Part shown: positions 1 to 64,000 of the stretch, piece by piece
Layout of the letters: the number at the start of each line of letters is the position of its first letter
How positions within the stretch are numbered: position 1 is the first letter of the stretch
NCBI GenBank assembly: GCA_037976565.1
Contig: CP137681.1
Coordinates: 30,508,707 to 30,572,706 of the forward strand
Origin: Mesocentrotus franciscanus
Taxonomy: Eukaryota > Echinodermata > Echinoidea > Camarodonta > Strongylocentrotidae
Direction of reading: 5' to 3'
Length of the DNA stretch: 64,000 nt
Made by a program: the position numbers and the translations under genes
The notes under the pieces: model-generated
The model's input: only the letters and a program-made list of their open reading frames with translations
Database searches by the model: none
What the model was told of the DNA's origin: nothing

Positions 1-1690
1 GCAATACTGTGACCACAAAGTTAACACACAGTTCAATACATATACCACTGTGGTAAATATGTGTCACTCTGCGTTAAATATGACCGAACCCGACACTGTG
101 ACAATACTGTGAGCACAGAGTTTGCACATAGTTAAATACATACCACACTGTGGTAAATATGTGTAACTCTGTGTTAAATATGTACCATTATGTGGTAAAC
201 CACATGTTTTGAACCCCATACTGTGAAAATACTGTGATCACAGAGTATACACATAGTTCAGTACACACCACATTGTGGTAAATATGTGTCACTCTGTGTT
301 AAATATGTACGACTATGTGGTAAACCACATGATTTGAACCCCACACTGTGACTATACTGTGAACACAGAGTTTACACATAGTTTAGTACATACCACACTG
401 TTGTAAACATGTGTCACACTGTGTTAAATATGTACGACTATGTGGTAAACCACATATGATTTGAACCCCACACTGTCACAATACTGTGAACACATAGTTC
501 AGTACATACCACACTGTGGTAAATATGTGTCACTTTGTGTTAAATATGTACGACTATGTGGTAAACTAATGATTTGAACCCTCACACTGTGACTATACTG
601 TGAACACAGAGTTTACACATAGTGCAGTACATACCACATTGTTGTAAATATGTGTCACTATGTGTTAAATATGTACGACTATGTGGTAAACCACATGATT
701 TGAACCCCACACTGTAACAATACTGTGAACACAGAGTTTACACATAGTTCAGTACATACCACAGTATGGTATATATGTGTCACTCTGTGTTAAATATGTA
801 CGACTATGTGGTAAACCACATGATTTGAACCCCACACTGTGACAATACTGGGAACACAGAGTTTACACATAGTTCAGTACATACCACAGTGTGGTATACA
901 TGTGTCACTCTGTGTTAAATATGTACGACTATGTGGTAAACCACATGATTTGAACCCCACACTGTAACAATACTGGGAACACAGAGTTTACACATAGTTC
1001 AGTACATACCACAGTGTGGTAAATATGTGTCACTCTGTGTTAAATATGTACGACTATGTGGTAAACCACATGATTTGAACCCCACACTGTGACTATACTG
1101 TGAACACAGAGTTTACACATAGTTCAGTACATACCACAGTGTGGCATACATGTGTCACTCTGTGTTAAATATGTACGACTATGTGGTAAACCACATGATT
1201 TGAACCCCACACTGTAACAATACTGGGAACACAGAGTTTACACATAGTTCAGTACATACCACAGTGTGGCATACATGTGTCACTCTGTGTTAAATATGTA
1301 CGACTATGTGGTAAACCACATGATTTGAACCCCACACTGTGACAATACTGGGAACACAGAGTTTACACATAGTTCAGTACATACCACAGTGTGGTATACA
1401 TGTGTCACTCTGTGTTAAATATGTACGACTATGTGGTAAACCACATGATCTGAATCCCACACTGTGGCAATACTGTGACCACAGAGTTAACACATAGTTC
1501 AATACATATACCACTGTGGTAAATATGTGGTACTCTGCGTCAAGTATGTCAGTTTATGTGGATATTATGTGGTAAACCACATGGTCTGAAACTCCACACT
1601 GTGATAACAATGTGAACACATAATGTCCACACAGTTAACACATAGTTGAATATGTGAACATAGTGTGGCAACACTGTGATTGTTCCATAA
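1..1690. repeat. 125-bp satellite array, about 13 monomers
   Basis: A diagnostic segment (GATTTGAACC) recurs at 331, 458, 571, 697, 822, 947, 1072, 1197, 1322 and, mutated, 1447. The last eight intervals are exactly 125 bp or within 1 bp of it. Each monomer carries short palindromes (ACCACACTGTGGT-like and ATGTGGTAAACCACAT). Neighbours alternate between ACTGTGAC and ACTGTAAC from about 700 onward, which hints at a 250-bp dimeric higher-order period. The edges (before 330 and after 1450) are more diverged, as usual at array ends. The array continues past the left border. No ORF. Confidence 0.95.
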
Positions 1691-2815
1691 GGGTTGATCT
1701 AAGTCGGATAGGTATGTTCGCCAGAGTGTCCATAGAAGCGCGTTAACATATGCCCTGGTGAACCCAGGCAGTTTTCAGTGGAATAAATAATTGTTAACTG
1801 GTGATAAAAAATAAACATAGCTAGACGAACAATGGTACTATCTACTCGCTTATTATTTTGTAAATACACTTATAAACATAACGTTCAGTTTCAAAATATA
1901 CTTTATCATTCCATAAACTGTAATTCCTTGAAAATAATGTTATTATTATTTTTGTTTAATACTCCAATTTGCGTTGTCAATCTGAAATGTGGCGTGGTTC
2001 TATCGTAACACCGTGTATTAGGATGTTATACTCGTTCTTTAAGTTTTTAATTAACAAAGTGCTTTTGAAAAAAAATTGTGCATGTAGAATTTTTAGCGCA
2101 CAGAGCAGTATATCCCCTTCTAGTGTGTGGGAAACTGCAGGTAAGTGCGCTATCATAATAAGCGTCATGCTGCTGGTCGATTCCGTTCCCATGCATGCAG
2201 AGTATTCTTAGCATGTTCTGGAACAAAACTCTCTTGTTTTTTTAATTCAAAGGTGGTATTCTGAGCACGATTTTATCTTTAAAATATTTCATTTTCTCTT
2301 TAGAAAGAATAATCGATATTCTGAGACCACCTTTTATTACAAAATTTATTCTTCATTTTTATCTCAATAGTGTGGATTCACACACAGAGAAATTAGTGAG
2401 ATTCAAAAGTCGATTATTCAGTCACGATCAATTTGCAATAGTGGGATTCATACACGGAGAACTTAATGAGGTTCAAAAATCGATTTTTGAATAGCGATCA
2501 ATTTTCAAAAGGCCATTTGATTGATGTAAATAAATTTAATGCATGAGTCCTTGTTACGTGCCTTTTTACAAATTATTTCATTCACCTGCTACGAATGAAT
2601 ATATTTCAAATGACAGAATATACATTGCATACAATACGTGTTGTAAGGTAGGGCAAGCAGTAATGTTTGTCCTACCTAGCAATAACTAATGTATGAAATT
2701 TGAATTCTGACTACTGATATATATTTATTAGTAACAGGTGAATGAAATGACTCGTATTGAGGCGCTTCACAAAGGCATGTGCATACATTTGGTTACATTA
2801 CGAAAATGGTCTATT
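1691..2815 (+). mobile_element. Foldback-type dispersed repeat, left copy
   Basis: This starts directly where the satellite stops. It is collinear with 62038-63100, sharing for example TGTTCGCCAGAGTGTCC and ACTCGCTTATTATTTTG. Its 3' part folds back: TTATTTCATTCACCTGCTAC near 2575 pairs with GTAACAGGTGAATGAAATGA near 2733, with a loop of about 140 bp. The right arm is cut short near 2815, unlike the second copy. The 80-codon ORF at 1969-2211 is shared with the other copy and ends in a donor-like GCAGGTAAGT, but I recognise no protein family. Non-autonomous foldback elements are known from sea urchins; assignment to such a family is inference. Confidence 0.7.
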
Positions 2816-3740
2816 AGTACTGCAAATTTCTATTACAAGTTGTGCTTGCTAAGTCATCATGGTCATGTGACCCTTCCATCATGATTATGGCGTTAAATAA
2901 TTTATGAGACTATAATAATTTTTAAGGTGTGTATTTTCAATAATCAAAAATCAATGAAATATCCTAAATCATTTTAATTCCTTAAAACCCACGAGCCACA
3001 CATGTAGCCATCCATATATTTCAGACAATGGGGTTTATGACATTGCCGCTTCAAACTATCTGTAATCCGTCATGCGTGGTTTATTAATGATGTTTATTTT
3101 TCGTCATATGAATGAAGAAAAAATGAGCTTTCCAATAATGAATACATAAATGAACAAGATATATAATTCTTTGGATAAGTTTGGTTCGTTTCTTTTCAGG
3201 GAGACCCTGTATATTCATTTCTAACAGACTTAGACCTGCACATATATACGGGCAGTCTCCTTGACTTACGTTTTTCCATGTCTTGAAATGTCATATATTT
3301 CCAATTTCACATTCTTTCAGAGAGATTCAAGGGGTAGGATAATCATTTTTAAAAGATTTGTCTTTGCGTATTAACCTATGGCAGTATAATTTTTATTTTC
3401 GAAGGTCAAAAGGACCCCATTGCTGCTAACTTATGCGCAGTCTCCTCACTTTTGGAGTCTCTCATATGTTTGTCCATGTCTTCAATTGTAATATCAATCC
3501 GAACTATAAACCCTAAGAATGTATTTTTTATCGCAACTGTGGCGCTTATAATCTTTAATTAATCAAGATTCTTTTTTCTTCTCTGCCCTTATTCTTTCTC
3601 TATTATGTGTTTTTGGGGCACGCCCTCTCCAAGTTTTCCGCAGGGCACCTGTCCCTTCAGCACCCCCCCCCCACCCCTCCCGTTGATACGCCACTGAGCC
3701 AGGCATATCGAAATTCCCTAAACAAATTATAGTCCCAGTT
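2816..3740. other. Intergenic, no gene seen
   Basis: A/T-rich sequence without a credible ORF. Two loosely similar stretches around 3255 and 3450 share CAGTCTCCT and TCCATGTCTT, suggesting an old repeat. A C-tract lies at 3661-3680. Confidence 0.6.
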
Positions 3741-5460
3741 CGAATGTTAAATTAATAAACAAACTTCATTATTGCATATATTATTTGAGTTTTCCTTGTA
3801 CTTACCATTACTGCCCTCTTTTGTCTCTGGTGTATACACACGATATGAATTGGCGTGGCGAGACCATGGACCAGGGCGAGACCATAATCTATCTGAACCT
3901 CCCACGTTATACAATGTTGGCCATACGCACAATACCAAAGCCACAAGGAAGAGAACAAACTTCCTTATATGAAGACCTCCGTAAACCAATATGAACACCA
4001 TACTTTACAATTTCAACACCACAATGTAGAGAACCAGCTTCAACACACCAAGAAAGCAAGAACAAAAACAAAATGAGTGACGGAGTGACGGGGTGAGTAC
4101 GGGGTGAGTACGGAGTGAGTTAAACAAAGTCTGATTTTCTCATATCCTGGCGATGTGATCGATAACCTCTGTTTATTGGCAGGTTCTAAGTGACAAAGGA
4201 TAAAACATTCAATCATTCATAATGATTAATAAGTTAGAAGCTTCAAAGCCTTCAGTGGCAGCCGTTCAAAGGCTGAATTGATGAGGTGGAAAAATGACAA
4301 CTGACAATTACAAGTAATTCAACATCACAATCACATATGGTAAAACATCATGATCAAAATATGGAATATATAATGTATACTGCCTGAATTACAGACAAAA
4401 GAACATGACAAACATGTAGTACCGAGACTGAGAGAGCAGTAGGGAGGGATGGTTATAATTAAATGAATCGACTAGTGTTCAGAGTGGTGAGAAAGGAAAT
4501 ATATTAATTAATCATAGAGATCCTAATCAGAGAAAGAAATATTGAAGAGCAGAATGCAAGAGAGTGAGAGAGAGAGGGAGAAAGAGAGGAGAAGAGAAGG
4601 AGGGGAGGAGAAGGAGGTAGAGAGTAGCCATTTTCTACCTCATTCATTCTTAGTCAACGCTTTACTCTCATCGTATACAACTGCGCTGCTTTTGGCGACC
4701 ACAAATTCTGCTTCTTCTTTTTCTTCTGTTTTGGTTCAATGGCGATTAGTCAGTTGTGACTATTGTCGCCAAAAATACGTTACGTCACATGTATCTCTCT
4801 CTTTAGTACATCCGATATATTTGTTTTAAATAAATGATATAATGGTGTTGTGGACCCCATGTATGCTTTAGTAGGATCAGTTTGAGCAAGAAGAATTTTA
4901 ATAAAATCTAAGAATAATATATTTTTACTTATATTTACAACCTCCCCCCCTGTCTTTCAACAGGAGAATAAACAGTTTTGTGCAACTCGCCAAATTAACC
5001 ACGCCCCTCCCCCATCCCCACTCAGGATCACATAGCGCTAACCCTGCCCCTGCCATCTTACCACCCAGCGAATTATCCTACGCTGACTTTTCGGCGGGCT
5101 TTTACGGTATTCTCAAAAAATCCAACAATAATAGGAAAACAATTTAATTGTCCTGGAACATGAAGAAATTGCTGTTATTTGTGATAACTGTCAACACAAG
5201 TGTCAGTCGTGCAGTTTACATTAACATGAATAATACACATATGTTGTCTTAAATTGGTGATACGACAAAAAAGCTGATGTACATGATGTATTTTGTCAAG
5301 CCTAGAATTTATTATTTTATGTTTATTTATGTAAATTTGTGAGAATAACTTGAAATTCATTGGACTTGATACTTGTATTTCGTCTTTTTTATTATATAAA
5401 ATATTAGCCAAACAGTTCAACAATACTTAATTAAATGTTTTCAAACCTCATGTAAAAATA
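3741..5460. repeat. Intergenic with short tandem and purine-rich tracts
   Basis: Short GAGTGACGG/GAGTACGGG tandem units lie at 4076-4122 and a GA-rich tract at 4548-4625. The small overlapping ORFs of 3747-4001 occur on both strands and lack family similarity, so I do not call a gene. The remainder to 5460 shows nothing recognisable. Confidence 0.6.
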
Positions 5461-5580
5461 AAGGAAATTGATATGTCTAGCTGTGTGCCAGATCAGCTTG
5501 TACATGGACATGTAATTGAACAATTTCAGCGAAATTTAAAATCATCATCCTTGCAGAATTTGACAATAAATCCCAAATTT

Positions 5581-6037
5581 TTTTTTTATAAATGTAATGC
5601 TTCCTGGGAGAAATTTCAATTATTTAAACATATTTGTGGCTTACACCCAGTAAATAAGATCGATTGATCGATCTGTATTGAAAAACAAGTCAGAAAAAGA
5701 TCAATCGATCTTATTTACTGGGTGTAAGCCACAAATATGTTTAAATAACTGAAATTTCTCCCAGGAAGCATTACATTTATAAAAGTTATTGTCCTATGGC
5801 GGACTAATGAATATTTATAAGTCAGAATGAATCAAGAGAGCTTGGGTATTTGTTTCTAGTTCATCGTGACTGTGCCATGGACCAGTGATGGCCTGGTGGT
5901 AGAGTCGCTGCCCGGCAAGCAGTAGATGCAGGTTCAAGTCCCGCTGGTTCCAAGATTTTTCTGACTTGTTTTTCAATACAGATCGATCAATCGATCTTAT
6001 TTATTGGGTGTAAGCCACAAATATGTTTAAATAATTA
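5581..6037 (+). mobile_element. tRNA-derived SINE in a nested inverted-repeat insertion
   Basis: The insertion is flanked by a perfect 13-bp direct repeat AAATCCCAAATTT (5568-5580 and 6038-6050), as expected for a target-site duplication. About 83 bp at 5585-5668 is the reverse complement of about 5700-5785, and 5646-5700 is inverted again at about 5955-6030. So the SINE tail occurs three times: once inverted and twice direct. The SINE head (about 5875-5950) has pol III boxes. The structure suggests a SINE that integrated as, or was rearranged into, an inverted duplex. Confidence 0.75.
5889..5941 (+). promoter_or_regulatory. Internal pol III promoter (box A and box B) of SINE
   Basis: Box A-like TGGCCTGGTGG at 5889-5899 and box B-like GGTTCAAGTCC at 5931-5941 have tRNA-like spacing. 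No complete acceptor stem can be formed, so this is a SINE head and not a tRNA gene. Confidence 0.7.
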
Positions 6038-6659
6038 AAATCCCAAATTTCTGAAACATTGTTCCAAAGCGAGACATATATGAGGTGAAAGAGGAATCTT
6101 ACACTTTCCCCTCTTGCAACAAGCTAAAAATTGAAATGTCTACTTGTGAAGAGAGATTGAACACGACCCCCGATCGCTCCGACCACGCGCTTTACATTTT
6201 GAGCGTGTTAAATGATTGGCAATGTGTTGGGCGGAGGCGACTTTTGGGAATGGTCGCAGAAATTAACAAAGATTTCTGTCAAAAAACATAAATACCATGG
6301 AAAATTGTTTCAAGACCAGACATACATCAGTTGAAAGTAGAAGTATAAGACTTTCATTTTACGTAATAACCAAAAAAATTGAATGTCGAGGTGTGTTTCA
6401 GATTGGCTTGTAATTGGACATGTTTTTGACCAATTTCAGCAAAAATTTAAAATCATCCTTACAGAATTTGACGATAAATCCCAAAAGACTTTTCAACGGC
6501 GAGATTTATATGAACTGAAAGAAAAATTATTACCCTTTCACCTCATGTACCAAGCTAAGAAATTGAAATGTCGACATGTGTCACAGGAGGGATTGAACAC
6601 GACCCCCGCTGTCACTACGTGCATGATTTATTAAAATTTTCGGAGGTGACCTTTATCAA

Positions 6660-7079
6660 ACGAGGCTAAAATAACACTACGTGCATTTCATTTCATGAGA
6701 AAATCTTTAAAAGAAAAACCTAAATATCGAATTGCAATGTAAATTGTCAAAACTACGAATTCTTTTTACCTAATTATTGACATTGAAAAAAATGCAAGAA
6801 ATTAGCGATGTAATTAGAATTGTAAGTAAGTCAATGAGTAGATCAATGTGTTTATGAGGAACAAATGAAACAACATCCACATTATCCCCACCATTATCCT
6901 TACACAAATTGTTTTAATTATGTTGGGCGTCTCCAAAGACACCATCCAATCCTGTTAAAAGTTCGTTAAACCTTTATTGGTTGCAGAGTTGTGATCGCCA
7001 AAGTCAGCTCAATTCGTCGTATCAAAGTGCAGCTTTGTTATCTTAAGGGGGCGCTGTAGTAGCCTCATAAGGCATACTA
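6660..7079. other. Intergenic, no gene seen
   Basis: A/T-rich spacer without ORFs or clear repeats; it ends at the TA flanking the next element. Confidence 0.55.
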
Positions 7080-7481
7080 CAGTGCGTATCACAAAAATGT
7101 GTACCCAACTTTGGTAGCTCCTAATTAAACATTCATAACCAATAGGACTTTGAAATGTTTTTCATGATAAAGGGTAACTTATTTTCTGTCAAATTATACC
7201 CTCTCCATAATATACAAATGTAGCAAAGCGAGGTAACTATGTGTTAAGAAGGAACATTTCTATCTTCAAGAAGGTGAATGCAAGAGCCGATGAAGATGAT
7301 GACGCTCGATGAAATCGAAGCTCATGACGTTTCAGGTGACTTTCCAGCAGCTGATGAATATGGTATCCTAATAAAAGGGTATAAGCTACCCTTTACCATG
7401 ATATATGATTCAAGGTCACATAGGTTATAACTTTATAATTAGAAGTTACCAAAGTTGGGTACACTTTTTGTATACGCACTG
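7080..7481. mobile_element. 402-bp Tc1/mariner-type MITE
   Basis: The element has terminal inverted repeats of about 110 bp. The left end (CAGTGCGTATCACAAAAATG) pairs with the reverse complement of the right end (CATTTTTTGTATACGCACTG-like), including a shared GTACCCAACTTTGGTA block. It is flanked by TA on both sides (7078-7079 and 7482-7483), the Tc1/mariner target duplication. The interior contains AAGAGCCGATGAAGATGATG-like sequence but no transposase. Confidence 0.85.
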
Positions 7482-7743
7482 TATGTATGATCGAATCTCT
7501 TTGCATGCGTTTCTTTACATCTCCCCTTTGTTTTGAACGGCATGTTTATATTGAATATAAACATTAAGAAAACAATTCTTTATTTAAAAAAATATTTTTA
7601 GTTCAGAGTTCAGTCTTGAACCAAAAAGTTGTTTTATTTCTGAATGTTCAAATATCATGTTGTAGTCATTTGTAGTTTCTTCCACGTAAGCTAAGACATA
7701 AAAAAACTAGTTCACCATTTGACCCTAGACCTTTGAAAGTTGC

Positions 7744-7862
7744 TAATAGGTCTCCGAAGCAATACACATGTAGCAAAGCAGGCAACTACATGATAAGTAG
7801 GAATATTTCTATCTTCAAGAAGACGAAAGCAAGAGCCGATGAATATGATTTTGTTTAGACAT
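7744..7862 (+). repeat. Partial internal copy of the 7.1-kb MITE
   Basis: Matches about 7205-7300 of the MITE interior (shared GTAGCAAAGC, TTTCTATCTTCAAGAAG and GCAAGAGCCGATGAA) without the terminal repeats. Confidence 0.75.
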
Positions 7863-8149
7863 TGGAATATACCCTACATTGATATCTATATTTGTTTCCC
7901 TGTATACATCATACAATAAGCATCATACTTTGCAGTTAGGTGTGATTGTCTGAATGTTCGTTTGCAAGCGAGGACATTCTTTTTTATTTGTGAGGTGTCA
8001 GTGCGAAAAATTACATCTTATGAAGAGGAAGAATATTTCAAACACTCATAACTTTCTTAATATTGGTCCGATTTATTTCAAACTTTCGCCATTCTGTTTC
8101 TCTGATTTTTTTTGCTTTCATACAAATCAACTTATGACAAGGGTTGGAC
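7863..8149. other. Intergenic, no gene seen
   Basis: A short ORF starting at 7954 has no recognisable motif and runs into a repeat, so no gene is called. Confidence 0.5.
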
Positions 8150-8387
8150 TTAATTTTCGAATGCAACATAAGGTAGCATCAACAAAATAAAGGCAACGAG
8201 TAAATGGGGTAGCTGCCAATTCTTGAACATTACATTTTCAGGAGTTAGATTATGCAAGAAGTTTTAATATTTTAACGTTAAATCCATATGATGAATTTAA
8301 GAATCAACATGGTATATTGCTATGTAAAGCATTGGTATAAGTTGAGTTTTATGAGTATTATTTGCTATATAAGATATTATTGTATTC

Positions 8388-8431
<44 letters not shown>

Positions 8432-9240
8432 GCTACTACTCTCTACTTCTACTACTTCTACTACTACTTCTACTACTACTATTAGTACTACTAATACTAA
8501 TACTAATACTACTACTACAACTACTACTACCACAAGTGCTAATACTTTAGAAAACGATTCGATATCTCATTCAGCATCCCTAAGATATTTGTCATTACTT
8601 AAACTAAGATTTTTTTTTTGTCAATGTTATTTCAAAGAATAACCTTTATGATTAATATTACTTTCATGATCCTCTATACCCCAAATGAAGCCTGGAAGTA
8701 AAATCTCCTGAGACAAGCTGCATAATAAAAACAAACAGAGAGAAGAAAGACAATAACATTGAAACTAGCTGCGCTTTTAATAGAAATACATCGAGAGATG
8801 GTCACTATCATAATTTACAGACATCAACATGATTGGTAAGTAGGCCTATACATTATACAATGCTTTGTAAATTGTCTCAAAGGGTATTCAGGAAACTTAT
8901 GTGATAGGTATATGTGTGTAGGTGATATGCGTGTTTGTATCAGAGAAAATCCCGTAATTCCATTTCTATAATCCACATGTGTTTTTTCTGGTATTCGAAA
9001 AGATTCCGGCGGCTTAAATGTCAATGAATGACAAACTGTCTTTATTCGTCCCGCGATTGCAACTACATTTATTTAGCAGCTAACATGCAACATGAAACAA
9101 ACTATAACAATAAGCCTGTCTTTGTTTAGGCCACTTAAGAAAGGCATCTTCCAGATACAATATATACCATGATGAATAGAAACTTTCTATTTGTGCAGAT
9201 TGGCGATGGCTGATTCGCAGCAAATATCAATTTATTTATA
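8150..9240. repeat. Segmental duplication, copy A
   Basis: Paralogous to 12350-12860. Shared blocks include ATGCAACATAAG near 8162 and 12363, CAATGCTTTGTAAATTGTCT near 8857 and 12430, and ATTTATTTAGCAGCTAACATG near 9067 and 12679. They share the order through GATTTGTGCAGATTGGCGA-like sequence near 9192 and 12806. Copy A has extra sequence (about 8220-8820, including a microsatellite) that copy B lacks. No long ORF is conserved. Confidence 0.85.
8389..8535. repeat. (ACT)n trinucleotide microsatellite
   Basis: Near-perfect ACT/TAC repeats with interspersed TTC and AAT triplets. ORFs through it (poly-Tyr, poly-Leu, poly-Ser) are artefacts of the repeat. Confidence 0.97.
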
Positions 9241-9400
9241 TTGGTGCTATGGAAGAGCGTCCCCGTTGCTTAGTGTGCAATAGTGCAATGGGTACGTGCA
9301 CTGACAGCTAGGCACAAATGAACAATACATACATGATTATTGTGTATGCCTACACTAGGAGATTGTATTAGTTATGACAATGTGCGAGGGATAATTATAT

Positions 9401-9490
9401 GGAGAGAGAGAGAGAGAGAGGGGGGAGGGGACTAAGAGAGGGAGAGTAAGGGAGAGAGAGAGAGAGAGAGAGAAAGTGGGAGAGAGATCA
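9401..9490. repeat. (GA)n purine tract
   Basis: Long GAGAGA runs interrupted by G-runs. Confidence 0.95.
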
Positions 9491-9670
9491 TTACCATAAA
9501 CATATTGACTTAAACAATACGTCGTCAGGGTGCAAGGTCATTCATTTTAATAACCACAAAAACATCACAAGGTTGTTTTCATGTTGATTTATTAGTTCAT
9601 ATCAACAGTCAAGCCAAGCGGAAGAAAGAAGAAAACCAAAAGATTCTCTGCATAACCACTGCTGACAATG

Positions 9671-10070
9671 GGCGGCCATTAGGGCCAATATTAACAACCA
9701 CAAAAATAAACAAAGATGCATTCAAACAAAGTTCAGAGGAAAATAGACAAAGAACCCAGAATAAAGGACAAATTAACAAACAATCAAAGGATAAACTGAA
9801 ACAAGCATAAGATCGCAGACAAACGAACAGAGGGCGTTTTGGTTTACCGTAAGCAGATAGACATCAATCACGAAAAATGAAAAAAGGGTGAACTCAAACA
9901 GACATAACAGCGTCATTCGAACTGTATTAATTTTATGCTTGTTTCAGTTTATCCTTTGTTTGTTAATTTGTCCTTTCTTCTGGGTACTTTGTCTATTTCG
10001 CTCGGACCTTTTTTTTAATGCATCTTTGTTTGGTTTTGTGGTTTTTAATATTGGCCGTAACGGCCATCCA
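9671..10070. mobile_element. Foldback element with about 140-bp arms
   Basis: Left arm 9671-9812 pairs with right arm 9931-10070. Examples are GGCCAATATTAA with TTAATATTGGCC and AACTGAAACAAGCATAA with TTATGCTTGTTTCAGTTT. The spacer is about 120 bp. The 61-codon ORF at 9888-10073 is simply the right arm. No transposase; non-autonomous. Confidence 0.85.
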
Positions 10071-10199
10071 TAGTTGACGGTTGTACGACAAAATGTGCTC
10101 CGGTGAAAAATTCCCTGCATTTCCGTTACATTATTCTTTACTCAATAAAGACATTGATGCAATGTAGAAACATGCAGAGTTTGACAATAAGGACTATTC

Positions 10200-10291
10200 T
10201 TGTTTGTTTGATTTACCTGACTACTAAAAAAACATGTGTATGTGTAAGTAAGTACCAAGGGGACCGAAGGCTTTAAATGATTTCCGACAGA
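10200..10291 (-). mobile_element. SINE fragment interrupted by a MITE
   Basis: The CACCTGACT-like, TAAGTAAGTACCAAGGGGACCG stretch is homologous to 25840-25905 (CACCTGACTGCTAAGAAAGC, GTAAGTAAGCAACCACAGGGG). The match stops exactly at the palindromic MITE end at 10292. Confidence 0.65.
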
Positions 10292-10440
10292 CCTGGGCCC
10301 CGTCTTACAAAGAGTTGATATCAATTGCAACTTATTTGCGATTGATATCAATTGCAACTATGTACATAAGAGATCGGAGACTGCAAACTTGCGATTGATT
10401 GGAGGAATCAATCGTAAGTCTTTGTAAGACGGGGCCCAGG
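10292..10440. mobile_element. 149-bp palindromic MITE
   Basis: Perfect 22-bp terminal inverted repeats (start CCTGGGCCCCGTCTTACAAA). The interior carries several copies of TTGCGATTGAT/ATCAATCGCAA. The same family occurs at about 20999-21133 and 39563-39655. Confidence 0.9.
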
Positions 10441-10639
10441 TAATAATAATAATAATAAAGTCATTTTTATATAGCGTATAATAATAAATTCACAGCTATG
10501 AAATGTTGCATGCATGGCTCCTTTATTCATGACCGTACTGCAGAAGCTATGAATGCGAAGATCAAATCTCTGCAAAAAGGTATTTGCCTTTTGCACATAC
10601 TTACAATCGTGTTTGTGGTGACAAACAGGGCAGAGCTTT

Positions 10640-10885
10640 CATCGACTTCTTGGACCAACAGTTCACTTACATAATAACGGACGCTTACAACCATTAGAGA
10701 GTTATTAATGTAATGAGTGGCAGCCTTTCGCTATAGAAACAGTGCTACCCCTTATTTGTATTTTTGAAATGTTGATTTCTATTACTGTGATAGATACATT
10801 GTTGTTTCCTTACATAACGGACGCTTACAACCATTATCGAGTTATTAATGTAATGAGCGGTAGCGTTCTGCAATAGAAACAACTT
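10640..10885. repeat. Two-copy 75-bp direct repeat
   Basis: GGACGCTTACAACCATTA followed by GAGTTATTAATGTAATGAG occurs at about 10678 and again at about 10820, and ends in ATAGAAACA both times. Confidence 0.85.
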
Positions 10886-12340
10886 CTTTGTATACAGTTA
10901 CATTTTTATTTTTTCATATTTCTGCATGATTAATTTTTAATTATGATATAAATATGCATTTAAGTGTTTGGGATAATTTCGTTTTAACAGATAGCATATT
11001 TTAAGTTGCCAGTTGAGAAAAGGGGTCTATTTCGATTATTCTTGTACTATCAAATGTCATAAATGTTTTATACCAATTTAAAAGTATTTTGGGGCAAATT
11101 TATCATATTAAATGATAATGCATATTTCATAGTATGCCTATGTAAAACAAGAGTATTAAGGAATTTGAGCTATTTTTGGTTCATAGTTAAATTAGCATAA
11201 AATATGGCTTAACAAGTTGATCATCAGCACCTGGAGAGGGAAATAAAAACATTTGCATGAAATATGAATATTAATCAGAAAATAACATTTATTGATTTTC
11301 CTTCATTTGTGTTTGTACTAGTACATATATTCATATTTAATAATTAATATTGAAATTACTGTCTATATGTACACCTTAAGTACTATAAGTGTCAATACTT
11401 TAAATGTAATCATGCAAATTGGTAATAGTGTTATAACAAAATCATTTTTTTATGGATGTGTATATGATTTAAACAGTATTTCTGCAAATTTATCAAAAGT
11501 TGTCAAATGAATCAATAATGCATATTTCATATCTTGCCGATAATAAACCAGAGCGTTTTGGAACATGAATTATTTTTTTCTTGATAAAGAACATTAGTTT
11601 CTAGCAGAAAAAGAAAAAATAAATGCTTTCAACCTACTGTCTAAACGCTTTGATTTATAAAACACCATCTCAATTTTCGACAGTCCTGTTTTCTTTCATT
11701 TTCTATGCTTTGGTAATTTAAAACTAGGCCTACATATCCAGGGAAGCTGATTTTGGGGTTAATCATCGATAATATTGCCTAGTATATTTAAGTTAAATAA
11801 AACTTTTTACCCTTTAGGAATTTAGATTCACCAAGAATTTTTTTCTTCAAATAATACTAAAATTGTTAATGAAAAATGGGCGTGGTCATATTTATTGATC
11901 ATAATTCTCATAAATATAATTTGTTTTGGAAAAAGACTATTGATGACCTGTTTTTGATACATTTCCATCATTTATACATGGGAAAGAGAGATCAACACTT
12001 CTTATTTCTAAATCATGCCTTGGACACATATTGGGAATTGCAAATAATATGAAAAAACACAATGTTTTCAAAAAATCATAAAATGAGAACTATTGATCTG
12101 AGGGTGACAATTTTTTTTTTAATTGGTAAAACGTAATATCTACTATGAAGAAAAATAATTCAGGAGGTCTTTTCTTCTCAGTTTGAAGTAAGGCCACTAC
12201 AAAGTGTCCCCTAAATTTAAAAATGACAGATTTTCACTATGGGCCTCCCTAGCAATTTTCTTTCACGAAATGATAGAAAAAGAAGAGTTAGGCAGTATCA
12301 ATCAATTTTCCTTAATCTTTATTAAATTCATAATCGTCAT
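10886..12340. other. A/T-rich spacer with a diverged 390-bp direct repeat
   Basis: CAAATTTATCA, then AATGCATATTTCATA about 25 bp later, recurs at about 11095 and 11483. No credible gene; the small ORF at 12204 merges into the segmental duplication. Confidence 0.6.
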
Positions 12341-12349
12341 AATTAATCA

Positions 12350-12860
12350 TAATCTTTTCAAATGCAACATAAGATTGCATCAATAAAATAAAGGCAACGA
12401 ATGAATGGGGTTAGGCCAATACATTAAACAATGCTTTGTAAATTGTCTTGATGGAACAATGCATACGTTTATTATTATTGATTATATTTTAAGGTAAAGG
12501 ATATTCATATTATTTATAAGCTAGGTATATGTGTGTAGGTCATATGTGTGTTTGTATTAGAGAAAATCCCTAATTCTATTTCTATAATTCCGGCCACAGG
12601 TGTTTTTCCGGTATTCGAACGGCGGCTTAAATGTAAAAAAATGCCAAACTGTAAATATTCGCCACGCGATTGCAACTACATTTATTTAGCAGCTAACATG
12701 CAATATGAAACCAAGTATGAAAATAAGCCTGTCTTTGTTTACGCCAAATAAGAAGGCATCTTCATGATACTTTATATACCATGATCAATGGAACCTTTCT
12801 ATTTGTGCAGATTGGCGAAGGCTGCACGATTCGCATCAAATATCAAATTCATTTAGATTG
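12350..12860. repeat. Segmental duplication, copy B
   Basis: Homologous to the ends of 8150-9240, with the central part missing and frequent substitutions. See copy A for shared blocks. Confidence 0.85.
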
Positions 12861-12869
12861 TTGCTTGGA

Positions 12870-12965
12870 AGCGCGTGCGTGCGTGCGTGCGTGCGTGCGT
12901 GTGTGTGATGTGTAAACGTGTGTATGTGTGTATGAGAGAGAAAGAGAGAGAAAGAGAGAGAAAAC
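12870..12965. repeat. (GCGT)n/(GT)n and (GA)n microsatellites
   Basis: About eight GCGT units pass into GTGTGT, then GAGAGAAA units. Confidence 0.95.
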
Positions 12966-14960
12966 AAGGAAGAGACTAGAAGGACAGAGGGAAGACGAGT
13001 GTAAAGAGGTTGTGCCGGGAGAGGGAGGGGGCTATTGGCTAGCTCTACTCTAGTGGAGTGTAATTTCTTACGAACTCCGTTTTACAATATTTTACTATTT
13101 CATCATCATTTGCACTGTCAATCACTGCATGAATACATAAAATCTCTTCAAAGTGGGCATAACCATATTTTCGTTCGCCGATACCAGGGGTAACGCGTAC
13201 TGCAGCCATGAGCCATGGCAACATGACGCCAGCAATCGAATGAAATGCCCTTTGTGCACTCATGGTTCATGCATGGATGACTCGGCGAGTTTAATGACGC
13301 ATAAGAACGCGTTCTCACAAAACAACTCTCAATGCTTTGATTACATGAACGTTTCTTAATGGATGGTTTTAGAAATGTACCTAAAGCCACATGAATGAAC
13401 AAATAAAGAAATATTCAAAATAATCACATTTCAAGGCGCTATAAAATTAATATCAAATTTCTATTGTGATTATGCGAAAATGCATATCCATGCAAACTTT
13501 AAATGGAGGAGAGTGAGTTCCAAAACGTGTCGTGATGATATATAAGGGAAAAATAATAACATAATAATGCCAGATCTTTTTTTAAAGTGCATTTGAACGA
13601 CTTCTTATAGATTGGAAAAAAATATTAAAAGTGGCATATCATTAATGTATTTAATGTCATTTCAGTGTACATAGGTTTCAATCCCAAATCTAATCCCTAA
13701 CCCTAACGGGTCGTACATGTAGATCGAATGTGGAATGAGAACGTCTCTTTGTACGACGTCCTATCACTCCACGAAAGGCCAACGCGACTGTCTTGTTTGT
13801 CTAAATGGGTGGGTGCATTCGCGTGTGAACGCCTATTGAGGGAGGTCCTTTCTATAGAAATCGATTTTCTCGTTAAATTGCATTCAAAACGGGGGTGGGT
13901 ATTGAATTTCTTTGAAACGATACAATGCAACGTACGAGAAACTAAGTCTAAGGGGGTATCTACTAATTCGGTCTGGGACGATTCGGACTCCGTCAAGTCT
14001 TGGCTGACAGTGCTAGAAATGTTTGTTTTTTGTTAATAATATTTCAAATGGGTTTTTCTGATCAATTTATTTCTCCCTCGTCGGATTTGGTGCAATTGAG
14101 AACGGACAGCGGCGCTGCCTTATGATTCGGCTGCCAGTGGTGAAAGGATTCATTAGTTGTAAAGAGAACTAAACTCGGCCTATAACGTTGCAGGCCGTAT
14201 TATTCTTGGGTCGATATGTCGTGGTTCCGTGTTTACAATCGCTGAGTAGTAACACATGGTAAACAGTATTAGTTGCAAACTTGCAATCACAAAAGTTTTA
14301 CCTTTGGATTAATGCCTAATATAATTGCACCAATCTTTCCTGCTACGAAAATGTAAGTACATTGATTACTGGAAATGATATGGCTATCAAAAAGGCCCCT
14401 TGATTTTAAACTTATTTGCTAAGTATAGTCATCGTAATATTCGATATGATATGGGATCCAATGTACTTTTGTTTATCGTTGTTGTTTACAGTTACATGTC
14501 AGTCCATTCATTTAGATAGAGGTAAGTCCAGTATTGGCAAATTAGCACATTCGCTAACAGCACAAGTCTAACCATGAAAGTATGTTGGAATATGAACAGA
14601 TTTTAGAACAAATTGTTTTAATAAAAGCTGATAATGGTTACGTAGATTTAGACCTACAATATAATTGTATCCAACATCTATTTCTATTTAAATACCAAAC
14701 AAAACATTGATTTTACATATTGTTTTGGCCATTTATATTGCTGTAAAGAAAACAATAGATAAGGCCCACACATATTAAATAGGTGGTTAAAGACCGCAAG
14801 ACGTTTATGCATTTCACCCGATTTGTGGTTTCTTGGGAAGGTGAAAAATATTCCTACTGTCAGTCGACGTAAAGCACGGTGTTGGTAAAAGTCGAATAGG
14901 CGAGATGTTTTTCCCCAAATACTTTGTTTTCATTGTATCAGCGCTGTGATCAGTATTCTA
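12966..14960. other. Upstream of transglutaminase, no gene called
   Basis: The minus-strand ORF at 13045-13263 (72 codons, internal ERKYGYAHFEEILCIH) and the mutually antisense ORFs at 13703-14036 have no motif I recognise and no clear splice context. A CCCTAACCCTAA stretch lies at about 13695. The region is locally less A/T-rich than its surroundings around 13.1-13.3 and 13.7-14.1 kb, so a regulatory or exonic role cannot be excluded. Confidence 0.5.
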
Positions 14961-14964
14961 TAAA

Positions 14965-15150
14965 AGCCCTTAAAGGGTAAATCCACCCTGACATTTAGTT
15001 GGTTTTAATAGAAGCAGAAAATGGGAGGAACAGGTCAGTGACAGTTTCAGCGAATTCTGATTAAAAATAAGAAAGTTATGATTTTTCAATTTGCGATCAA
15101 TGAAAAACAAATTGAGAACATATTTTTCATAAGAAACAATTATAAGTGTT
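14965..15150 (+). repeat. Dispersed-repeat-like segment
   Basis: GGGTAAATCCACCCTGACAT, GACAGTTTCAGC and AAGAAAGTTATGA form a pattern I associate with interspersed repeats of marine invertebrates. No second copy is in this window, so this is a weak call. Confidence 0.4.
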
Positions 15151-15179
15151 ATCATTAATACATGTTTTTCTTTTTAGAT

Positions 15180-15267
15180 ATCACTAAAAGTTGACAAGAA
15201 AAGAAAACTCCGTAAAGGTTTTCCTATATCGGCCTGCCGACCTTTGTTTCAACTCGATTCCTGCAAG
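15180..15267 (+). other. Possible 5' untranslated exon of the transglutaminase gene
   Basis: A donor-like CTGCAAG|GTAAATAT lies at 15267/15268, about 590 bp before the acceptor (TTTAG|GATCAGAAG at 15859/15860) that precedes the start codon. An upstream non-coding exon is required if that acceptor is used. The choice of this donor is a guess. Confidence 0.25.
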
Positions 15268-15868
15268 GTAAATATATATATCAGTAAATGATATAATGCT
15301 GAAGAGAGATCAGTGCAATCTAAAGTAAATATCATCCTGCCAGAATATCAATTAATGAATATCAATAACCAATTAATGCAGTCCTTGATTAACTATATTC
15401 TTTTCAGTTCGTCCAACAAAACGTAGAGGGCATATCGATTCAAAACCCGCAAGCCGGTTTACTTGATATAATGTTCTTGTATCGAACGCTGCGATGGAAA
15501 TGTTATGCAGTATATTCAATCTGTGAGGAGAAATCATTAACCCTGTCAAATTAATGACGAGGTAATCAATCAAAATTTGCCACTCTTCACCCAGTTGTTA
15601 AATGGTTACATTTAGGAAGGGATTCTGTGAATGATGTGAGCACCGAAAACGGTAGAATAGTAAGGCCGGGGGTAATATTGGAGCGCATTGAACACCTTGC
15701 GTGGTGTATAAATTATGTTCCCTCTATAAAAAAATCCCAATATTAGTTGATTTTATTACCAAATAAGCCTACGAGATAGATTTCTTATTGTCAGCGCTAC
15801 GAAATCATTCTTGTTTTGTTATACAATTTCAATTTTACTCATCTTGTTCAAAGATTTAGGATCAGAAG

Positions 15869-16216
15869 ATGGGATCAGGATCTAGTCGATCAGGGTCCCG
15901 CCCAGATCCAAACGGTGCCAACAGACCAGGCGGTGGTGTAAGCTCCTCTAACCCTAACCCTAAGAAGACAGGATGGGAATGGTTCGAAATAAACTTCGGC
16001 ACCATGGACCTAGCCGATGATTCTGACGAAGACGGGGATGTCGGTGATGATGCTCCAACTGCGGAAACCTCCCATGAGACTCCAGGCCCGGTGATGGCCG
16101 GGGAGGGTGGAGACGGAGCAGCGACGACGGCAGATCCGAGTGTGACGGAGGCAGGAGCCGGTGGGGCTGGAGGAGACGGAGGTGACGCGCCTCCAGTCAC
16201 TGGTGTTATACTCTAT
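15869..16216 (+). CDS. Transglutaminase coding exon 1
   Basis: 116 codons, phase 0 at the donor (CTCTAT|GTAAGT). Starts [15 protein letters not shown]: Gly2 and Ser6 fit the N-myristoyltransferase consensus. This is followed by a low-complexity Gly/Asp/Glu/Ala segment with no fold prediction. The ATG is the first after the acceptor at 15860. Confidence 0.85.
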
Positions 16217-19200
16217 GTAAGTATTGTCAATCATCTGAAAATTTAGATTATGACTGATGAAATCGGACCCATGAATAAAGTTTATTCATGAATGATGACA
16301 ATGACGATGTCACACCATCTCACTCCTTGCATTTCCAGTGAAAAAATGGAACACCGTAACAAAGGATCGTAATGTTTTATTTTAACCACGTTAACATAGA
16401 TTTCAAATATTCTTTCGAAATTATGATATGACTTGATGATGATGTTGATAGTGATTATTATGGTGGTCATGATGGTGATTATGGTGACGATGATGATATT
16501 GATGATGATTTTAATGGAGATGATGATGATGGTGATGGGGATGCAGCGCTCATGGCGCTCACTCTAACATATGGTCACATAAGTCAACGTTTACAGCCTG
16601 TGTTTGATCTTGTGACTACAAGTTGATCATGGAAATAAAAAAGGGTCCTTTTGATTGGCTGATTTGTTTCAGGAGTTAGAGAACGCGCAAGCACACCATA
16701 CCGATGAGTTTGAACAAGACATGAGCAGGGATCTTGTACTGATCGTGAGGAGAGGTCAAGAGTTCACCATGGAGGTCAACCTAAACCGGAAGTACTACCC
16801 AGAAATGGAAACAATCATTCTACGATTTGCAGTCAAAAGTAAGGATTTTTTTTAAAGATGGACTGGTATCGCAATTAATAGAATTTATTTGCATAAGGTT
16901 TCATTTTTCCAAATTTAAAAATTGATGGTTAGGTTCATATTGAGGAAATATAACAAGCTTGTTTTTAGTTATCACCTGAAAATTAATCTGGTTTTGGTCG
17001 AATACTCTGTATCCTTTTCATTTTTAAATCGAAGAACATGTTTTCTAGGAATGTTTTTAGGTGCAGTGAGGGCAATTCTCGATTTCTATTTGTAAAAGAT
17101 ATACAACAGTTAAACAATATTGTGTATTGCTATATTCATTTATCAATGTTTCTTTTATTTTAATTCTGACAGCGAAGATACCTAGGCCTACGAACGGAAC
17201 GTTGATATCACTACCTTTAGATGGATCATTTGAAGAAGGAGAATGGAGTGTAAAAGTTGAATCAATAGAAGAAAAATCAGTCAAGGTATGAACATAAACT
17301 TTCCGTATGGCTTCCTTCCTGATAAGCTAGTTTTATTCTCCAGCCCTTCCCCATCTTTCTCTCTCTCTCTCTTTCACTTTCTCTCCCTCTTTCTCTCTCT
17401 CTCTCTCTCTTTCTCCTCCTTCTATCTCCCGCTCTCCTTCTCTTTCTCTTTCTCTCTCTCGCTCTCATTTCTCTTCCCCGCTCTAAGTCTTCACCTACTC
17501 AGAATAAAATTAAGGTCTATATATTTTCAATATTGTTCATAGTGCGACACAAACATCATGTTTGCAGAGAGGGGCTGGAAATCCATTTCATTTAAAGCCT
17601 TGTATTTGTTTGTCCTCTGTTGATGTTGCTTTGCATAAGTATATAATTTGGAAATCTGTATTCATTTCTGGTTGCCTCCGCAGTTATCAGTGTTGAGCGC
17701 CCCACAGCCATCGTAGGCTGCTACACTCTGACCGTCCTTGTGAAGAAACTCAAGTCTGGTGTGCGACGCGAGTTCGCTCAGAAGAAGAAGGTTATCACCA
17801 TGCTGTTCAACCCTTGGTGCGACAAGGACTCGGTCTTTCTTGGGAGCGAAGACGAGCGAAAGGAATACGTGATGGAGGACGTCGGCCTGATTTGGCGTGG
17901 GTCCTACAAGAACTTTCACGCCAAGAAGTGGAACTATGGACAGTTCGACCTTGATGTGAGAGAAGTGGTCTTTCAGCTTCTTGAGGATCATATCAAAGCA
18001 GAGGATAGTTGGAACCCGATCAAGGTAAGTAGTACGACATGCCATCTACAAGAAAGACTGATAAGTAGTCTGTTTCGCGGCCAATGATACAGAATGGTCA
18101 AGGTCATTGATTTTTCTTGAATGTGGAATCTATACGTTAATTGAATGAGAACAAAGGATGACAGGGGCTGATATGGATGAGAACAAAAATGTCATCAGAC
18201 GAAAATACAAAGAGACATTGATATGCAAAAAGAAGCTGATATTGATCCACTATATAGAAATGGGAAAAGTGCATTTTAAGACAATGTAATACAAATATCA
18301 TGCATGTATGGCGGCAGTTTAGGCGATCAAATGAATTAAGACTGAAAGTTTGGTGAATTGACCCCCTGGTCTCGCGAAATCCTATGTAGGTTATTGTAGG
18401 TTGGTAGAACGTGCGTGACACTGAAAACTCTGTCTCAAAGCGCTCTTTTTACTTGAAATCTCGAGGAAATTTGACCTGGTACAATCCAGAAGTGGTGTTC
18501 TTTTTATATCAAACACTTAAATTGGAAAGTCGGCCAATATGTGTACATTGCTCGTATGACTATGTACAGTTCTATATAAGATATGAGATTAGAAGAAGGT
18601 TCCTCTTGTCTTTACATTCCTAGGTGTCTCGGGTGATGTCTTCCATCATCAACGATTCTGGTAGAGGACCTGCAGGCGTTTTGGTCGGTAACTGGAGTGG
18701 GTATTATGATGATGGTATCAGTCCTACCAAATGGAACGGTAGCGTCGCCATTTTAGAGGAGTACAAAGCAACAGGACTACCTGTCATGTAAGTAGAGAGC
18801 ATGCCGAGATTATGTAGTGTTTTCAGTTTCAGTGTATTTTATCGTTCCCTCAAGAAAAAAAAGGAGATTGTCATGGCATTCTTCAATCCTCGCGCCATCA
18901 TCAACAAAGCTCACTTTAAAAACAACAGTTTCTGCCCGCTAAGCCATACAGCCTCCAATAATTCGGATCTGGAAGTCTGACGGCCAAGTCCTATCAGATT
19001 ATCGGTTAAAAATCAAGAAAAAGGTAGTGTGTGTGCCTCTGTTGTTGTTGTTGTTGGTTATTGTTTTGACAGTTATTTTGACTGAAAACGTGTCCACTTC
19101 CAGTCATGTCAAAAATGAAATATTTCCATGTGTGCGCCCTCATGCAGGTATGGCCAGTGTTGGGTGTTCTCCGGAGTCTTCACCACCATTCTCCGTTGCC

Positions 19201-22200
19201 TTGGTATTCCTGCACGGAGCGTCACCAACTTCGCTTCAGCTCACGACACCGATGACAACATGACAATCGATAAGTACGTTGACCTCTGGGGCAATGACCT
19301 TAAGAAAGGGCATGATTCGGTCTGGAACTTCCACGTCTGGAACGAAGCCTGGATGACTAGGCCTGATCTGGATCCTGGACTAGGCGGATGGCAGGCTGTG
19401 GACTCTACACCACAAGAAACGAGTGATGGTACGCACTTTATAAACTTTCACATTCATTATACTGACAGTTAACACTACTTCATTTTATTTTTCTAGTTCA
19501 ACTCAAGAGACAAATATATCATATTTCATAAATGTTTGGCAACTTGCATAGAAGAACTGCCATATTGGTGAAGGGTCTTGACTCTCATACGAAAGCTCCA
19601 AGGTTCGATCATTGTTCAGTGCTCATATATCTTAATAGACAATATGTTTGTACCTCAGTCTCTACCAACGTGTATCAAAGGATTCCTGGCAATGCTCGCG
19701 TAATTATTATTACCGGGCCGGCAGGAATAGCAGTAGGTCTGTTAACACCGATGTAGCTACCCTGGCTAAATAAGACATACTTAGTATTCTTATTATTCTC
19801 TTTTGAGCTTGGAGGTGGGTATAGATTGAAGTTAAAATGCTAAGTCGCAATGGTTTTACATGAAATTGGTCTAGCCACTCTATTTCCGTATCTGCCAGCA
19901 CAATGAGAACTGTTGGAATTAGCTCTTTGAGTCGGATAGGAGCTAGGATTAATGGTTAACTAGGGGGAGCTTATCATGAAACTATACAGTATAACCTATA
20001 TCTACTGACGTCTTCCATCTGATCTTTATTTCCCATACTAGGAGAGTTCCAGTGTGGTCCTGCCCCTGTCATTGCTGTCAAACGAGGGCTGGTAAACCAA
20101 GGACACGACACCAGGTATGAAGAAGGGATCCTTTTTTTTCTCAGTAGGGATTGAAGGAGATTGTGGCATTTTTCAAGTCCTAAACTTTGTAAGATTATAG
20201 AATTTTGATGAGACACACACTTTGTTGTTGAGATTTGGTTCAATAAATAAATACTATAGTTTCATGATCCGAAACTATTCAAATGTCACCGGAAGCTTGA
20301 CGTATCACTTGTAAGATGAAAGAGCATTGTGTATGATTTAGAATCTCTTCTTCATTGGTTCTACTGTCCCGTTGATCCGATAAAACCAAAAACCCTTCAA
20401 ACCAACTAACCCTGTCCCTAACATGAATGCGACCATCGCGCTAGAAATAATGCGAATCCTATATGGACTTAGAGACAATGTGAAGTATATGAAAGTCTAA
20501 AGCTTTCGACTCCCACAGTGGCTAACATATCTTATGACCACAGAGATGACAGAGTGAATTTGATATTGAATCGAGACGTTTATTCCCTCACACTCCTCTT
20601 GCTAGACTATATAAATCTAGATTTATTACGATTATAATTACTCTACAGGTTCGTATTCGCTGAGGTGAATGCTGATAGGGTCACCTGGGAGGTCAGGAAG
20701 GGGAGGCACAACCCCAATGACCCCATGTCAGCAAAGTTCAAACACATCAGCCTCTCCCAGAATTCCGTTGGTAGGAACATCAGCACCAAAGCCGTGGGCA
20801 GTGATACCAGGAATGACGTCACCTTGGAGTATAAGTTTCCTGAAGGTGAGTTGAGGGGGTTTATTTGGAATTTTTAGCTCAGTTGCTTTGAAATGAGCAG
20901 TACCAATTCATGTTATTTCGTTGAAATTAAAAACAATATTTGAAGTGGGTTCTTGTACAGCGCTCATATATTATGGACTTGACACTCATGGCGCTCCAAG
21001 GCCCCGTCTTATGAACAGTTGCGATTGATATAAATCGCAAGTATGTACATAAGAGATAGGGGACTGGAAACTTGCGATTGATTGGAGGACTAGCAATTGA
21101 TTTGGATCAATCGCAGCTCTTTATTAGACGGTGCACTGGTTTATTACAACGGGTTAAGCATGGCTGCTATTACCCCCACTCTAGCATTTAAAGGATTTTT
21201 TCATGCTAGTGTACCCAGTGGCGGATCCAGGGGCCCGGGGCCCCCCTCCCTAGAAAAAACAGGTAAAAACACCCTTTTTTGTAAAAAAGAAGTTGGGCCC
21301 CCTCCTGGCGCCCAAGGGGTGGCGGTGGAAAAATAACCCTTCTTTTTCGGGTGCCAATTTTGTTGTTGTTGTTGTTGCTCTACCCCCCACTGAGCGAAAA
21401 ATTGACCGGCACAATTTTCAAATTTTCGCACGAAGTGGGCCCTTTAGGCCCTCTCCTTGCCGCCGGCTGGATCCGCCCCTGAGTGTACCCATTTATCTTA
21501 CCTTGGTCGAGTGTGGCAATAGTAGATTAATGTCTTGACAAAAGATATTTTGATATGGCAGGGACTCGAACCCCTACGTACCCATACATTTCTCCTCTAG
21601 TAATATGATTCTAGCTGTTTGTCACGAGGTAAAACAAAATTATGTCGATTACTTTTCTTTCAATACAAGACAGATTGATAAAAAAGGGGTCAACAGCTTT
21701 CAGGACTATTCATTTAAAAATGCAGGATAGTTACTTAAAACTTCTTTGTTTTATCAGCAAATGCATAAAAACTTTGGATATTCATATTATAATATAGGAT
21801 CTGCAGATGAACGTGCGGCAGTTATGAACGCGGTCAACAAGGGAATGAGCCGCGGTGTTTACCGCGAAGATGGGTCCGTCGACGACGTCGTTTTCGTCGT
21901 TGATGAAATCAACAATGTTTGGATTGGCGACGCATTCAGCATCAGGATCAAGACGACGAATAAATGCGACAAGGATCGTACAGTCTTCATGAAGATCAAC
22001 GTCGAAAGTTCCTATTATACAGGTACTGTGAGGTTTAGTGTAAAAATGACTGGCTTGAAGTTTGAAGAAGATAAAAAAATTCGACTTCGGCAAAAACTTT
22101 ACTGGTCATATTGCTCGTTCGATAAAGACCAACAGAAGGCAGAAGTTAAACCCATGATAGATAAAAGTTGATATTTGGGTAGGGAGAAGGAAATTAAAAA

Positions 22201-25200
22201 ATTATAAAGTGATCAGCTTACACTGGCAGTGTACACAATTCGAAGGATTGAATACACATGTTTATTTGACCTTCATTATGTATTTGTAAACCATCCCTGG
22301 TGTATTAGAAAATATGTTTAATAAATAAAATTAAGACACAAAAAAAGAAATCGAAATGATTTTCTCATCGTCTTTGTAAATTTCTCTTAGGCATTGCTCT
22401 GGAATCAATCAAGCGCGAGAAGCTGACTTCCAAGATCGGTCCCGGAGAAACGATCGTGAACGAAATTGAGATCAAGGTCGATGACTACCTTGGCAAGATC
22501 GACGACCAGGGCTTACTGTCAGTCTTTGGCATCGTTTCTGTCAAGGTGAGATACGGACCTACAGGGAGGATAATGCGATCCCCAAATCGCTAACAGGAGA
22601 TGCTGACATATATTAAAATTAACATTTAACCGGAATAGGGGTGCTAAATAAGGCATGTGTCAAAAGATCCCTTCCTTGACATCACGAGGAACAGACAACT
22701 TCGGTTTGTTTGGCATATTATGAGAAGAGAAGGCACAGAAGAATGGATACTGACAGGAAAAATTGAGGGAAAGAGAAGCAGAGGGCGACAGCGTATTAAA
22801 TACATGGATAAGTTTATTGGGCTGACTGGTAATAGAAGCAACGTCACATTACAAAGAACCGGGGATAGAAGTAGATGGAAAGCCTTGATCGTCTATGCAG
22901 GAGATGAAATGTCTGGAACAGACAAAGCACCTAGCAGGCCAGCAAGGGGTGCTATAATAGGGGAATCCCGCCAGCCTTCTCAAGGTTGTCTAAGTTGGTT
23001 ATGGTGGGGGCAAGGGCTGACGGACGGAAATAAAGACATGCATTTTTTAAAGGTTTTACCATAGAGATATATATTTAATAAGGCTAGAGTGCGGACTCGT
23101 CATACGCGCCCGTGCAAAGCTCTGTGCGGGCATGGAGGGCGGTCCGCCATTACTGTGAAGGGCAAAACATCGAGAAATACCCGGATGTCCCATTCGAAAC
23201 TGTGCAATGTTATGCTTTATTTTTCGGGTTGATTTATCGGTTTTCGAGTATGAAACGTAATAATTGTGGTATTTTGCATAATGCATGAACCCTACTCATG
23301 CCTCAGTCATGGTGACTGGTGTAGGTCAAGTTTAATTACGGGTGTTATGGTGAGGTAAAAGGGATACAGAAAGCTATTTGTATTGCAGTATATCTATAAA
23401 TACAATTTGGGTTCTTCTTTGTCAATCTACATCAGTTCGTGATTCAATGCAAAGAAAATGTTTATTTTTATTTTATACGAGTAAAGAAAAATTTTTGAAT
23501 AATTTAAAGTCAGAATGAGACCTAGCAGAACGTCACACAAGGACGCCGTTACTGTGCGTTACAAAAACTTTGATATTATGACATCAAATATTACTTGACT
23601 TTCAACCAATCAGAATCAAGCATTTGGGACTTGTGTTTGATTTTTATATAATGATATCAAACAAAGTTTTATGCAACAGGGCCAATGTCTTTCTAATTCA
23701 GTTATTGGGACTGACAGGAACATGAGAGCCAGGGTTTATTGATTTAAAACGCTTTAAAAGTAATATATTCATTTTATGTTTATGGCTATTATAAACAGAT
23801 TGATACTTATAGATTTATGATAGAGATGGATACGTAGATAGCTAGACACATAAATACATGGATAGATAGATAGAATATAGAAGGATAGGTAGATTTTCCC
23901 CGTATGTTGTGCACAGTATCTTGTTGGGTCGTTCGTTGTTCTGCCCTCCTTAGTAATGGCGGCCAACGCTCCAGGTCGGCACAGCAATTTGAACGAGTAC
24001 GCCCTCTAGCGTTTGTATATATATCTCTATGGTTTTTACCTATCAACGAGCCTCGCAAAACAAGTTATTCTAGTCTGCGCACGTTTAAATAGTATGTATG
24101 CGCATATTATTAAAGACAGTGTTTTTCTATCCAGAACCACGATAACCATAGGGCTCCTAGGCTTGGTAACGTCGCGTTTATATTCACATCTGTTATAAAA
24201 GTAACCCACTTTAAGCTGATAGCAAGCAACTTCACCATACAAAAGGGTGCTAGTGGTATTTTCCTGGCAATACCTTACAGGAGATCCTGGTTTAACAACT
24301 TAAACACCTATGTTGAAACGTCTTTTTTATAGAGTGTAATCTATTAAAGAGTGTATCTAACCCTGAAAATCTTACTAATATTAATGTGTTGGTCACATAT
24401 ACAGAAAGGATAATCTGGGGGGGGGGGATACATTAACAGGGAAGATTGCTGAAAGGAGAAGCAGGGGATGGCAACGCCTCACATATTTACAAAGCCTGAA
24501 CAAATGGGCAACCACATATGAAATCAGCAATACTGACTTTTTAAGAATGGCAGATAATAGACAGAAATTGAAGGCCATGCCCGCCGGTGTCTGTAACAGA
24601 CCTGGCACGTGATGATGATGAATCTAACTTTAAGACGGTGCTTACCTTTGAATTAATTTTTCTGTATCTCTTCCTGATGACAGGAGACAAGCAAGACAGC
24701 CACTATACAGGATGAGATCAGACTCAAGATTCCTGACCTAGAGGTCAAAGGTGAGGTCAACGGGTCAGAGGTCAAGCTCACGGTAGAGTTCACGAACCCT
24801 CTTCAAAAGACCCTGACGGACTGCGAATTTGTGGTGGAAGCTCCTAAACTTGTCAAACCATTCACAGTTAAACACCCGTAAGTATCCCTATAAAGGAAAT
24901 GACGCTGCAAAACCACGGCGGTTTTGTATGATGACGTGAAGTGTATACGCTTCACATGTATGTATCATATAGCACATGGTTCAGTGAATACGCGCAAGTC
25001 ATTTGCTGCCCGCAGTTGCCAATCATTTACACATAAAAATAATTTAAAAAGCGGCGGCCTTTTTCAGGCTCTATGCCGGGGCTGTATTTAAGCATTTTGT
25101 AATTGATAATAATCATTACTTCGAATGTTTCCAAGCATTGAATTTTGATAACCTTGTCCAAACAAAGCACCACCTTTGCAATAATGACAATATAGTTAGT

Positions 25201-25425
25201 TTTTAAAATCAATGAACCTTCTCTTTAATTATCCAAACCACTTGATGAAATTGTTCAGCAATTTATTTCATTTTTTCCAGGAACATCCAAGCTGATGAGA
25301 AGATCACGAAGGAGATTACGTTCAGAGCAAGAGGTAGGGGTAAAAAAGACGTCCTCATTGAGTTCGACTCCCAATACCTCAAAGATGTCACGGGATCCGT
25401 GGTCGTCGACGTCCAGGAAGCATAG
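15869..25425 (+). CDS. Transglutaminase (protein-glutamine gamma-glutamyltransferase), 12 coding exons
   Basis: Calcium-dependent enzyme that forms isopeptide bonds between glutamine and lysine side chains. Coding exons: 15869-16216, 16673-16838, 17173-17285, 17684-18024, 18624-18787, 19148-19428, 20042-20114, 20649-20845, 21798-22022, 22391-22545, 24684-24877, 25281-25425, all with GT-AG introns; about 800 residues. Order: glycine- and acid-rich extension, N-terminal beta-sandwich (HHTDEF, RRGQEF), catalytic core (Cys382 in YGQCWVF, His440 in WNFHVW, Asp463 in WQAVD; the spacings of 58 and 23 match human TG2), AEVNAD calcium-site region, then two C-terminal beta-barrels. MGSGSS fits an N-myristoylation signal, suggesting a membrane-anchored enzyme like insect annulin. 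The exon 3/exon 4 junction lacks one base for frame continuity (2402 coding nt, 2403 needed); residue numbers assume that base. Orthology to a particular vertebrate TGM is not decidable here. Confidence 0.93.
16436..16545. repeat. (GAT)n-rich microsatellite in intron 1
   Basis: Degenerate GATGAT/GGTGAT triplet repeats about 130 bp upstream of exon 2. Confidence 0.9.
16673..16838 (+). CDS. Transglutaminase coding exon 2
   Basis: Encodes the opening of the N-terminal beta-sandwich ([28 protein letters not shown]). Acceptor TTTCAG, donor AAAA|GTAAGG, leaves phase 1. Confidence 0.93.
17173..17285 (+). CDS. Transglutaminase coding exon 3
   Basis: Encodes [16 protein letters not shown] through [16 protein letters not shown]. 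Only one frame is open. The GT at 17286 leaves phase 0, whereas exon 4 needs phase 1: a one-base discrepancy. Confidence 0.9.
17353..17475. repeat. (CT)n polypyrimidine tract in intron 3
   Basis: Long TCTCTCTC runs start about 70 bp after the exon 3 donor; the purine-rich complement gives an artefactual Arg/Glu ORF. Confidence 0.95.
17684..18024 (+). CDS. Transglutaminase coding exon 4
   Basis: Acceptor CCGCAG. The open frame begins with two leading bases, then [40 protein letters not shown] and WNYGQFD. This is the end of the beta-sandwich and start of the core. Donor AAG|GTAAGT, phase 0. Confidence 0.95.
18624..18787 (+). CDS. Transglutaminase coding exon 5
   Basis: Encodes [28 protein letters not shown] and [10 protein letters not shown], the conserved block before the catalytic Cys. 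Donor CAT|GTAAGT, phase 2. Confidence 0.95.
19148..19428 (+). CDS. Transglutaminase coding exon 6, catalytic triad
   Basis: Carries all three catalytic residues: Cys (YGQCWVF), His ([12 protein letters not shown]) and Asp ([11 protein letters not shown]), plus [13 protein letters not shown]. Donor GATG|GTACGC, phase 1. Confidence 0.97.
19550..19700 (+). mobile_element. tRNA-derived SINE in intron 6
   Basis: A tRNA-like segment has box B GGTTCGATC at about 19603, with TTGACTCTCATACGAAAGC before it as an anticodon-arm-like stretch. No intact tRNA fold. Confidence 0.5.
20042..20114 (+). CDS. Transglutaminase coding exon 7
   Basis: Short exon encoding [16 protein letters not shown] through HDTR, the canonical CGPAPV block. 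Acceptor ACTAG, donor CCAG|GTATGA, phase 2. Confidence 0.95.
20649..20845 (+). CDS. Transglutaminase coding exon 8
   Basis: Encodes [28 protein letters not shown] and [12 protein letters not shown], which includes calcium-binding positions known in the family. Donor GAAG|GTGAGT, phase 1. Confidence 0.95.
20999..21133. mobile_element. MITE of the ATCAATCGC family in intron 8
   Basis: GCCCCGTCTTATGAACAGTT opens it, with internal TTGCGATTGAT repeats, and it closes with an AAGACGGGGC-like but mutated end (TTAGACGGTGC). Same family as 10292-10440. Confidence 0.8.
21221..21485. mobile_element. Dispersed element with inverted GGCGGATCCAGGGG ends
   Basis: Left end GTGGCGGATCCAGGGG pairs with right end CTGGATCCGCCCCTGA. 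The interior has GGGCCCCCCTCCCTAGAAAA and a short (TTG)n. The same sequence occurs in inverse orientation at 63.74-63.99 kb, and a relative at 28.92-29.66 kb. Non-coding. Confidence 0.8.
21495..21605 (-). mobile_element. SINE-like fragment in intron 8
   Basis: GTGGCAATAGTAGATTAATG and GCAGGGACTCGAACCCC (box B reversed) match the layout at 28230-28320. Only part of the element is present. Confidence 0.5.
21798..22022 (+). CDS. Transglutaminase coding exon 9
   Basis: Encodes [32 protein letters not shown] and [12 protein letters not shown]: end of the core and the first C-terminal barrel. Acceptor ATATAG, donor ACAG|GTACTG, phase 1. Confidence 0.93.
22391..22545 (+). CDS. Transglutaminase coding exon 10
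   Basis: Encodes first C-terminal barrel strands ([31 protein letters not shown]). Acceptor TCTTAG, donor TCAAG|GTGAGA, phase 0. Confidence 0.93.
22655..22930 (+). pseudogene. LINE ORF2 C-terminal fragment in intron 10
   Basis: Encodes [32 protein letters not shown] and [15 protein letters not shown]. The pattern GHI.R..GL...L.GKI.GKR.RGRQR is the C-terminal tail common to RTE/R2-type and related non-LTR elements. It is 5'-truncated and dead. Confidence 0.75.
23059..24032. mobile_element. About 970-bp non-autonomous TIR element in intron 10
   Basis: CCATAGAGATATATAT at 23059 is mirrored by ATATATATCTCTATGG ending at 24032. The arms stay similar for about 110 bp (GCTAGAG-GCG-ACTCGT, GGCCGCCATTACT). 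Flanks share GGTTTTAC/GGTTTTTACC, a plausible target duplication. GATA repeats at about 23810-23890. No transposase. Confidence 0.8.
24380..24620 (+). pseudogene. Second LINE 3' fragment in intron 10
   Basis: Encodes [42 protein letters not shown] and [14 protein letters not shown]. It ends in a TGATGATGAT tail typical of such LINE 3' ends. Same class of C-terminal tail as 22655-22930, but a different copy. Confidence 0.8.
24684..24877 (+). CDS. Transglutaminase coding exon 11
   Basis: Encodes [27 protein letters not shown] and [14 protein letters not shown], the second C-terminal barrel. Acceptor GACAG, donor CACCC|GTAAGT, phase 2. It follows a 2.1-kb intron full of transposon fragments. 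Confidence 0.93.
25281..25425 (+). CDS. Transglutaminase coding exon 12 and stop
   Basis: Encodes [31 protein letters not shown] and the last strand SVVVDVQEA, then TAG. Acceptor TTTTTTCCAG. Confidence 0.93.
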
Positions 25426-25458
25426 AGGCTCGTTCAGATATAACGCGGTAAAACCCCC

Positions 25459-25503
25459 AATAAAATTTAGAAATCCGCCGTGTTTTTTTAATGTGTAAAT
25501 AAA
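25459..25503 (+). promoter_or_regulatory. Polyadenylation signals of the transglutaminase gene
   Basis: AATAAA at 25459-25464 and 25498-25503, 34 and 73 bp after the stop codon. Confidence 0.6.
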
Positions 25504-25689
25504 TAGCAAATACGCGCAACAAAGGTCATGTGCGTATTCAATGAGCTCTAGATCTGTGTTATACGATACTGTAATGTGTTAAGCGTATTACACTTCGCAT
25601 CATCATACACAAATTAACAGCAGTGGCTTTGCCGCGTCATATCTAAATGAGGCCTTCTAGTGTTTTTGTTATTTTATTGATCTGATCAT

Positions 25690-25788
25690 CTCCGATACAT
25701 ACAAAGGTTTTCCTAGTCCAGTTTGACTTATAATAATACCCTAAGATGTCACGGGATCCCTGGTCCTCGAAGTCAAGGGGGCGTAATC
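25690..25788 (+). pseudogene. Decayed duplicate of the transglutaminase last exon
   Basis: AAGATGTCACGGGATCCCTG at 25742 matches 25381-25400 of exon 12. The frame GTC-ACG-GGA-TCC continues as LVLEVKGA plus TAA, parallel to VVVDVQEA plus TAG. Upstream, VFLVQFD-like codons parallel DVLIEFD, but a short insertion adds stop codons (TTATAATAA). No matching acceptor keeps a frame, so it is a relic of a tandem exon or gene duplication. Confidence 0.75.
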
Positions 25789-25819
25789 AAGTTTCTCTTG
25801 TTGGTGATGTTGATGTTGT

Positions 25820-26040
25820 ACGATGATTCTTTCACCTGACTGCTAAGAAAGCATATGTATGCTGTAAGTAAGCAACCACAGGGGCAACGGCTCAGGTCCT
25901 CTCCGAAGGACTTGGTAATGATAATTATTGCCTTACCAAAGGGCACGAGCGCATTTATTTGTTTCGAATCCGGGACCTGCCGGTTACAAGACCACTGTTC
26001 TACCTCTAATCCACTACGACACATTATCATTGTTGTCGCT
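25820..26040 (-). mobile_element. tRNA-derived SINE, antisense
   Basis: On the minus strand a box A-like segment (TAGAGGTAGAACAGTGG) is followed by CTTGTAACCGGC and a box B-like GGATTCGAA. The body continues through GCTTACTTACAGC, homologous to the fragment at 10200-10291. Confidence 0.7.
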
Positions 26041-26110
26041 CTTCATCATCATCATCATCATAAGCACCATCGCCAAAACAATCATATCCATCATCGCCAT
26101 GACATCATTA
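26041..26110. repeat. (CAT)n microsatellite
   Basis: CATCATCATCATCATCAT, then degenerate CAT/CACCAT triplets. Confidence 0.9.
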
Positions 26111-27095
26111 CCTCATGTAAATAATCATAGAAATATTATGTGTTTGTAAATATATATATATTTTTTGAATCTACCATGTACATGTATCGGTAAACATACT
26201 CTATCTTACATAGTATACAATGCAATTATTTTACAATTTGTATTTAGGTTAGAACGCTATGATTATGTTTTTTCTTTTTTTTAAACATTTATGTAATTTC
26301 GTGAAAACATGTTGGTCTTCCACTATATTTTTTGGTCGGAAACAAATTTTCTATAATTTTAGGATTTCAAAGTTTGAATGCAAATTATATTGTTGTAATC
26401 GAATATCGAAATGTCTATAGCGTTGTATGATTACCTGTGTCAAGCCCGGTGAGCATTATTAATAATTTTAGGACTTCAACTTTTTGATGCAATTTTGATA
26501 GCTTTGTAAACTGAGCTGCTTTTTGTTTCCTGTAAGGTGGCAGTATACCAAATCATTTTTCAACTTAAATAACTGAGCTCCCATGTTTCCGATAACGAGA
26601 AGTATAACGTTACTTTGATTAAAAGTATGCCCTAAGTTGTATTTTTACGCTTAATCTATTCTTTATATTCTCAACATAAGTGATTTTTCTAAATAGAAAA
26701 TAAGAAATTACTGTTATACAAATGAGTGTCCACCACGATTGTCCAATGTGTTAATTTGTTGTATAAAATCAAATCATGGAGTACTAAAATAAAGAGCCTC
26801 AGGCTGGCAGGACTTTTTTCCAGAAAATAAAGACTACATTTATGGTATATCACTGTCAAGGAGTCCATTTGCATAATGTTCAACGAATATAAAAATATTT
26901 TAAATCATCCATTATTCCCTTTGCCATGTTTACAAAGCATGATTAATAAAATTATTATGTGTAACATATAAATGAAATAATCGAATTATTTATAATAAAG
27001 GTGATTTATTTATAAACAAAATATACAAAAAGCCTATTGTATTTGGTGGCTTCGACTGGAATACACTTATGAATAAATGACAACATTTTAAAATG
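26111..27095. other. A/T-rich spacer, no gene seen
   Basis: No ORF above background and no repeat with a partner in the window. Confidence 0.6.
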
Positions 27096-27099
27096 ATAT

Positions 27100-27175
27100 T
27101 AATAATCATCTGGATTTATAAAGCATTTAATACGAAATAACATCTCTAAGCGCTTTAAACATATTATTACCCCGG
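27100..27175 (-). mobile_element. SINE 3' tail fragment
   Basis: TTTATAAAGCATTTAATACG and CTAAGCGCTTTAAACAT form the AAAGCGC/GCGCTT tail motif also present at 38990-39045. Confidence 0.5.
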
Positions 27176-27179
27176 TCAT

Positions 27180-27757
27180 TGGATTCATTCACGCAAAATT
27201 CCTACCTTTCCTACCCAACCAGGCACTCCAATGACTATCACCTATTTAACGCCAAAACCGCCTTAGCTCAAAACTCAATTAGACATTCTGGCCCTGATAC
27301 CTGGAATGCACTACACCCTGAAAAAAAAGATGAATACAATGCTATCTTTTAAAGAGCGGTGAAAACGTTTCTTATTGCTCATCTTTAAATCCACCATCAA
27401 AATTTGCTTTCCTTCATTCTTCATAATTTCTCTTGGTACGCCTGTCGTTACAAAAATCGATAATTTTCAGTAGTCTTACTTTTTTGCTTCCATTCATTGA
27501 AACGTTGATTATAACCTTCCATGACCTGGTATGAATAAACGTATGAATAAAGAGTGGCCTACTTGGGATACTGAATAAACACTTTTTGTATACAAACATT
27601 TCAAGGCTTCGAGGTTTACAGTCTTCACATACCAGCTCGCTGATCTCACATTCTTATTCTGATTGTCCAGAAACCTCGCGAGTCTTCTCATTCTATAAAT
27701 ATAATATATCCCAAGTTGGCCACCCAATATATTAATGTGCATCTTCTTTTTTTTACC

Positions 27758-27788
<31 letters not shown>

Positions 27789-28112
27789 CAATTTGAAATC
27801 CGTCTACAACATAAATCTGTGAATCTTACCCCCTCCTTCTTTTTTCCTTTTTTTTCTCTCTGTTTTTCCTTTTACCAATTGTTTTCTTCTTCATATATGT
27901 ATTATTATGTATCCATGGAGGGTAGTCATGCTATCAAGCTTTGCTTACTTTGTCAACCCTCCTGTTTGATGTTTTCGATTAGTTACAGCCAACCTTACTA
28001 TGTTTTACATATACTCTTCTGTCATGTATAGAATGTTCAATGATTTGTTTGTTATATATTTGTAAAACTGTAAAAGAAAAAGAAAATCGAAAATAAATAA
28101 ATAAATAAAATC
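27180..28112 (+). pseudogene. LINE 3' fragment with A-rich tail
   Basis: 27220-27390 encodes HSNDYHLFNAKTALAQNSI, GPDTWNALHPE and, after a stop, RAVKTFLIAHL. This is the SI...GP.LWN.LP...F...LK.FL tail of CR1/jockey-like RT proteins. The tail (AAAATAAATAAATAAATAAA) at 28090-28110 marks the 3' end. An (AT)n at 27762-27790 and unrelated sequence lie in the 3' UTR. Confidence 0.65.
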
Positions 28113-28117
28113 GAATC

Positions 28118-28345
28118 AAATCAAATATGTACCATCTCCATTTCCTGGGGAGTATTCCTACCATTTGGTCACCGTGAGGGCATATGGCAATGTCTACCAC
28201 AAAGGCTTTCGTCAGCCTATCAGGTCCCCATTTCTCTCCTGGGTATGGAGTGGCAAATGTAGATTAATGCTTTGCCAAAAGATATTAGTGCCGTGTCGGG
28301 GATTGAACCCACGACCTAAAATAGACACGTTACAATATACGTATG
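28118..28345. mobile_element. SINE-like repeat
   Basis: Contains GTACCATCTCCA, GGGCATATGGCAATG, GAGTGGCAAATGTAGATTAA and GGGATTGAACCCACGACC. It is homologous in inverse orientation to 38850-38970, where CATTAATCTACATTTGCCACTC and GCCATATGCCCTCATGGT recur. GGATTGAACCCACGACC resembles a reversed tRNA T-arm. Confidence 0.65.
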
Positions 28346-28359
28346 AGACATTTATAGCA

Positions 28360-28785
28360 GAAGACAAAATATAACACGAAAACCACATCAAAATTAGTCA
28401 GACAACTAACTATATACTCATCGCTTTATATATCAAGTTTCCTATTCTTTATTTTTCTTAAAAAGATCACAACTACTTTCGAAAAATCCACATGAGGCAA
28501 TTTGAATAGCCCTGCATGTGCGTCTTTTATTGAAACGCGAGAACACAACAATGACGTATAACGTAAATCGAAAATGATTTCTATGTGATAATCGATAGCG
28601 TTGTGAAGTTACCCTAAAGATAACTTCTTTTTGTTGAAAATAGTTGTGATCGTGTAGGAAATTGAAATATTTTCTACCGGAAAGATTTCACGTCATATCG
28701 CTGATCAAGGATACACCGATACACGTACTTGAACTGTTTAAACTCTTGATACCCATGTTTTGATAAAGAAAATAACAGTTTAAAC
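28360..28785. other. Spacer, no gene seen
   Basis: No ORF or repeat recognised before the LINE 3' terminus. Confidence 0.5.
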
Positions 28786-28924
28786 AAGATTCAAGATTCA
28801 AGATTCAAGATTCAAGATTTATTCGTTCCATTCAATAAAAAAAAACATATATGTATATAAAAGATATTACAAGTGTAAAAAAACAAATAAAGAAATACAA
28901 ATTATACAAACATCAGAAGGTAGC

Positions 28925-29665
28925 AGGCGCAGATCTACGGGGGATTTATGGGGTTAAACCCCCTTGGCGGCCAAAGAAAAGAAAAAAGAAAATAACTTGA
29001 AAAAAAAAAAAAGAAGAACAAAAAGAACGCACACTGGAGAGAAACCCTTTCAAGTGCAAATATTGTGAGAAGATATTCAACTCATCTGGTAACTTAACCA
29101 AACACATGCTAACTCTAGATATAACTGTGTATTAAACTGTTACTTGATTTAAAAAGACGTTATCATGCACTGCTTTTTACGGTCTCCATTGTGTTAGTGG
29201 ATGCCAGGAAAAACATCACTTTTTAATACGGGGGTTCAAAATAGGACCAACAAAAATCGCCTCGCCGCTACGCTGCTCGTCGACGATGCTCTGCATCGTC
29301 ATTGGGTCAAACTGTTTAAACTGTTACTTGATTTAAAAAGACGTTATCATGAACTGCTTTCTATGGTCTCCATTGTGTTAGTAGATGCCAGGAAAACATC
29401 ATTTACGGGCCGGGGGGTTCAAAATAGCAACAACAAAAAAAATCGCCTCGTTTAAACTGTTTAAACTGTTACTTGATTTAAAAAGACGTTATCATGCACT
29501 GCTTTTTATGGTCTCCATTGTGTTATTATATGCCAGGAAAACATCACTTACGGGGTTCAAATAAACACCCCCAAAAAATCGGCTCGTGGACGATGCTCCG
29601 CATCGTCATTATTTTGGTCAAACCCCCTTCCTTATAGCAAAGGCTAGATCCGCCCTTGAGGGGTT
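28925..29665. mobile_element. Inverted-end element carrying triplicated 170-bp units and a zinc-finger relic
   Basis: The ends GCGCAGATCTACGGGGG and CTAGATCCGCCCTTGAGG resemble those of the element at 21.2 kb. The interior has three tandem units starting ACTGTTACTTGATTTAAAAA near 29138, 29318 and 29466, each with GACGTTATCATG and TGCCAGGAAAA. At 29020-29115 a C2H2 finger remnant lies ahead of the units. No transposase. Confidence 0.7.
29018..29115 (+). pseudogene. C2H2 zinc-finger remnant
   Basis: THTGEKP is readable in one frame and FKCKYCEKIFNSSGNLTKHM in the next. This is the inter-finger linker plus Cys-x2-Cys-x12-His, with one frameshift and the last His lost. Host-derived sequence captured in a repeat is the likely origin. 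Confidence 0.7.
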
Positions 29666-31167
29666 ACGTACTTGCTAATAAATAAGATTTGAGTTTCCTT
29701 TTAAATCCATTAAAATTTCTAGTTTGACATATTTCCTGAGGAAGTGCATTCCAGACAAGAGGTGCAGTATGTTTAAAGGTAAAGACCAGTTTTGGAAACG
29801 CCCCTCTCTCAAAAAAATGAAATGGAAGCTCTCATTACCAATCATGTGAAAGAATATGTTTTGACTAATACGTGATGATACAAATTTTGCCGGTAAAGTC
29901 GGGAAACCGCCAACTAACTGAAACCATTTGGTAAACTATTATATCTATTGGGAACAAATAGATATCGCGCACGTGGTCGCGTAGTCCCATATACATCTTT
30001 CTGTGTACAGTGCTTGTAACTTTACCAAGACTGGGCCAAATTTCTTATCATTTTGATGATTCCAGAACCTTGCAGTACACACCAATATTTATATGCTAGA
30101 TGATCAACCTTTTCTGATCGATTCCACAACGTTTTTTTAAAATGCAATCGTATGACCAGAACTGGTCTTTATCTTTAAATGAAAATGACACAAAGTTTTT
30201 GTACATTTGAATATATGAAATTTAACTCTATGACGAGTGTTATAGTTATGGATTTCATTGTTAAAAGTTAATAACACTTGCAGATTTTCAGGCAGTGATG
30301 TATAAACATGTCTAAAGAGCATAAATCCTACTAAATACTTATTAAGCTGATCTATATCAAGTACTTTCAATTTGAGAAATAAAGGTTTAGAATGTGCATG
30401 AAAATCAGATAAAGTACAGCATCTAACTACTCTCTTTTGCAATTTTAAAAGTTTATCTAACTTTGATGGATATGTTATTCCCCAAACAATATTTCCATAA
30501 CTAAGATAAGGCAAGACTAATGTGTTATATAGTAGAAGAAGAATTTCTTTAGGTAAGAGATAACGTAATTTGCTAATGATACCAACACCTTTTGAAGTCT
30601 TATTAGTTATGGCAAGAATTTGGCTATCCAAGATAAGTCTTCATCAATTACTACACCTAGAAATTTGGTAGAAATGACTCGTTTTATATCAAGTTTGTTG
30701 ATTTGAACTACCAGATCTTGTGCATTGTTTTTTTTTTTTTTAATTTTTAAGTTATAGAAGTACATATATACAGTTTTTTTTCTACATTAATAGATAGCTT
30801 ATTTAAATTAAACCATTTAGATACATTTAGTAGTTCATTATTAAGCATAATTTGTACCTGTGTAATATCATTATGACTAATCAAAATGTTGGTATCATCA
30901 GCAAAATGTACAAGTTTAAGAAGAGATGAGCAATTGGAAAGATCATTTATATAGAGTAAAAAAAAAAAGCAACGGACCCCGGATTGAACCCTGTGGTACA
31001 CCACACACGATTTGTAAATTATTTGAAGTAACATTGTTGAAATATACCACTTGACTTCTATTTGTTAGATAATTCTCAAACCAAGTTAAAACAAGCCCGC
31101 GAAATCCATAATTTCTTAACTTATAAAGCATTATATTGTGGTCAATTGTGTCGAAAGCTTTGCTTAA

Positions 31168-31709
31168 CTCTTTGCCCGCTACGTTCGGCTAGCGGAACAT
31201 ACAGCGGGCTGCCAACTTCGACTCAAGTCACATTTCATTCACAATACACACGGAACGCATTTAATTCTATTGTACGCACACACACAATAGTAACGCGTGC
31301 TTCGCATTGTATACACATCACACTTCATTGCACCGCTTTCGCAGACATTGTTTACATTGACATTTTCCGAGAAAAATTGAGTTTTTGAAACTGCTTTTGC
31401 AAATATTCTGATGAGCTAGGATGGCCCCTATTAGGAGGAGACGGGACTTCTTCACTGCTGATCAGGTACGAGAACTTGTGATGGACCCTGTTCCAACAGC
31501 CGACTCTGATTCAGAGGAGAGCGAGACTGACTCTGACGAGGAAGATGAGCCTGGTCCCACACGTACACTTTTGCAAAGTTTTTCATTACAGTACACCAAT
31601 CAAAAGTTATTGCGAGTTGAATAAGCATAGTCCATGCAGAACCCCTCCTAAGGTGGCACCCTAAAAACAATGTGGCACAGGGGGGATTGTGTACGTGGCG
31701 GGCAAAGAG
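31168..31709. mobile_element. piggyBac-like element, copy 1
   Basis: 542 bp with imperfect 19-bp TIRs: CTCTTTGCCCGCTACGTTC at left against CTCTTTGCCCGCCACGTAC from the right end. TTAA flanks on the left; the inner right flank reads TTCA. The first 145 bp and last 130 bp are nearly identical to copy 2, with a CA dinucleotide and one base differing in what I compared. The middle keeps the start of a transposase-like ORF. Confidence 0.88.
31421..31570 (+). pseudogene. piggyBac transposase N-terminal remnant
   Basis: Starts MAPIRRRRDFFTADQV and runs into an acidic Ser/Asp/Glu stretch (DSDSEESETDSDEEDEPG), the usual layout of a PGBD/piggyBac N-terminus. The DDE core and Cys-rich end are deleted; after about 31570 the frame enters the shared 3' end. 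Confidence 0.65.
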
Positions 31710-31713
31710 TTCA

Positions 31714-32280
31714 TGTGCACATTATATATAGCGTTTATAAAAAAAAATCTGTTGTATTTTAGCACGTGAACATTATTTCGGTAATAACAATTTTTGTAAA
31801 TAAAATGTATTGATCTAAGAGAATTTATTAAATTGAATTTATTAAATTGTACAAACAATCTAAATTATTACTGTTATTTGTGTGCTTTTAATAAGATTAG
31901 CCTTTTGTGAAATAAAACAATTAGTGCACATATCATTTTCCCGGAGAGAGAGCAGAAAAATAATCAGCATATAAGATCGTGCAATATACGAAAAGGGAAA
32001 AATAAGTTGAACAGAAAGAATATGGACATATAACAATTTCAAGAAACAAATATATAAACAAATAAATAAATGAGTGTATGAATGAATATATAAGTAAATG
32101 AGTGAAATTAAAACGAAATGATAATATGAGCCCCCCAAAAGAAAAAAAAAACTGTATTATGGAAATAAGAGAGAAGATTTAACACTTGTGTTGCTCTCAG
32201 AAAATTAAATTTTTCTTTGCATACAAGGCCAATCGAAGTTAAATTTCCTCATCATAAACTTGATTCAAAATCACTCTGGG
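31714..32280. other. Cargo spacer, no gene seen
   Basis: A/T-rich sequence without recognisable features up to a GT microsatellite. Confidence 0.5.
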
Positions 32281-32289
32281 CGTGTGCAT

Positions 32290-32490
32290 ATGTGTGTGTG
32301 TGTGTGTGTGTGAGGGTAGTGTATGTGTGTGTGAGTGATATTGTTGAGTGTATGGGCGTGGGAGAGTGTGTGTGTGTGGGAGTGTGTGTTGGAGAGTGTG
32401 CATGTGTGTAGGTGTAAAAGAGGGAGAGAGAGTAAAAGGGAGGATAGACAGGAGTTTATGCGCGTTGGGTTTGGGTGTGTATGTGTGTGG
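32290..32490. repeat. (GT)n microsatellite and GA-rich tract
   Basis: GTGTGTGT runs with GA interruptions, then GGGAGAGAGAG; ORFs here are artefacts. Confidence 0.93.
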
Positions 32491-33680
32491 ATGACAGAAT
32501 TTCCAATCTTATTTAAATCTGCTCTATGAACTTTCAAATATTGTTTTGATAGCATACATTAGCTAGAATAATAAGAAGGCGGTACTGCCCGATCTTAATG
32601 TGACGGTTGCCTTTAAAGCCTTTCTGTACTAGAAGCACACCCGCAAAAATCCTCTGTATAGCACCATCACAGGTAATCTGTAGCCGTATCGTCCCGTACC
32701 TCGCTGCGATGTTGGTTCTCGCATCAAGTCCTGTGTCTCCAAAAGCGGAAATTAGGTATTGGGTTATGCTCTGTTATAAAGTTGACCATTAGATGGCGCT
32801 GTGCAATAAACAGTATGCAGAAAGTTCATCAGATCAGTATTGCTTTATATCTATTTCATGGACTTTTAAAGATTTTCTTTGTGTGTAGAGAGCAAACAAA
32901 ATGTAGAAAAAGGCGATCTCGCTTCCCGAAATTAAGGTGGCGGTTGCTGTGACAGATAAATATGAGATCTGCTCATGCGCGATGGCATTGTAAAATAATT
33001 TATTTGGAAGTAATTGGAAGAGGTTAATCATGTCGCAGATAAGTATTGGTATATACTGTTAGGTTTCAGAATGATGAAAAAGATAATAAATTAGCCTAGC
33101 TTAAAGTCAAATGCACTGTACACGAAACAAATGTGTACATGGGACTACTCAAACATATGGCATGGTAAAGTTGTCAACAGCATGTAGCTGTTACTTGCCA
33201 TGTTTTGAATATGAGGGCATTTGAAGAGCCATCCTTTTCAGGGGACACTTCTTAAACGATACTTTTCAAAACTGAAATAAACAAAAAGAATGAGCAAGCT
33301 CACAAGTTACTGATCTCCTATCCCAGAACTTAACCTTCTAAATTTGAAAATAAAACTGGGCATAACAATTGGTTAACCCTCCCTTGTAACTATATCCCAG
33401 TTCGAAGATATAACTGCGCATGAGCCGATGCAGGTAATTTTACAAAAATTCTAAAACCCACCGAGATTATATGTTCATGAAAGTTAAGTTCATGCTTAAG
33501 AGGGCAAACAACAGGTTTTTATGAAGCACAGCCCATGTCTTTGGCAGTGATTATTCTAACATGATAAAAAGTGAGACCACTCCATGTCCACAAGACCTAT
33601 AGATATTAGGGGTCATTTGTACAATGTACTAATTAAAAACTGGTCTATTAGCGAGAAAAGGGGAACACGCCTCGTTCAAT
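32491..33680. other. Cargo spacer, no gene seen
   Basis: Short ORFs only. Around 32600-32760 the base composition is more balanced, but no motif or second copy is visible. Confidence 0.5.
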
Positions 33681-33684
33681 ACCC

Positions 33685-33850
33685 CGGGTAGGAATCATGG
33701 GCGTCAATCAGGGGGACAGGGGTCAGGACCCCACGATTTTTCCTAGGGGGATATCATATCAAATGTCCCCAGAAAGAAGGGTACCACCCATTTTGCCCCC
33801 ATTTTGAATTTTTGTAGTGCTCCCCTCCCCCTCCGCTTATTCACCGGCTG
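33685..33850. repeat. G/C-homopolymer-rich dispersed-repeat-like segment
   Basis: GGGCGTCAATCAGGGGGACA, TCCTAGGGGGATATCATATC and CATTTTGCCCCCATTTTG resemble short interspersed repeats of marine invertebrates. No partner here. Confidence 0.35.
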
Positions 33851-33989
33851 ACTGATTCGCGACTGTGTAATTGTGTCTCCCCCATGCTCAACCTCGAATC
33901 GATGCCCCGGGTATGAATAGCAACTGCGCGAAAGAAACGACTGGCGCGTATTTACTGAGCTTTGTGGCATGAGTAGCAGATTACGTCAC

Positions 33990-35540
33990 AATACAAACAA
34001 ATACCTCACCTCTTTTGTCGCGTCATATCTGATCGAGCCTTTTATAAACCACAAAGATTGTGCAATATTCACATACAGAACCGGGTTAAATATCAACGGT
34101 AACCCATAGACATAGGTACAAAGTCCTGTTTATCAACAAATAATGATATCCACGCAAACCACTTGTGTTCAACCTTTCCCTGAATCAATAGATGAAGGCA
34201 AGGTACAATATACATGTACATGCATTGTAGGGAAAGGATGCAGCCCTTGCATTTTCCCGGTACATACCACATTTTCACGTGAGATAATTTAGCTGTATGA
34301 TGTTCTAAAATGCATACTTTCAATATTCGAAATTGCAAATCATCTTGCAACCTGTATTGACAGTCTTGTGATTCCTTATCAATTCACAAACACAGGCTTG
34401 ATTTTTGAAATACCATTTGAAATAGGGCCTACCACACCTAAAATTACAGAAGTGGTGATATAAGATTTTTTTTCGTTCTTATGAAATCTTCAGCAGGAGC
34501 GGCGACTATAATGATCTATACATTAAATTTATTGCCCAAATTAGGATTTGTAATTGTACTCTAATACAAGGTTCAATATCCATATTTTCCTTGGTTGATA
34601 TACTCTCACGCATGTTAGTACTAAACCGTTCTTTCATTCTACTTAAGCTTTACATATACGTGTACATATTCATAGTCCCCCCTTCCACCACCACCCCGAA
34701 ATTTATTCCTGAACTTATCATATGGGCCGAGCTTGTTCAGCCCCAGCACTTTCAGAAACGCTCCGTGGTTCGTTGAAAATGTTGTAAAGTCATCAAACTA
34801 AGCAGAATATTAGTGCAAACCTAAGGGCCTGTATTAGAATAAAATTTAACCCAAAGGCAAGCTTTGTATTTTGTTCAAGATCATATTTAACATAAGGAAT
34901 TATCCTGAGTTTTAGGTTTTTCTTTGTAAAACGTGATCTTATTCAAGGGTGATATGGACCCATGTGTTTTCCTATTACTCAAAAACACTTCGGTTGCGTT
35001 CTTCGTATCCCTGCTCTGTCGCTCATTTGCATACGTGCATTTTTACACAAAATGATAACCCTCCATTGATTGAAGGATTGCTTTATGCAACACAATGGCT
35101 TTGCAACATCACTCATTTCCTGGCTTGATGAGTTCCACGACAAGCCTTTAAAACCAGTATAGATCAATATAATACTCTGAAAAAAGGGGAAAAGATTTTG
35201 AAGACGTTCGTGGCACAGGGATATTATATTTGTAAGGTACATGTATATAAAGGGCTGAGAACTTTGCTCCATAATTCTTCATCAGTTCCTAGCCATAAAG
35301 ATACAATTCACTCCTTACATATTGTATCCTGTTTGTCTTTATCTATGAAACTAACCAGGATTCTATAGATCCAACCGGAAGCGATTTCCTGTTTCTGGTT
35401 TAATAAAGAGAAAACATCCGGGGAATGAATCATATCAAAATGGGTTCAAAGTCCTTCAATCAAGTTATCATTGTAATCTATTCAGATAATAGTCTCTGGT
35501 TTACTCGACGGTGGACATAACTTTGTTCTGACTAGTCGGT
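33990..35540. other. Upstream of the B-box gene, no gene called
   Basis: Small ORFs on both strands lack motifs. A promoter for the B-box gene could lie near its right end. Confidence 0.5.
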
Positions 35541-35544
35541 GTCT

Positions 35545-35611
35545 ATGTCTTGTTCCAGGATTAATAGCTTCAGGCCTACGAAGTGACGAAATATTTTGTT
35601 CTCTAAAACAG
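35545..35611 (+). other. Possible 5' untranslated exon of the B-box gene
   Basis: AAACAG|GTATGT at 35611/35612 is a good donor. The acceptor TTGTAG|GTACC at 36373/36374 lies 30 bp before the start codon. An intron in the 5' UTR would argue against a processed copy. Confidence 0.35.
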
Positions 35612-36403
35612 GTATGTTAACTAAGCTTAATGATTTTTCTGTTGCAAATTAATTGTCCGCTAGCACATTTTCTTACTGTTAAAATAATTGTCTGATTTTT
35701 AATGGAACATTTAGTACTATCGATGCTTTTGTATGGTTTTCTTGATTTATCACATGGATGACAACATGCCAAGTATAATGTAGAGTATTTTTTACCCCTT
35801 GAAAGAGCTCTATACACGCTGTATTATAGTAGACGATGTTTCGTGTATTTCGTTTTTAATGAAGCTTTAAAGCTTTTATGAACGCTCTCAACGCTTGTGT
35901 ATTCTGTTTTCATTACTGATTGATTTTGAAATATTAAGATTGATTGTGGTACTCTCATCCTGGGTCTTACCTTGAAAGTGAACAAAGACGATGCAATGAG
36001 GTTTTATCCCTTTGCTGTTGGGGCTTGCCTTGTCATCCGGTGATACTTACTTTGAGAGATTCGCAATTCTAGATATTAATTTAGCCCATTCGTGCAACTC
36101 TTTTGGGCGGGAACATGCTAAATATATTCAATGTTCACCATGATAACATTTTTGGTTCAATATACATGTATGTAAAGATGATGATGTTTATGACGTTTAT
36201 TACAAAGATTTGATTAATATAATACGATTATAATTAATTGAATTGGATTGAATTGAAACATTTTATAAGGCCTGCATACAGATCTTGAAAACATTTTCTA
36301 TATAATATACTGGTCATATTTGATACACCTGAGGTGTACTGATTTATAAAAGAAAGAACTGTTTCCATTGTAGGTACCATTCTCAGATCTGCTTGACGTC
36401 ATC

Positions 36404-38055
36404 ATGGCGTGCAAGTTCCCAACAGATAGCGATGTGCAGCTGAAGAGTAGAAAAGGTCATGACTTGACATGGTCATGTGACAAGCATGGAGAACCAATCA
36501 AATTCTTCTGTAAAGAACACGGGATCCCAATTTGTCTTCCATGCGCGATGAAAGATCATCAGAAACCATGTAAGCTAGACGACATTGAGGATGTCATATT
36601 GGAGATTGGGGGGAAGCTCGATGAAAAACTCTTGAAAATCCAGACAGCAAAGCCGCATTTGACAAAAGTTGGCTCCGAAATGAAGTATTGTTTAGATTTT
36701 CTCCATGCTCATTTCCAGTCGATTAGTGAGAAAGCTCAAACTGAGTGCGACATCCAAATGAAGAATGTTGAACAGACGATAGAACAGGAGGAGATTCGTG
36801 TCATCAATGAGGAAGCGGACAAAGATATACAAATCATCAAGGAGAAGAGGGACAGACAAATCAAAGCATGCCTCGAGAAAGCTGAACAGAAACAAGAAGC
36901 AATCAAAGGAATGCATGCGAAGCTAATTTTAGAGTGTAAAGAAATGCAAGACACTGTAGGACAAAAGATCGTAGATCTGCAAAGAAAGAATCAACATCAA
37001 ATAGATACAGTGACTAATATCAGTCAAAAGATCAAACGCATCAAACTAGATGACAAAGCGTTAGTATGCGAAGCTCATCTAGTGATTTCTGCCCTGGATG
37101 ATACGTTGACTCAACATGTCGATGATGAAGTTGACATGGTGGAATATCTAGCTAAGATAGAGCGGGAGGTTCAGGGGTTGAAGTTTATCGGTGGTCGGGT
37201 AGGGGGCGAGTACTTCGCACGAATCGAGGGTCAAGCACAGAGATGGGAACTGATCAGTTCGATCCCGATTCCACTGACCGTTAATGGTCCATTACTCCGT
37301 GGTTTCATCAGTGATGATGAAATGTGTGTGCTGGACTCTAAGACTAATGGCCTGTATGTCACCAATCTGAAGAATGGACACACACAGAAGGTTATCGAAG
37401 GAAGTGCTAACACCCGCATCACATCGTGCGCACCTGTCAACAGCAATTTAATAGTATGTGGCAAGCGTAGATTCAACTGTCCAGGTGGTTCCGTAGAGGG
37501 ATGCATCACTCTCTTTGACAGAGAATGGCGGTGGGTTAGAGATATTGTAATACCGGAAGGGAACGCCTCTCACAATGAATTGTGGGTTGATGTTGACAAG
37601 GACGGGATGGTACTCGCGGCCCAGGAGGGTCATCACGAAGTCTACGTCATCAACCCCGCTGATGGTAAGTTAGTTGATACTATAGAGCTACCGGCCCTCG
37701 ATGTGCATCGTGGGATACATGCCTTATCCAGCGGATACTTCGGTACATGTATAGGTTATGCAGAATTCTGGGTATTCGTGTGTACGGCGAGTCGTGGTTT
37801 GCCGTCGACAAGCTGACAGACGCAATCTACATTACATACAAAAATACCCGTGAGATATCCGACATCGATCAGGGTTCTCGTGATATATACGTAGTTGATC
37901 ATGTGTCAGGTGATGGCACGTCTAAGAGAGTCGTGGAATATGGGAATCCATGCCGCTCTTTTCAGGTTGGACCGAGCTTCGTTAACCCTTCTGGTAAACT
38001 AATTAATTGTGACGGAAACAGGCTTTTGGTGTATAAGAAATGCCTAAGTGTTTAG
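36404..38055 (+). CDS. B-box (TRIM-like) coiled-coil, beta-propeller protein with one frameshift
   Basis: RING-less TRIM-type protein. A single B-box has Cys25, His28, Cys36, His39, Cys44, Cys47, His52 and Cys56 as zinc ligands, in WSCDKHGEPIKFFCKEHG and CLPCAMKDHQKPC. A Glu/Lys/Gln-rich coiled coil follows (about residues 60-230), then propeller-like repeats (KWEL-type RWELISSIPI, LFDREWRWVRDIVIP, VYVINPADGKLVDTIEL). Frame 36404 ends at 37816, but the homologous C-terminus (YGESWFAVDKLTDAIY to LLVYKKCLSV) is in another frame up to 38055. One base is missing near 37770; corrected length about 550 residues. Such proteins are expanded in echinoderms and often linked to innate immunity (inference). 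The CDS is a single exon in the piggyBac-bounded cargo. Recent pseudogene or assembly error. Confidence 0.85.
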
Positions 38056-38138
38056 AGTGCTACCAATGAAAGTATAAAATCATCATCATTAAACTGTACC
38101 CGGCATTCTGTGGGCCAATGGGAAAGGTGTGGGAAGGA

Positions 38139-38144
38139 AATAAA
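38139..38144 (+). promoter_or_regulatory. Polyadenylation signal of the B-box gene
   Basis: AATAAA 83 bp after the restored-frame stop. Confidence 0.6.
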
Positions 38145-38149
38145 GAATA

Positions 38150-38845
38150 CTAGTGACACTTTAATTCTATGACTTTGTACAATTAATTCCCCTTTTTTAT
38201 CACACTGAAAAGAAATGTAACTTTGATATTGCTGACGGGCCTCTTTTCATCAGCTTTGATGGCAACAACAGATCCTGCAACCTATCTCAAGTCGGTCATG
38301 GGCTCCGTGCGGGTATTATTGTGTACGAGCGCGTACGCGCGTCAAAACTTCTACAGTCAGGGCCCTCTTTTGTTCATTGAAAGTGTATTTAAATTTCCGA
38401 TATTTCGTTATAGAAGTACATTTTTGAATTTGATATTTTGAATATTGTATAGCATCGATAAACCCCTAACAGAGGAACACATTTGTTGGTGATTGGTACA
38501 GTTTTAATCACTCATCTTTAAAAATCAAAATATCGCTTAGCCAAACAAATTGATCACTTGGGCGGAATGTGATATTGGTTTACAAAAACATCTTTAAAAT
38601 CACTTGAGTTGAAGACAAATAGTATTTGGGGGGCAAATAGACCAATCAATACTTAACCAATTAAAAACGAAGATCATATGAACACATTTTTACTTAAATT
38701 TAAGCGTAAGCTTTTATCTTTAGGCCGCCTTTCTAGTCAACCCTTTTTTATATTGGTGGCCTCCTGCACTTTTCCAGAGATTGTTAGAATACTTTAAATT
38801 TATAATACTATATTATAGACACAGCACGGCAATAAATTTCCATTC
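38150..38845. other. Cargo spacer, no gene seen
   Basis: No motif-bearing ORF or repeat recognised. Confidence 0.5.
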
Positions 38846-38849
38846 ACAA

Positions 38850-39050
38850 GGCATTAATCTACATTTGCCACTCCAACCCTTTGTGTTTGTAATTGCCATA
38901 TGCCCTCATGGTAACTATATGGTGGGAATACTCTCCAGGGACTGGAGATGGTGCACATTGTGCGTTTTTTTTATTCCGATGACCACGGTAATAATATCTG
39001 TAAAGCGCAAAGAGACGGTATTTCGTATTTAGCGCTATAACAAAAATCAA
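38850..39050. mobile_element. SINE-like repeat with GCGC tail
   Basis: Inverse homologue of 28118-28260, followed by CGGTAATAATATCTGTAAAGCGC and TTAGCGCTAT, a common 3' tail layout. Confidence 0.65.
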
Positions 39051-39560
39051 GGTTATAATGTATAAATAGTAAGTTCGTTATAACATTATGTAAATTACAC
39101 TTTCACATGAATCTGGTATTTTTTGGCATAATGTTTTATTTGTATAATAACTTACGTGTACATGTTTTTTTGTTACTCAGTTATTGTATTTGGAAAAATG
39201 CAGAAATAAAATTTAAAAAAATTTAAAAATGGCAGTTTAGAATAAAAGCATGTATGAAAAATGGTTCTGTAGATGAAGAAATGATTGTTTTAATTTTTAT
39301 GATTAGTATTTGCCTACAGTAAAATGGTTTATGTATCATTTTCCCCATGATTGTTTGGCGCAATTCTTATTGGTAAAGTACAATTACATTTTCATGTATT
39401 TTGTATATCAATTTCTATATTTTTTTGTACAGGTAATATATGAAGTTAACCATTTCATTCTTCCTGAAATAAATGTCAATTAATTAATGCATTATTCAAT
39501 TTAGCTAGACAAAGGTTCCTCGGTGGTGGATGGCGTATTGCATAGTGCTTATAATATAGG
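39051..39560. other. Cargo spacer, no gene seen
   Basis: A/T-rich; nothing recognised. Confidence 0.5.
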
Positions 39561-39562
39561 TC

Positions 39563-39655
39563 AGGGCCCCGTGTTATATAGAGTTGCGATTGACCCGAAT
39601 CAATCGCAAGTCCTGTAATCAATAAAAAGTTTGCAATCCCTTATCTCTCATGTTA
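39563..39655. mobile_element. Truncated MITE of the ATCAATCGC family
   Basis: Starts GGGCCCCGTGTTATATAGAG with GAATCAATCGCAAGTC inside and TTATCTCTCATG; the right terminus is missing. Confidence 0.75.
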
Positions 39656-39704
39656 TTATATTTTCTTCAAGGTAATGAGCCTGATTACTTTCTTGTGAAC
39701 TATC

Positions 39705-39890
39705 TCAATATTCAAGATTTATTTTATTCAATGCTTGCAACATTACAGGTGAATTGTTACTGAACTTATATATTTAAAAAACACTTAGATATTAAAGCAG
39801 AGGGAACATAAACAAATCCAAGTAAAATACAATGAAATATAACAAATTACAAACATTGGAAATTTGAGATGGCAAACTAAATGAATCTAG
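39705..39890 (-). mobile_element. LINE 3' end fragment
   Basis: ATTCAAGATTTATTTTATTCAATG at the left resembles the ATTCAAG...TTTATTCG terminus at 28791-28835, so this is the 3' end of a related, severely truncated LINE. Confidence 0.5.
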
Positions 39891-40320
39891 GAATGGGAAC
39901 CCAAGGGAATTTAATTTAAATTGAGAGTAATTTAGGGAATTAAAATCAAATTTTCAAAAAAAATACAATTTCAATCATGACTACAAATTATCTTCAATTC
40001 CTAAATATGTATATATTGTGAATAAAGAAAATAATTGCTCTATTTCAATAACATAATATTTGCACCTTGCCTTTAGATACCTTATCAAGATTACTATTCT
40101 TACATTTTGACATTATCACTTGCTAAAGACATAATGTACGTCGAAAATTCGTGACCTAATAAAAACTGTTGGAAATAAAGCATGAAAGGTCTTTTCTTCA
40201 TTATTTTTTTTGCGTCATCTTATGCCAATACGAGGACTTAATATTCATGTGTATATATATACATACGAGGGTACTCAGCTTTAGTATTTCGTCGGCGTCT
40301 CTATAGTCGGGGCTGTTAGG
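39891..40320. other. Cargo spacer, no gene seen
   Basis: A/T-rich; nothing recognised before the long-TIR element. Confidence 0.5.
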
Positions 40321-40340
40321 GCTATACCGTGCGTCCCCCA

Positions 40341-40371
<31 letters not shown>

Positions 40372-40929
40372 CACTTTTGAAATGGCTGCCGAATAAAAAA
40401 TGTATGATTCTGGGGGAAAAGTTATATATGTATGGAAAGCTCATGAACTCAACTTTCATATGACACCAAAAAGTTCGAAAAAAAATTCATGCTTGGGTAA
40501 GCACTGCTCACTTTTGTAAAAGGTATGAAAATTAGGTTGCGCAGGAATTAGCCTTCCAATTTGTGAGAGGTAAATCCCTTGGAGCTTATGGAATTGAGGA
40601 TGATATGACCAATTTATGATCAATTGTGATGAGTTTGGGTTTACTGAGTGAAATTTGTGGTTTATGGGATTAACATTTTATGCATGAGTGAACAGGAATT
40701 GCATTTTTTATTACCGTATAGCAATGTAACTTTCCATGGTAGACTCATTGGTGTGTTCATGGGAGTCAGGACGGGCCGGTGATGGTACATGGTGCAGGGG
40801 AGGTGAAATGTAGGGTAAGAATTTGTTGGGTAGATGGGATAAGGGTCAAGAGGACATGTATGCCCCTCCCCCTCTCTTTTTTTTTCTCTCTCTGCCTGGG
40901 TGTGCTTGTGCATATCTTGACAATTCATT

Positions 40930-41115
40930 AGACAATCAACATTCAGCTATCAATCACTTAATCAACAATATATCAGTCAATCGGGCAATCAATTAATCAA
41001 TCAAGCATTCAATCACCATTCAGTATTTCAATCAATTTAATCATTCAATAAATCAATCATAATTAATCAATAACTCCGTCGATCACTCAATCTATCAACC
41101 AACCAACCAGTCATG
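40930..41115. repeat. Degenerate (ATCA)n tetranucleotide repeat
   Basis: AATCAATCAAT-type units with substitutions, between the left arm and the transposase remnant. Confidence 0.85.
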
Positions 41116-41269
41116 TTAGCACTTGAGTTTCGCACAAGAAATACCGTACGGTACAGTTTAACACAAATTCACAAATTTGTAAAATGAACATGTCAGTTTT
41201 TCTTTTCAGTTTTCAATTTTACAACTTTTTCATCCATCTTGTAAGAGAAAAAAGGGGAGAAAATATCTG

Positions 41270-42032
41270 ATAATGGAAACTAAAAATCAAAGTCTTCCAA
41301 TTCAATGGTCCACATGTCCACTTCCTCTTTCGATGTACAATCTTGCTCTCTTCATCATGTCCCGTACAGCTCTCCTGGCCATTTGGTCTGTCTCGCCAGA
41401 GGTCATCCATCTCGCGGGTGATTCTTCTCCTGATCTCGTCCAAGTTGGCTGGAGGGGAGTGTACACTTTCGCCTTCAGATATCCCCACAAGGAGAAATCC
41501 AGGGCCTAAGGTCAGGGGAACGCGGGGGCCATTCAACATCTCAATGCAAAAAAACAACCCGATCACAGAGCAGCTGGGTGAGACGCTCTATCACTGCTCT
41601 CGAACGATGACAAGGAGCTCCATCTTGTGCCCACCATACACGCTGAAAGTGACCGTTTCGACAACGGCGGTATCTTGGAATCCTGTCAAGGGCAGGGACA
41701 ACTTCCTCATCTATCATCTGGACATAGGCAGCTCCATTGACATTGTTGTCGAAGAAAACAGATCCGATGATGTTTCCATTCCCTGTGAGGCCGGCCCAAA
41801 CAGTCACCTTAGATCTGCTATTACTACTTTCGTAGTGAAACTCGTCAGGAGGGTGTCCCTGCTCTCGATATGCCCTCAGGTTGTGGGTATTCACTTGGGC
41901 ATTCAAGGCGAAGCCAGACTCATCTCCAATGAGGAAGTCATCCAGGAAGCGGGCAGGTCTTTGAGGCAGCCACTGACAAAACCTTAAGCGACACTGGTGA
42001 TCACCATGAAGCAGTTCATGCCGCTTGATCAT
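41270..42032 (-). pseudogene. IS630/Tc1/mariner DDE transposase, truncated and frameshifted
   Basis: The N-terminal part reads HELLHGDHQCRLRFCQW, then FLIGDESGFALNAQVNTHNL (first catalytic Asp), VTVWAGLTGNGNIIG and VWWAQDGAPCHRSRAVIERL (second Asp). After a frameshift near 41545 the family's SPDL.PLDF.LWGYLK region is split between two frames (LWGYLKAKVY in one). The N-terminal helix-turn-helix is missing. Cannot transpose itself. Confidence 0.88.
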
Positions 42033-42829
42033 CTGATGGGGATGACATGTCAGGTCTAGTCGGGTAATTATTCATCAGGTAAATGGGTAACCTGAAGAAT
42101 ATGTAGCCAACATCTGTGACATTCCTTTTTTCAACAAACCGTATTTGAATAATCAATTTACATAATCCCCATCTGGTTATTAAGTAAATCAATGAGATGT
42201 TCAACTAATCTTACAATAACTGAAATGTGGGGTGAAGGTTTTTATTCAAAGTCACAGATGTAAAACAAAAATAACAGTTTGTAGCATGGAAATTACAACA
42301 TGTACCATCACCCCATCCTGACTCCCATGAACACACCACTGAGTCTACCAGGGGAAGTTACAATGCTACAATAAAACATGCAATTCCTGTTCACTCATGC
42401 ATAACAGTTTGGTTTAATAAATCATGAAATTCACTCAGCAGATCATGAATGTATCATATCACCTTCAATTTTGTAAGCTCCAAAGGATTTACCTCTCACA
42501 AATTGGAAGGCTAATTCCTGCGCAACCTAATTGTCATACCCTTTACAAAAGTGAGCAGTGCTCACCCAAGCATGAATTATTTCGACATTTTGGTGTCATA
42601 TGAAAGTTGAGTTTATGAGCTTTCCATACATATAAAACTTTTCCCCCAGAATTATAATTTTTTTTTTTATTCGGCAGCCATTTCAAAAGTGTATAATTCT
42701 TTTTATTTATTTTATTTTATTTTATTTTATTTTATTATTATTATTATTTTTTTTGGGGCGCACGGTATAGGGGTTGTTTGGTGCAGATTCTTCTAAAATC
42801 ACCAAATTTGGCCCAGAGGTAGCTTATAC

Positions 42830-43110
42830 TATACTACATGTATTACAATTTCTGCCGGGCGCCAATAAGGGCAATCCAAATGGCCGCCATCTGAGCTAAA
42901 GATCAAGTGTAGTTTCAAAAGGAAAAGGGCTAGTATTATAAAAGTATGTATATGTGGGGTTTTCAGGGTCAGATAATCTGATTATCATGTTCTTTTACCA
43001 ATGTGAGGTCTCCTTGGGGCTCTAATGCTGGCTACATTGGTCAAATAAAAAATGACTGCCGTCTGAGTTAAAGGTCAAGTGTAGTTCCAAAAGGAAAATG
43101 TTATTGAAAT
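42830..43110. repeat. Two-copy direct repeat
   Basis: GCCATCTGAGCTAAAGATCA, then AGTGTAGTTTCAAAAGGAAAA at about 42890, recurs as GCCGTCTGAGTTAAAGGTCA and AGTGTAGTTCCAAAAGGAAAA at about 43060. Confidence 0.8.
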
Positions 43111-43129
43111 AATAACACAATAATATTGA

Positions 43130-43610
43130 AAGATGCGCACACATGGAAGCTTATTATATTTGTGTAGAACGTTTATTGTTCTTTCGATTTCGCGTGCTTC
43201 ACTCATCATGTTACGTTGGATTTTCCTGAGATAATTGCGATGTTTTATCATTGAATTTGGCGGTTTTGATCATGGCTCCTCAGCATAAGAAAGTACGGTA
43301 CTTAGATCCAGATTTTGTGCGGGGAAAGGAGACGACGGATTGGTTTGACAACTCACGGATAGTGCCTATTTACATGAGCAAAATCGGTATCAACGGAAAG
43401 AGGGTGAAATTTCCTACAACTGTAATGCACAATTTGTATTTATACAACATACGGATGAGAAGTTATGATAAGTCATAGTAACAATTCAAACTACACGCAC
43501 TTGAACCAACCCTAAAATAAACTTGGCACATGGGATTAGTGGCTGGCACAATAGGGATTAGCACTATGGAACTGGGTACATAACACGGGGGCAGCTTAAG
43601 AGTTAACAAT
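43130..43610 (+). mobile_element. Possible second piggyBac-type fragment with unassigned ORF
   Basis: ORF 43251-43478 (75 codons; MAPQHKKVRYLDPDFVRG from codon 8) sits downstream of CGCGTGCTTC, as in copy 1. It is followed by TTGGCACATGGGATTA-type repeats and ends AGCTTAAGAG|TTAA, resembling the GGCAAAGAG|TTAA end. The TTAA falls in the B-box pseudogene. I cannot find the left terminus, and the ORF has no motif I can name. Confidence 0.4.
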
Positions 43611-44330
43611 GCGGATTGACTTGACAAGTTCCCATTTACCGATATAGCCATCAATTCTCCCGTAGTGTTTCCCACTTACTTTACCCTCAACCAACTTCAC
43701 TTTCTGTCTTCGGTCAAGACAGTCACTAACATGTTGATGAACTTTCAAATTTAAGTTGTAATCAAGTGATGCAATTACTTGAGGAGCTTCATTCACTAAT
43801 GTTTTATAATCTCGTTTGATTCGTTTGATTCTGGCATTACTATTATCCACTGTGCTGATTGCATGCTGGCTCTTATTTTTAAGATCTGCTATCTATTTGG
43901 AAACCAATTCGCTTATTGCCTTTGTCTCTGAACTAAGTTTTGCTTGGCTTTCTTCGATGATTACTTGCTGCTTTTACAGTTCAGCAGTGCATGCTTTGAC
44001 CCGTCTTTTCCTTTTTCGTTGATAATACGAATTTCCTCATTCGCCTCCTCGTTGATGAGACGGATCTTCTTTTCATCATCGTCTTTCACAATCTTCGATT
44101 TTTCTTTGTGTGTGGACTTAACTTCATCGTTGACTGTCTGCAGATGGTTATTGGGAAAATAGTGATGGACTCTATTTGTAGTCAAGAGTTTTCAGTTGCT
44201 TTCTGGTCTTCTCATTCTCGTGCTGTTTATCATCCAGCTTTTTCCTCCTCTCAAAAACTACATCCTCGATGTCGTCTAGCTCACACGGTTTTTGACAGTG
44301 CTCTTTGATAGCACAGCCTTTTTGAGGCAA
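43608..44330 (-). pseudogene. Decayed B-box/TRIM-like paralogue
   Basis: Reading leftward: EHCQKPCELDDIEDVVFER (compare DHQKPCKLDDIEDVILE of the 36.4-kb gene), then NEEANEEIRIINEKG, then IKRIKRDYKTLVNEA and GRIDGYIGKWELVKSIRIV. Every block has its counterpart in order, but stops and frameshifts separate them, and the propeller half is missing after the TTAA at 43606. Same family, opposite orientation, 6 kb away. Confidence 0.88.
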
Positions 44331-44617
44331 CTTTCAAGCGAAGATTTACAGACAGTGTCTTACATATTCTGCAATGTTTTAACCAGTCTTTACTCAAGAA
44401 AAGGATAAGGTAAGTATTATTTGTAGATTTTGTTGTGAATTCCGTATATAAAAGATTAATTGACTGCTTTAATATTCGAAGCATAGCTGTTACTATACTG
44501 GTTCTCGGTACGCCGCCCGCCCCGGTGCGCCTCGGGGTTATAGCAGGATGTTACGTCCCTTTGAGCTTATAGAAACAGAGATGCATCTCTTAGTATACAA
44601 ATAATGAATGCTTATGA
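44331..44617. other. Spacer, no gene seen
   Basis: A short C/G-rich stretch (GTACGCCGCCCGCCCCGG) at about 44508; otherwise nothing. Confidence 0.45.
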
Positions 44618-44738
44618 GTTCAATAGTGCGAATAATTTCGTGAGTTGAAAGATTAACGTTCCATTCAACGAGGCGTCAGCCGAGTTGAATAGAATTAGCG
44701 TTATCTTTCAACGAATAAAAATATTTGCACTATTGAAC
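44618..44738. repeat. Foldback hairpin element
   Basis: GTTCAATAGTGC at 44618 pairs with GCACTATTGAAC ending at 44738, and GTTGAAAGATTAACG with the CGTTATCTTTCAAC-like segment inside. The loop is GAGGCGTCAGCCGA. About 53-bp arms. Confidence 0.85.
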
Positions 44739-44907
44739 GAATGACAAACAGTCATTATTTGTTTTATACAACATCTTTCAACAAATTATGCTTTGCTCCT
44801 TTTATTAAAGATAAATTAAAGTTGGAGTCAGGCCTTCTGAATTACATTCAGATTGCCTTCGCGTCAGATGCGCGCAGAGCACAATGGGATACATGCAGGG
44901 CAGAGAG

Positions 44908-44932
44908 TGTGTGTGTGTGTGTGTGTGTGTGC
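44908..44932. repeat. (GT)n microsatellite
   Basis: Twelve GT units. Confidence 0.95.
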
Positions 44933-44939
44933 ATTGTAC

Positions 44940-46360
44940 GCAGTCTGCATATAACCAAAATTGCATGCTCGTTGAATAGTACTACGGCGAATATAACCAA
45001 AAATGCACGGTCGGGCAATAGTAGTTTTTATTGAATATCACGTGACCAACAATCCTCCAATCAAATGACAAGGATTTACTTAAGTGTTGTATAACAGTCA
45101 ATATATCTATACCATTGGTTCTTGCATTTGCGCAGGTGTCTCTTTTAACTGTACGCGAACGCAGACGTACACACTTTGCGCAGAAATGAAACACTGGCTT
45201 GTCCTGAATTTTATGACCATTCACATCGTTTTTCTATCATCAAATATTACATCGTTCTCAGAATGCTACCCTAGGATACAACGCATCTCTTTTAGCTTCC
45301 ATTCTAAATTGTTTAGCTACATTGTGCTAAATAGTTGACTTTCATCATGTGTTTTTAATAAAACAAATAATTCAAATTTCTTTCTTCCTTTCAACCTTAC
45401 ACAAAAACAATTATTTCAAGCAGGTGAAAAACTGATTATTAAAAAAAATTAAAAAAAAACTTACATTGATTTTATTATATGTTGAATTTGAAGACAAGCG
45501 AAATAATGTGCGATCTTATTCGAAGTTAAATCCGATGAACTCAGAAGACTTTACAAGCCCAACAGAACGAACCAGTGACTTCTTGGATTGAAAATGAAAC
45601 ATGTTATACATCTCGTGACAAATATAAGAAGGTATAACTTTATTGCTCACATTTTGTGCATTAGATAGGTTATCATTTATTTACATATCCAGATTTTCCG
45701 ACTGAATCTACAAAACCTATCCTGGTACAAAAATGTCAAAGCTTTTTAAAAAATCAAGCAAATGCTCTTCCATGCCTGTTAATTTTGAAAATAACATGAA
45801 GTCTCGGGCACAGAGGTCTCGGAATTGTTATAAATATTTGTATCCAGTATATAATTTTCACTTTAATAACCCGGCCAATTTTACCCGCTTGTTTGCTCAC
45901 TCAAAATGAGAAGAATAAAATGTATGAACGTGACGTTACTCTTCCTCACTGGAGAAAATCTACCGTTGGACCTATGACTGTACGGAGTAAATTAAAATGT
46001 CAATAACAATTCTTGATTTTGTTATTAAAAGCAACTGCAAGAGGCGGCTACGCATTTTTAACTTTCGCGTTGGATTTCAGCTCTTTGAATGTAATTTCAA
46101 GTGATATATGGACTATAAAGACCAATTGAACTTCGACAAAAAGGAGGACGCTATATATAAACAAACATTACCATTTTATCTATGCATTGCAATTTAACCC
46201 AAGAATACTTACACTGCTCCAACAGGCAAATTCACATACATAAATCATTAATCATTAACACAAATAATCACCTTTTTTCAGATAGCGATGTTTACAGAAA
46301 TACCATAGATCAGTATAAAACTGATAGTGTGTATTTGTGAAACAATCAAGCAACTATCTG
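44940..46360. other. Cargo spacer, no gene seen
   Basis: No recognisable ORF or partner repeat. Confidence 0.5.
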
Positions 46361-46364
46361 TGTG

Positions 46365-46505
46365 TGTGGGGAGAGAAAGATAGGGAAGGGGTGAAGGGGA
46401 GAGGGTGAGAGAGAGAGAGGAAGATAGAGATAGAGAAGGAGACGGGGAGAAAAGGAGAATACAGGGGGAGATGGAGGGAGTTAGGAGAGAAAGAGAGGGA
46501 AAGGG
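46365..46505. repeat. (GA)n purine-rich tract
   Basis: GAGAGAGA and GGGAGA runs; coding appearance on either strand is artefactual. Confidence 0.93.
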
Positions 46506-46599
46506 AAACTTAAATTGGACAGTTTGGATTCCTAAAATAATATTCCAGTTAAATCCCAAGAAGTTAATTTGTCAACTTTTTGTTTTTAAACTTTTCCTA

Positions 46600-47475
46600 T
46601 TATTTTGTTATATTCCTTTGATTTGTTAATAGTGTCGATCAACCTCAACCATACAGCGAGGGAGGAGCCTGGCAATTATCGTTGTTTATTTCATATTCTA
46701 GTTCCATTTTCATTTTGTTACTCTACTTTATAGGTCAGAAGATAATTATAATTTTCAAGTTCTTCATTCCCACTTTCTTTCTCTCTGCATCTAATTACTT
46801 GCCCATCCTCTTGTCCTCCCCCTCTATTGTTTTCTCTCTTTTATCTATTAAACTATGCACTCTCTCATTCTCTTTCGTCAACAACAACAACAACGACAAT
46901 GACAACAACAACGACTACAGCAACCATTTACTTTGAATTGAACTATTGTAGTTGACAGGGGCAGCCTGCATGGTGGTCCCTCAATATAGACTATTACGCA
47001 TGATTTAAATTCAAATCAAAAGCGATGGACCGACGACTATATTGAGTTGTCTGAAAATGAAGTGTATTATAAATCGCGTGAGAAGGATAAGGAGGCGCTT
47101 ATAGCTCTCAATTTATGCAGATATAAGTTTTCTTTATTTACTTATCAAGATATTTTACATTTTGATGGATAAGTGGACTTATTGAAAAGTTTAATCATAA
47201 CATAAATCGTATCTGAACTATAGTGATACTTTGAACACAACAATTCATAATAACATGCTCACAGTAGAAACTTGCACTTCTATAAAATAACATGATAACA
47301 GAGCGATTTACACTGTCTACAGCGAACTCTAACGTAAGTAATTAAAACAAAAAGATGTCGGAATGTCTTTTTTTTTCTTCAAAACACACTCCCATTCCTT
47401 TCTCTCTATGTTAAAGACATGTACAAATTAGTCAGTGACATACCGCAATAAAGATACATCTTTTTTTCTGCATTT
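46600..47475. other. Cargo spacer with (CAA)n microsatellite
   Basis: AACAACAACAACAACGACAA-type repeat at 46879-46922; otherwise no gene or repeat recognised up to the second piggyBac-like copy. Confidence 0.55.
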
Positions 47476-47483
47476 ATTGTTAA

Positions 47484-47998
47484 CTCTTTGCCCGCTACGT
47501 TCGGCTAGCGGAACATACAGCGGGCTGCCAACTTCGACTCAAGTCACATTTCATTCACAATACACACGGAACGCATTTAATTCTATTGTACGCACACACA
47601 CACAATAGTAACGCGTGCTCATTGTGACCTTCAACACATGAATTTGGTATGTAGTGAAAGCTCATGAATACATCTTTTCAATGAACTAACTCAGGACATA
47701 AACCTCCATAACAAAGTATTAGATATAAGAGGTATAGAATACCCCTCTAAACGAAAACTTGGATACAAAATGTATAGTTGATAATCTCAAAATTTATGAT
47801 AATATACATTACAAAAATGATACCATTGGCAAGACTATTAACTTCTATACAATATTGCTACACAAAGTTTTTCATTACAGTACACCAATCAAAAGTTATT
47901 GCGAGTTGAATAAGCATAGTCCATGCAGAATCCCTCCTAAGGTGGCACCCTAAAAACAATGTGGCACAGGGGGGATTGTGTACGTGGCGGGCAAAGAG
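47484..47998. mobile_element. piggyBac-like element, copy 2
   Basis: 515 bp, TTAA on both sides (47480-47483 and 47999-48002). Ends are nearly identical to copy 1. The middle (about 47630-47865) is unrelated to copy 1 and contains no recognisable transposase, so the two are different internal-deletion or replacement derivatives of one autonomous parent. Confidence 0.9.
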
Positions 47999-48002
47999 TT
48001 AA

Positions 48003-49041
48003 ATCTAAAAATACTCCTATAGTGTGAAATTTGTTTGCAATACATGAGATCAAAAAATTATGCAAATCAATTAATACAATTTCAGTCGACCTATTTGTCC
48101 TAAAACCATATTGGCATGAATTCAATATTACTTTATCGCTAAGGAAACTATTAACACGTGTAAATACAATTTTTTTCTAATATTTTTGAGAAAAAAGGTA
48201 ATATAAAAATAGGTCTGTAATTCAATATATTGCGGTTATCCCCCTTTTTGTACACTGGGATTGCCTTTGCAATTTTAGATTCTTAGGAACTTCTCCAGTG
48301 GATAGTGAAAGATTGAAGATATAAAGTAACGGTTTGGTTACGTAAAATATAACTTTCCTTACAACAATGGAACTTATGTTATCAATACTTGTGCTTTTAC
48401 TCTTCTATATTCCACTGACAATATTGATTATTTCGTTTTCAGTAACATGTTTAAAATATAATGACTTTTCGCAGGGAGGTGGTAAAAAAGATTGATAAGA
48501 TATGTCACTATCAACTGGAATAGTATTTTACATTGATAGACCAATGTTGATAACAAAAGTCATTAAATATATTAGAAATATCTTCACTATCATATATGTC
48601 ACGACCATCTAACTTTTATTTATTTTCATTGCTTAAACTTTTCAAACAATTATCAAATGTTTCTATAAAATTCTTAATACTAGATTGGGGCTTTCTATAT
48701 ACAATACCTACAACAATATGTTTACATCTTGGTACATGTATTTCTATAAAGAGTGACTCATAGTCATCAGAATCAGTTTAGTATATTTTTTATTATATCA
48801 AAATTTACTGTATTAGCAATTAAAAGTCCAACACCACCTCCTCTCCCTACTCTCCTATCTGTATGAACAAAGGAGTAACCGTCAATACAAAAGGTACTCT
48901 GATTATCACTATTAATCCAAGTCTCGGAAAAACCATAGACAGTGAAGTTTCGAGATAGAGAATGTATAAACTCTGAAAAAGAACTGAAGTTTCTGTTGAG
49001 ACTGCGAGAATTGAAGTGCAATATACTAAAACTATTTTCAA
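48003..49041 (-). pseudogene. CR1/L2-like LINE, 5' half (endonuclease to RT motif A)
   Basis: Reading leftward from 49041: HFNSRSLNRNFSSFSEF, VYGFSETWINSDNQS and TDRRVGRGGGVGLLIAN (AP-like endonuclease start), then [20 protein letters not shown] (RT domain), CQYGFRTNRSTEIVLIDL and GVFLDL. It stops exactly at the TTAA bounding the piggyBac-like block. It continues in frame as SKAFD at 31167. About 340 codons where 400 or more are usual, with internal losses. Confidence 0.9.
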
Positions 49042-49098
49042 ACAGTAGTAGTAATATACATAAATACTACTATTAGTAGTAACTACTACTAATACTTA

Positions 49099-49141
<43 letters not shown>

Positions 49142-49289
49142 GCTACTACGGCTACTACTGCTTCCATTACTACTACTACTACCATTACTACTTATATTGG
49201 TACTAATACTACTACTACTACTACTAGCGCCATGAGCACCGACAGGTGGACCTGTGCGCTATACAAGTAGCCACTATTATTATTATTAT

Positions 49290-49332
<43 letters not shown>

Positions 49333-49384
49333 GCTTCCTTAACTACTACTACCGTTACTATATTGCTACTACTATTACTACTAT

Positions 49385-49427
<43 letters not shown>

Positions 49428-49475
49428 GATATTACTATTATTAATACCACTACTACTACTACTACTCCTAAATAG
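49042..49475. repeat. (ACT)n microsatellite, long
   Basis: More than 400 bp of ACT/ATT/ACC triplets with a short unique insert at about 49225-49270. ORFs within are repeat artefacts. Confidence 0.97.
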
Positions 49476-49479
49476 GCCT

Positions 49480-50064
49480 ACTCCTTTTTCTGCTCTTCCC
49501 TTCTATCATCTTCTTCTCTTTCTTATTCCTGTTCTAGATCTTACGGGAGCCGGCCGGACACCGGCCAAAATTCCCCCAAAATGTCTGTTTTACTCGCCGT
49601 ACGGGCCCCGGAGTGTATATGTGAAAGCACCATTATACAAATGCTCATGTACCTGTTACAGCTCATTTTATGTATGTTATTACCATGCAAAGATAAAAGA
49701 TGTCAGTTACTCACACAATAGTGTCTGACAGTGAAGTCTAGAAGTAAATGGGTTTCCTTGCATAATGTTAATACTAGGACACTGTTAATATTTAATTTTC
49801 ACAGATAGAAAATACATGACATTTTCATAATTCCTGCAAAGTTCTACAGAAATTGATGTTGGCTGCAAAAGGGACATACTATCTTTAAACAGAACTGGAT
49901 CAGTTCTGAATGCATAATAAAGTCAGTTTACATTAAAACTTACATGGAGAAAAATAAATTAGTTTAAACAGAAGCTGAATAAAGATATAAGATATGTGCA
50001 AAAAAGAATATTATTTAAATAAGTTTTAGTCCGTGAGAGGCAATATGCAAAAGACTTGGAAGTA
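49480..50064. other. Spacer with left copy of a 70-bp direct repeat
   Basis: 49891-49960 (GAACTGGATCAGTTCTGAAT, then ACATGGAGAAA) recurs at 59402-59470. No gene. Confidence 0.7.
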
Positions 50065-50770
50065 TATTACACCTGCACCTGACAGACAACAACACACATC
50101 ATTTGCGGTTTGATTGTGGATTTAATATTGTACCAATATGAATAGCATTATCCTTGACATTATATAATAACTTTACAACTGTGCACCTGACACCAAATAT
50201 GTACATGTACTTGAATTGTCGGCACCTAGCTTAGCTATAACCCGATCACCAGCGTTAAAGCCCGACCCCGAAAATGCCTCCAGTCAGTAAGACATCCCCG
50301 GTCACGAGTCAACGCCGTCCATGATCAATTTAATGCTCCTGCATAACCGCCGAGCGGAAAGCTGACTGACCCAAACCCCGGCATACAGGCGAGTACGTGT
50401 CACCAAACACGAATACCATCCCTGGCCCACCATCAGGCTTCAGGGGCATCCCTGGGCCACCATCAGGCCTCGAGGGCATACCAGCAGCTCCCTCGACATG
50501 TTCAACCCTGTCTAGCCTCACAATTATGAGGTACACAGGGCGATCGGGCGAGCTGCTAAACTGCCAAAATTCGCTGAAGCTAAGTGCCGAGGCCTCATAA
50601 CACAACCATCCCTGTACACCATAGGGGATATACCGATTTACTCACTTAACTCAATGTACATAATATAAAGCATCCCCAAAACTTTCCTTCTTAACTATAA
50701 CATGTTAAGTGTGCACATACCTTGTAATTATACAAAACTGCGCAGAGGCGCAAAATTACGTATTTTAGGC
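50065..50770 (-). repeat. Split direct repeat B2
   Basis: 706 bp, matches 51391-52096 almost base for base from TATTACACCTGCACCTGACA to ACGTATTTTAGGC. Two one-base indels compensate (TGCTCCTGC/TGCTCCCTGC and CTCCCTCG/CTCCTCG). Contains codons for SFSEFWQFSSSPDRPVYL on the minus strand. Confidence 0.93.
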
Positions 50771-51153
50771 ACATGCCGTAACGAATATGTAATACCATTA
50801 TACATATTCCCTAGCAGGCCAAGGCAAGTAATATTGTTGCCTTAACCTACCGAGCACTGGTCTCTACTCCAAAATGTAGAGACCAGTGCTCCCAAGTCCC
50901 AGGTAAGGGTGAAAACCTGCCTAAACCGTATTAACGGGAAAATGGCAGGAAAGCCCCTTACTGCCAAGCGTAGCTTCGACAACGACCTAATGTCCGTCTG
51001 AGACAAAACAAACCCATAAACATAATAACTCCGACACCCAACTTGTCGCCTATACATATAACCACTCTGCTTTTACATATTATCAGTGACTTATTTTTAG
51101 GGTGACTCACCCCTGAATTTGCGTTACCTGGTAGGAGCCGGGGTGGTGGTGGG

Positions 51154-51390
51154 AAATTTTTACGTCCACTATTTACCAATCCACAATCAATTATGAAACT
51201 CTGTTCCCACGCTCAGCGCGCATACCATACAAGCGTTGTAATTTACACGCTTGTAAATGATACATTCGACCGCTTGTAATTTACGCGCTTGTTATTTTCT
51301 TTTGTAATCTTCCGCCGTTATCGTGGGAACAACCACCACAAATAGGTCAGGAACATCTGTAAATCATATTAACGCTTTGGCGTTAATATG
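51154..51390 (-). repeat. Split direct repeat A2
   Basis: 237 bp, near-identical to 57180-57416 (AAATTTTTACGTCCACTATT to GGCGTTAATATG). Joins B1 directly. Confidence 0.95.
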
Positions 51391-52096
51391 TATTACACCT
51401 GCACCTGACAGACAACAACACACATCATTTGCGGTTTGATTGTGGATTTAATATTGTACCAATATGAATAGCATTATCCTTGACATTATATAATAACTTT
51501 ACAACTGTGCACCTGACACCAAATATGTACATGTACTTGAATTGTCGGCACCTAGCTTAGCTATAACCCGATCACCAGCGTTAAAGCCCGACCCCGAAAA
51601 TGCCTCCAGTCAGTAAGACATCCCCGGTCACGAGTCAACGCCGTCCATGATCAATTTAATGCTCCCTGCATAACCGCCGAGCGGAAAGCTGACTGACCCA
51701 AACCCCGGCATACAGGCGAGTACGTGTCACCAAACACGAATACCATCCCTGGCCCACCATCAGGCTTCAGGGGCATCCCTGGGCCACCATCAGGCCTCGA
51801 GGGCATACCAGCAGCTCCTCGACATGTTCAACCCTGTCTAGCCTCACAATTATGAGGTACACAGGGCGATCGGGCGAGCTGCTAAACTGCCAAAATTCGC
51901 TGAAGCTAAGTGCCGAGGCCTCATAACACAACCATCCCTGTACACCATAGGGGATATACCGATTTACTCACTTAACTCAATGTACATAATATAAAGCATC
52001 CCCAAAACTTTCCTTCTTAACTATAACATGTTAAGTGTGCACATACCTTGTAATTATACAAAACTGCGCAGAGGCGCAAAATTACGTATTTTAGGC
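51391..52096 (-). repeat. Split direct repeat B1
   Basis: See B2. After 52096 the sequence diverges (CCAAACGGGCTTGCCC against ACATGCCGTAACG). Confidence 0.93.
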
Positions 52097-52439
52097 CAAA
52101 CGGGCTTGCCCGCCGCCAAAAGCGCAGATTTGTTGCGAATGCACCTTGTAAATGGAAGCCAGGCTTGTAACAAATTAATTAAGCTCTCTTCAGCATACCC
52201 AACCATAAAACCAGCATCCTACATTGTGCTCATTTAACCCCATACACTGTTAAATGAATGCACAACTATTGTATAGTATATTTCACAAAGAAAAACCTAA
52301 CAAATTCGTTTGCAATAAACGATCGCATATGCCAGTACTGCTTAACTTATAAAGTTCAGACCTTTAAGCCAGATCTTGCATCAACATCTCTCACTAATCT
52401 ATTGAGCATAATTTCTCATAAATATTCATATCTCCATCT

Positions 52440-53640
52440 CATTCTAATAAATGGACTCAAATACATGCACTACTTTCGTGCTATTTAAACCACAATAAAA
52501 CATTGACCATTGCCCAATACAAGCTTCCTAAAGCACAACTGGGATCCTAATACATGTATCATATTAAACCTCTTCAAATTTACAATTATTTCACCTTATA
52601 AATTGTTTATTTTCCTTTTCTAAATAACTAAACTCAAATACATACACTGCTTTCGTGCTATTTAAACCACAACAAAACATTGACCATCACTCCATATACA
52701 GGCTTCCTACAGCACAACTGGGATCCAAATATTCCATTAAATCCCTTCACAACTCCTCAAATTACATGTACCACAAGTTTTATCCGGTACACACTCTATA
52801 CAAATAATACGAACTTTGACCTACATTCTGAGCAAAGTAAACCCAAATTTACATGTACAGCTTAAACAGCCGAACTCTCTTCAGATTTATAATTGTTCCA
52901 CATTATGAAATTATTAGGTGGTCTGTCGTCAACAGACCACCCATTAATTTCGTCAGAATTTTCTTTCTTTATTATTATTAGGTGGTCTGTCATCGACAGA
53001 CCACCTATTGATTTCGTCAGAATTTTCTTTCTTTATTATTTCTTTATTTTTATCTCTTTATGACCATTAATAAAGAAATGAGCGTCAGTTCAAGATAAAT
53101 GTCCGTGCGTGCGAGCTCTTGTAATACATAGTATATATGGGCAAAAACATGCCTATACAAAATCCATTATAGCTCTTTAGGATGCCCGTTGACCCCACAA
53201 GTTTCTTATATATTTGGATAGAGTATGAGTCAGAAACATGATTTCATGTCTCATTTGGCTGTTAAATATATCATATAATGGCCTTGGAACTCAAAATACG
53301 AATTGGCATGTTATGACGCCAGCTTATTTATGGAAAATTGATTGTATCTCTGTAAATATTGATCGATTTTCTTCCAAAATTCGATTTGTTGTAGCTGTGA
53401 AAATCCTTAACCAGATTTAAAGACAGACCACCTAATTCGTCCTCAATGACGAATTAAATTTCTCGTTTAATTTATTTCTTCTGAATCACCAAATTAAAAC
53501 GCTCTGGATGCTGTAGCTCTAAAACATACAAACTACATGCACCACTAATTTTATCAGGTACATACTCTATACTAATTGTATGAACTTTGACCTACATTCC
53601 GAGCCAAATAAACCCAATATACATGCACAGCTTAAAAGCC
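52440..53640. repeat. Tandem-repeat segment inside the retroelement
   Basis: CACTACTTTCGTGCTATTTA through CACAACTGGGATCC at about 52468 recurs at about 52645. GAACTTTGACCTACATTC at about 52810 recurs at about 53590. A MITE interrupts the second pair. Confidence 0.8.
52914..53435. mobile_element. MITE with TTAGGTGGTCTGTC termini
   Basis: Left end AGGTGGTCTGTCGTCAACAG folds on itself (GGTGGTCTGT with ACAGACCACC), is repeated at 52979, and the right end AGACAGACCACCTAA closes the element at about 53435. About 520 bp, no transposase. Confidence 0.8.
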
Positions 53641-53728
53641 GAACTGCTATGTATCTGAAAACCTCTGTGAAATGCAAGGTTTTACATTATTAATCTATAA
53701 CACCACAGCTGGAAATTTTAACGCTGAA

Positions 53729-54095
53729 TTTTCGGCACCCAGCTTAGCTATAACCGGACTACCGGCGTTAAAGCCCGACCCCCGGAAATGCTTCCAACAA
53801 ATAAGACATCCCCAGTCACGAGCCAACGCCGTCCATGATCAATTGTTTGCTCCCTGCATAACCGCCCAGCAGAAGGCTGCTGACCCAAACCTCCGGCATA
53901 CAGGCGAGTAACCAAACACAAATACCATCCCTGGCATCACCATCAGGCCTCAGGGGCATCCCTGGGCCACCATCAGGCCTCGAGGGCATACCAGCAGCTC
54001 CCCGACATGCTCCACCCTGTCTAGCCTTACAATTATGAGGTACACAGGGCGATCGGGCGAGCTGCTAAACTGCCAAAATTCGCTGAAGCTAAGTG
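53729..54095 (-). repeat. Third, diverged partial B repeat
   Basis: Corresponds to about 50222-50590 of B2 (CCAGCTTAGCTATAACC to AATTCGCTGAAGCTAAGTGC) with about one difference per ten bases. An ORF in it (SFSEFWQFSSSPDRPVYL) is shared with B2. Confidence 0.9.
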
Positions 54096-54656
54096 CCAAG
54101 AATCTCAAAACATATAATAAAGCTTTATCAATCTGTTCCTTTTCCAACAGACACATTTGGGAAGCTGTGATCCCACCAACTTTCAACATCTTATCTTGTC
54201 GTCTAAAATTCATAGCTACTAAGAATTTAGGGAAATTCATGGTGCCCTAGAAAATAAAGTAACAAATCTAAGGCGTTTTTAAATTCCTCTAAAAAATAAA
54301 TAAATTCTGCTTCACGAAACAATCTGAATGCCACAACCGGTACCGGTTGTACCAAATTTCTATCATTATGCCACCAAATTGTAATACTTAAATCTGTAAT
54401 GACTACAAAAGTCTACAATAATCGCCCGGCCCTTCCTGGCTATGTGCCTACTAACTTCACACTCATAACTGGTACCGAATTAAAACAACAACCTTGCGTG
54501 TTTGTTCACGGCCCGTCTTGCCTTATTAATCCTTGATTACTCTTCAGCCGGGAAAGCTTGATAAATTAGACGAAGTAGTGTATCTGACCTAATAATGCAA
54601 GCACCTGGGAATGAGGCCCTGAGCATCTGCAACACTGCCTGCACTTGAGTAAAAAA

Positions 54657-54962
54657 TCACCCGCTTCGGCAGACTCCCACTATCATTAGTCCTAACGTGT
54701 AGTAGGATATGGGTAGGCTTGCTCCAGTCCCCTTCTCCCGCTCGCTACTGTATAACCGCAAATGAGCGGCTACTTGGGCCAACTTGAATCCGCGACGACC
54801 CATCCATCTCACTGCTGCTGGAAAGCCCAACCTGCCTGATAATTCTTGGCGTACGTAACAGCCAGCCCAGTGCATAATAAATTCGCCTATCATCCAAAGT
54901 ATGCTAGCACCTGCATAAAATAACAAAAAAAACCTCCGGCAGAAATATGTTCTTCGCCACAC
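54657..54962 (-). pseudogene. SGNH-hydrolase-like domain remnant of the retroelement
   Basis: GASILWMIGEFIMHWAGCY, RQELSGRLGFPAAVRWMG and RRGFKLAQVAAHLRLYSS follow the order seen in SGNH/GDSL-type domains carried by some tyrosine-recombinase retroelements. The nucleophile motif GDS is replaced by GEF, so it should be inactive. The C-terminal GxND block is not readable. Confidence 0.6.
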
Positions 54963-55068
54963 ATATGTAGCATGTCATACAATATCATTAAACAAACGTC
55001 AACAACTGAATACATTTCAATTACCCAACATTATTCCCTGTAATATGTCACAGCAAATATCACAGGTA

Positions 55069-55192
55069 TCACCTGTGCGCATTAGAAATCCAACACCCCC
55101 TATGCTGAATCATTGCGTCACTAAAACCTACTATAACTCCTGACGTGGCAGCACCGATTCCGAATGAATGTGCTGAAAATCGCGTCAGCCAA
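55069..55192 (-). pseudogene. Tyrosine recombinase C-terminal remnant
   Basis: FSAHSFGIGAATSGVIVGFS and IQHRGCWISNAHR correspond to the HSFRIGAAT...GFSD..I...GRW.S.AY block. The catalytic Arg of H-x-x-R is Gly and the nucleophile Tyr region reads HR, so it is dead. Confidence 0.75.
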
Positions 55193-55380
55193 GATCTTCC
55201 CAAGAATAAACTAAACTTCTGAAATGCCGAACCATTACAAACTGAACATCCCATTGGCATACAACGATCAAAAAGATATTCCCGTCTATTATCATTTCCA
55301 TCAAATCAAAACTCTGTGGGTGCACGGGTAACAAAAGGAAAACTAATCGAATGTCAGCTTCCCCCATGCATGTACCCTTA
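55185..55380 (-). pseudogene. DIRS-type reverse transcriptase fragment
   Basis: HPQSFDLMEMIIDGNIFLI in one frame and LPMGCSVCNGSAFQKFSLFL-type codons in the next resemble ...F.G..YFDRCLPMGCS.SCA.F..FS.FLE in DIRS/Ngaro RTs. It runs straight into the recombinase C-terminus, so RNase H and most of the recombinase are deleted. Confidence 0.6.
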
Positions 55381-56264
55381 CCAATATAATCTTAATCAAG
55401 GAACCGCCTCGATCGTCGAAGCTTTTATACACCACCGTACAAATTTTCGGATTGATTTGTTCATTAACTGCCCTCTAGGAGCAGAAAAATAGTGTATCAT
55501 ACGGTATTCTCCCCCGGGGTTTAATACCATACCTACTGCCTGTACTGGAGAGCACCGTAAAATATCAATAGGCGGACGGAAGGGGGCTACCTATTCTTCC
55601 CAAGGAAAATGGTTTATCAAATTCGTCCATGAATCTAGCCTTTTTACTAAAGGCACTGCATCCATTTTGCAGCCAGCATCAAATTCTGTAAAATTTGGGA
55701 GGAATAATAAATGTGCCACCGTCGTCACCAATATCCTGTATGATTGTGAAATTTGGCAGTGTCCTATAGTATTTAAAGTATTCAAAAGAAGCCTGGTTAC
55801 TAACCAAACCTTACTATCAGACACTATTGAGCGACTGATTGGCTTCTTTTCTTAGTTTTTATTTTATCAATAACCAACTTCCCGTCACGCCGAGACTTCT
55901 TGTATAGGCCAAAAGTAAACCGATTAAATCTTTGCGCAGCACCCAAGATACGACCGTTCGGTACAAGAGTCTGAAAACCAGACTATAGACTTAAAACAAA
56001 ACAAAAAATTGCATCCCTATGGCTATAGTCGAATTGACAACTCAATACTCACAGTCGGTATCTTCCCACAAAATTAATATCCAATCCTTCGTGAAGAGGG
56101 AAGTTATAAATCAGTATTATCTATCAAATGCGATTTGAATTTGCAAATGGGACACTTAATTAGACCCTAATTTTAATTGACATGCCGACGTCAAATTACT
56201 TCCTTCCATCTTAGACTCCGTGAGTTAGAGTCTATGAGGTATAGATCTAGATCTAAACCTAGAC

Positions 56265-56610
56265 CAGCTCTGGAAACGCCCCTCTCAAAAATGAAATAAA
56301 AGCTCTTATTACCAATCATGTGAAAGAATATGTTTTTACTAATACTGATGATACAAAATTTGCCGGGAACCGCCTACTAATTAATATATTTGGTAGATCA
56401 TCATATCCATCCGGACTGGATAGATATAGGGTAGTCCCATATGTCCTACATCTTTCTGTGTACTGTGCAATAACTTAACCAAGACTGGGCCAAATCTCTT
56501 ATCATTTTAATAATTCCAAAACCTTGCAATACCCAATACTTATATGCTAAATAATCAACCTTTTCTTATCAATTCCACAACGCCTCTTTCATAATGCAAG
56601 CGCATGACCA
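56265..56610 (-). mobile_element. 5'-truncated LINE copy inside the retroelement
   Basis: Matches 29786-30150, the 3' region of the split LINE (shared AATCATGTGAAAGAATATG, CATCTTTCTGTGTAC and AAGACTGGGCCAAAT). It interrupts the retroelement's RT region. Confidence 0.85.
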
Positions 56611-56880
56611 GAAGTGGTAAGATAGCTTTAACTCTAATACTAGTAGTATAGACTGGTACTGCTAGTACTGGTACCAGTCTAGGACCCTGAATTGAAAGCC
56701 CAAACGAAACGCCCGCCTTGAGCATTAATTTCCACACCGTTCTTTAGAAGTTCAGCAAATTCCCTTTCCTCATAATTCGACAGGAATGGCATTAGACGAT
56801 CGATCCAATTTGTGCCCAACCATAGTGGAAGGCTCAATATCAAGTGCGGCCTCATCAGGCTCACTCAAACCGTACGTCTA
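56555..56880 (-). pseudogene. N-terminal RT-region remnant of the retroelement
   Basis: WIDRLMPFLSNYEEREFAEL and, shifted by one frame, AGVSFGLSIQGPRLVP fit the L..GF.FGF.I...GPR motif that precedes RT in DIRS-like elements. Confidence 0.5.
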
Positions 56881-57179
56881 TGCACAGCTCAAACTACCCC
56901 GTCGGCCAGGCCCAGAATTCCCTTGGCCTAATTGGCATCGACTCACCTTCATTTTGTGGATTGCCGATTTGGCCCGTCCCTCCGCCGACATGCATGGAAT
57001 AGAAACCTCACTGCACCCGCTGATCGCTGCCGAGTTTCCTTTCGATTTCTCTCAACTGGCTTACCCTCTTGTATTTAGATTTAGTTTAGGTCCATGATCC
57101 AATTAACAACTCCGCTCACTCGTATCGTAAAAATATTCCAATCCTTCGATGCAAAAAATATTCATAACACCGGAGCTAG

Positions 57180-57416
57180 AAATTTTTACGTCCACTATTT
57201 ACCAATCCACAATCAATTATGAAACTCTGTTCCCACGCTCAGCGCGCATACCATACAAGCGTTGTAATTTACACGCTTGTAAATGATACATTCGACCGCT
57301 TGTAATTTACGCGCTTGTTATTTTCTTTTGTAATCTTCCGCCGTTATCGTGGGAACAACCACCACAAATAGGTCAGGAACATCTGTAAATCATATTAACG
57401 CTTTGGCGTTAACATG
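57180..57416 (-). repeat. Split direct repeat A1
   Basis: 237 bp, see A2; the outer border of the retroelement. TATTA follows directly, as at the A2/B1 junction. Confidence 0.95.
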
Positions 57417-57420
57417 TATT

Positions 57421-59400
57421 AATGAAATAATAAGGAGGAAACCCCAGGGTGTATTTTGTTTCTATCGGAGCCTCTCTAGGCAATCATTGCTTTTCTATAA
57501 ATGACTTCAATTGTTTTTTACAAGGTAATTATTCTAATTCATTTTTCTTAAAACCTATTATTGAGGTAGAAATTATCGAGATTGTTCGTAGTTTTAAAGC
57601 AAATAAAAGTGCCGAACCTGATGATATTGAACCAGAGATTGTTAAGAAAACTATACACGTTTATGCTAAGCACCTTTGTCATATATTTAATGAGTCTGTT
57701 ATTTCAGGACAACTTCCAGATCAATTAAAGTTAGCAAAAGGAATACCCCTTCATAAAAATCTCTGTAAAGAAAAAATCGAAAATTATAGACCTATTTCTA
57801 TCTTGCCAATCTTTTCAATTTTTTTATAAAAATTGGTCTACAAACGTCTCATCAACTACTTGAATGAGAATAATATTTATATGCTAAACAATTTGGATTT
57901 CGTGAAAATCACTCAACATCCATGGCTCTAATTGAATTTTTAAATCTTGTTTCTCAGGCATTAGAAAATAATCTCATTCCTGTTGGTATATTCCTTGATT
58001 TATCTAAAGCGTTTGACTGTATTAACAATTCTATACTTTTACAAAAGCTATCGTTTTATGGCATACGGGGTACTCCTCTCAAATGGTTCAAAAATTACCT
58101 TTTGAATAGGAAACAGTTTGTTAAATTTAATAGTGTTTGTTCTCGATCACAGATCCTTTCAACAGGAGTACCCCAAGTTTTTTTTTATAAATGATCTGCA
58201 CTTTGTGTCAGACCAGCTAAATTTCGTTTTTTTTGCTGATGAAACCAATATATTATTATCAGGGAAAAATGTGCAATATTCAAATGAGGTTTTAAACCAA
58301 GAACTCAGTAAAGTTTGCAAATGGTTCACTGCTAATAAACTTGTTGTTAATATGAAAAAACTAATTATATGGTATTTAGGAGAAGAAAGGTCGAAGGTGA
58401 TTTTAATGAATTGAAGGTAATAATTGATAATGTGTTGCTCAACAGAGTTAATTCAACTAAATTTTTAGGAGTTAATATAGATGAGTCCTTTTCCTTGAAA
58501 AGTCATGTCAGTTACATATCTTCAAAATTGCCAGTGTACTGGGAGTTATTTATAGTGTAAACAAACTACTCCCCCAAAATATATTAATGAATTTATACAA
58601 TACCCTAATCTTGCCACATTTTTCATATGCCGTCTTAGCTTGGGGTGGACGTTCAATTACTTTAACAAACCGTTTTACAGAAAAAGGCTGTTCGTGCAAT
58701 AACAAGCTCTCCATATCTTGCACATACTGCACCCTTGTATAAACGCTTGAATATTTTGAATGTGAAATCTCTATATTATATGCAACTTGCTCAATTTATG
58801 TTTCTTTTCAAGAAGAATCAGCTGCCATGTGTTTTTAATGGGATGTTTATTGCAAATGCTGAAATTCACTCTTATGAAACAAGAATTTCAAATAAGTTTG
58901 ATTTGCCCTCTGTTAAAACAACTTTTCTCCAAAGGAACATTTATTTTAGTGGACCATCACTATGGAATCTACTTCCAAGTGCTATTGTCAGTTGCTCATC
59001 ACGTTATTCTTTTAACTCAAAGTTGAAACAGCATTTGATTTCGTATCCAACTTTTAAGATTTAGTTTGTATGGTGTTTCTCACTATATTTCTTTACATAT
59101 CATTCATTCCCTCTATATATTGTATTTATTGGTACCACCACCCCACTACTACTCACCCCACAAATAGATTTGCTTGTAATATATATATATATATTTGTTT
59201 GTCTGTGTTTATTGTTTAGTTAAAAAAATTATGTATTTGAATATTGTAATTTTAAGCAGGGGTTAATCCCCGACAAAACTCTGTGGTTTTTGATCACCCC
59301 CTCTGCAGGTTCAATTTTTGTTTTAATGCTTTTATATTTGATTGTAATTTATATTGTCTTTTTATGAATCTGTGGAAATAAATGAAATTGAAATTAAAAT
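57421..59400 (+). pseudogene. CR1/L2-like LINE, 5'-truncated, frameshifted
   Basis: Encodes VYFVSIGASLGNHCF, RSFKANKSAEPDDIEPEIVK and NYRPISILPIF. Then, in other frames, MALIEFLNLVSQALENNLIP, GIFLDLSKAFDCINNSILL (motif A), ILSTGVPQ (motif B, broken after it), FADETNILLSG (motif C: YADD altered to FADE), NSTKFLGVNIDESFSLKSH, HSYETRISNKFDLPS and YFSGPSLWNLLPSAI. It ends in AATAAATGAAATTG plus an A-rich tail at 59400. It begins 5 bp after the retroelement border; the endonuclease is absent. Confidence 0.9.
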
Positions 59401-59980
59401 AGAACTGGTTCAGTTCTGAATACATAATAGATTCAGTTATACATTAAAAAAATGCATGGAGAAATATAAATAGATGAGTTCTTGACCAATCACGCCTTTG
59501 TATCGGTGAGAGCTATCTAGGATAGTAAAATATAACCCATTCGAATATTCAAATATATAAAGCCTATACATAATATAGTATATAAAACAATACAGAATGT
59601 ATAATTGGATAAGAAAAAAAAGATCCGCTGCAAAAGGCAAGATATTATGTAGCAAATTCAAGAACATCAATTTTAAGAATCAAAATGCTCACGTCTTAAT
59701 GCTTGTTTCGTTTTCTGAAGAAAAGAAGTATCTCACCTAAATCAAATTTCTACATTTCATTATGAAAATCGAGATTAGACAAAAGATTTATCATGCAACA
59801 ACATTATCTGTAGGTCGGCTTTGAATGAAACGGTTGTAAATCACTTTATTAGTCTTAAATTCTCATTTTGATATTCATAACGTTTCATTCATAATATTTC
59901 TTGCATTAATTTTTGAAATTCTCAATTGAATTTGGAAAAAGACCATGAAGAAAAATAAGATAAATCAAATCAAATTAAAA
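59401..59980. other. Spacer with right copy of a 70-bp direct repeat; 3' flank of sulfotransferase gene
   Basis: 59402-59470 repeats 49891-49960. A minus-strand AATAAA (plus TTTATT, 59845-59850) is a candidate polyadenylation signal for the sulfotransferase gene. No other gene. Confidence 0.6.
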
Positions 59981-62037
<2,057 letters not shown>

Positions 62038-63232
62038 GATTGATCTAAGTTGGACAGGAATGTTCGCCAGAGTGTCCATAGAAGCGCGTTCACATATGCC
62101 CTGGTGAACCCATGCGGTTTTTAGTGACATAAAGGATTGGTAAGTGGGGATTGAAAACAAAGAAATAGCTAGGCGAAACATTGTCCTACCTACTCGCTTA
62201 TTATTTTGTATATACACTTATAAACATAACGTTAAGTTTCAAAATATACTACATCCATGTAAACTCCTTAAAAACAATGTTTTGTTTTTTTAAATACTCC
62301 TAATTCGCGTTCTCAATCTCAAATGGAGAGTGGTCCTATCGTCACACTGTGTATTATAATGTTTTACGCGCTCTTTTTAATTAATAAAGTGCTTTTGAAC
62401 AAAAATTGTGCATGTAGAATTTTTAGCACACAGAGCAGTATATCCCCTTCTACTGCGTGGGAAACTGCAGGTAAGTGCGCTATCATAATAAGCGTCATGC
62501 TGCTGGTCGATTCCGTTCCCATGCATGCAGATTATTCTTAGCATGTTCTGGAACAAAACTCTCTTGTTTTTTAAGTCAAAGGTGGTATTCTGAGCACGAT
62601 TTTATCTTTAAAATATTTCAATTTCTCTTTAGAAAGAATAATCGATATTCTGAGACCGCCTTTTATTTCAGTGTTTATATTTCATTTTATCTCGATAGTG
62701 TGGATTCACACACAGAGAAATTAGGGAGATTCAAAAGTCGATTTTTCAGTCGCGATCAAGTTGCAATAGTGGAATTCACACACAGAGAAATAAGTGAGGT
62801 TAAAAAATCGCAATCAATTTTGAATCGCGATCAATTTTCAAAAGGCCATTTTTCAAATTTAATGCATGAATCTTTGTTAAGTGCCTTTTTACAAATTATT
62901 TCATTCACCTGCTACAAATAAATGTATTTCAATTTACAGAATATAAATTGCATACATTACGTGTTGTAAGGTAGTGCAAGCAGTAATGTTTGTCCTACCT
63001 AGCAATATCTAATGTATGCAATTTGAATTCTGACTACTGATATATATTTATTAGTAACAGGTGAATTAAATGATTCGTATTGAGGCGCTTCACAAAGACT
63101 CATGCATTAAATTTGATTACATCAAGAAAATGGCCTTTTGAAAATTGATCGCGACTGACAAATCGACTTTTGAATCTCACTAATTTGACTAAATTGAAGT
63201 ATTTTAAAGATAAAATCGTGCTCAGAATACCA
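62038..63232 (+). mobile_element. Foldback-type dispersed repeat, right copy with long inverted arms
   Basis: Collinear with 1691-2815 and more complete. Left arm 62581-62925 (GGTATTCTGAGCACGATTTT to TTCATTCACCTGCTAC) pairs with right arm 63057-63232 (GTAACAGGTGAATTAAATGA to AAAATCGTGCTCAGAATACC). The right arm lacks about 170 bp of the left one. The 148-codon ORF at 62475 crosses the arm and is not a gene. Lies in the presumed intron or 5' region of the sulfotransferase gene. Confidence 0.85.
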
Positions 63233-63234
63233 CG

Positions 63235-63730
63235 AAAAACGGTCTAGATGCGTAGCATATTATTTACGTAACTTTACAACAGATGGATCAAAGCGACGAG
63301 CGGTAGATTTTTTTTTAATTGCTAATGCTTAAAAGTAAATTTTCATTTCCCCCAGAAAAATACAACAGGGGAGCGGCATAATTATAAGTTTTTTTACCAT
63401 TGATAAACAGTGTTCCTGCTTCCTCAAGTGGGGCGCAATTACAGAAAACGAGGGGAATCTTATCCAGGATCTTAATATCATTTAAATGTTGAACCTTTAC
63501 AAATGCTACTATGTGCGCTTTATCCTAACGGCTTATTCAGGAAGGGGTGAAGAAATATTTAACAAGAGGCTTATGAATCTTACATAACAAGGAGTAAAGC
63601 AACGAGAACTACGTTTTCTTTCTTTTTTGTTGATGCAATTTTTAGCCCTATAAAAGGGCAGTTAATAAATGATATCGTATTTTGTTATGGGAAGCGAAGT
63701 TACAAAATCCTTGTACAAGACAATTATGCA
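63235..63730. other. Spacer, no gene seen
   Basis: No ORF or repeat recognised. Confidence 0.5.
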
Positions 63731-63993
63731 AGTGAGCAAAAAAAAAAAAAAAATTGGCACCCGAAAAAATTGTTTTCCTCCGGGAAGGGTAATTTTTGTT
63801 CCACCGCCACCCCCCTTGGGCGCCAGGGGTAGTGAGCACAATTTGTTTGGGGGGGGGGGCCACCGAAAAAAATTTTCCCCTCCGGGAAGGGTAATTTTTT
63901 TCCGCCAGGGGAGGGGGCCCAACTTCTTTTTTTCAAAAAGGGTGTTTTTACCTGTTTTTTCTAGGGAGGGCCCGGGCCCCCTGGATCCGCCAT
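63731..63993. mobile_element. Dispersed GGCGGATCC-ended element, inverse copy
   Basis: TTTTTCTAGGGAGGGCCCGG, CCCCTGGATCCGCC and AATTGGCACCCGAA are the reverse complement of the left part of 21221-21370. An internal duplication of GAAAAAA.TT.CCTCCGGGAAGG makes it longer. ORFs in it, on both strands, are artefacts of G/C runs. Confidence 0.8.
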
Positions 63994-64000
63994 AGCAATA

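What the first reader, a model, noticed from the sequence alone, without database searches (positions are those of the whole stretch)
31164..48002. One LINE reading frame cut by a TTAA-bounded 16.8-kb block: composite piggyBac-like transposon
Seen: minus-strand LINE codons end in GVFLDL at the TTAA of 47999-48002 and resume as SKAFDTIDH at the TTAA of 31164-31167. Sharing one TTAA restores RT motif A in frame with no base lost or gained. The outer ends of the block are the two outer TIRs of near-identical, same-orientation piggyBac-like elements. Established: piggyBac inserts at TTAA, duplicates it and excises precisely. Inference: two short non-autonomous elements acted together and carried about 15.8 kb of host DNA as one unit. 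Composite transposons of this size are rarely described in animals.
Basis: partly seen in the sequence, partly recalled or inferred. Interest (0 to 1): 0.92.

Follow-up and report, generated by a model that had tools for sequence, protein, structure and literature searches.

The report
Two-ended jumping block splits retrotransposon frame
In a genome that by its proteins is likely a sea urchin's, a 16.8-kilobase block holding the remains of two related B-box genes sits exactly inside one retrotransposon's reading frame with a matching short TTAA-flanked transposon end at each side, so two short transposons likely moved the whole block as one unit, a route known from bacteria and maize that would let genes change chromosome.

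Summary
Joining 31163 to 48003 through one TTAA restores a reverse-transcriptase frame (GVFLDL|SKAFDTIDH) with no base gained or lost; this join ranks 1 of 262,656 ordered TTAA pairs, and a second LINE in the window aligns across it without a gap. Both block ends are outer ends of same-orientation elements: L, 31164-31713, and R, 47480-48002. Their end regions are near-identical, their interiors differ, and L's inner flank is TTCA, not TTAA. The 15,766-bp cargo holds one largely open B-box gene, a decayed inverted B-box paralogue and a Tc1-like element; all 324 B-box matches found in the window lie in the block. In S. purpuratus the flanking sulfotransferase's relative is on a different contig from the cargo gene's; in L. 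pictus the flanking transglutaminase's relative is on a contig with no listed B-box gene. The block is therefore likely foreign here. Best explanation: cut-and-paste transposition using L's left end and R's right end, a natural macrotransposon. Recombination or gap repair and misassembly are not excluded; the genome search did not complete, so no donor or empty allele was seen. The TIR begins CTCT, not CCYT, so piggyBac membership is unproven.

The parts
31164..31713 (+). Element L: 550 bp, TTAA on the outer side, TTCA on the inner side, TIR CTCTTTGCCCGC at both ends, with an internal 67-codon ORF (MAPIRRRRDFFTADQV...) that may be the start of a lost transposase
47480..48002 (+). Element R: 523 bp, TTAA on both sides, same orientation as L, ends near-identical to L's, interior of about 240 bp unlike L's
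31714..47479 (.). Cargo, 15,766 bp; no TTAA+TIR 16-mer inside it (up to 2 mismatches)
36404..38052 (+). B-box gene A, 85% identical to S. purpuratus LOC115927174 (P0001), reading frame broken once near residues 464-471 of P0001
43545..44333 (-). Decayed, inverted B-box paralogue B (stops in frame); 52-56% identity in the 8 best-scoring of 136 matches
40340..42723 (-). Likely Tc1-like element in the cargo: inverted arms and a DDE_3-like ORF at 41541-42071 (20.1 bits, under Pfam's cut-off of 28.6)
48003..48797 (-). LINE, upstream part of the reverse-transcriptase frame, ending ...GVFLDL at the TTAA
30502..31163 (-). LINE, downstream part of the reverse-transcriptase frame, starting SKAFDTIDH; the ORF at 30137-30640 likely continues it (no Pfam hit of its own)
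15959..25419 (+). Flanking transglutaminase gene (12 tblastn matches to L. pictus P0099), used as a synteny marker
59984..61769 (-). Flanking WSCD-like sulfotransferase gene (two tblastn matches, 78% and 83%, to S. purpuratus P0219; Pfam match under its cut-off), used as a synteny marker

Best explanation
Two short same-orientation TTAA-flanked elements, L (31164-31713) and R (47480-48002), likely served as the left and right ends of one 16.8-kb composite transposon that a piggyBac-type transposase would have inserted at a single TTAA inside a LINE reverse-transcriptase frame, carrying 15.8 kb that likely came from a B-box gene cluster on another chromosome. Shown directly: the outer ends are L's left end and R's right end; both outer junctions read TTAA; one shared TTAA restores the LINE frame; two B-box paralogues were found in the cargo and none in the rest of the window. 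Inferred: a transposase supplied in trans paired L's left end with R's right end instead of pairing the two ends of either element; TTCA at L's inner side, if it predates the jump, would have weakened L as an independent unit and favoured the long pairing; the jump is young, because the L and R end regions differ by one substitution and one 2-bp repeat-length change outside the TTAA/TTCA.
For: Precise join. Element anatomy. B-box matches confined to the block: 324 of 324 tblastn matches (E up to 1e-4) of 98 proteins. Contig evidence: of S. purpuratus B-box hits with a contig, 8 of 10 lie on the 52,437,917-bp contig and 0 of 10 on the 33,637,615-bp contig that holds the flanking sulfotransferase's relative P0219; of L. 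pictus B-box hits with a contig, 15 of 18 lie on the 28,517,652-bp contig and 0 of 18 on the 15,790,492-bp contig that holds the transglutaminase's relative P0099. Feasibility: a silkworm vector with outer arms R1/L1 and inner arms L2/R2 encodes four possible transposons, and R1-L1 was recovered at TTAA sites (PMC4350095, passages); [quoted passage not shown] Teratorn is a 180-kb piggyBac-type element (PMC5601938, start of abstract in the listing and passages). By eye the cargo's inner edges do not resemble the TIR.
Against: No donor locus, empty allele or reads could be examined: the genome search failed 12 of 12 times. Recombination or gap repair between copies of the family predicts the same junctions. 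PMC6431247 (passage) says that transposition efficacy drops significantly over 6 kb of cargo. No transposase of this family was found in the window; L's 67-aa ORF has no relevant match in Pfam, PDB sequences or viral contigs. The TIR starts CTCT, not CCYT. L's inner flank is TTCA. The contig evidence rests on contig lengths printed for annotated proteins, on a 200-aa sulfotransferase model (50% of the query), and in L. pictus on family members at 39-48% identity, not an orthologue; the S. purpuratus transglutaminase relative (P0100) has no contig listed. Misassembly would give the same contig result.
Confidence: 0.7

Rival explanations
1. A single element sat in the LINE at this TTAA; later the cargo with a second element was added by recombination through the shared end regions of about 140 bp (for example with an extrachromosomal circle) or by template-switching repair of the gap after excision.
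For: Predicts the same outer TTAAs, the same restored LINE frame and hybrid elements; the L and R ends are nearly identical. Maize transposition can yield composite insertions through re-replication and repair (PMC4270019, passages, parts of the abstract among them).
Against: Needs two steps, and exchange within about 140 bp of homology or copying of about 16 kb. That no single-element allele was seen is no evidence, since none could be searched for.
Confidence: 0.17
2. Assembly error: two loci that each carry a copy of the element were joined wrongly through the repeats.
For: The elements are only about 0.5 kb and near-identical at their ends; a tandem duplication of about 1,326 bp with 100% identical stretches lies about 2 kb beyond the block; the contig evidence would look the same.
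Against: Both wrong joins would have to fall in elements that flank exactly the two halves of one LINE frame; no N in the window; L and R have different interiors, which would help an assembler to tell them apart.
Confidence: 0.07
3. The ends belong to another superfamily with TTAA target sites (Kolobok or Sola3, recalled) and the composite moved by that family's enzyme.
For: The TIR begins CTCT, not CCYT; L's ORF has no recognised domain.
Against: TIRs of at least 12 bp and a subterminal inverted pair GCCCGCT/AGCGGGC at the left end agree with what is said of piggyBac-like elements (PMC5601938; PMC12324416; passages); the acidic ORF start resembles piggyBac transposases (recalled, not tested).
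Confidence: 0.06

Closest known systems
Ac/Ds macrotransposons of maize (PMC9910405, passages, which cites Huang and Dooner 2008)
   Same: Termini of two elements mobilise the DNA between them as one unit; a 10.3-kb reinsertion and a 28-kb excision are reported
   Different: A plant hAT element (hAT recalled) with 8-bp target duplications and a footprint; here a TTAA-type element in an animal
Engineered composite piggyBac vectors in silkworm (PMC4350095, passages)
   Same: Outer arms and inner arms make four possible transposons, of which the outer pair was recovered at TTAA sites
   Different: Built by design; here natural, with genomic cargo
Teratorn of medaka (PMC5601938 and PMC10175614; starts of abstracts in listings and passages)
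   Same: A very large unit with piggyBac-type ends in an animal genome
   Different: A piggyBac-like element fused with a herpesvirus and with its own transposase; here two short elements without a transposase
Bacterial composite transposons (PMC6431247, passages)
   Same: Two insertion elements frame passenger genes
   Different: Bacterial insertion sequences

Membership tests
piggyBac superfamily (features as stated in PMC5601938) | Insertion at TTAA with duplication of TTAA | tested here: met
   Outer TTAAs of the block and both TTAAs of R; the LINE frame is restored with one TTAA. L's inner flank is TTCA
piggyBac superfamily (features as stated in PMC5601938) | TIRs of 12-19 bp | tested here: met
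   CTCTTTGCCCGC at all four ends, then TACGT on the left and CACGT on the right (16 of 17 match)
piggyBac superfamily (features as stated in PMC5601938) | TIR begins CCYT | tested here: not met
   All four ends begin CTCT
piggyBac superfamily (features as stated in PMC5601938) | piggyBac DDE transposase in the autonomous member | not testable with these tools
   L holds only a 67-aa ORF with no relevant match in Pfam, PDB sequences or viral contigs; the genome search gave no answer
Composite transposon / macrotransposon | Two copies of one element frame the cargo | tested here: met
   L and R share both end regions in the same orientation
Composite transposon / macrotransposon | One target-site duplication at the outer ends of the whole unit | tested here: met
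   One shared TTAA restores the LINE frame
Composite transposon / macrotransposon | Cargo foreign to the target locus | tested here: inconclusive
   Marker and cargo relatives lie on different contigs in S. purpuratus and L. pictus, but no donor locus was compared
Composite transposon / macrotransposon | Observed movement as one unit | not testable with these tools
   Needs a second allele or an activity assay
Kolobok or Sola3 (TTAA-site superfamilies, recalled) | Family transposase and family-typical TIR | not tested
   No reference sequence was compared; the paper looked up for them is not held

The most novel reading that the evidence does not exclude
A natural animal macrotransposon: two transposase-less TTAA elements picked up part of a B-box (TRIM-like) gene cluster and moved it to another chromosome in one precise, reversible step. 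If the same family does this repeatedly, paired short TTAA elements would be a general engine that scatters fast-evolving multigene families through sea urchin genomes, and each such block could still excise without a scar.
Probability: 0.3. Interest if true: 0.85.

Novelty: new variant of a known kind. Interest (0 to 1): 0.64.

Why it matters
Composite moves by pairs of elements are known in bacteria, in maize (Ac/Ds) and in built piggyBac vectors. A natural case in an animal, with a precise insertion scar, a size of 16.8 kb and recognisable gene cargo, would show that short non-autonomous elements can relocate genes and not only themselves. Because a reading frame records the empty site, a PCR across it or a second haplotype can decide between the main readings.

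Tried and rejected
Looked for the TTAA+TIR 16-mer in viral contigs: 6 stretches, each with one match; by my own rough estimate chance gives as many; not followed. Looked for relatives of L's ORF: none confirmed among 23 candidate stretches of viral contigs; no relevant match in Pfam; in PDB sequences one chance-level hit, zinc finger protein 451 at E 0.44. Rfam on the window: 0 matches at gathering score.

Rejected: two unrelated LINE fragments (the RT frame, the RVT_1 score and the gapless relative argue for one copy). Rejected: L plus cargo moving by a cryptic end beside R (the edge at 47479 does not resemble the TIR). Rejected: elements near-identical over their whole length (only the ends match).

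Literature: ten searches. Rows listed of papers that matched: 20 of 111, 20 of 22,052 (its listed rows were off the point), 15 of 192, 20 of 1,960, 8 of 18, 2 of 2, 7 of 7, none, 4 of 4, 4 of 4. No listed title or abstract start describes a natural composite of two piggyBac-type elements with host-gene cargo in an animal. The library lacks most subscription journals and most matching papers were not opened, so this is not proof of absence. No paper was read in full; all papers cited were seen as listings and passages. PMC6710886 (passages) concerns a gene captured inside fungal hAT elements, not a pair of elements.

Result that cuts across: PMC8615465 (passage) reports no PiggyBac in assembly Spur 5.0 while the RepeatMasker site lists 4.2%, so the presence of such elements in S. 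purpuratus is disputed.

Full report
What is there. The window holds a minus-strand LINE whose reverse-transcriptase frame stops at the TTAA of 47999-48002 and goes on at the TTAA of 31164-31167. Joined through one TTAA the frame reads ...FHTIGVFLDLSKAFDTIDHNIML..., the TTAA giving the codon for L and the first base of S. Elsewhere the LINE has stops and frame changes, so it is likely an old, dead copy. The joined 131-aa stretch scores 53.4 bits (E 3.5e-14) against RVT_1; the downstream half alone scores 30.1 bits and the upstream half has no RVT_1 hit up to E 1. A second, plus-strand LINE of the same kind, from 57889, aligns across the join without a gap at that place. As a control, all 262,656 ordered pairs of 513 TTAA sites were joined and scored on the minus strand against that LINE; the true pair ranks first with 98, followed by 88, 85, 83 and 77, mean -4.2 and SD 8.5 (an earlier version that let the reference run out gave the same rank). 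The four next best pairs all use a downstream site inside this same LINE (31086-31164). Unjoined, the two sites score 16 and 39. On the plus strand the best pair reaches 130, but it uses a TTAA inside the reference LINE itself, so it is a self-match.

The two elements. L is 31164-31713, R is 47480-48002, same orientation. The first 138 bp of L match R without a substitution apart from a 2-bp difference in a CA repeat; the last 140 bp match at 138 positions, the differences being one C/T and one base of the flank (TTCA in L, TTAA in R). The interiors differ: L has a 67-codon ORF, R about 240 bp of other sequence. The TTAA+TIR 16-mer, with up to two mismatches, occurs only at these four ends in the window. 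The elements are thus likely two derivatives of one family. TTCA inside L may be a later mutation or a non-canonical site; 543 of 7,623 piggyBac insertion breakpoints in one study fell in divergent tetranucleotides (PMC12324416, passage).

The cargo. It is 15,766 bp (31714-47479). It holds B-box gene A, 85% identical to S. purpuratus LOC115927174, with one frame break near residues 464-471 of that protein; a decayed inverted paralogue B at 44333-43545; and a likely Tc1-like element whose DDE_3 match is under Pfam's cut-off. Of 324 tblastn matches of 98 B-box proteins to the window, 188 fall in A, 136 in B and none elsewhere. The proteins point to a sea urchin nearer to Strongylocentrotus than to Lytechinus: at 8 of 8 transglutaminase stretches matched by both, identity is higher to S. 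purpuratus P0100 (76-100%) than to L. pictus P0099 (68-98%). The species is not known.

Is the cargo foreign here? The flanks carry a transglutaminase (left) and a WSCD-like sulfotransferase (right). The S. purpuratus relative of the sulfotransferase (P0219, 78% and 83% in two tblastn matches) lies on a 33,637,615-bp contig. Of 10 S. purpuratus B-box hits with a contig, 8 lie on the 52,437,917-bp contig, the closest relative of gene A among them, one each on two others, none on the sulfotransferase's. The L. pictus relative of the transglutaminase (P0099) lies on a 15,790,492-bp contig (where 120 of 1,200 hits were listed). Of 18 L. pictus B-box hits with a contig, 15 lie on a 28,517,652-bp contig, 2 and 1 on two others, none on the transglutaminase's. 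Rows without a contig were not counted. Contigs are identified only by printed length, the S. purpuratus relative of the transglutaminase (P0100) has no contig listed, P0219 is a partial model, and the L. pictus B-box proteins are only 39-48% identical to gene A. This supports but does not prove an interchromosomal move; its direction is inferred from where the cluster lies.

Mechanism. The simplest account is one cut-and-paste event using L's left end and R's right end. Built piggyBac vectors with outer and inner arms encode four possible transposons, and the outer pair was recovered at TTAA sites (PMC4350095, passages). Maize Ac macrotransposons of 10.3 and 28 kb are reported (PMC9910405, passages). 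[quoted passage not shown] Teratorn is a natural 180-kb piggyBac-type element (PMC5601938, listing and passages). The silkworm paper states that TTAA sites are required for successful piggyBac transposition, so TTCA at L's inner side, if older than the jump, would favour the long pairing; this is inference. One substitution in about 270 shared bp outside the flanks suggests a young pair of elements; sea urchins are known (recalled) for heterozygosity of several per cent, so the insertion may still be polymorphic.

What is not settled. Recombination or gap repair with another copy gives the same junctions. Misassembly cannot be excluded without reads; a tandem duplication of about 1,326 bp with 100% identical stretches at 50065-52096 is a reason for some care. 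The genome search did not complete (12 of 12 calls), so donor, copy number and empty allele are unknown. Family membership is open because the TIR begins CTCT instead of CCYT (rule from the passage) and no transposase domain was found. Verdict: a real, precise, two-ended block; likely a natural macrotransposon of a TTAA element; a new variant of a known kind.

Noticed in passing
50065-52096: Tandem duplication with a 1,326-1,327-bp period, 100% identical in three matched stretches, and a diverged partial third copy at 53780-54100; either very recent or an assembly artefact.
   Followed up: partly
86-1549: Satellite-like array of a 125-bp unit, about 11.8 copies, 91% matches.
   Followed up: no
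57602-58533: A second LINE of the same kind on the plus strand, not interrupted at the site that corresponds to the join; used as a control.
   Followed up: yes
40340-42723: Likely Tc1-like element with long inverted arms (five paired stretches of 57-142 nt, 81-92% complementary) inside the cargo.
   Followed up: partly
47603-47862: Interior of R is unlike L's; a 30-bp piece matches the arms of the Tc1-like element at 80-83%. Origin unexplained.
   Followed up: partly
31710-31713: Inner flank of L reads TTCA instead of TTAA.
   Followed up: partly
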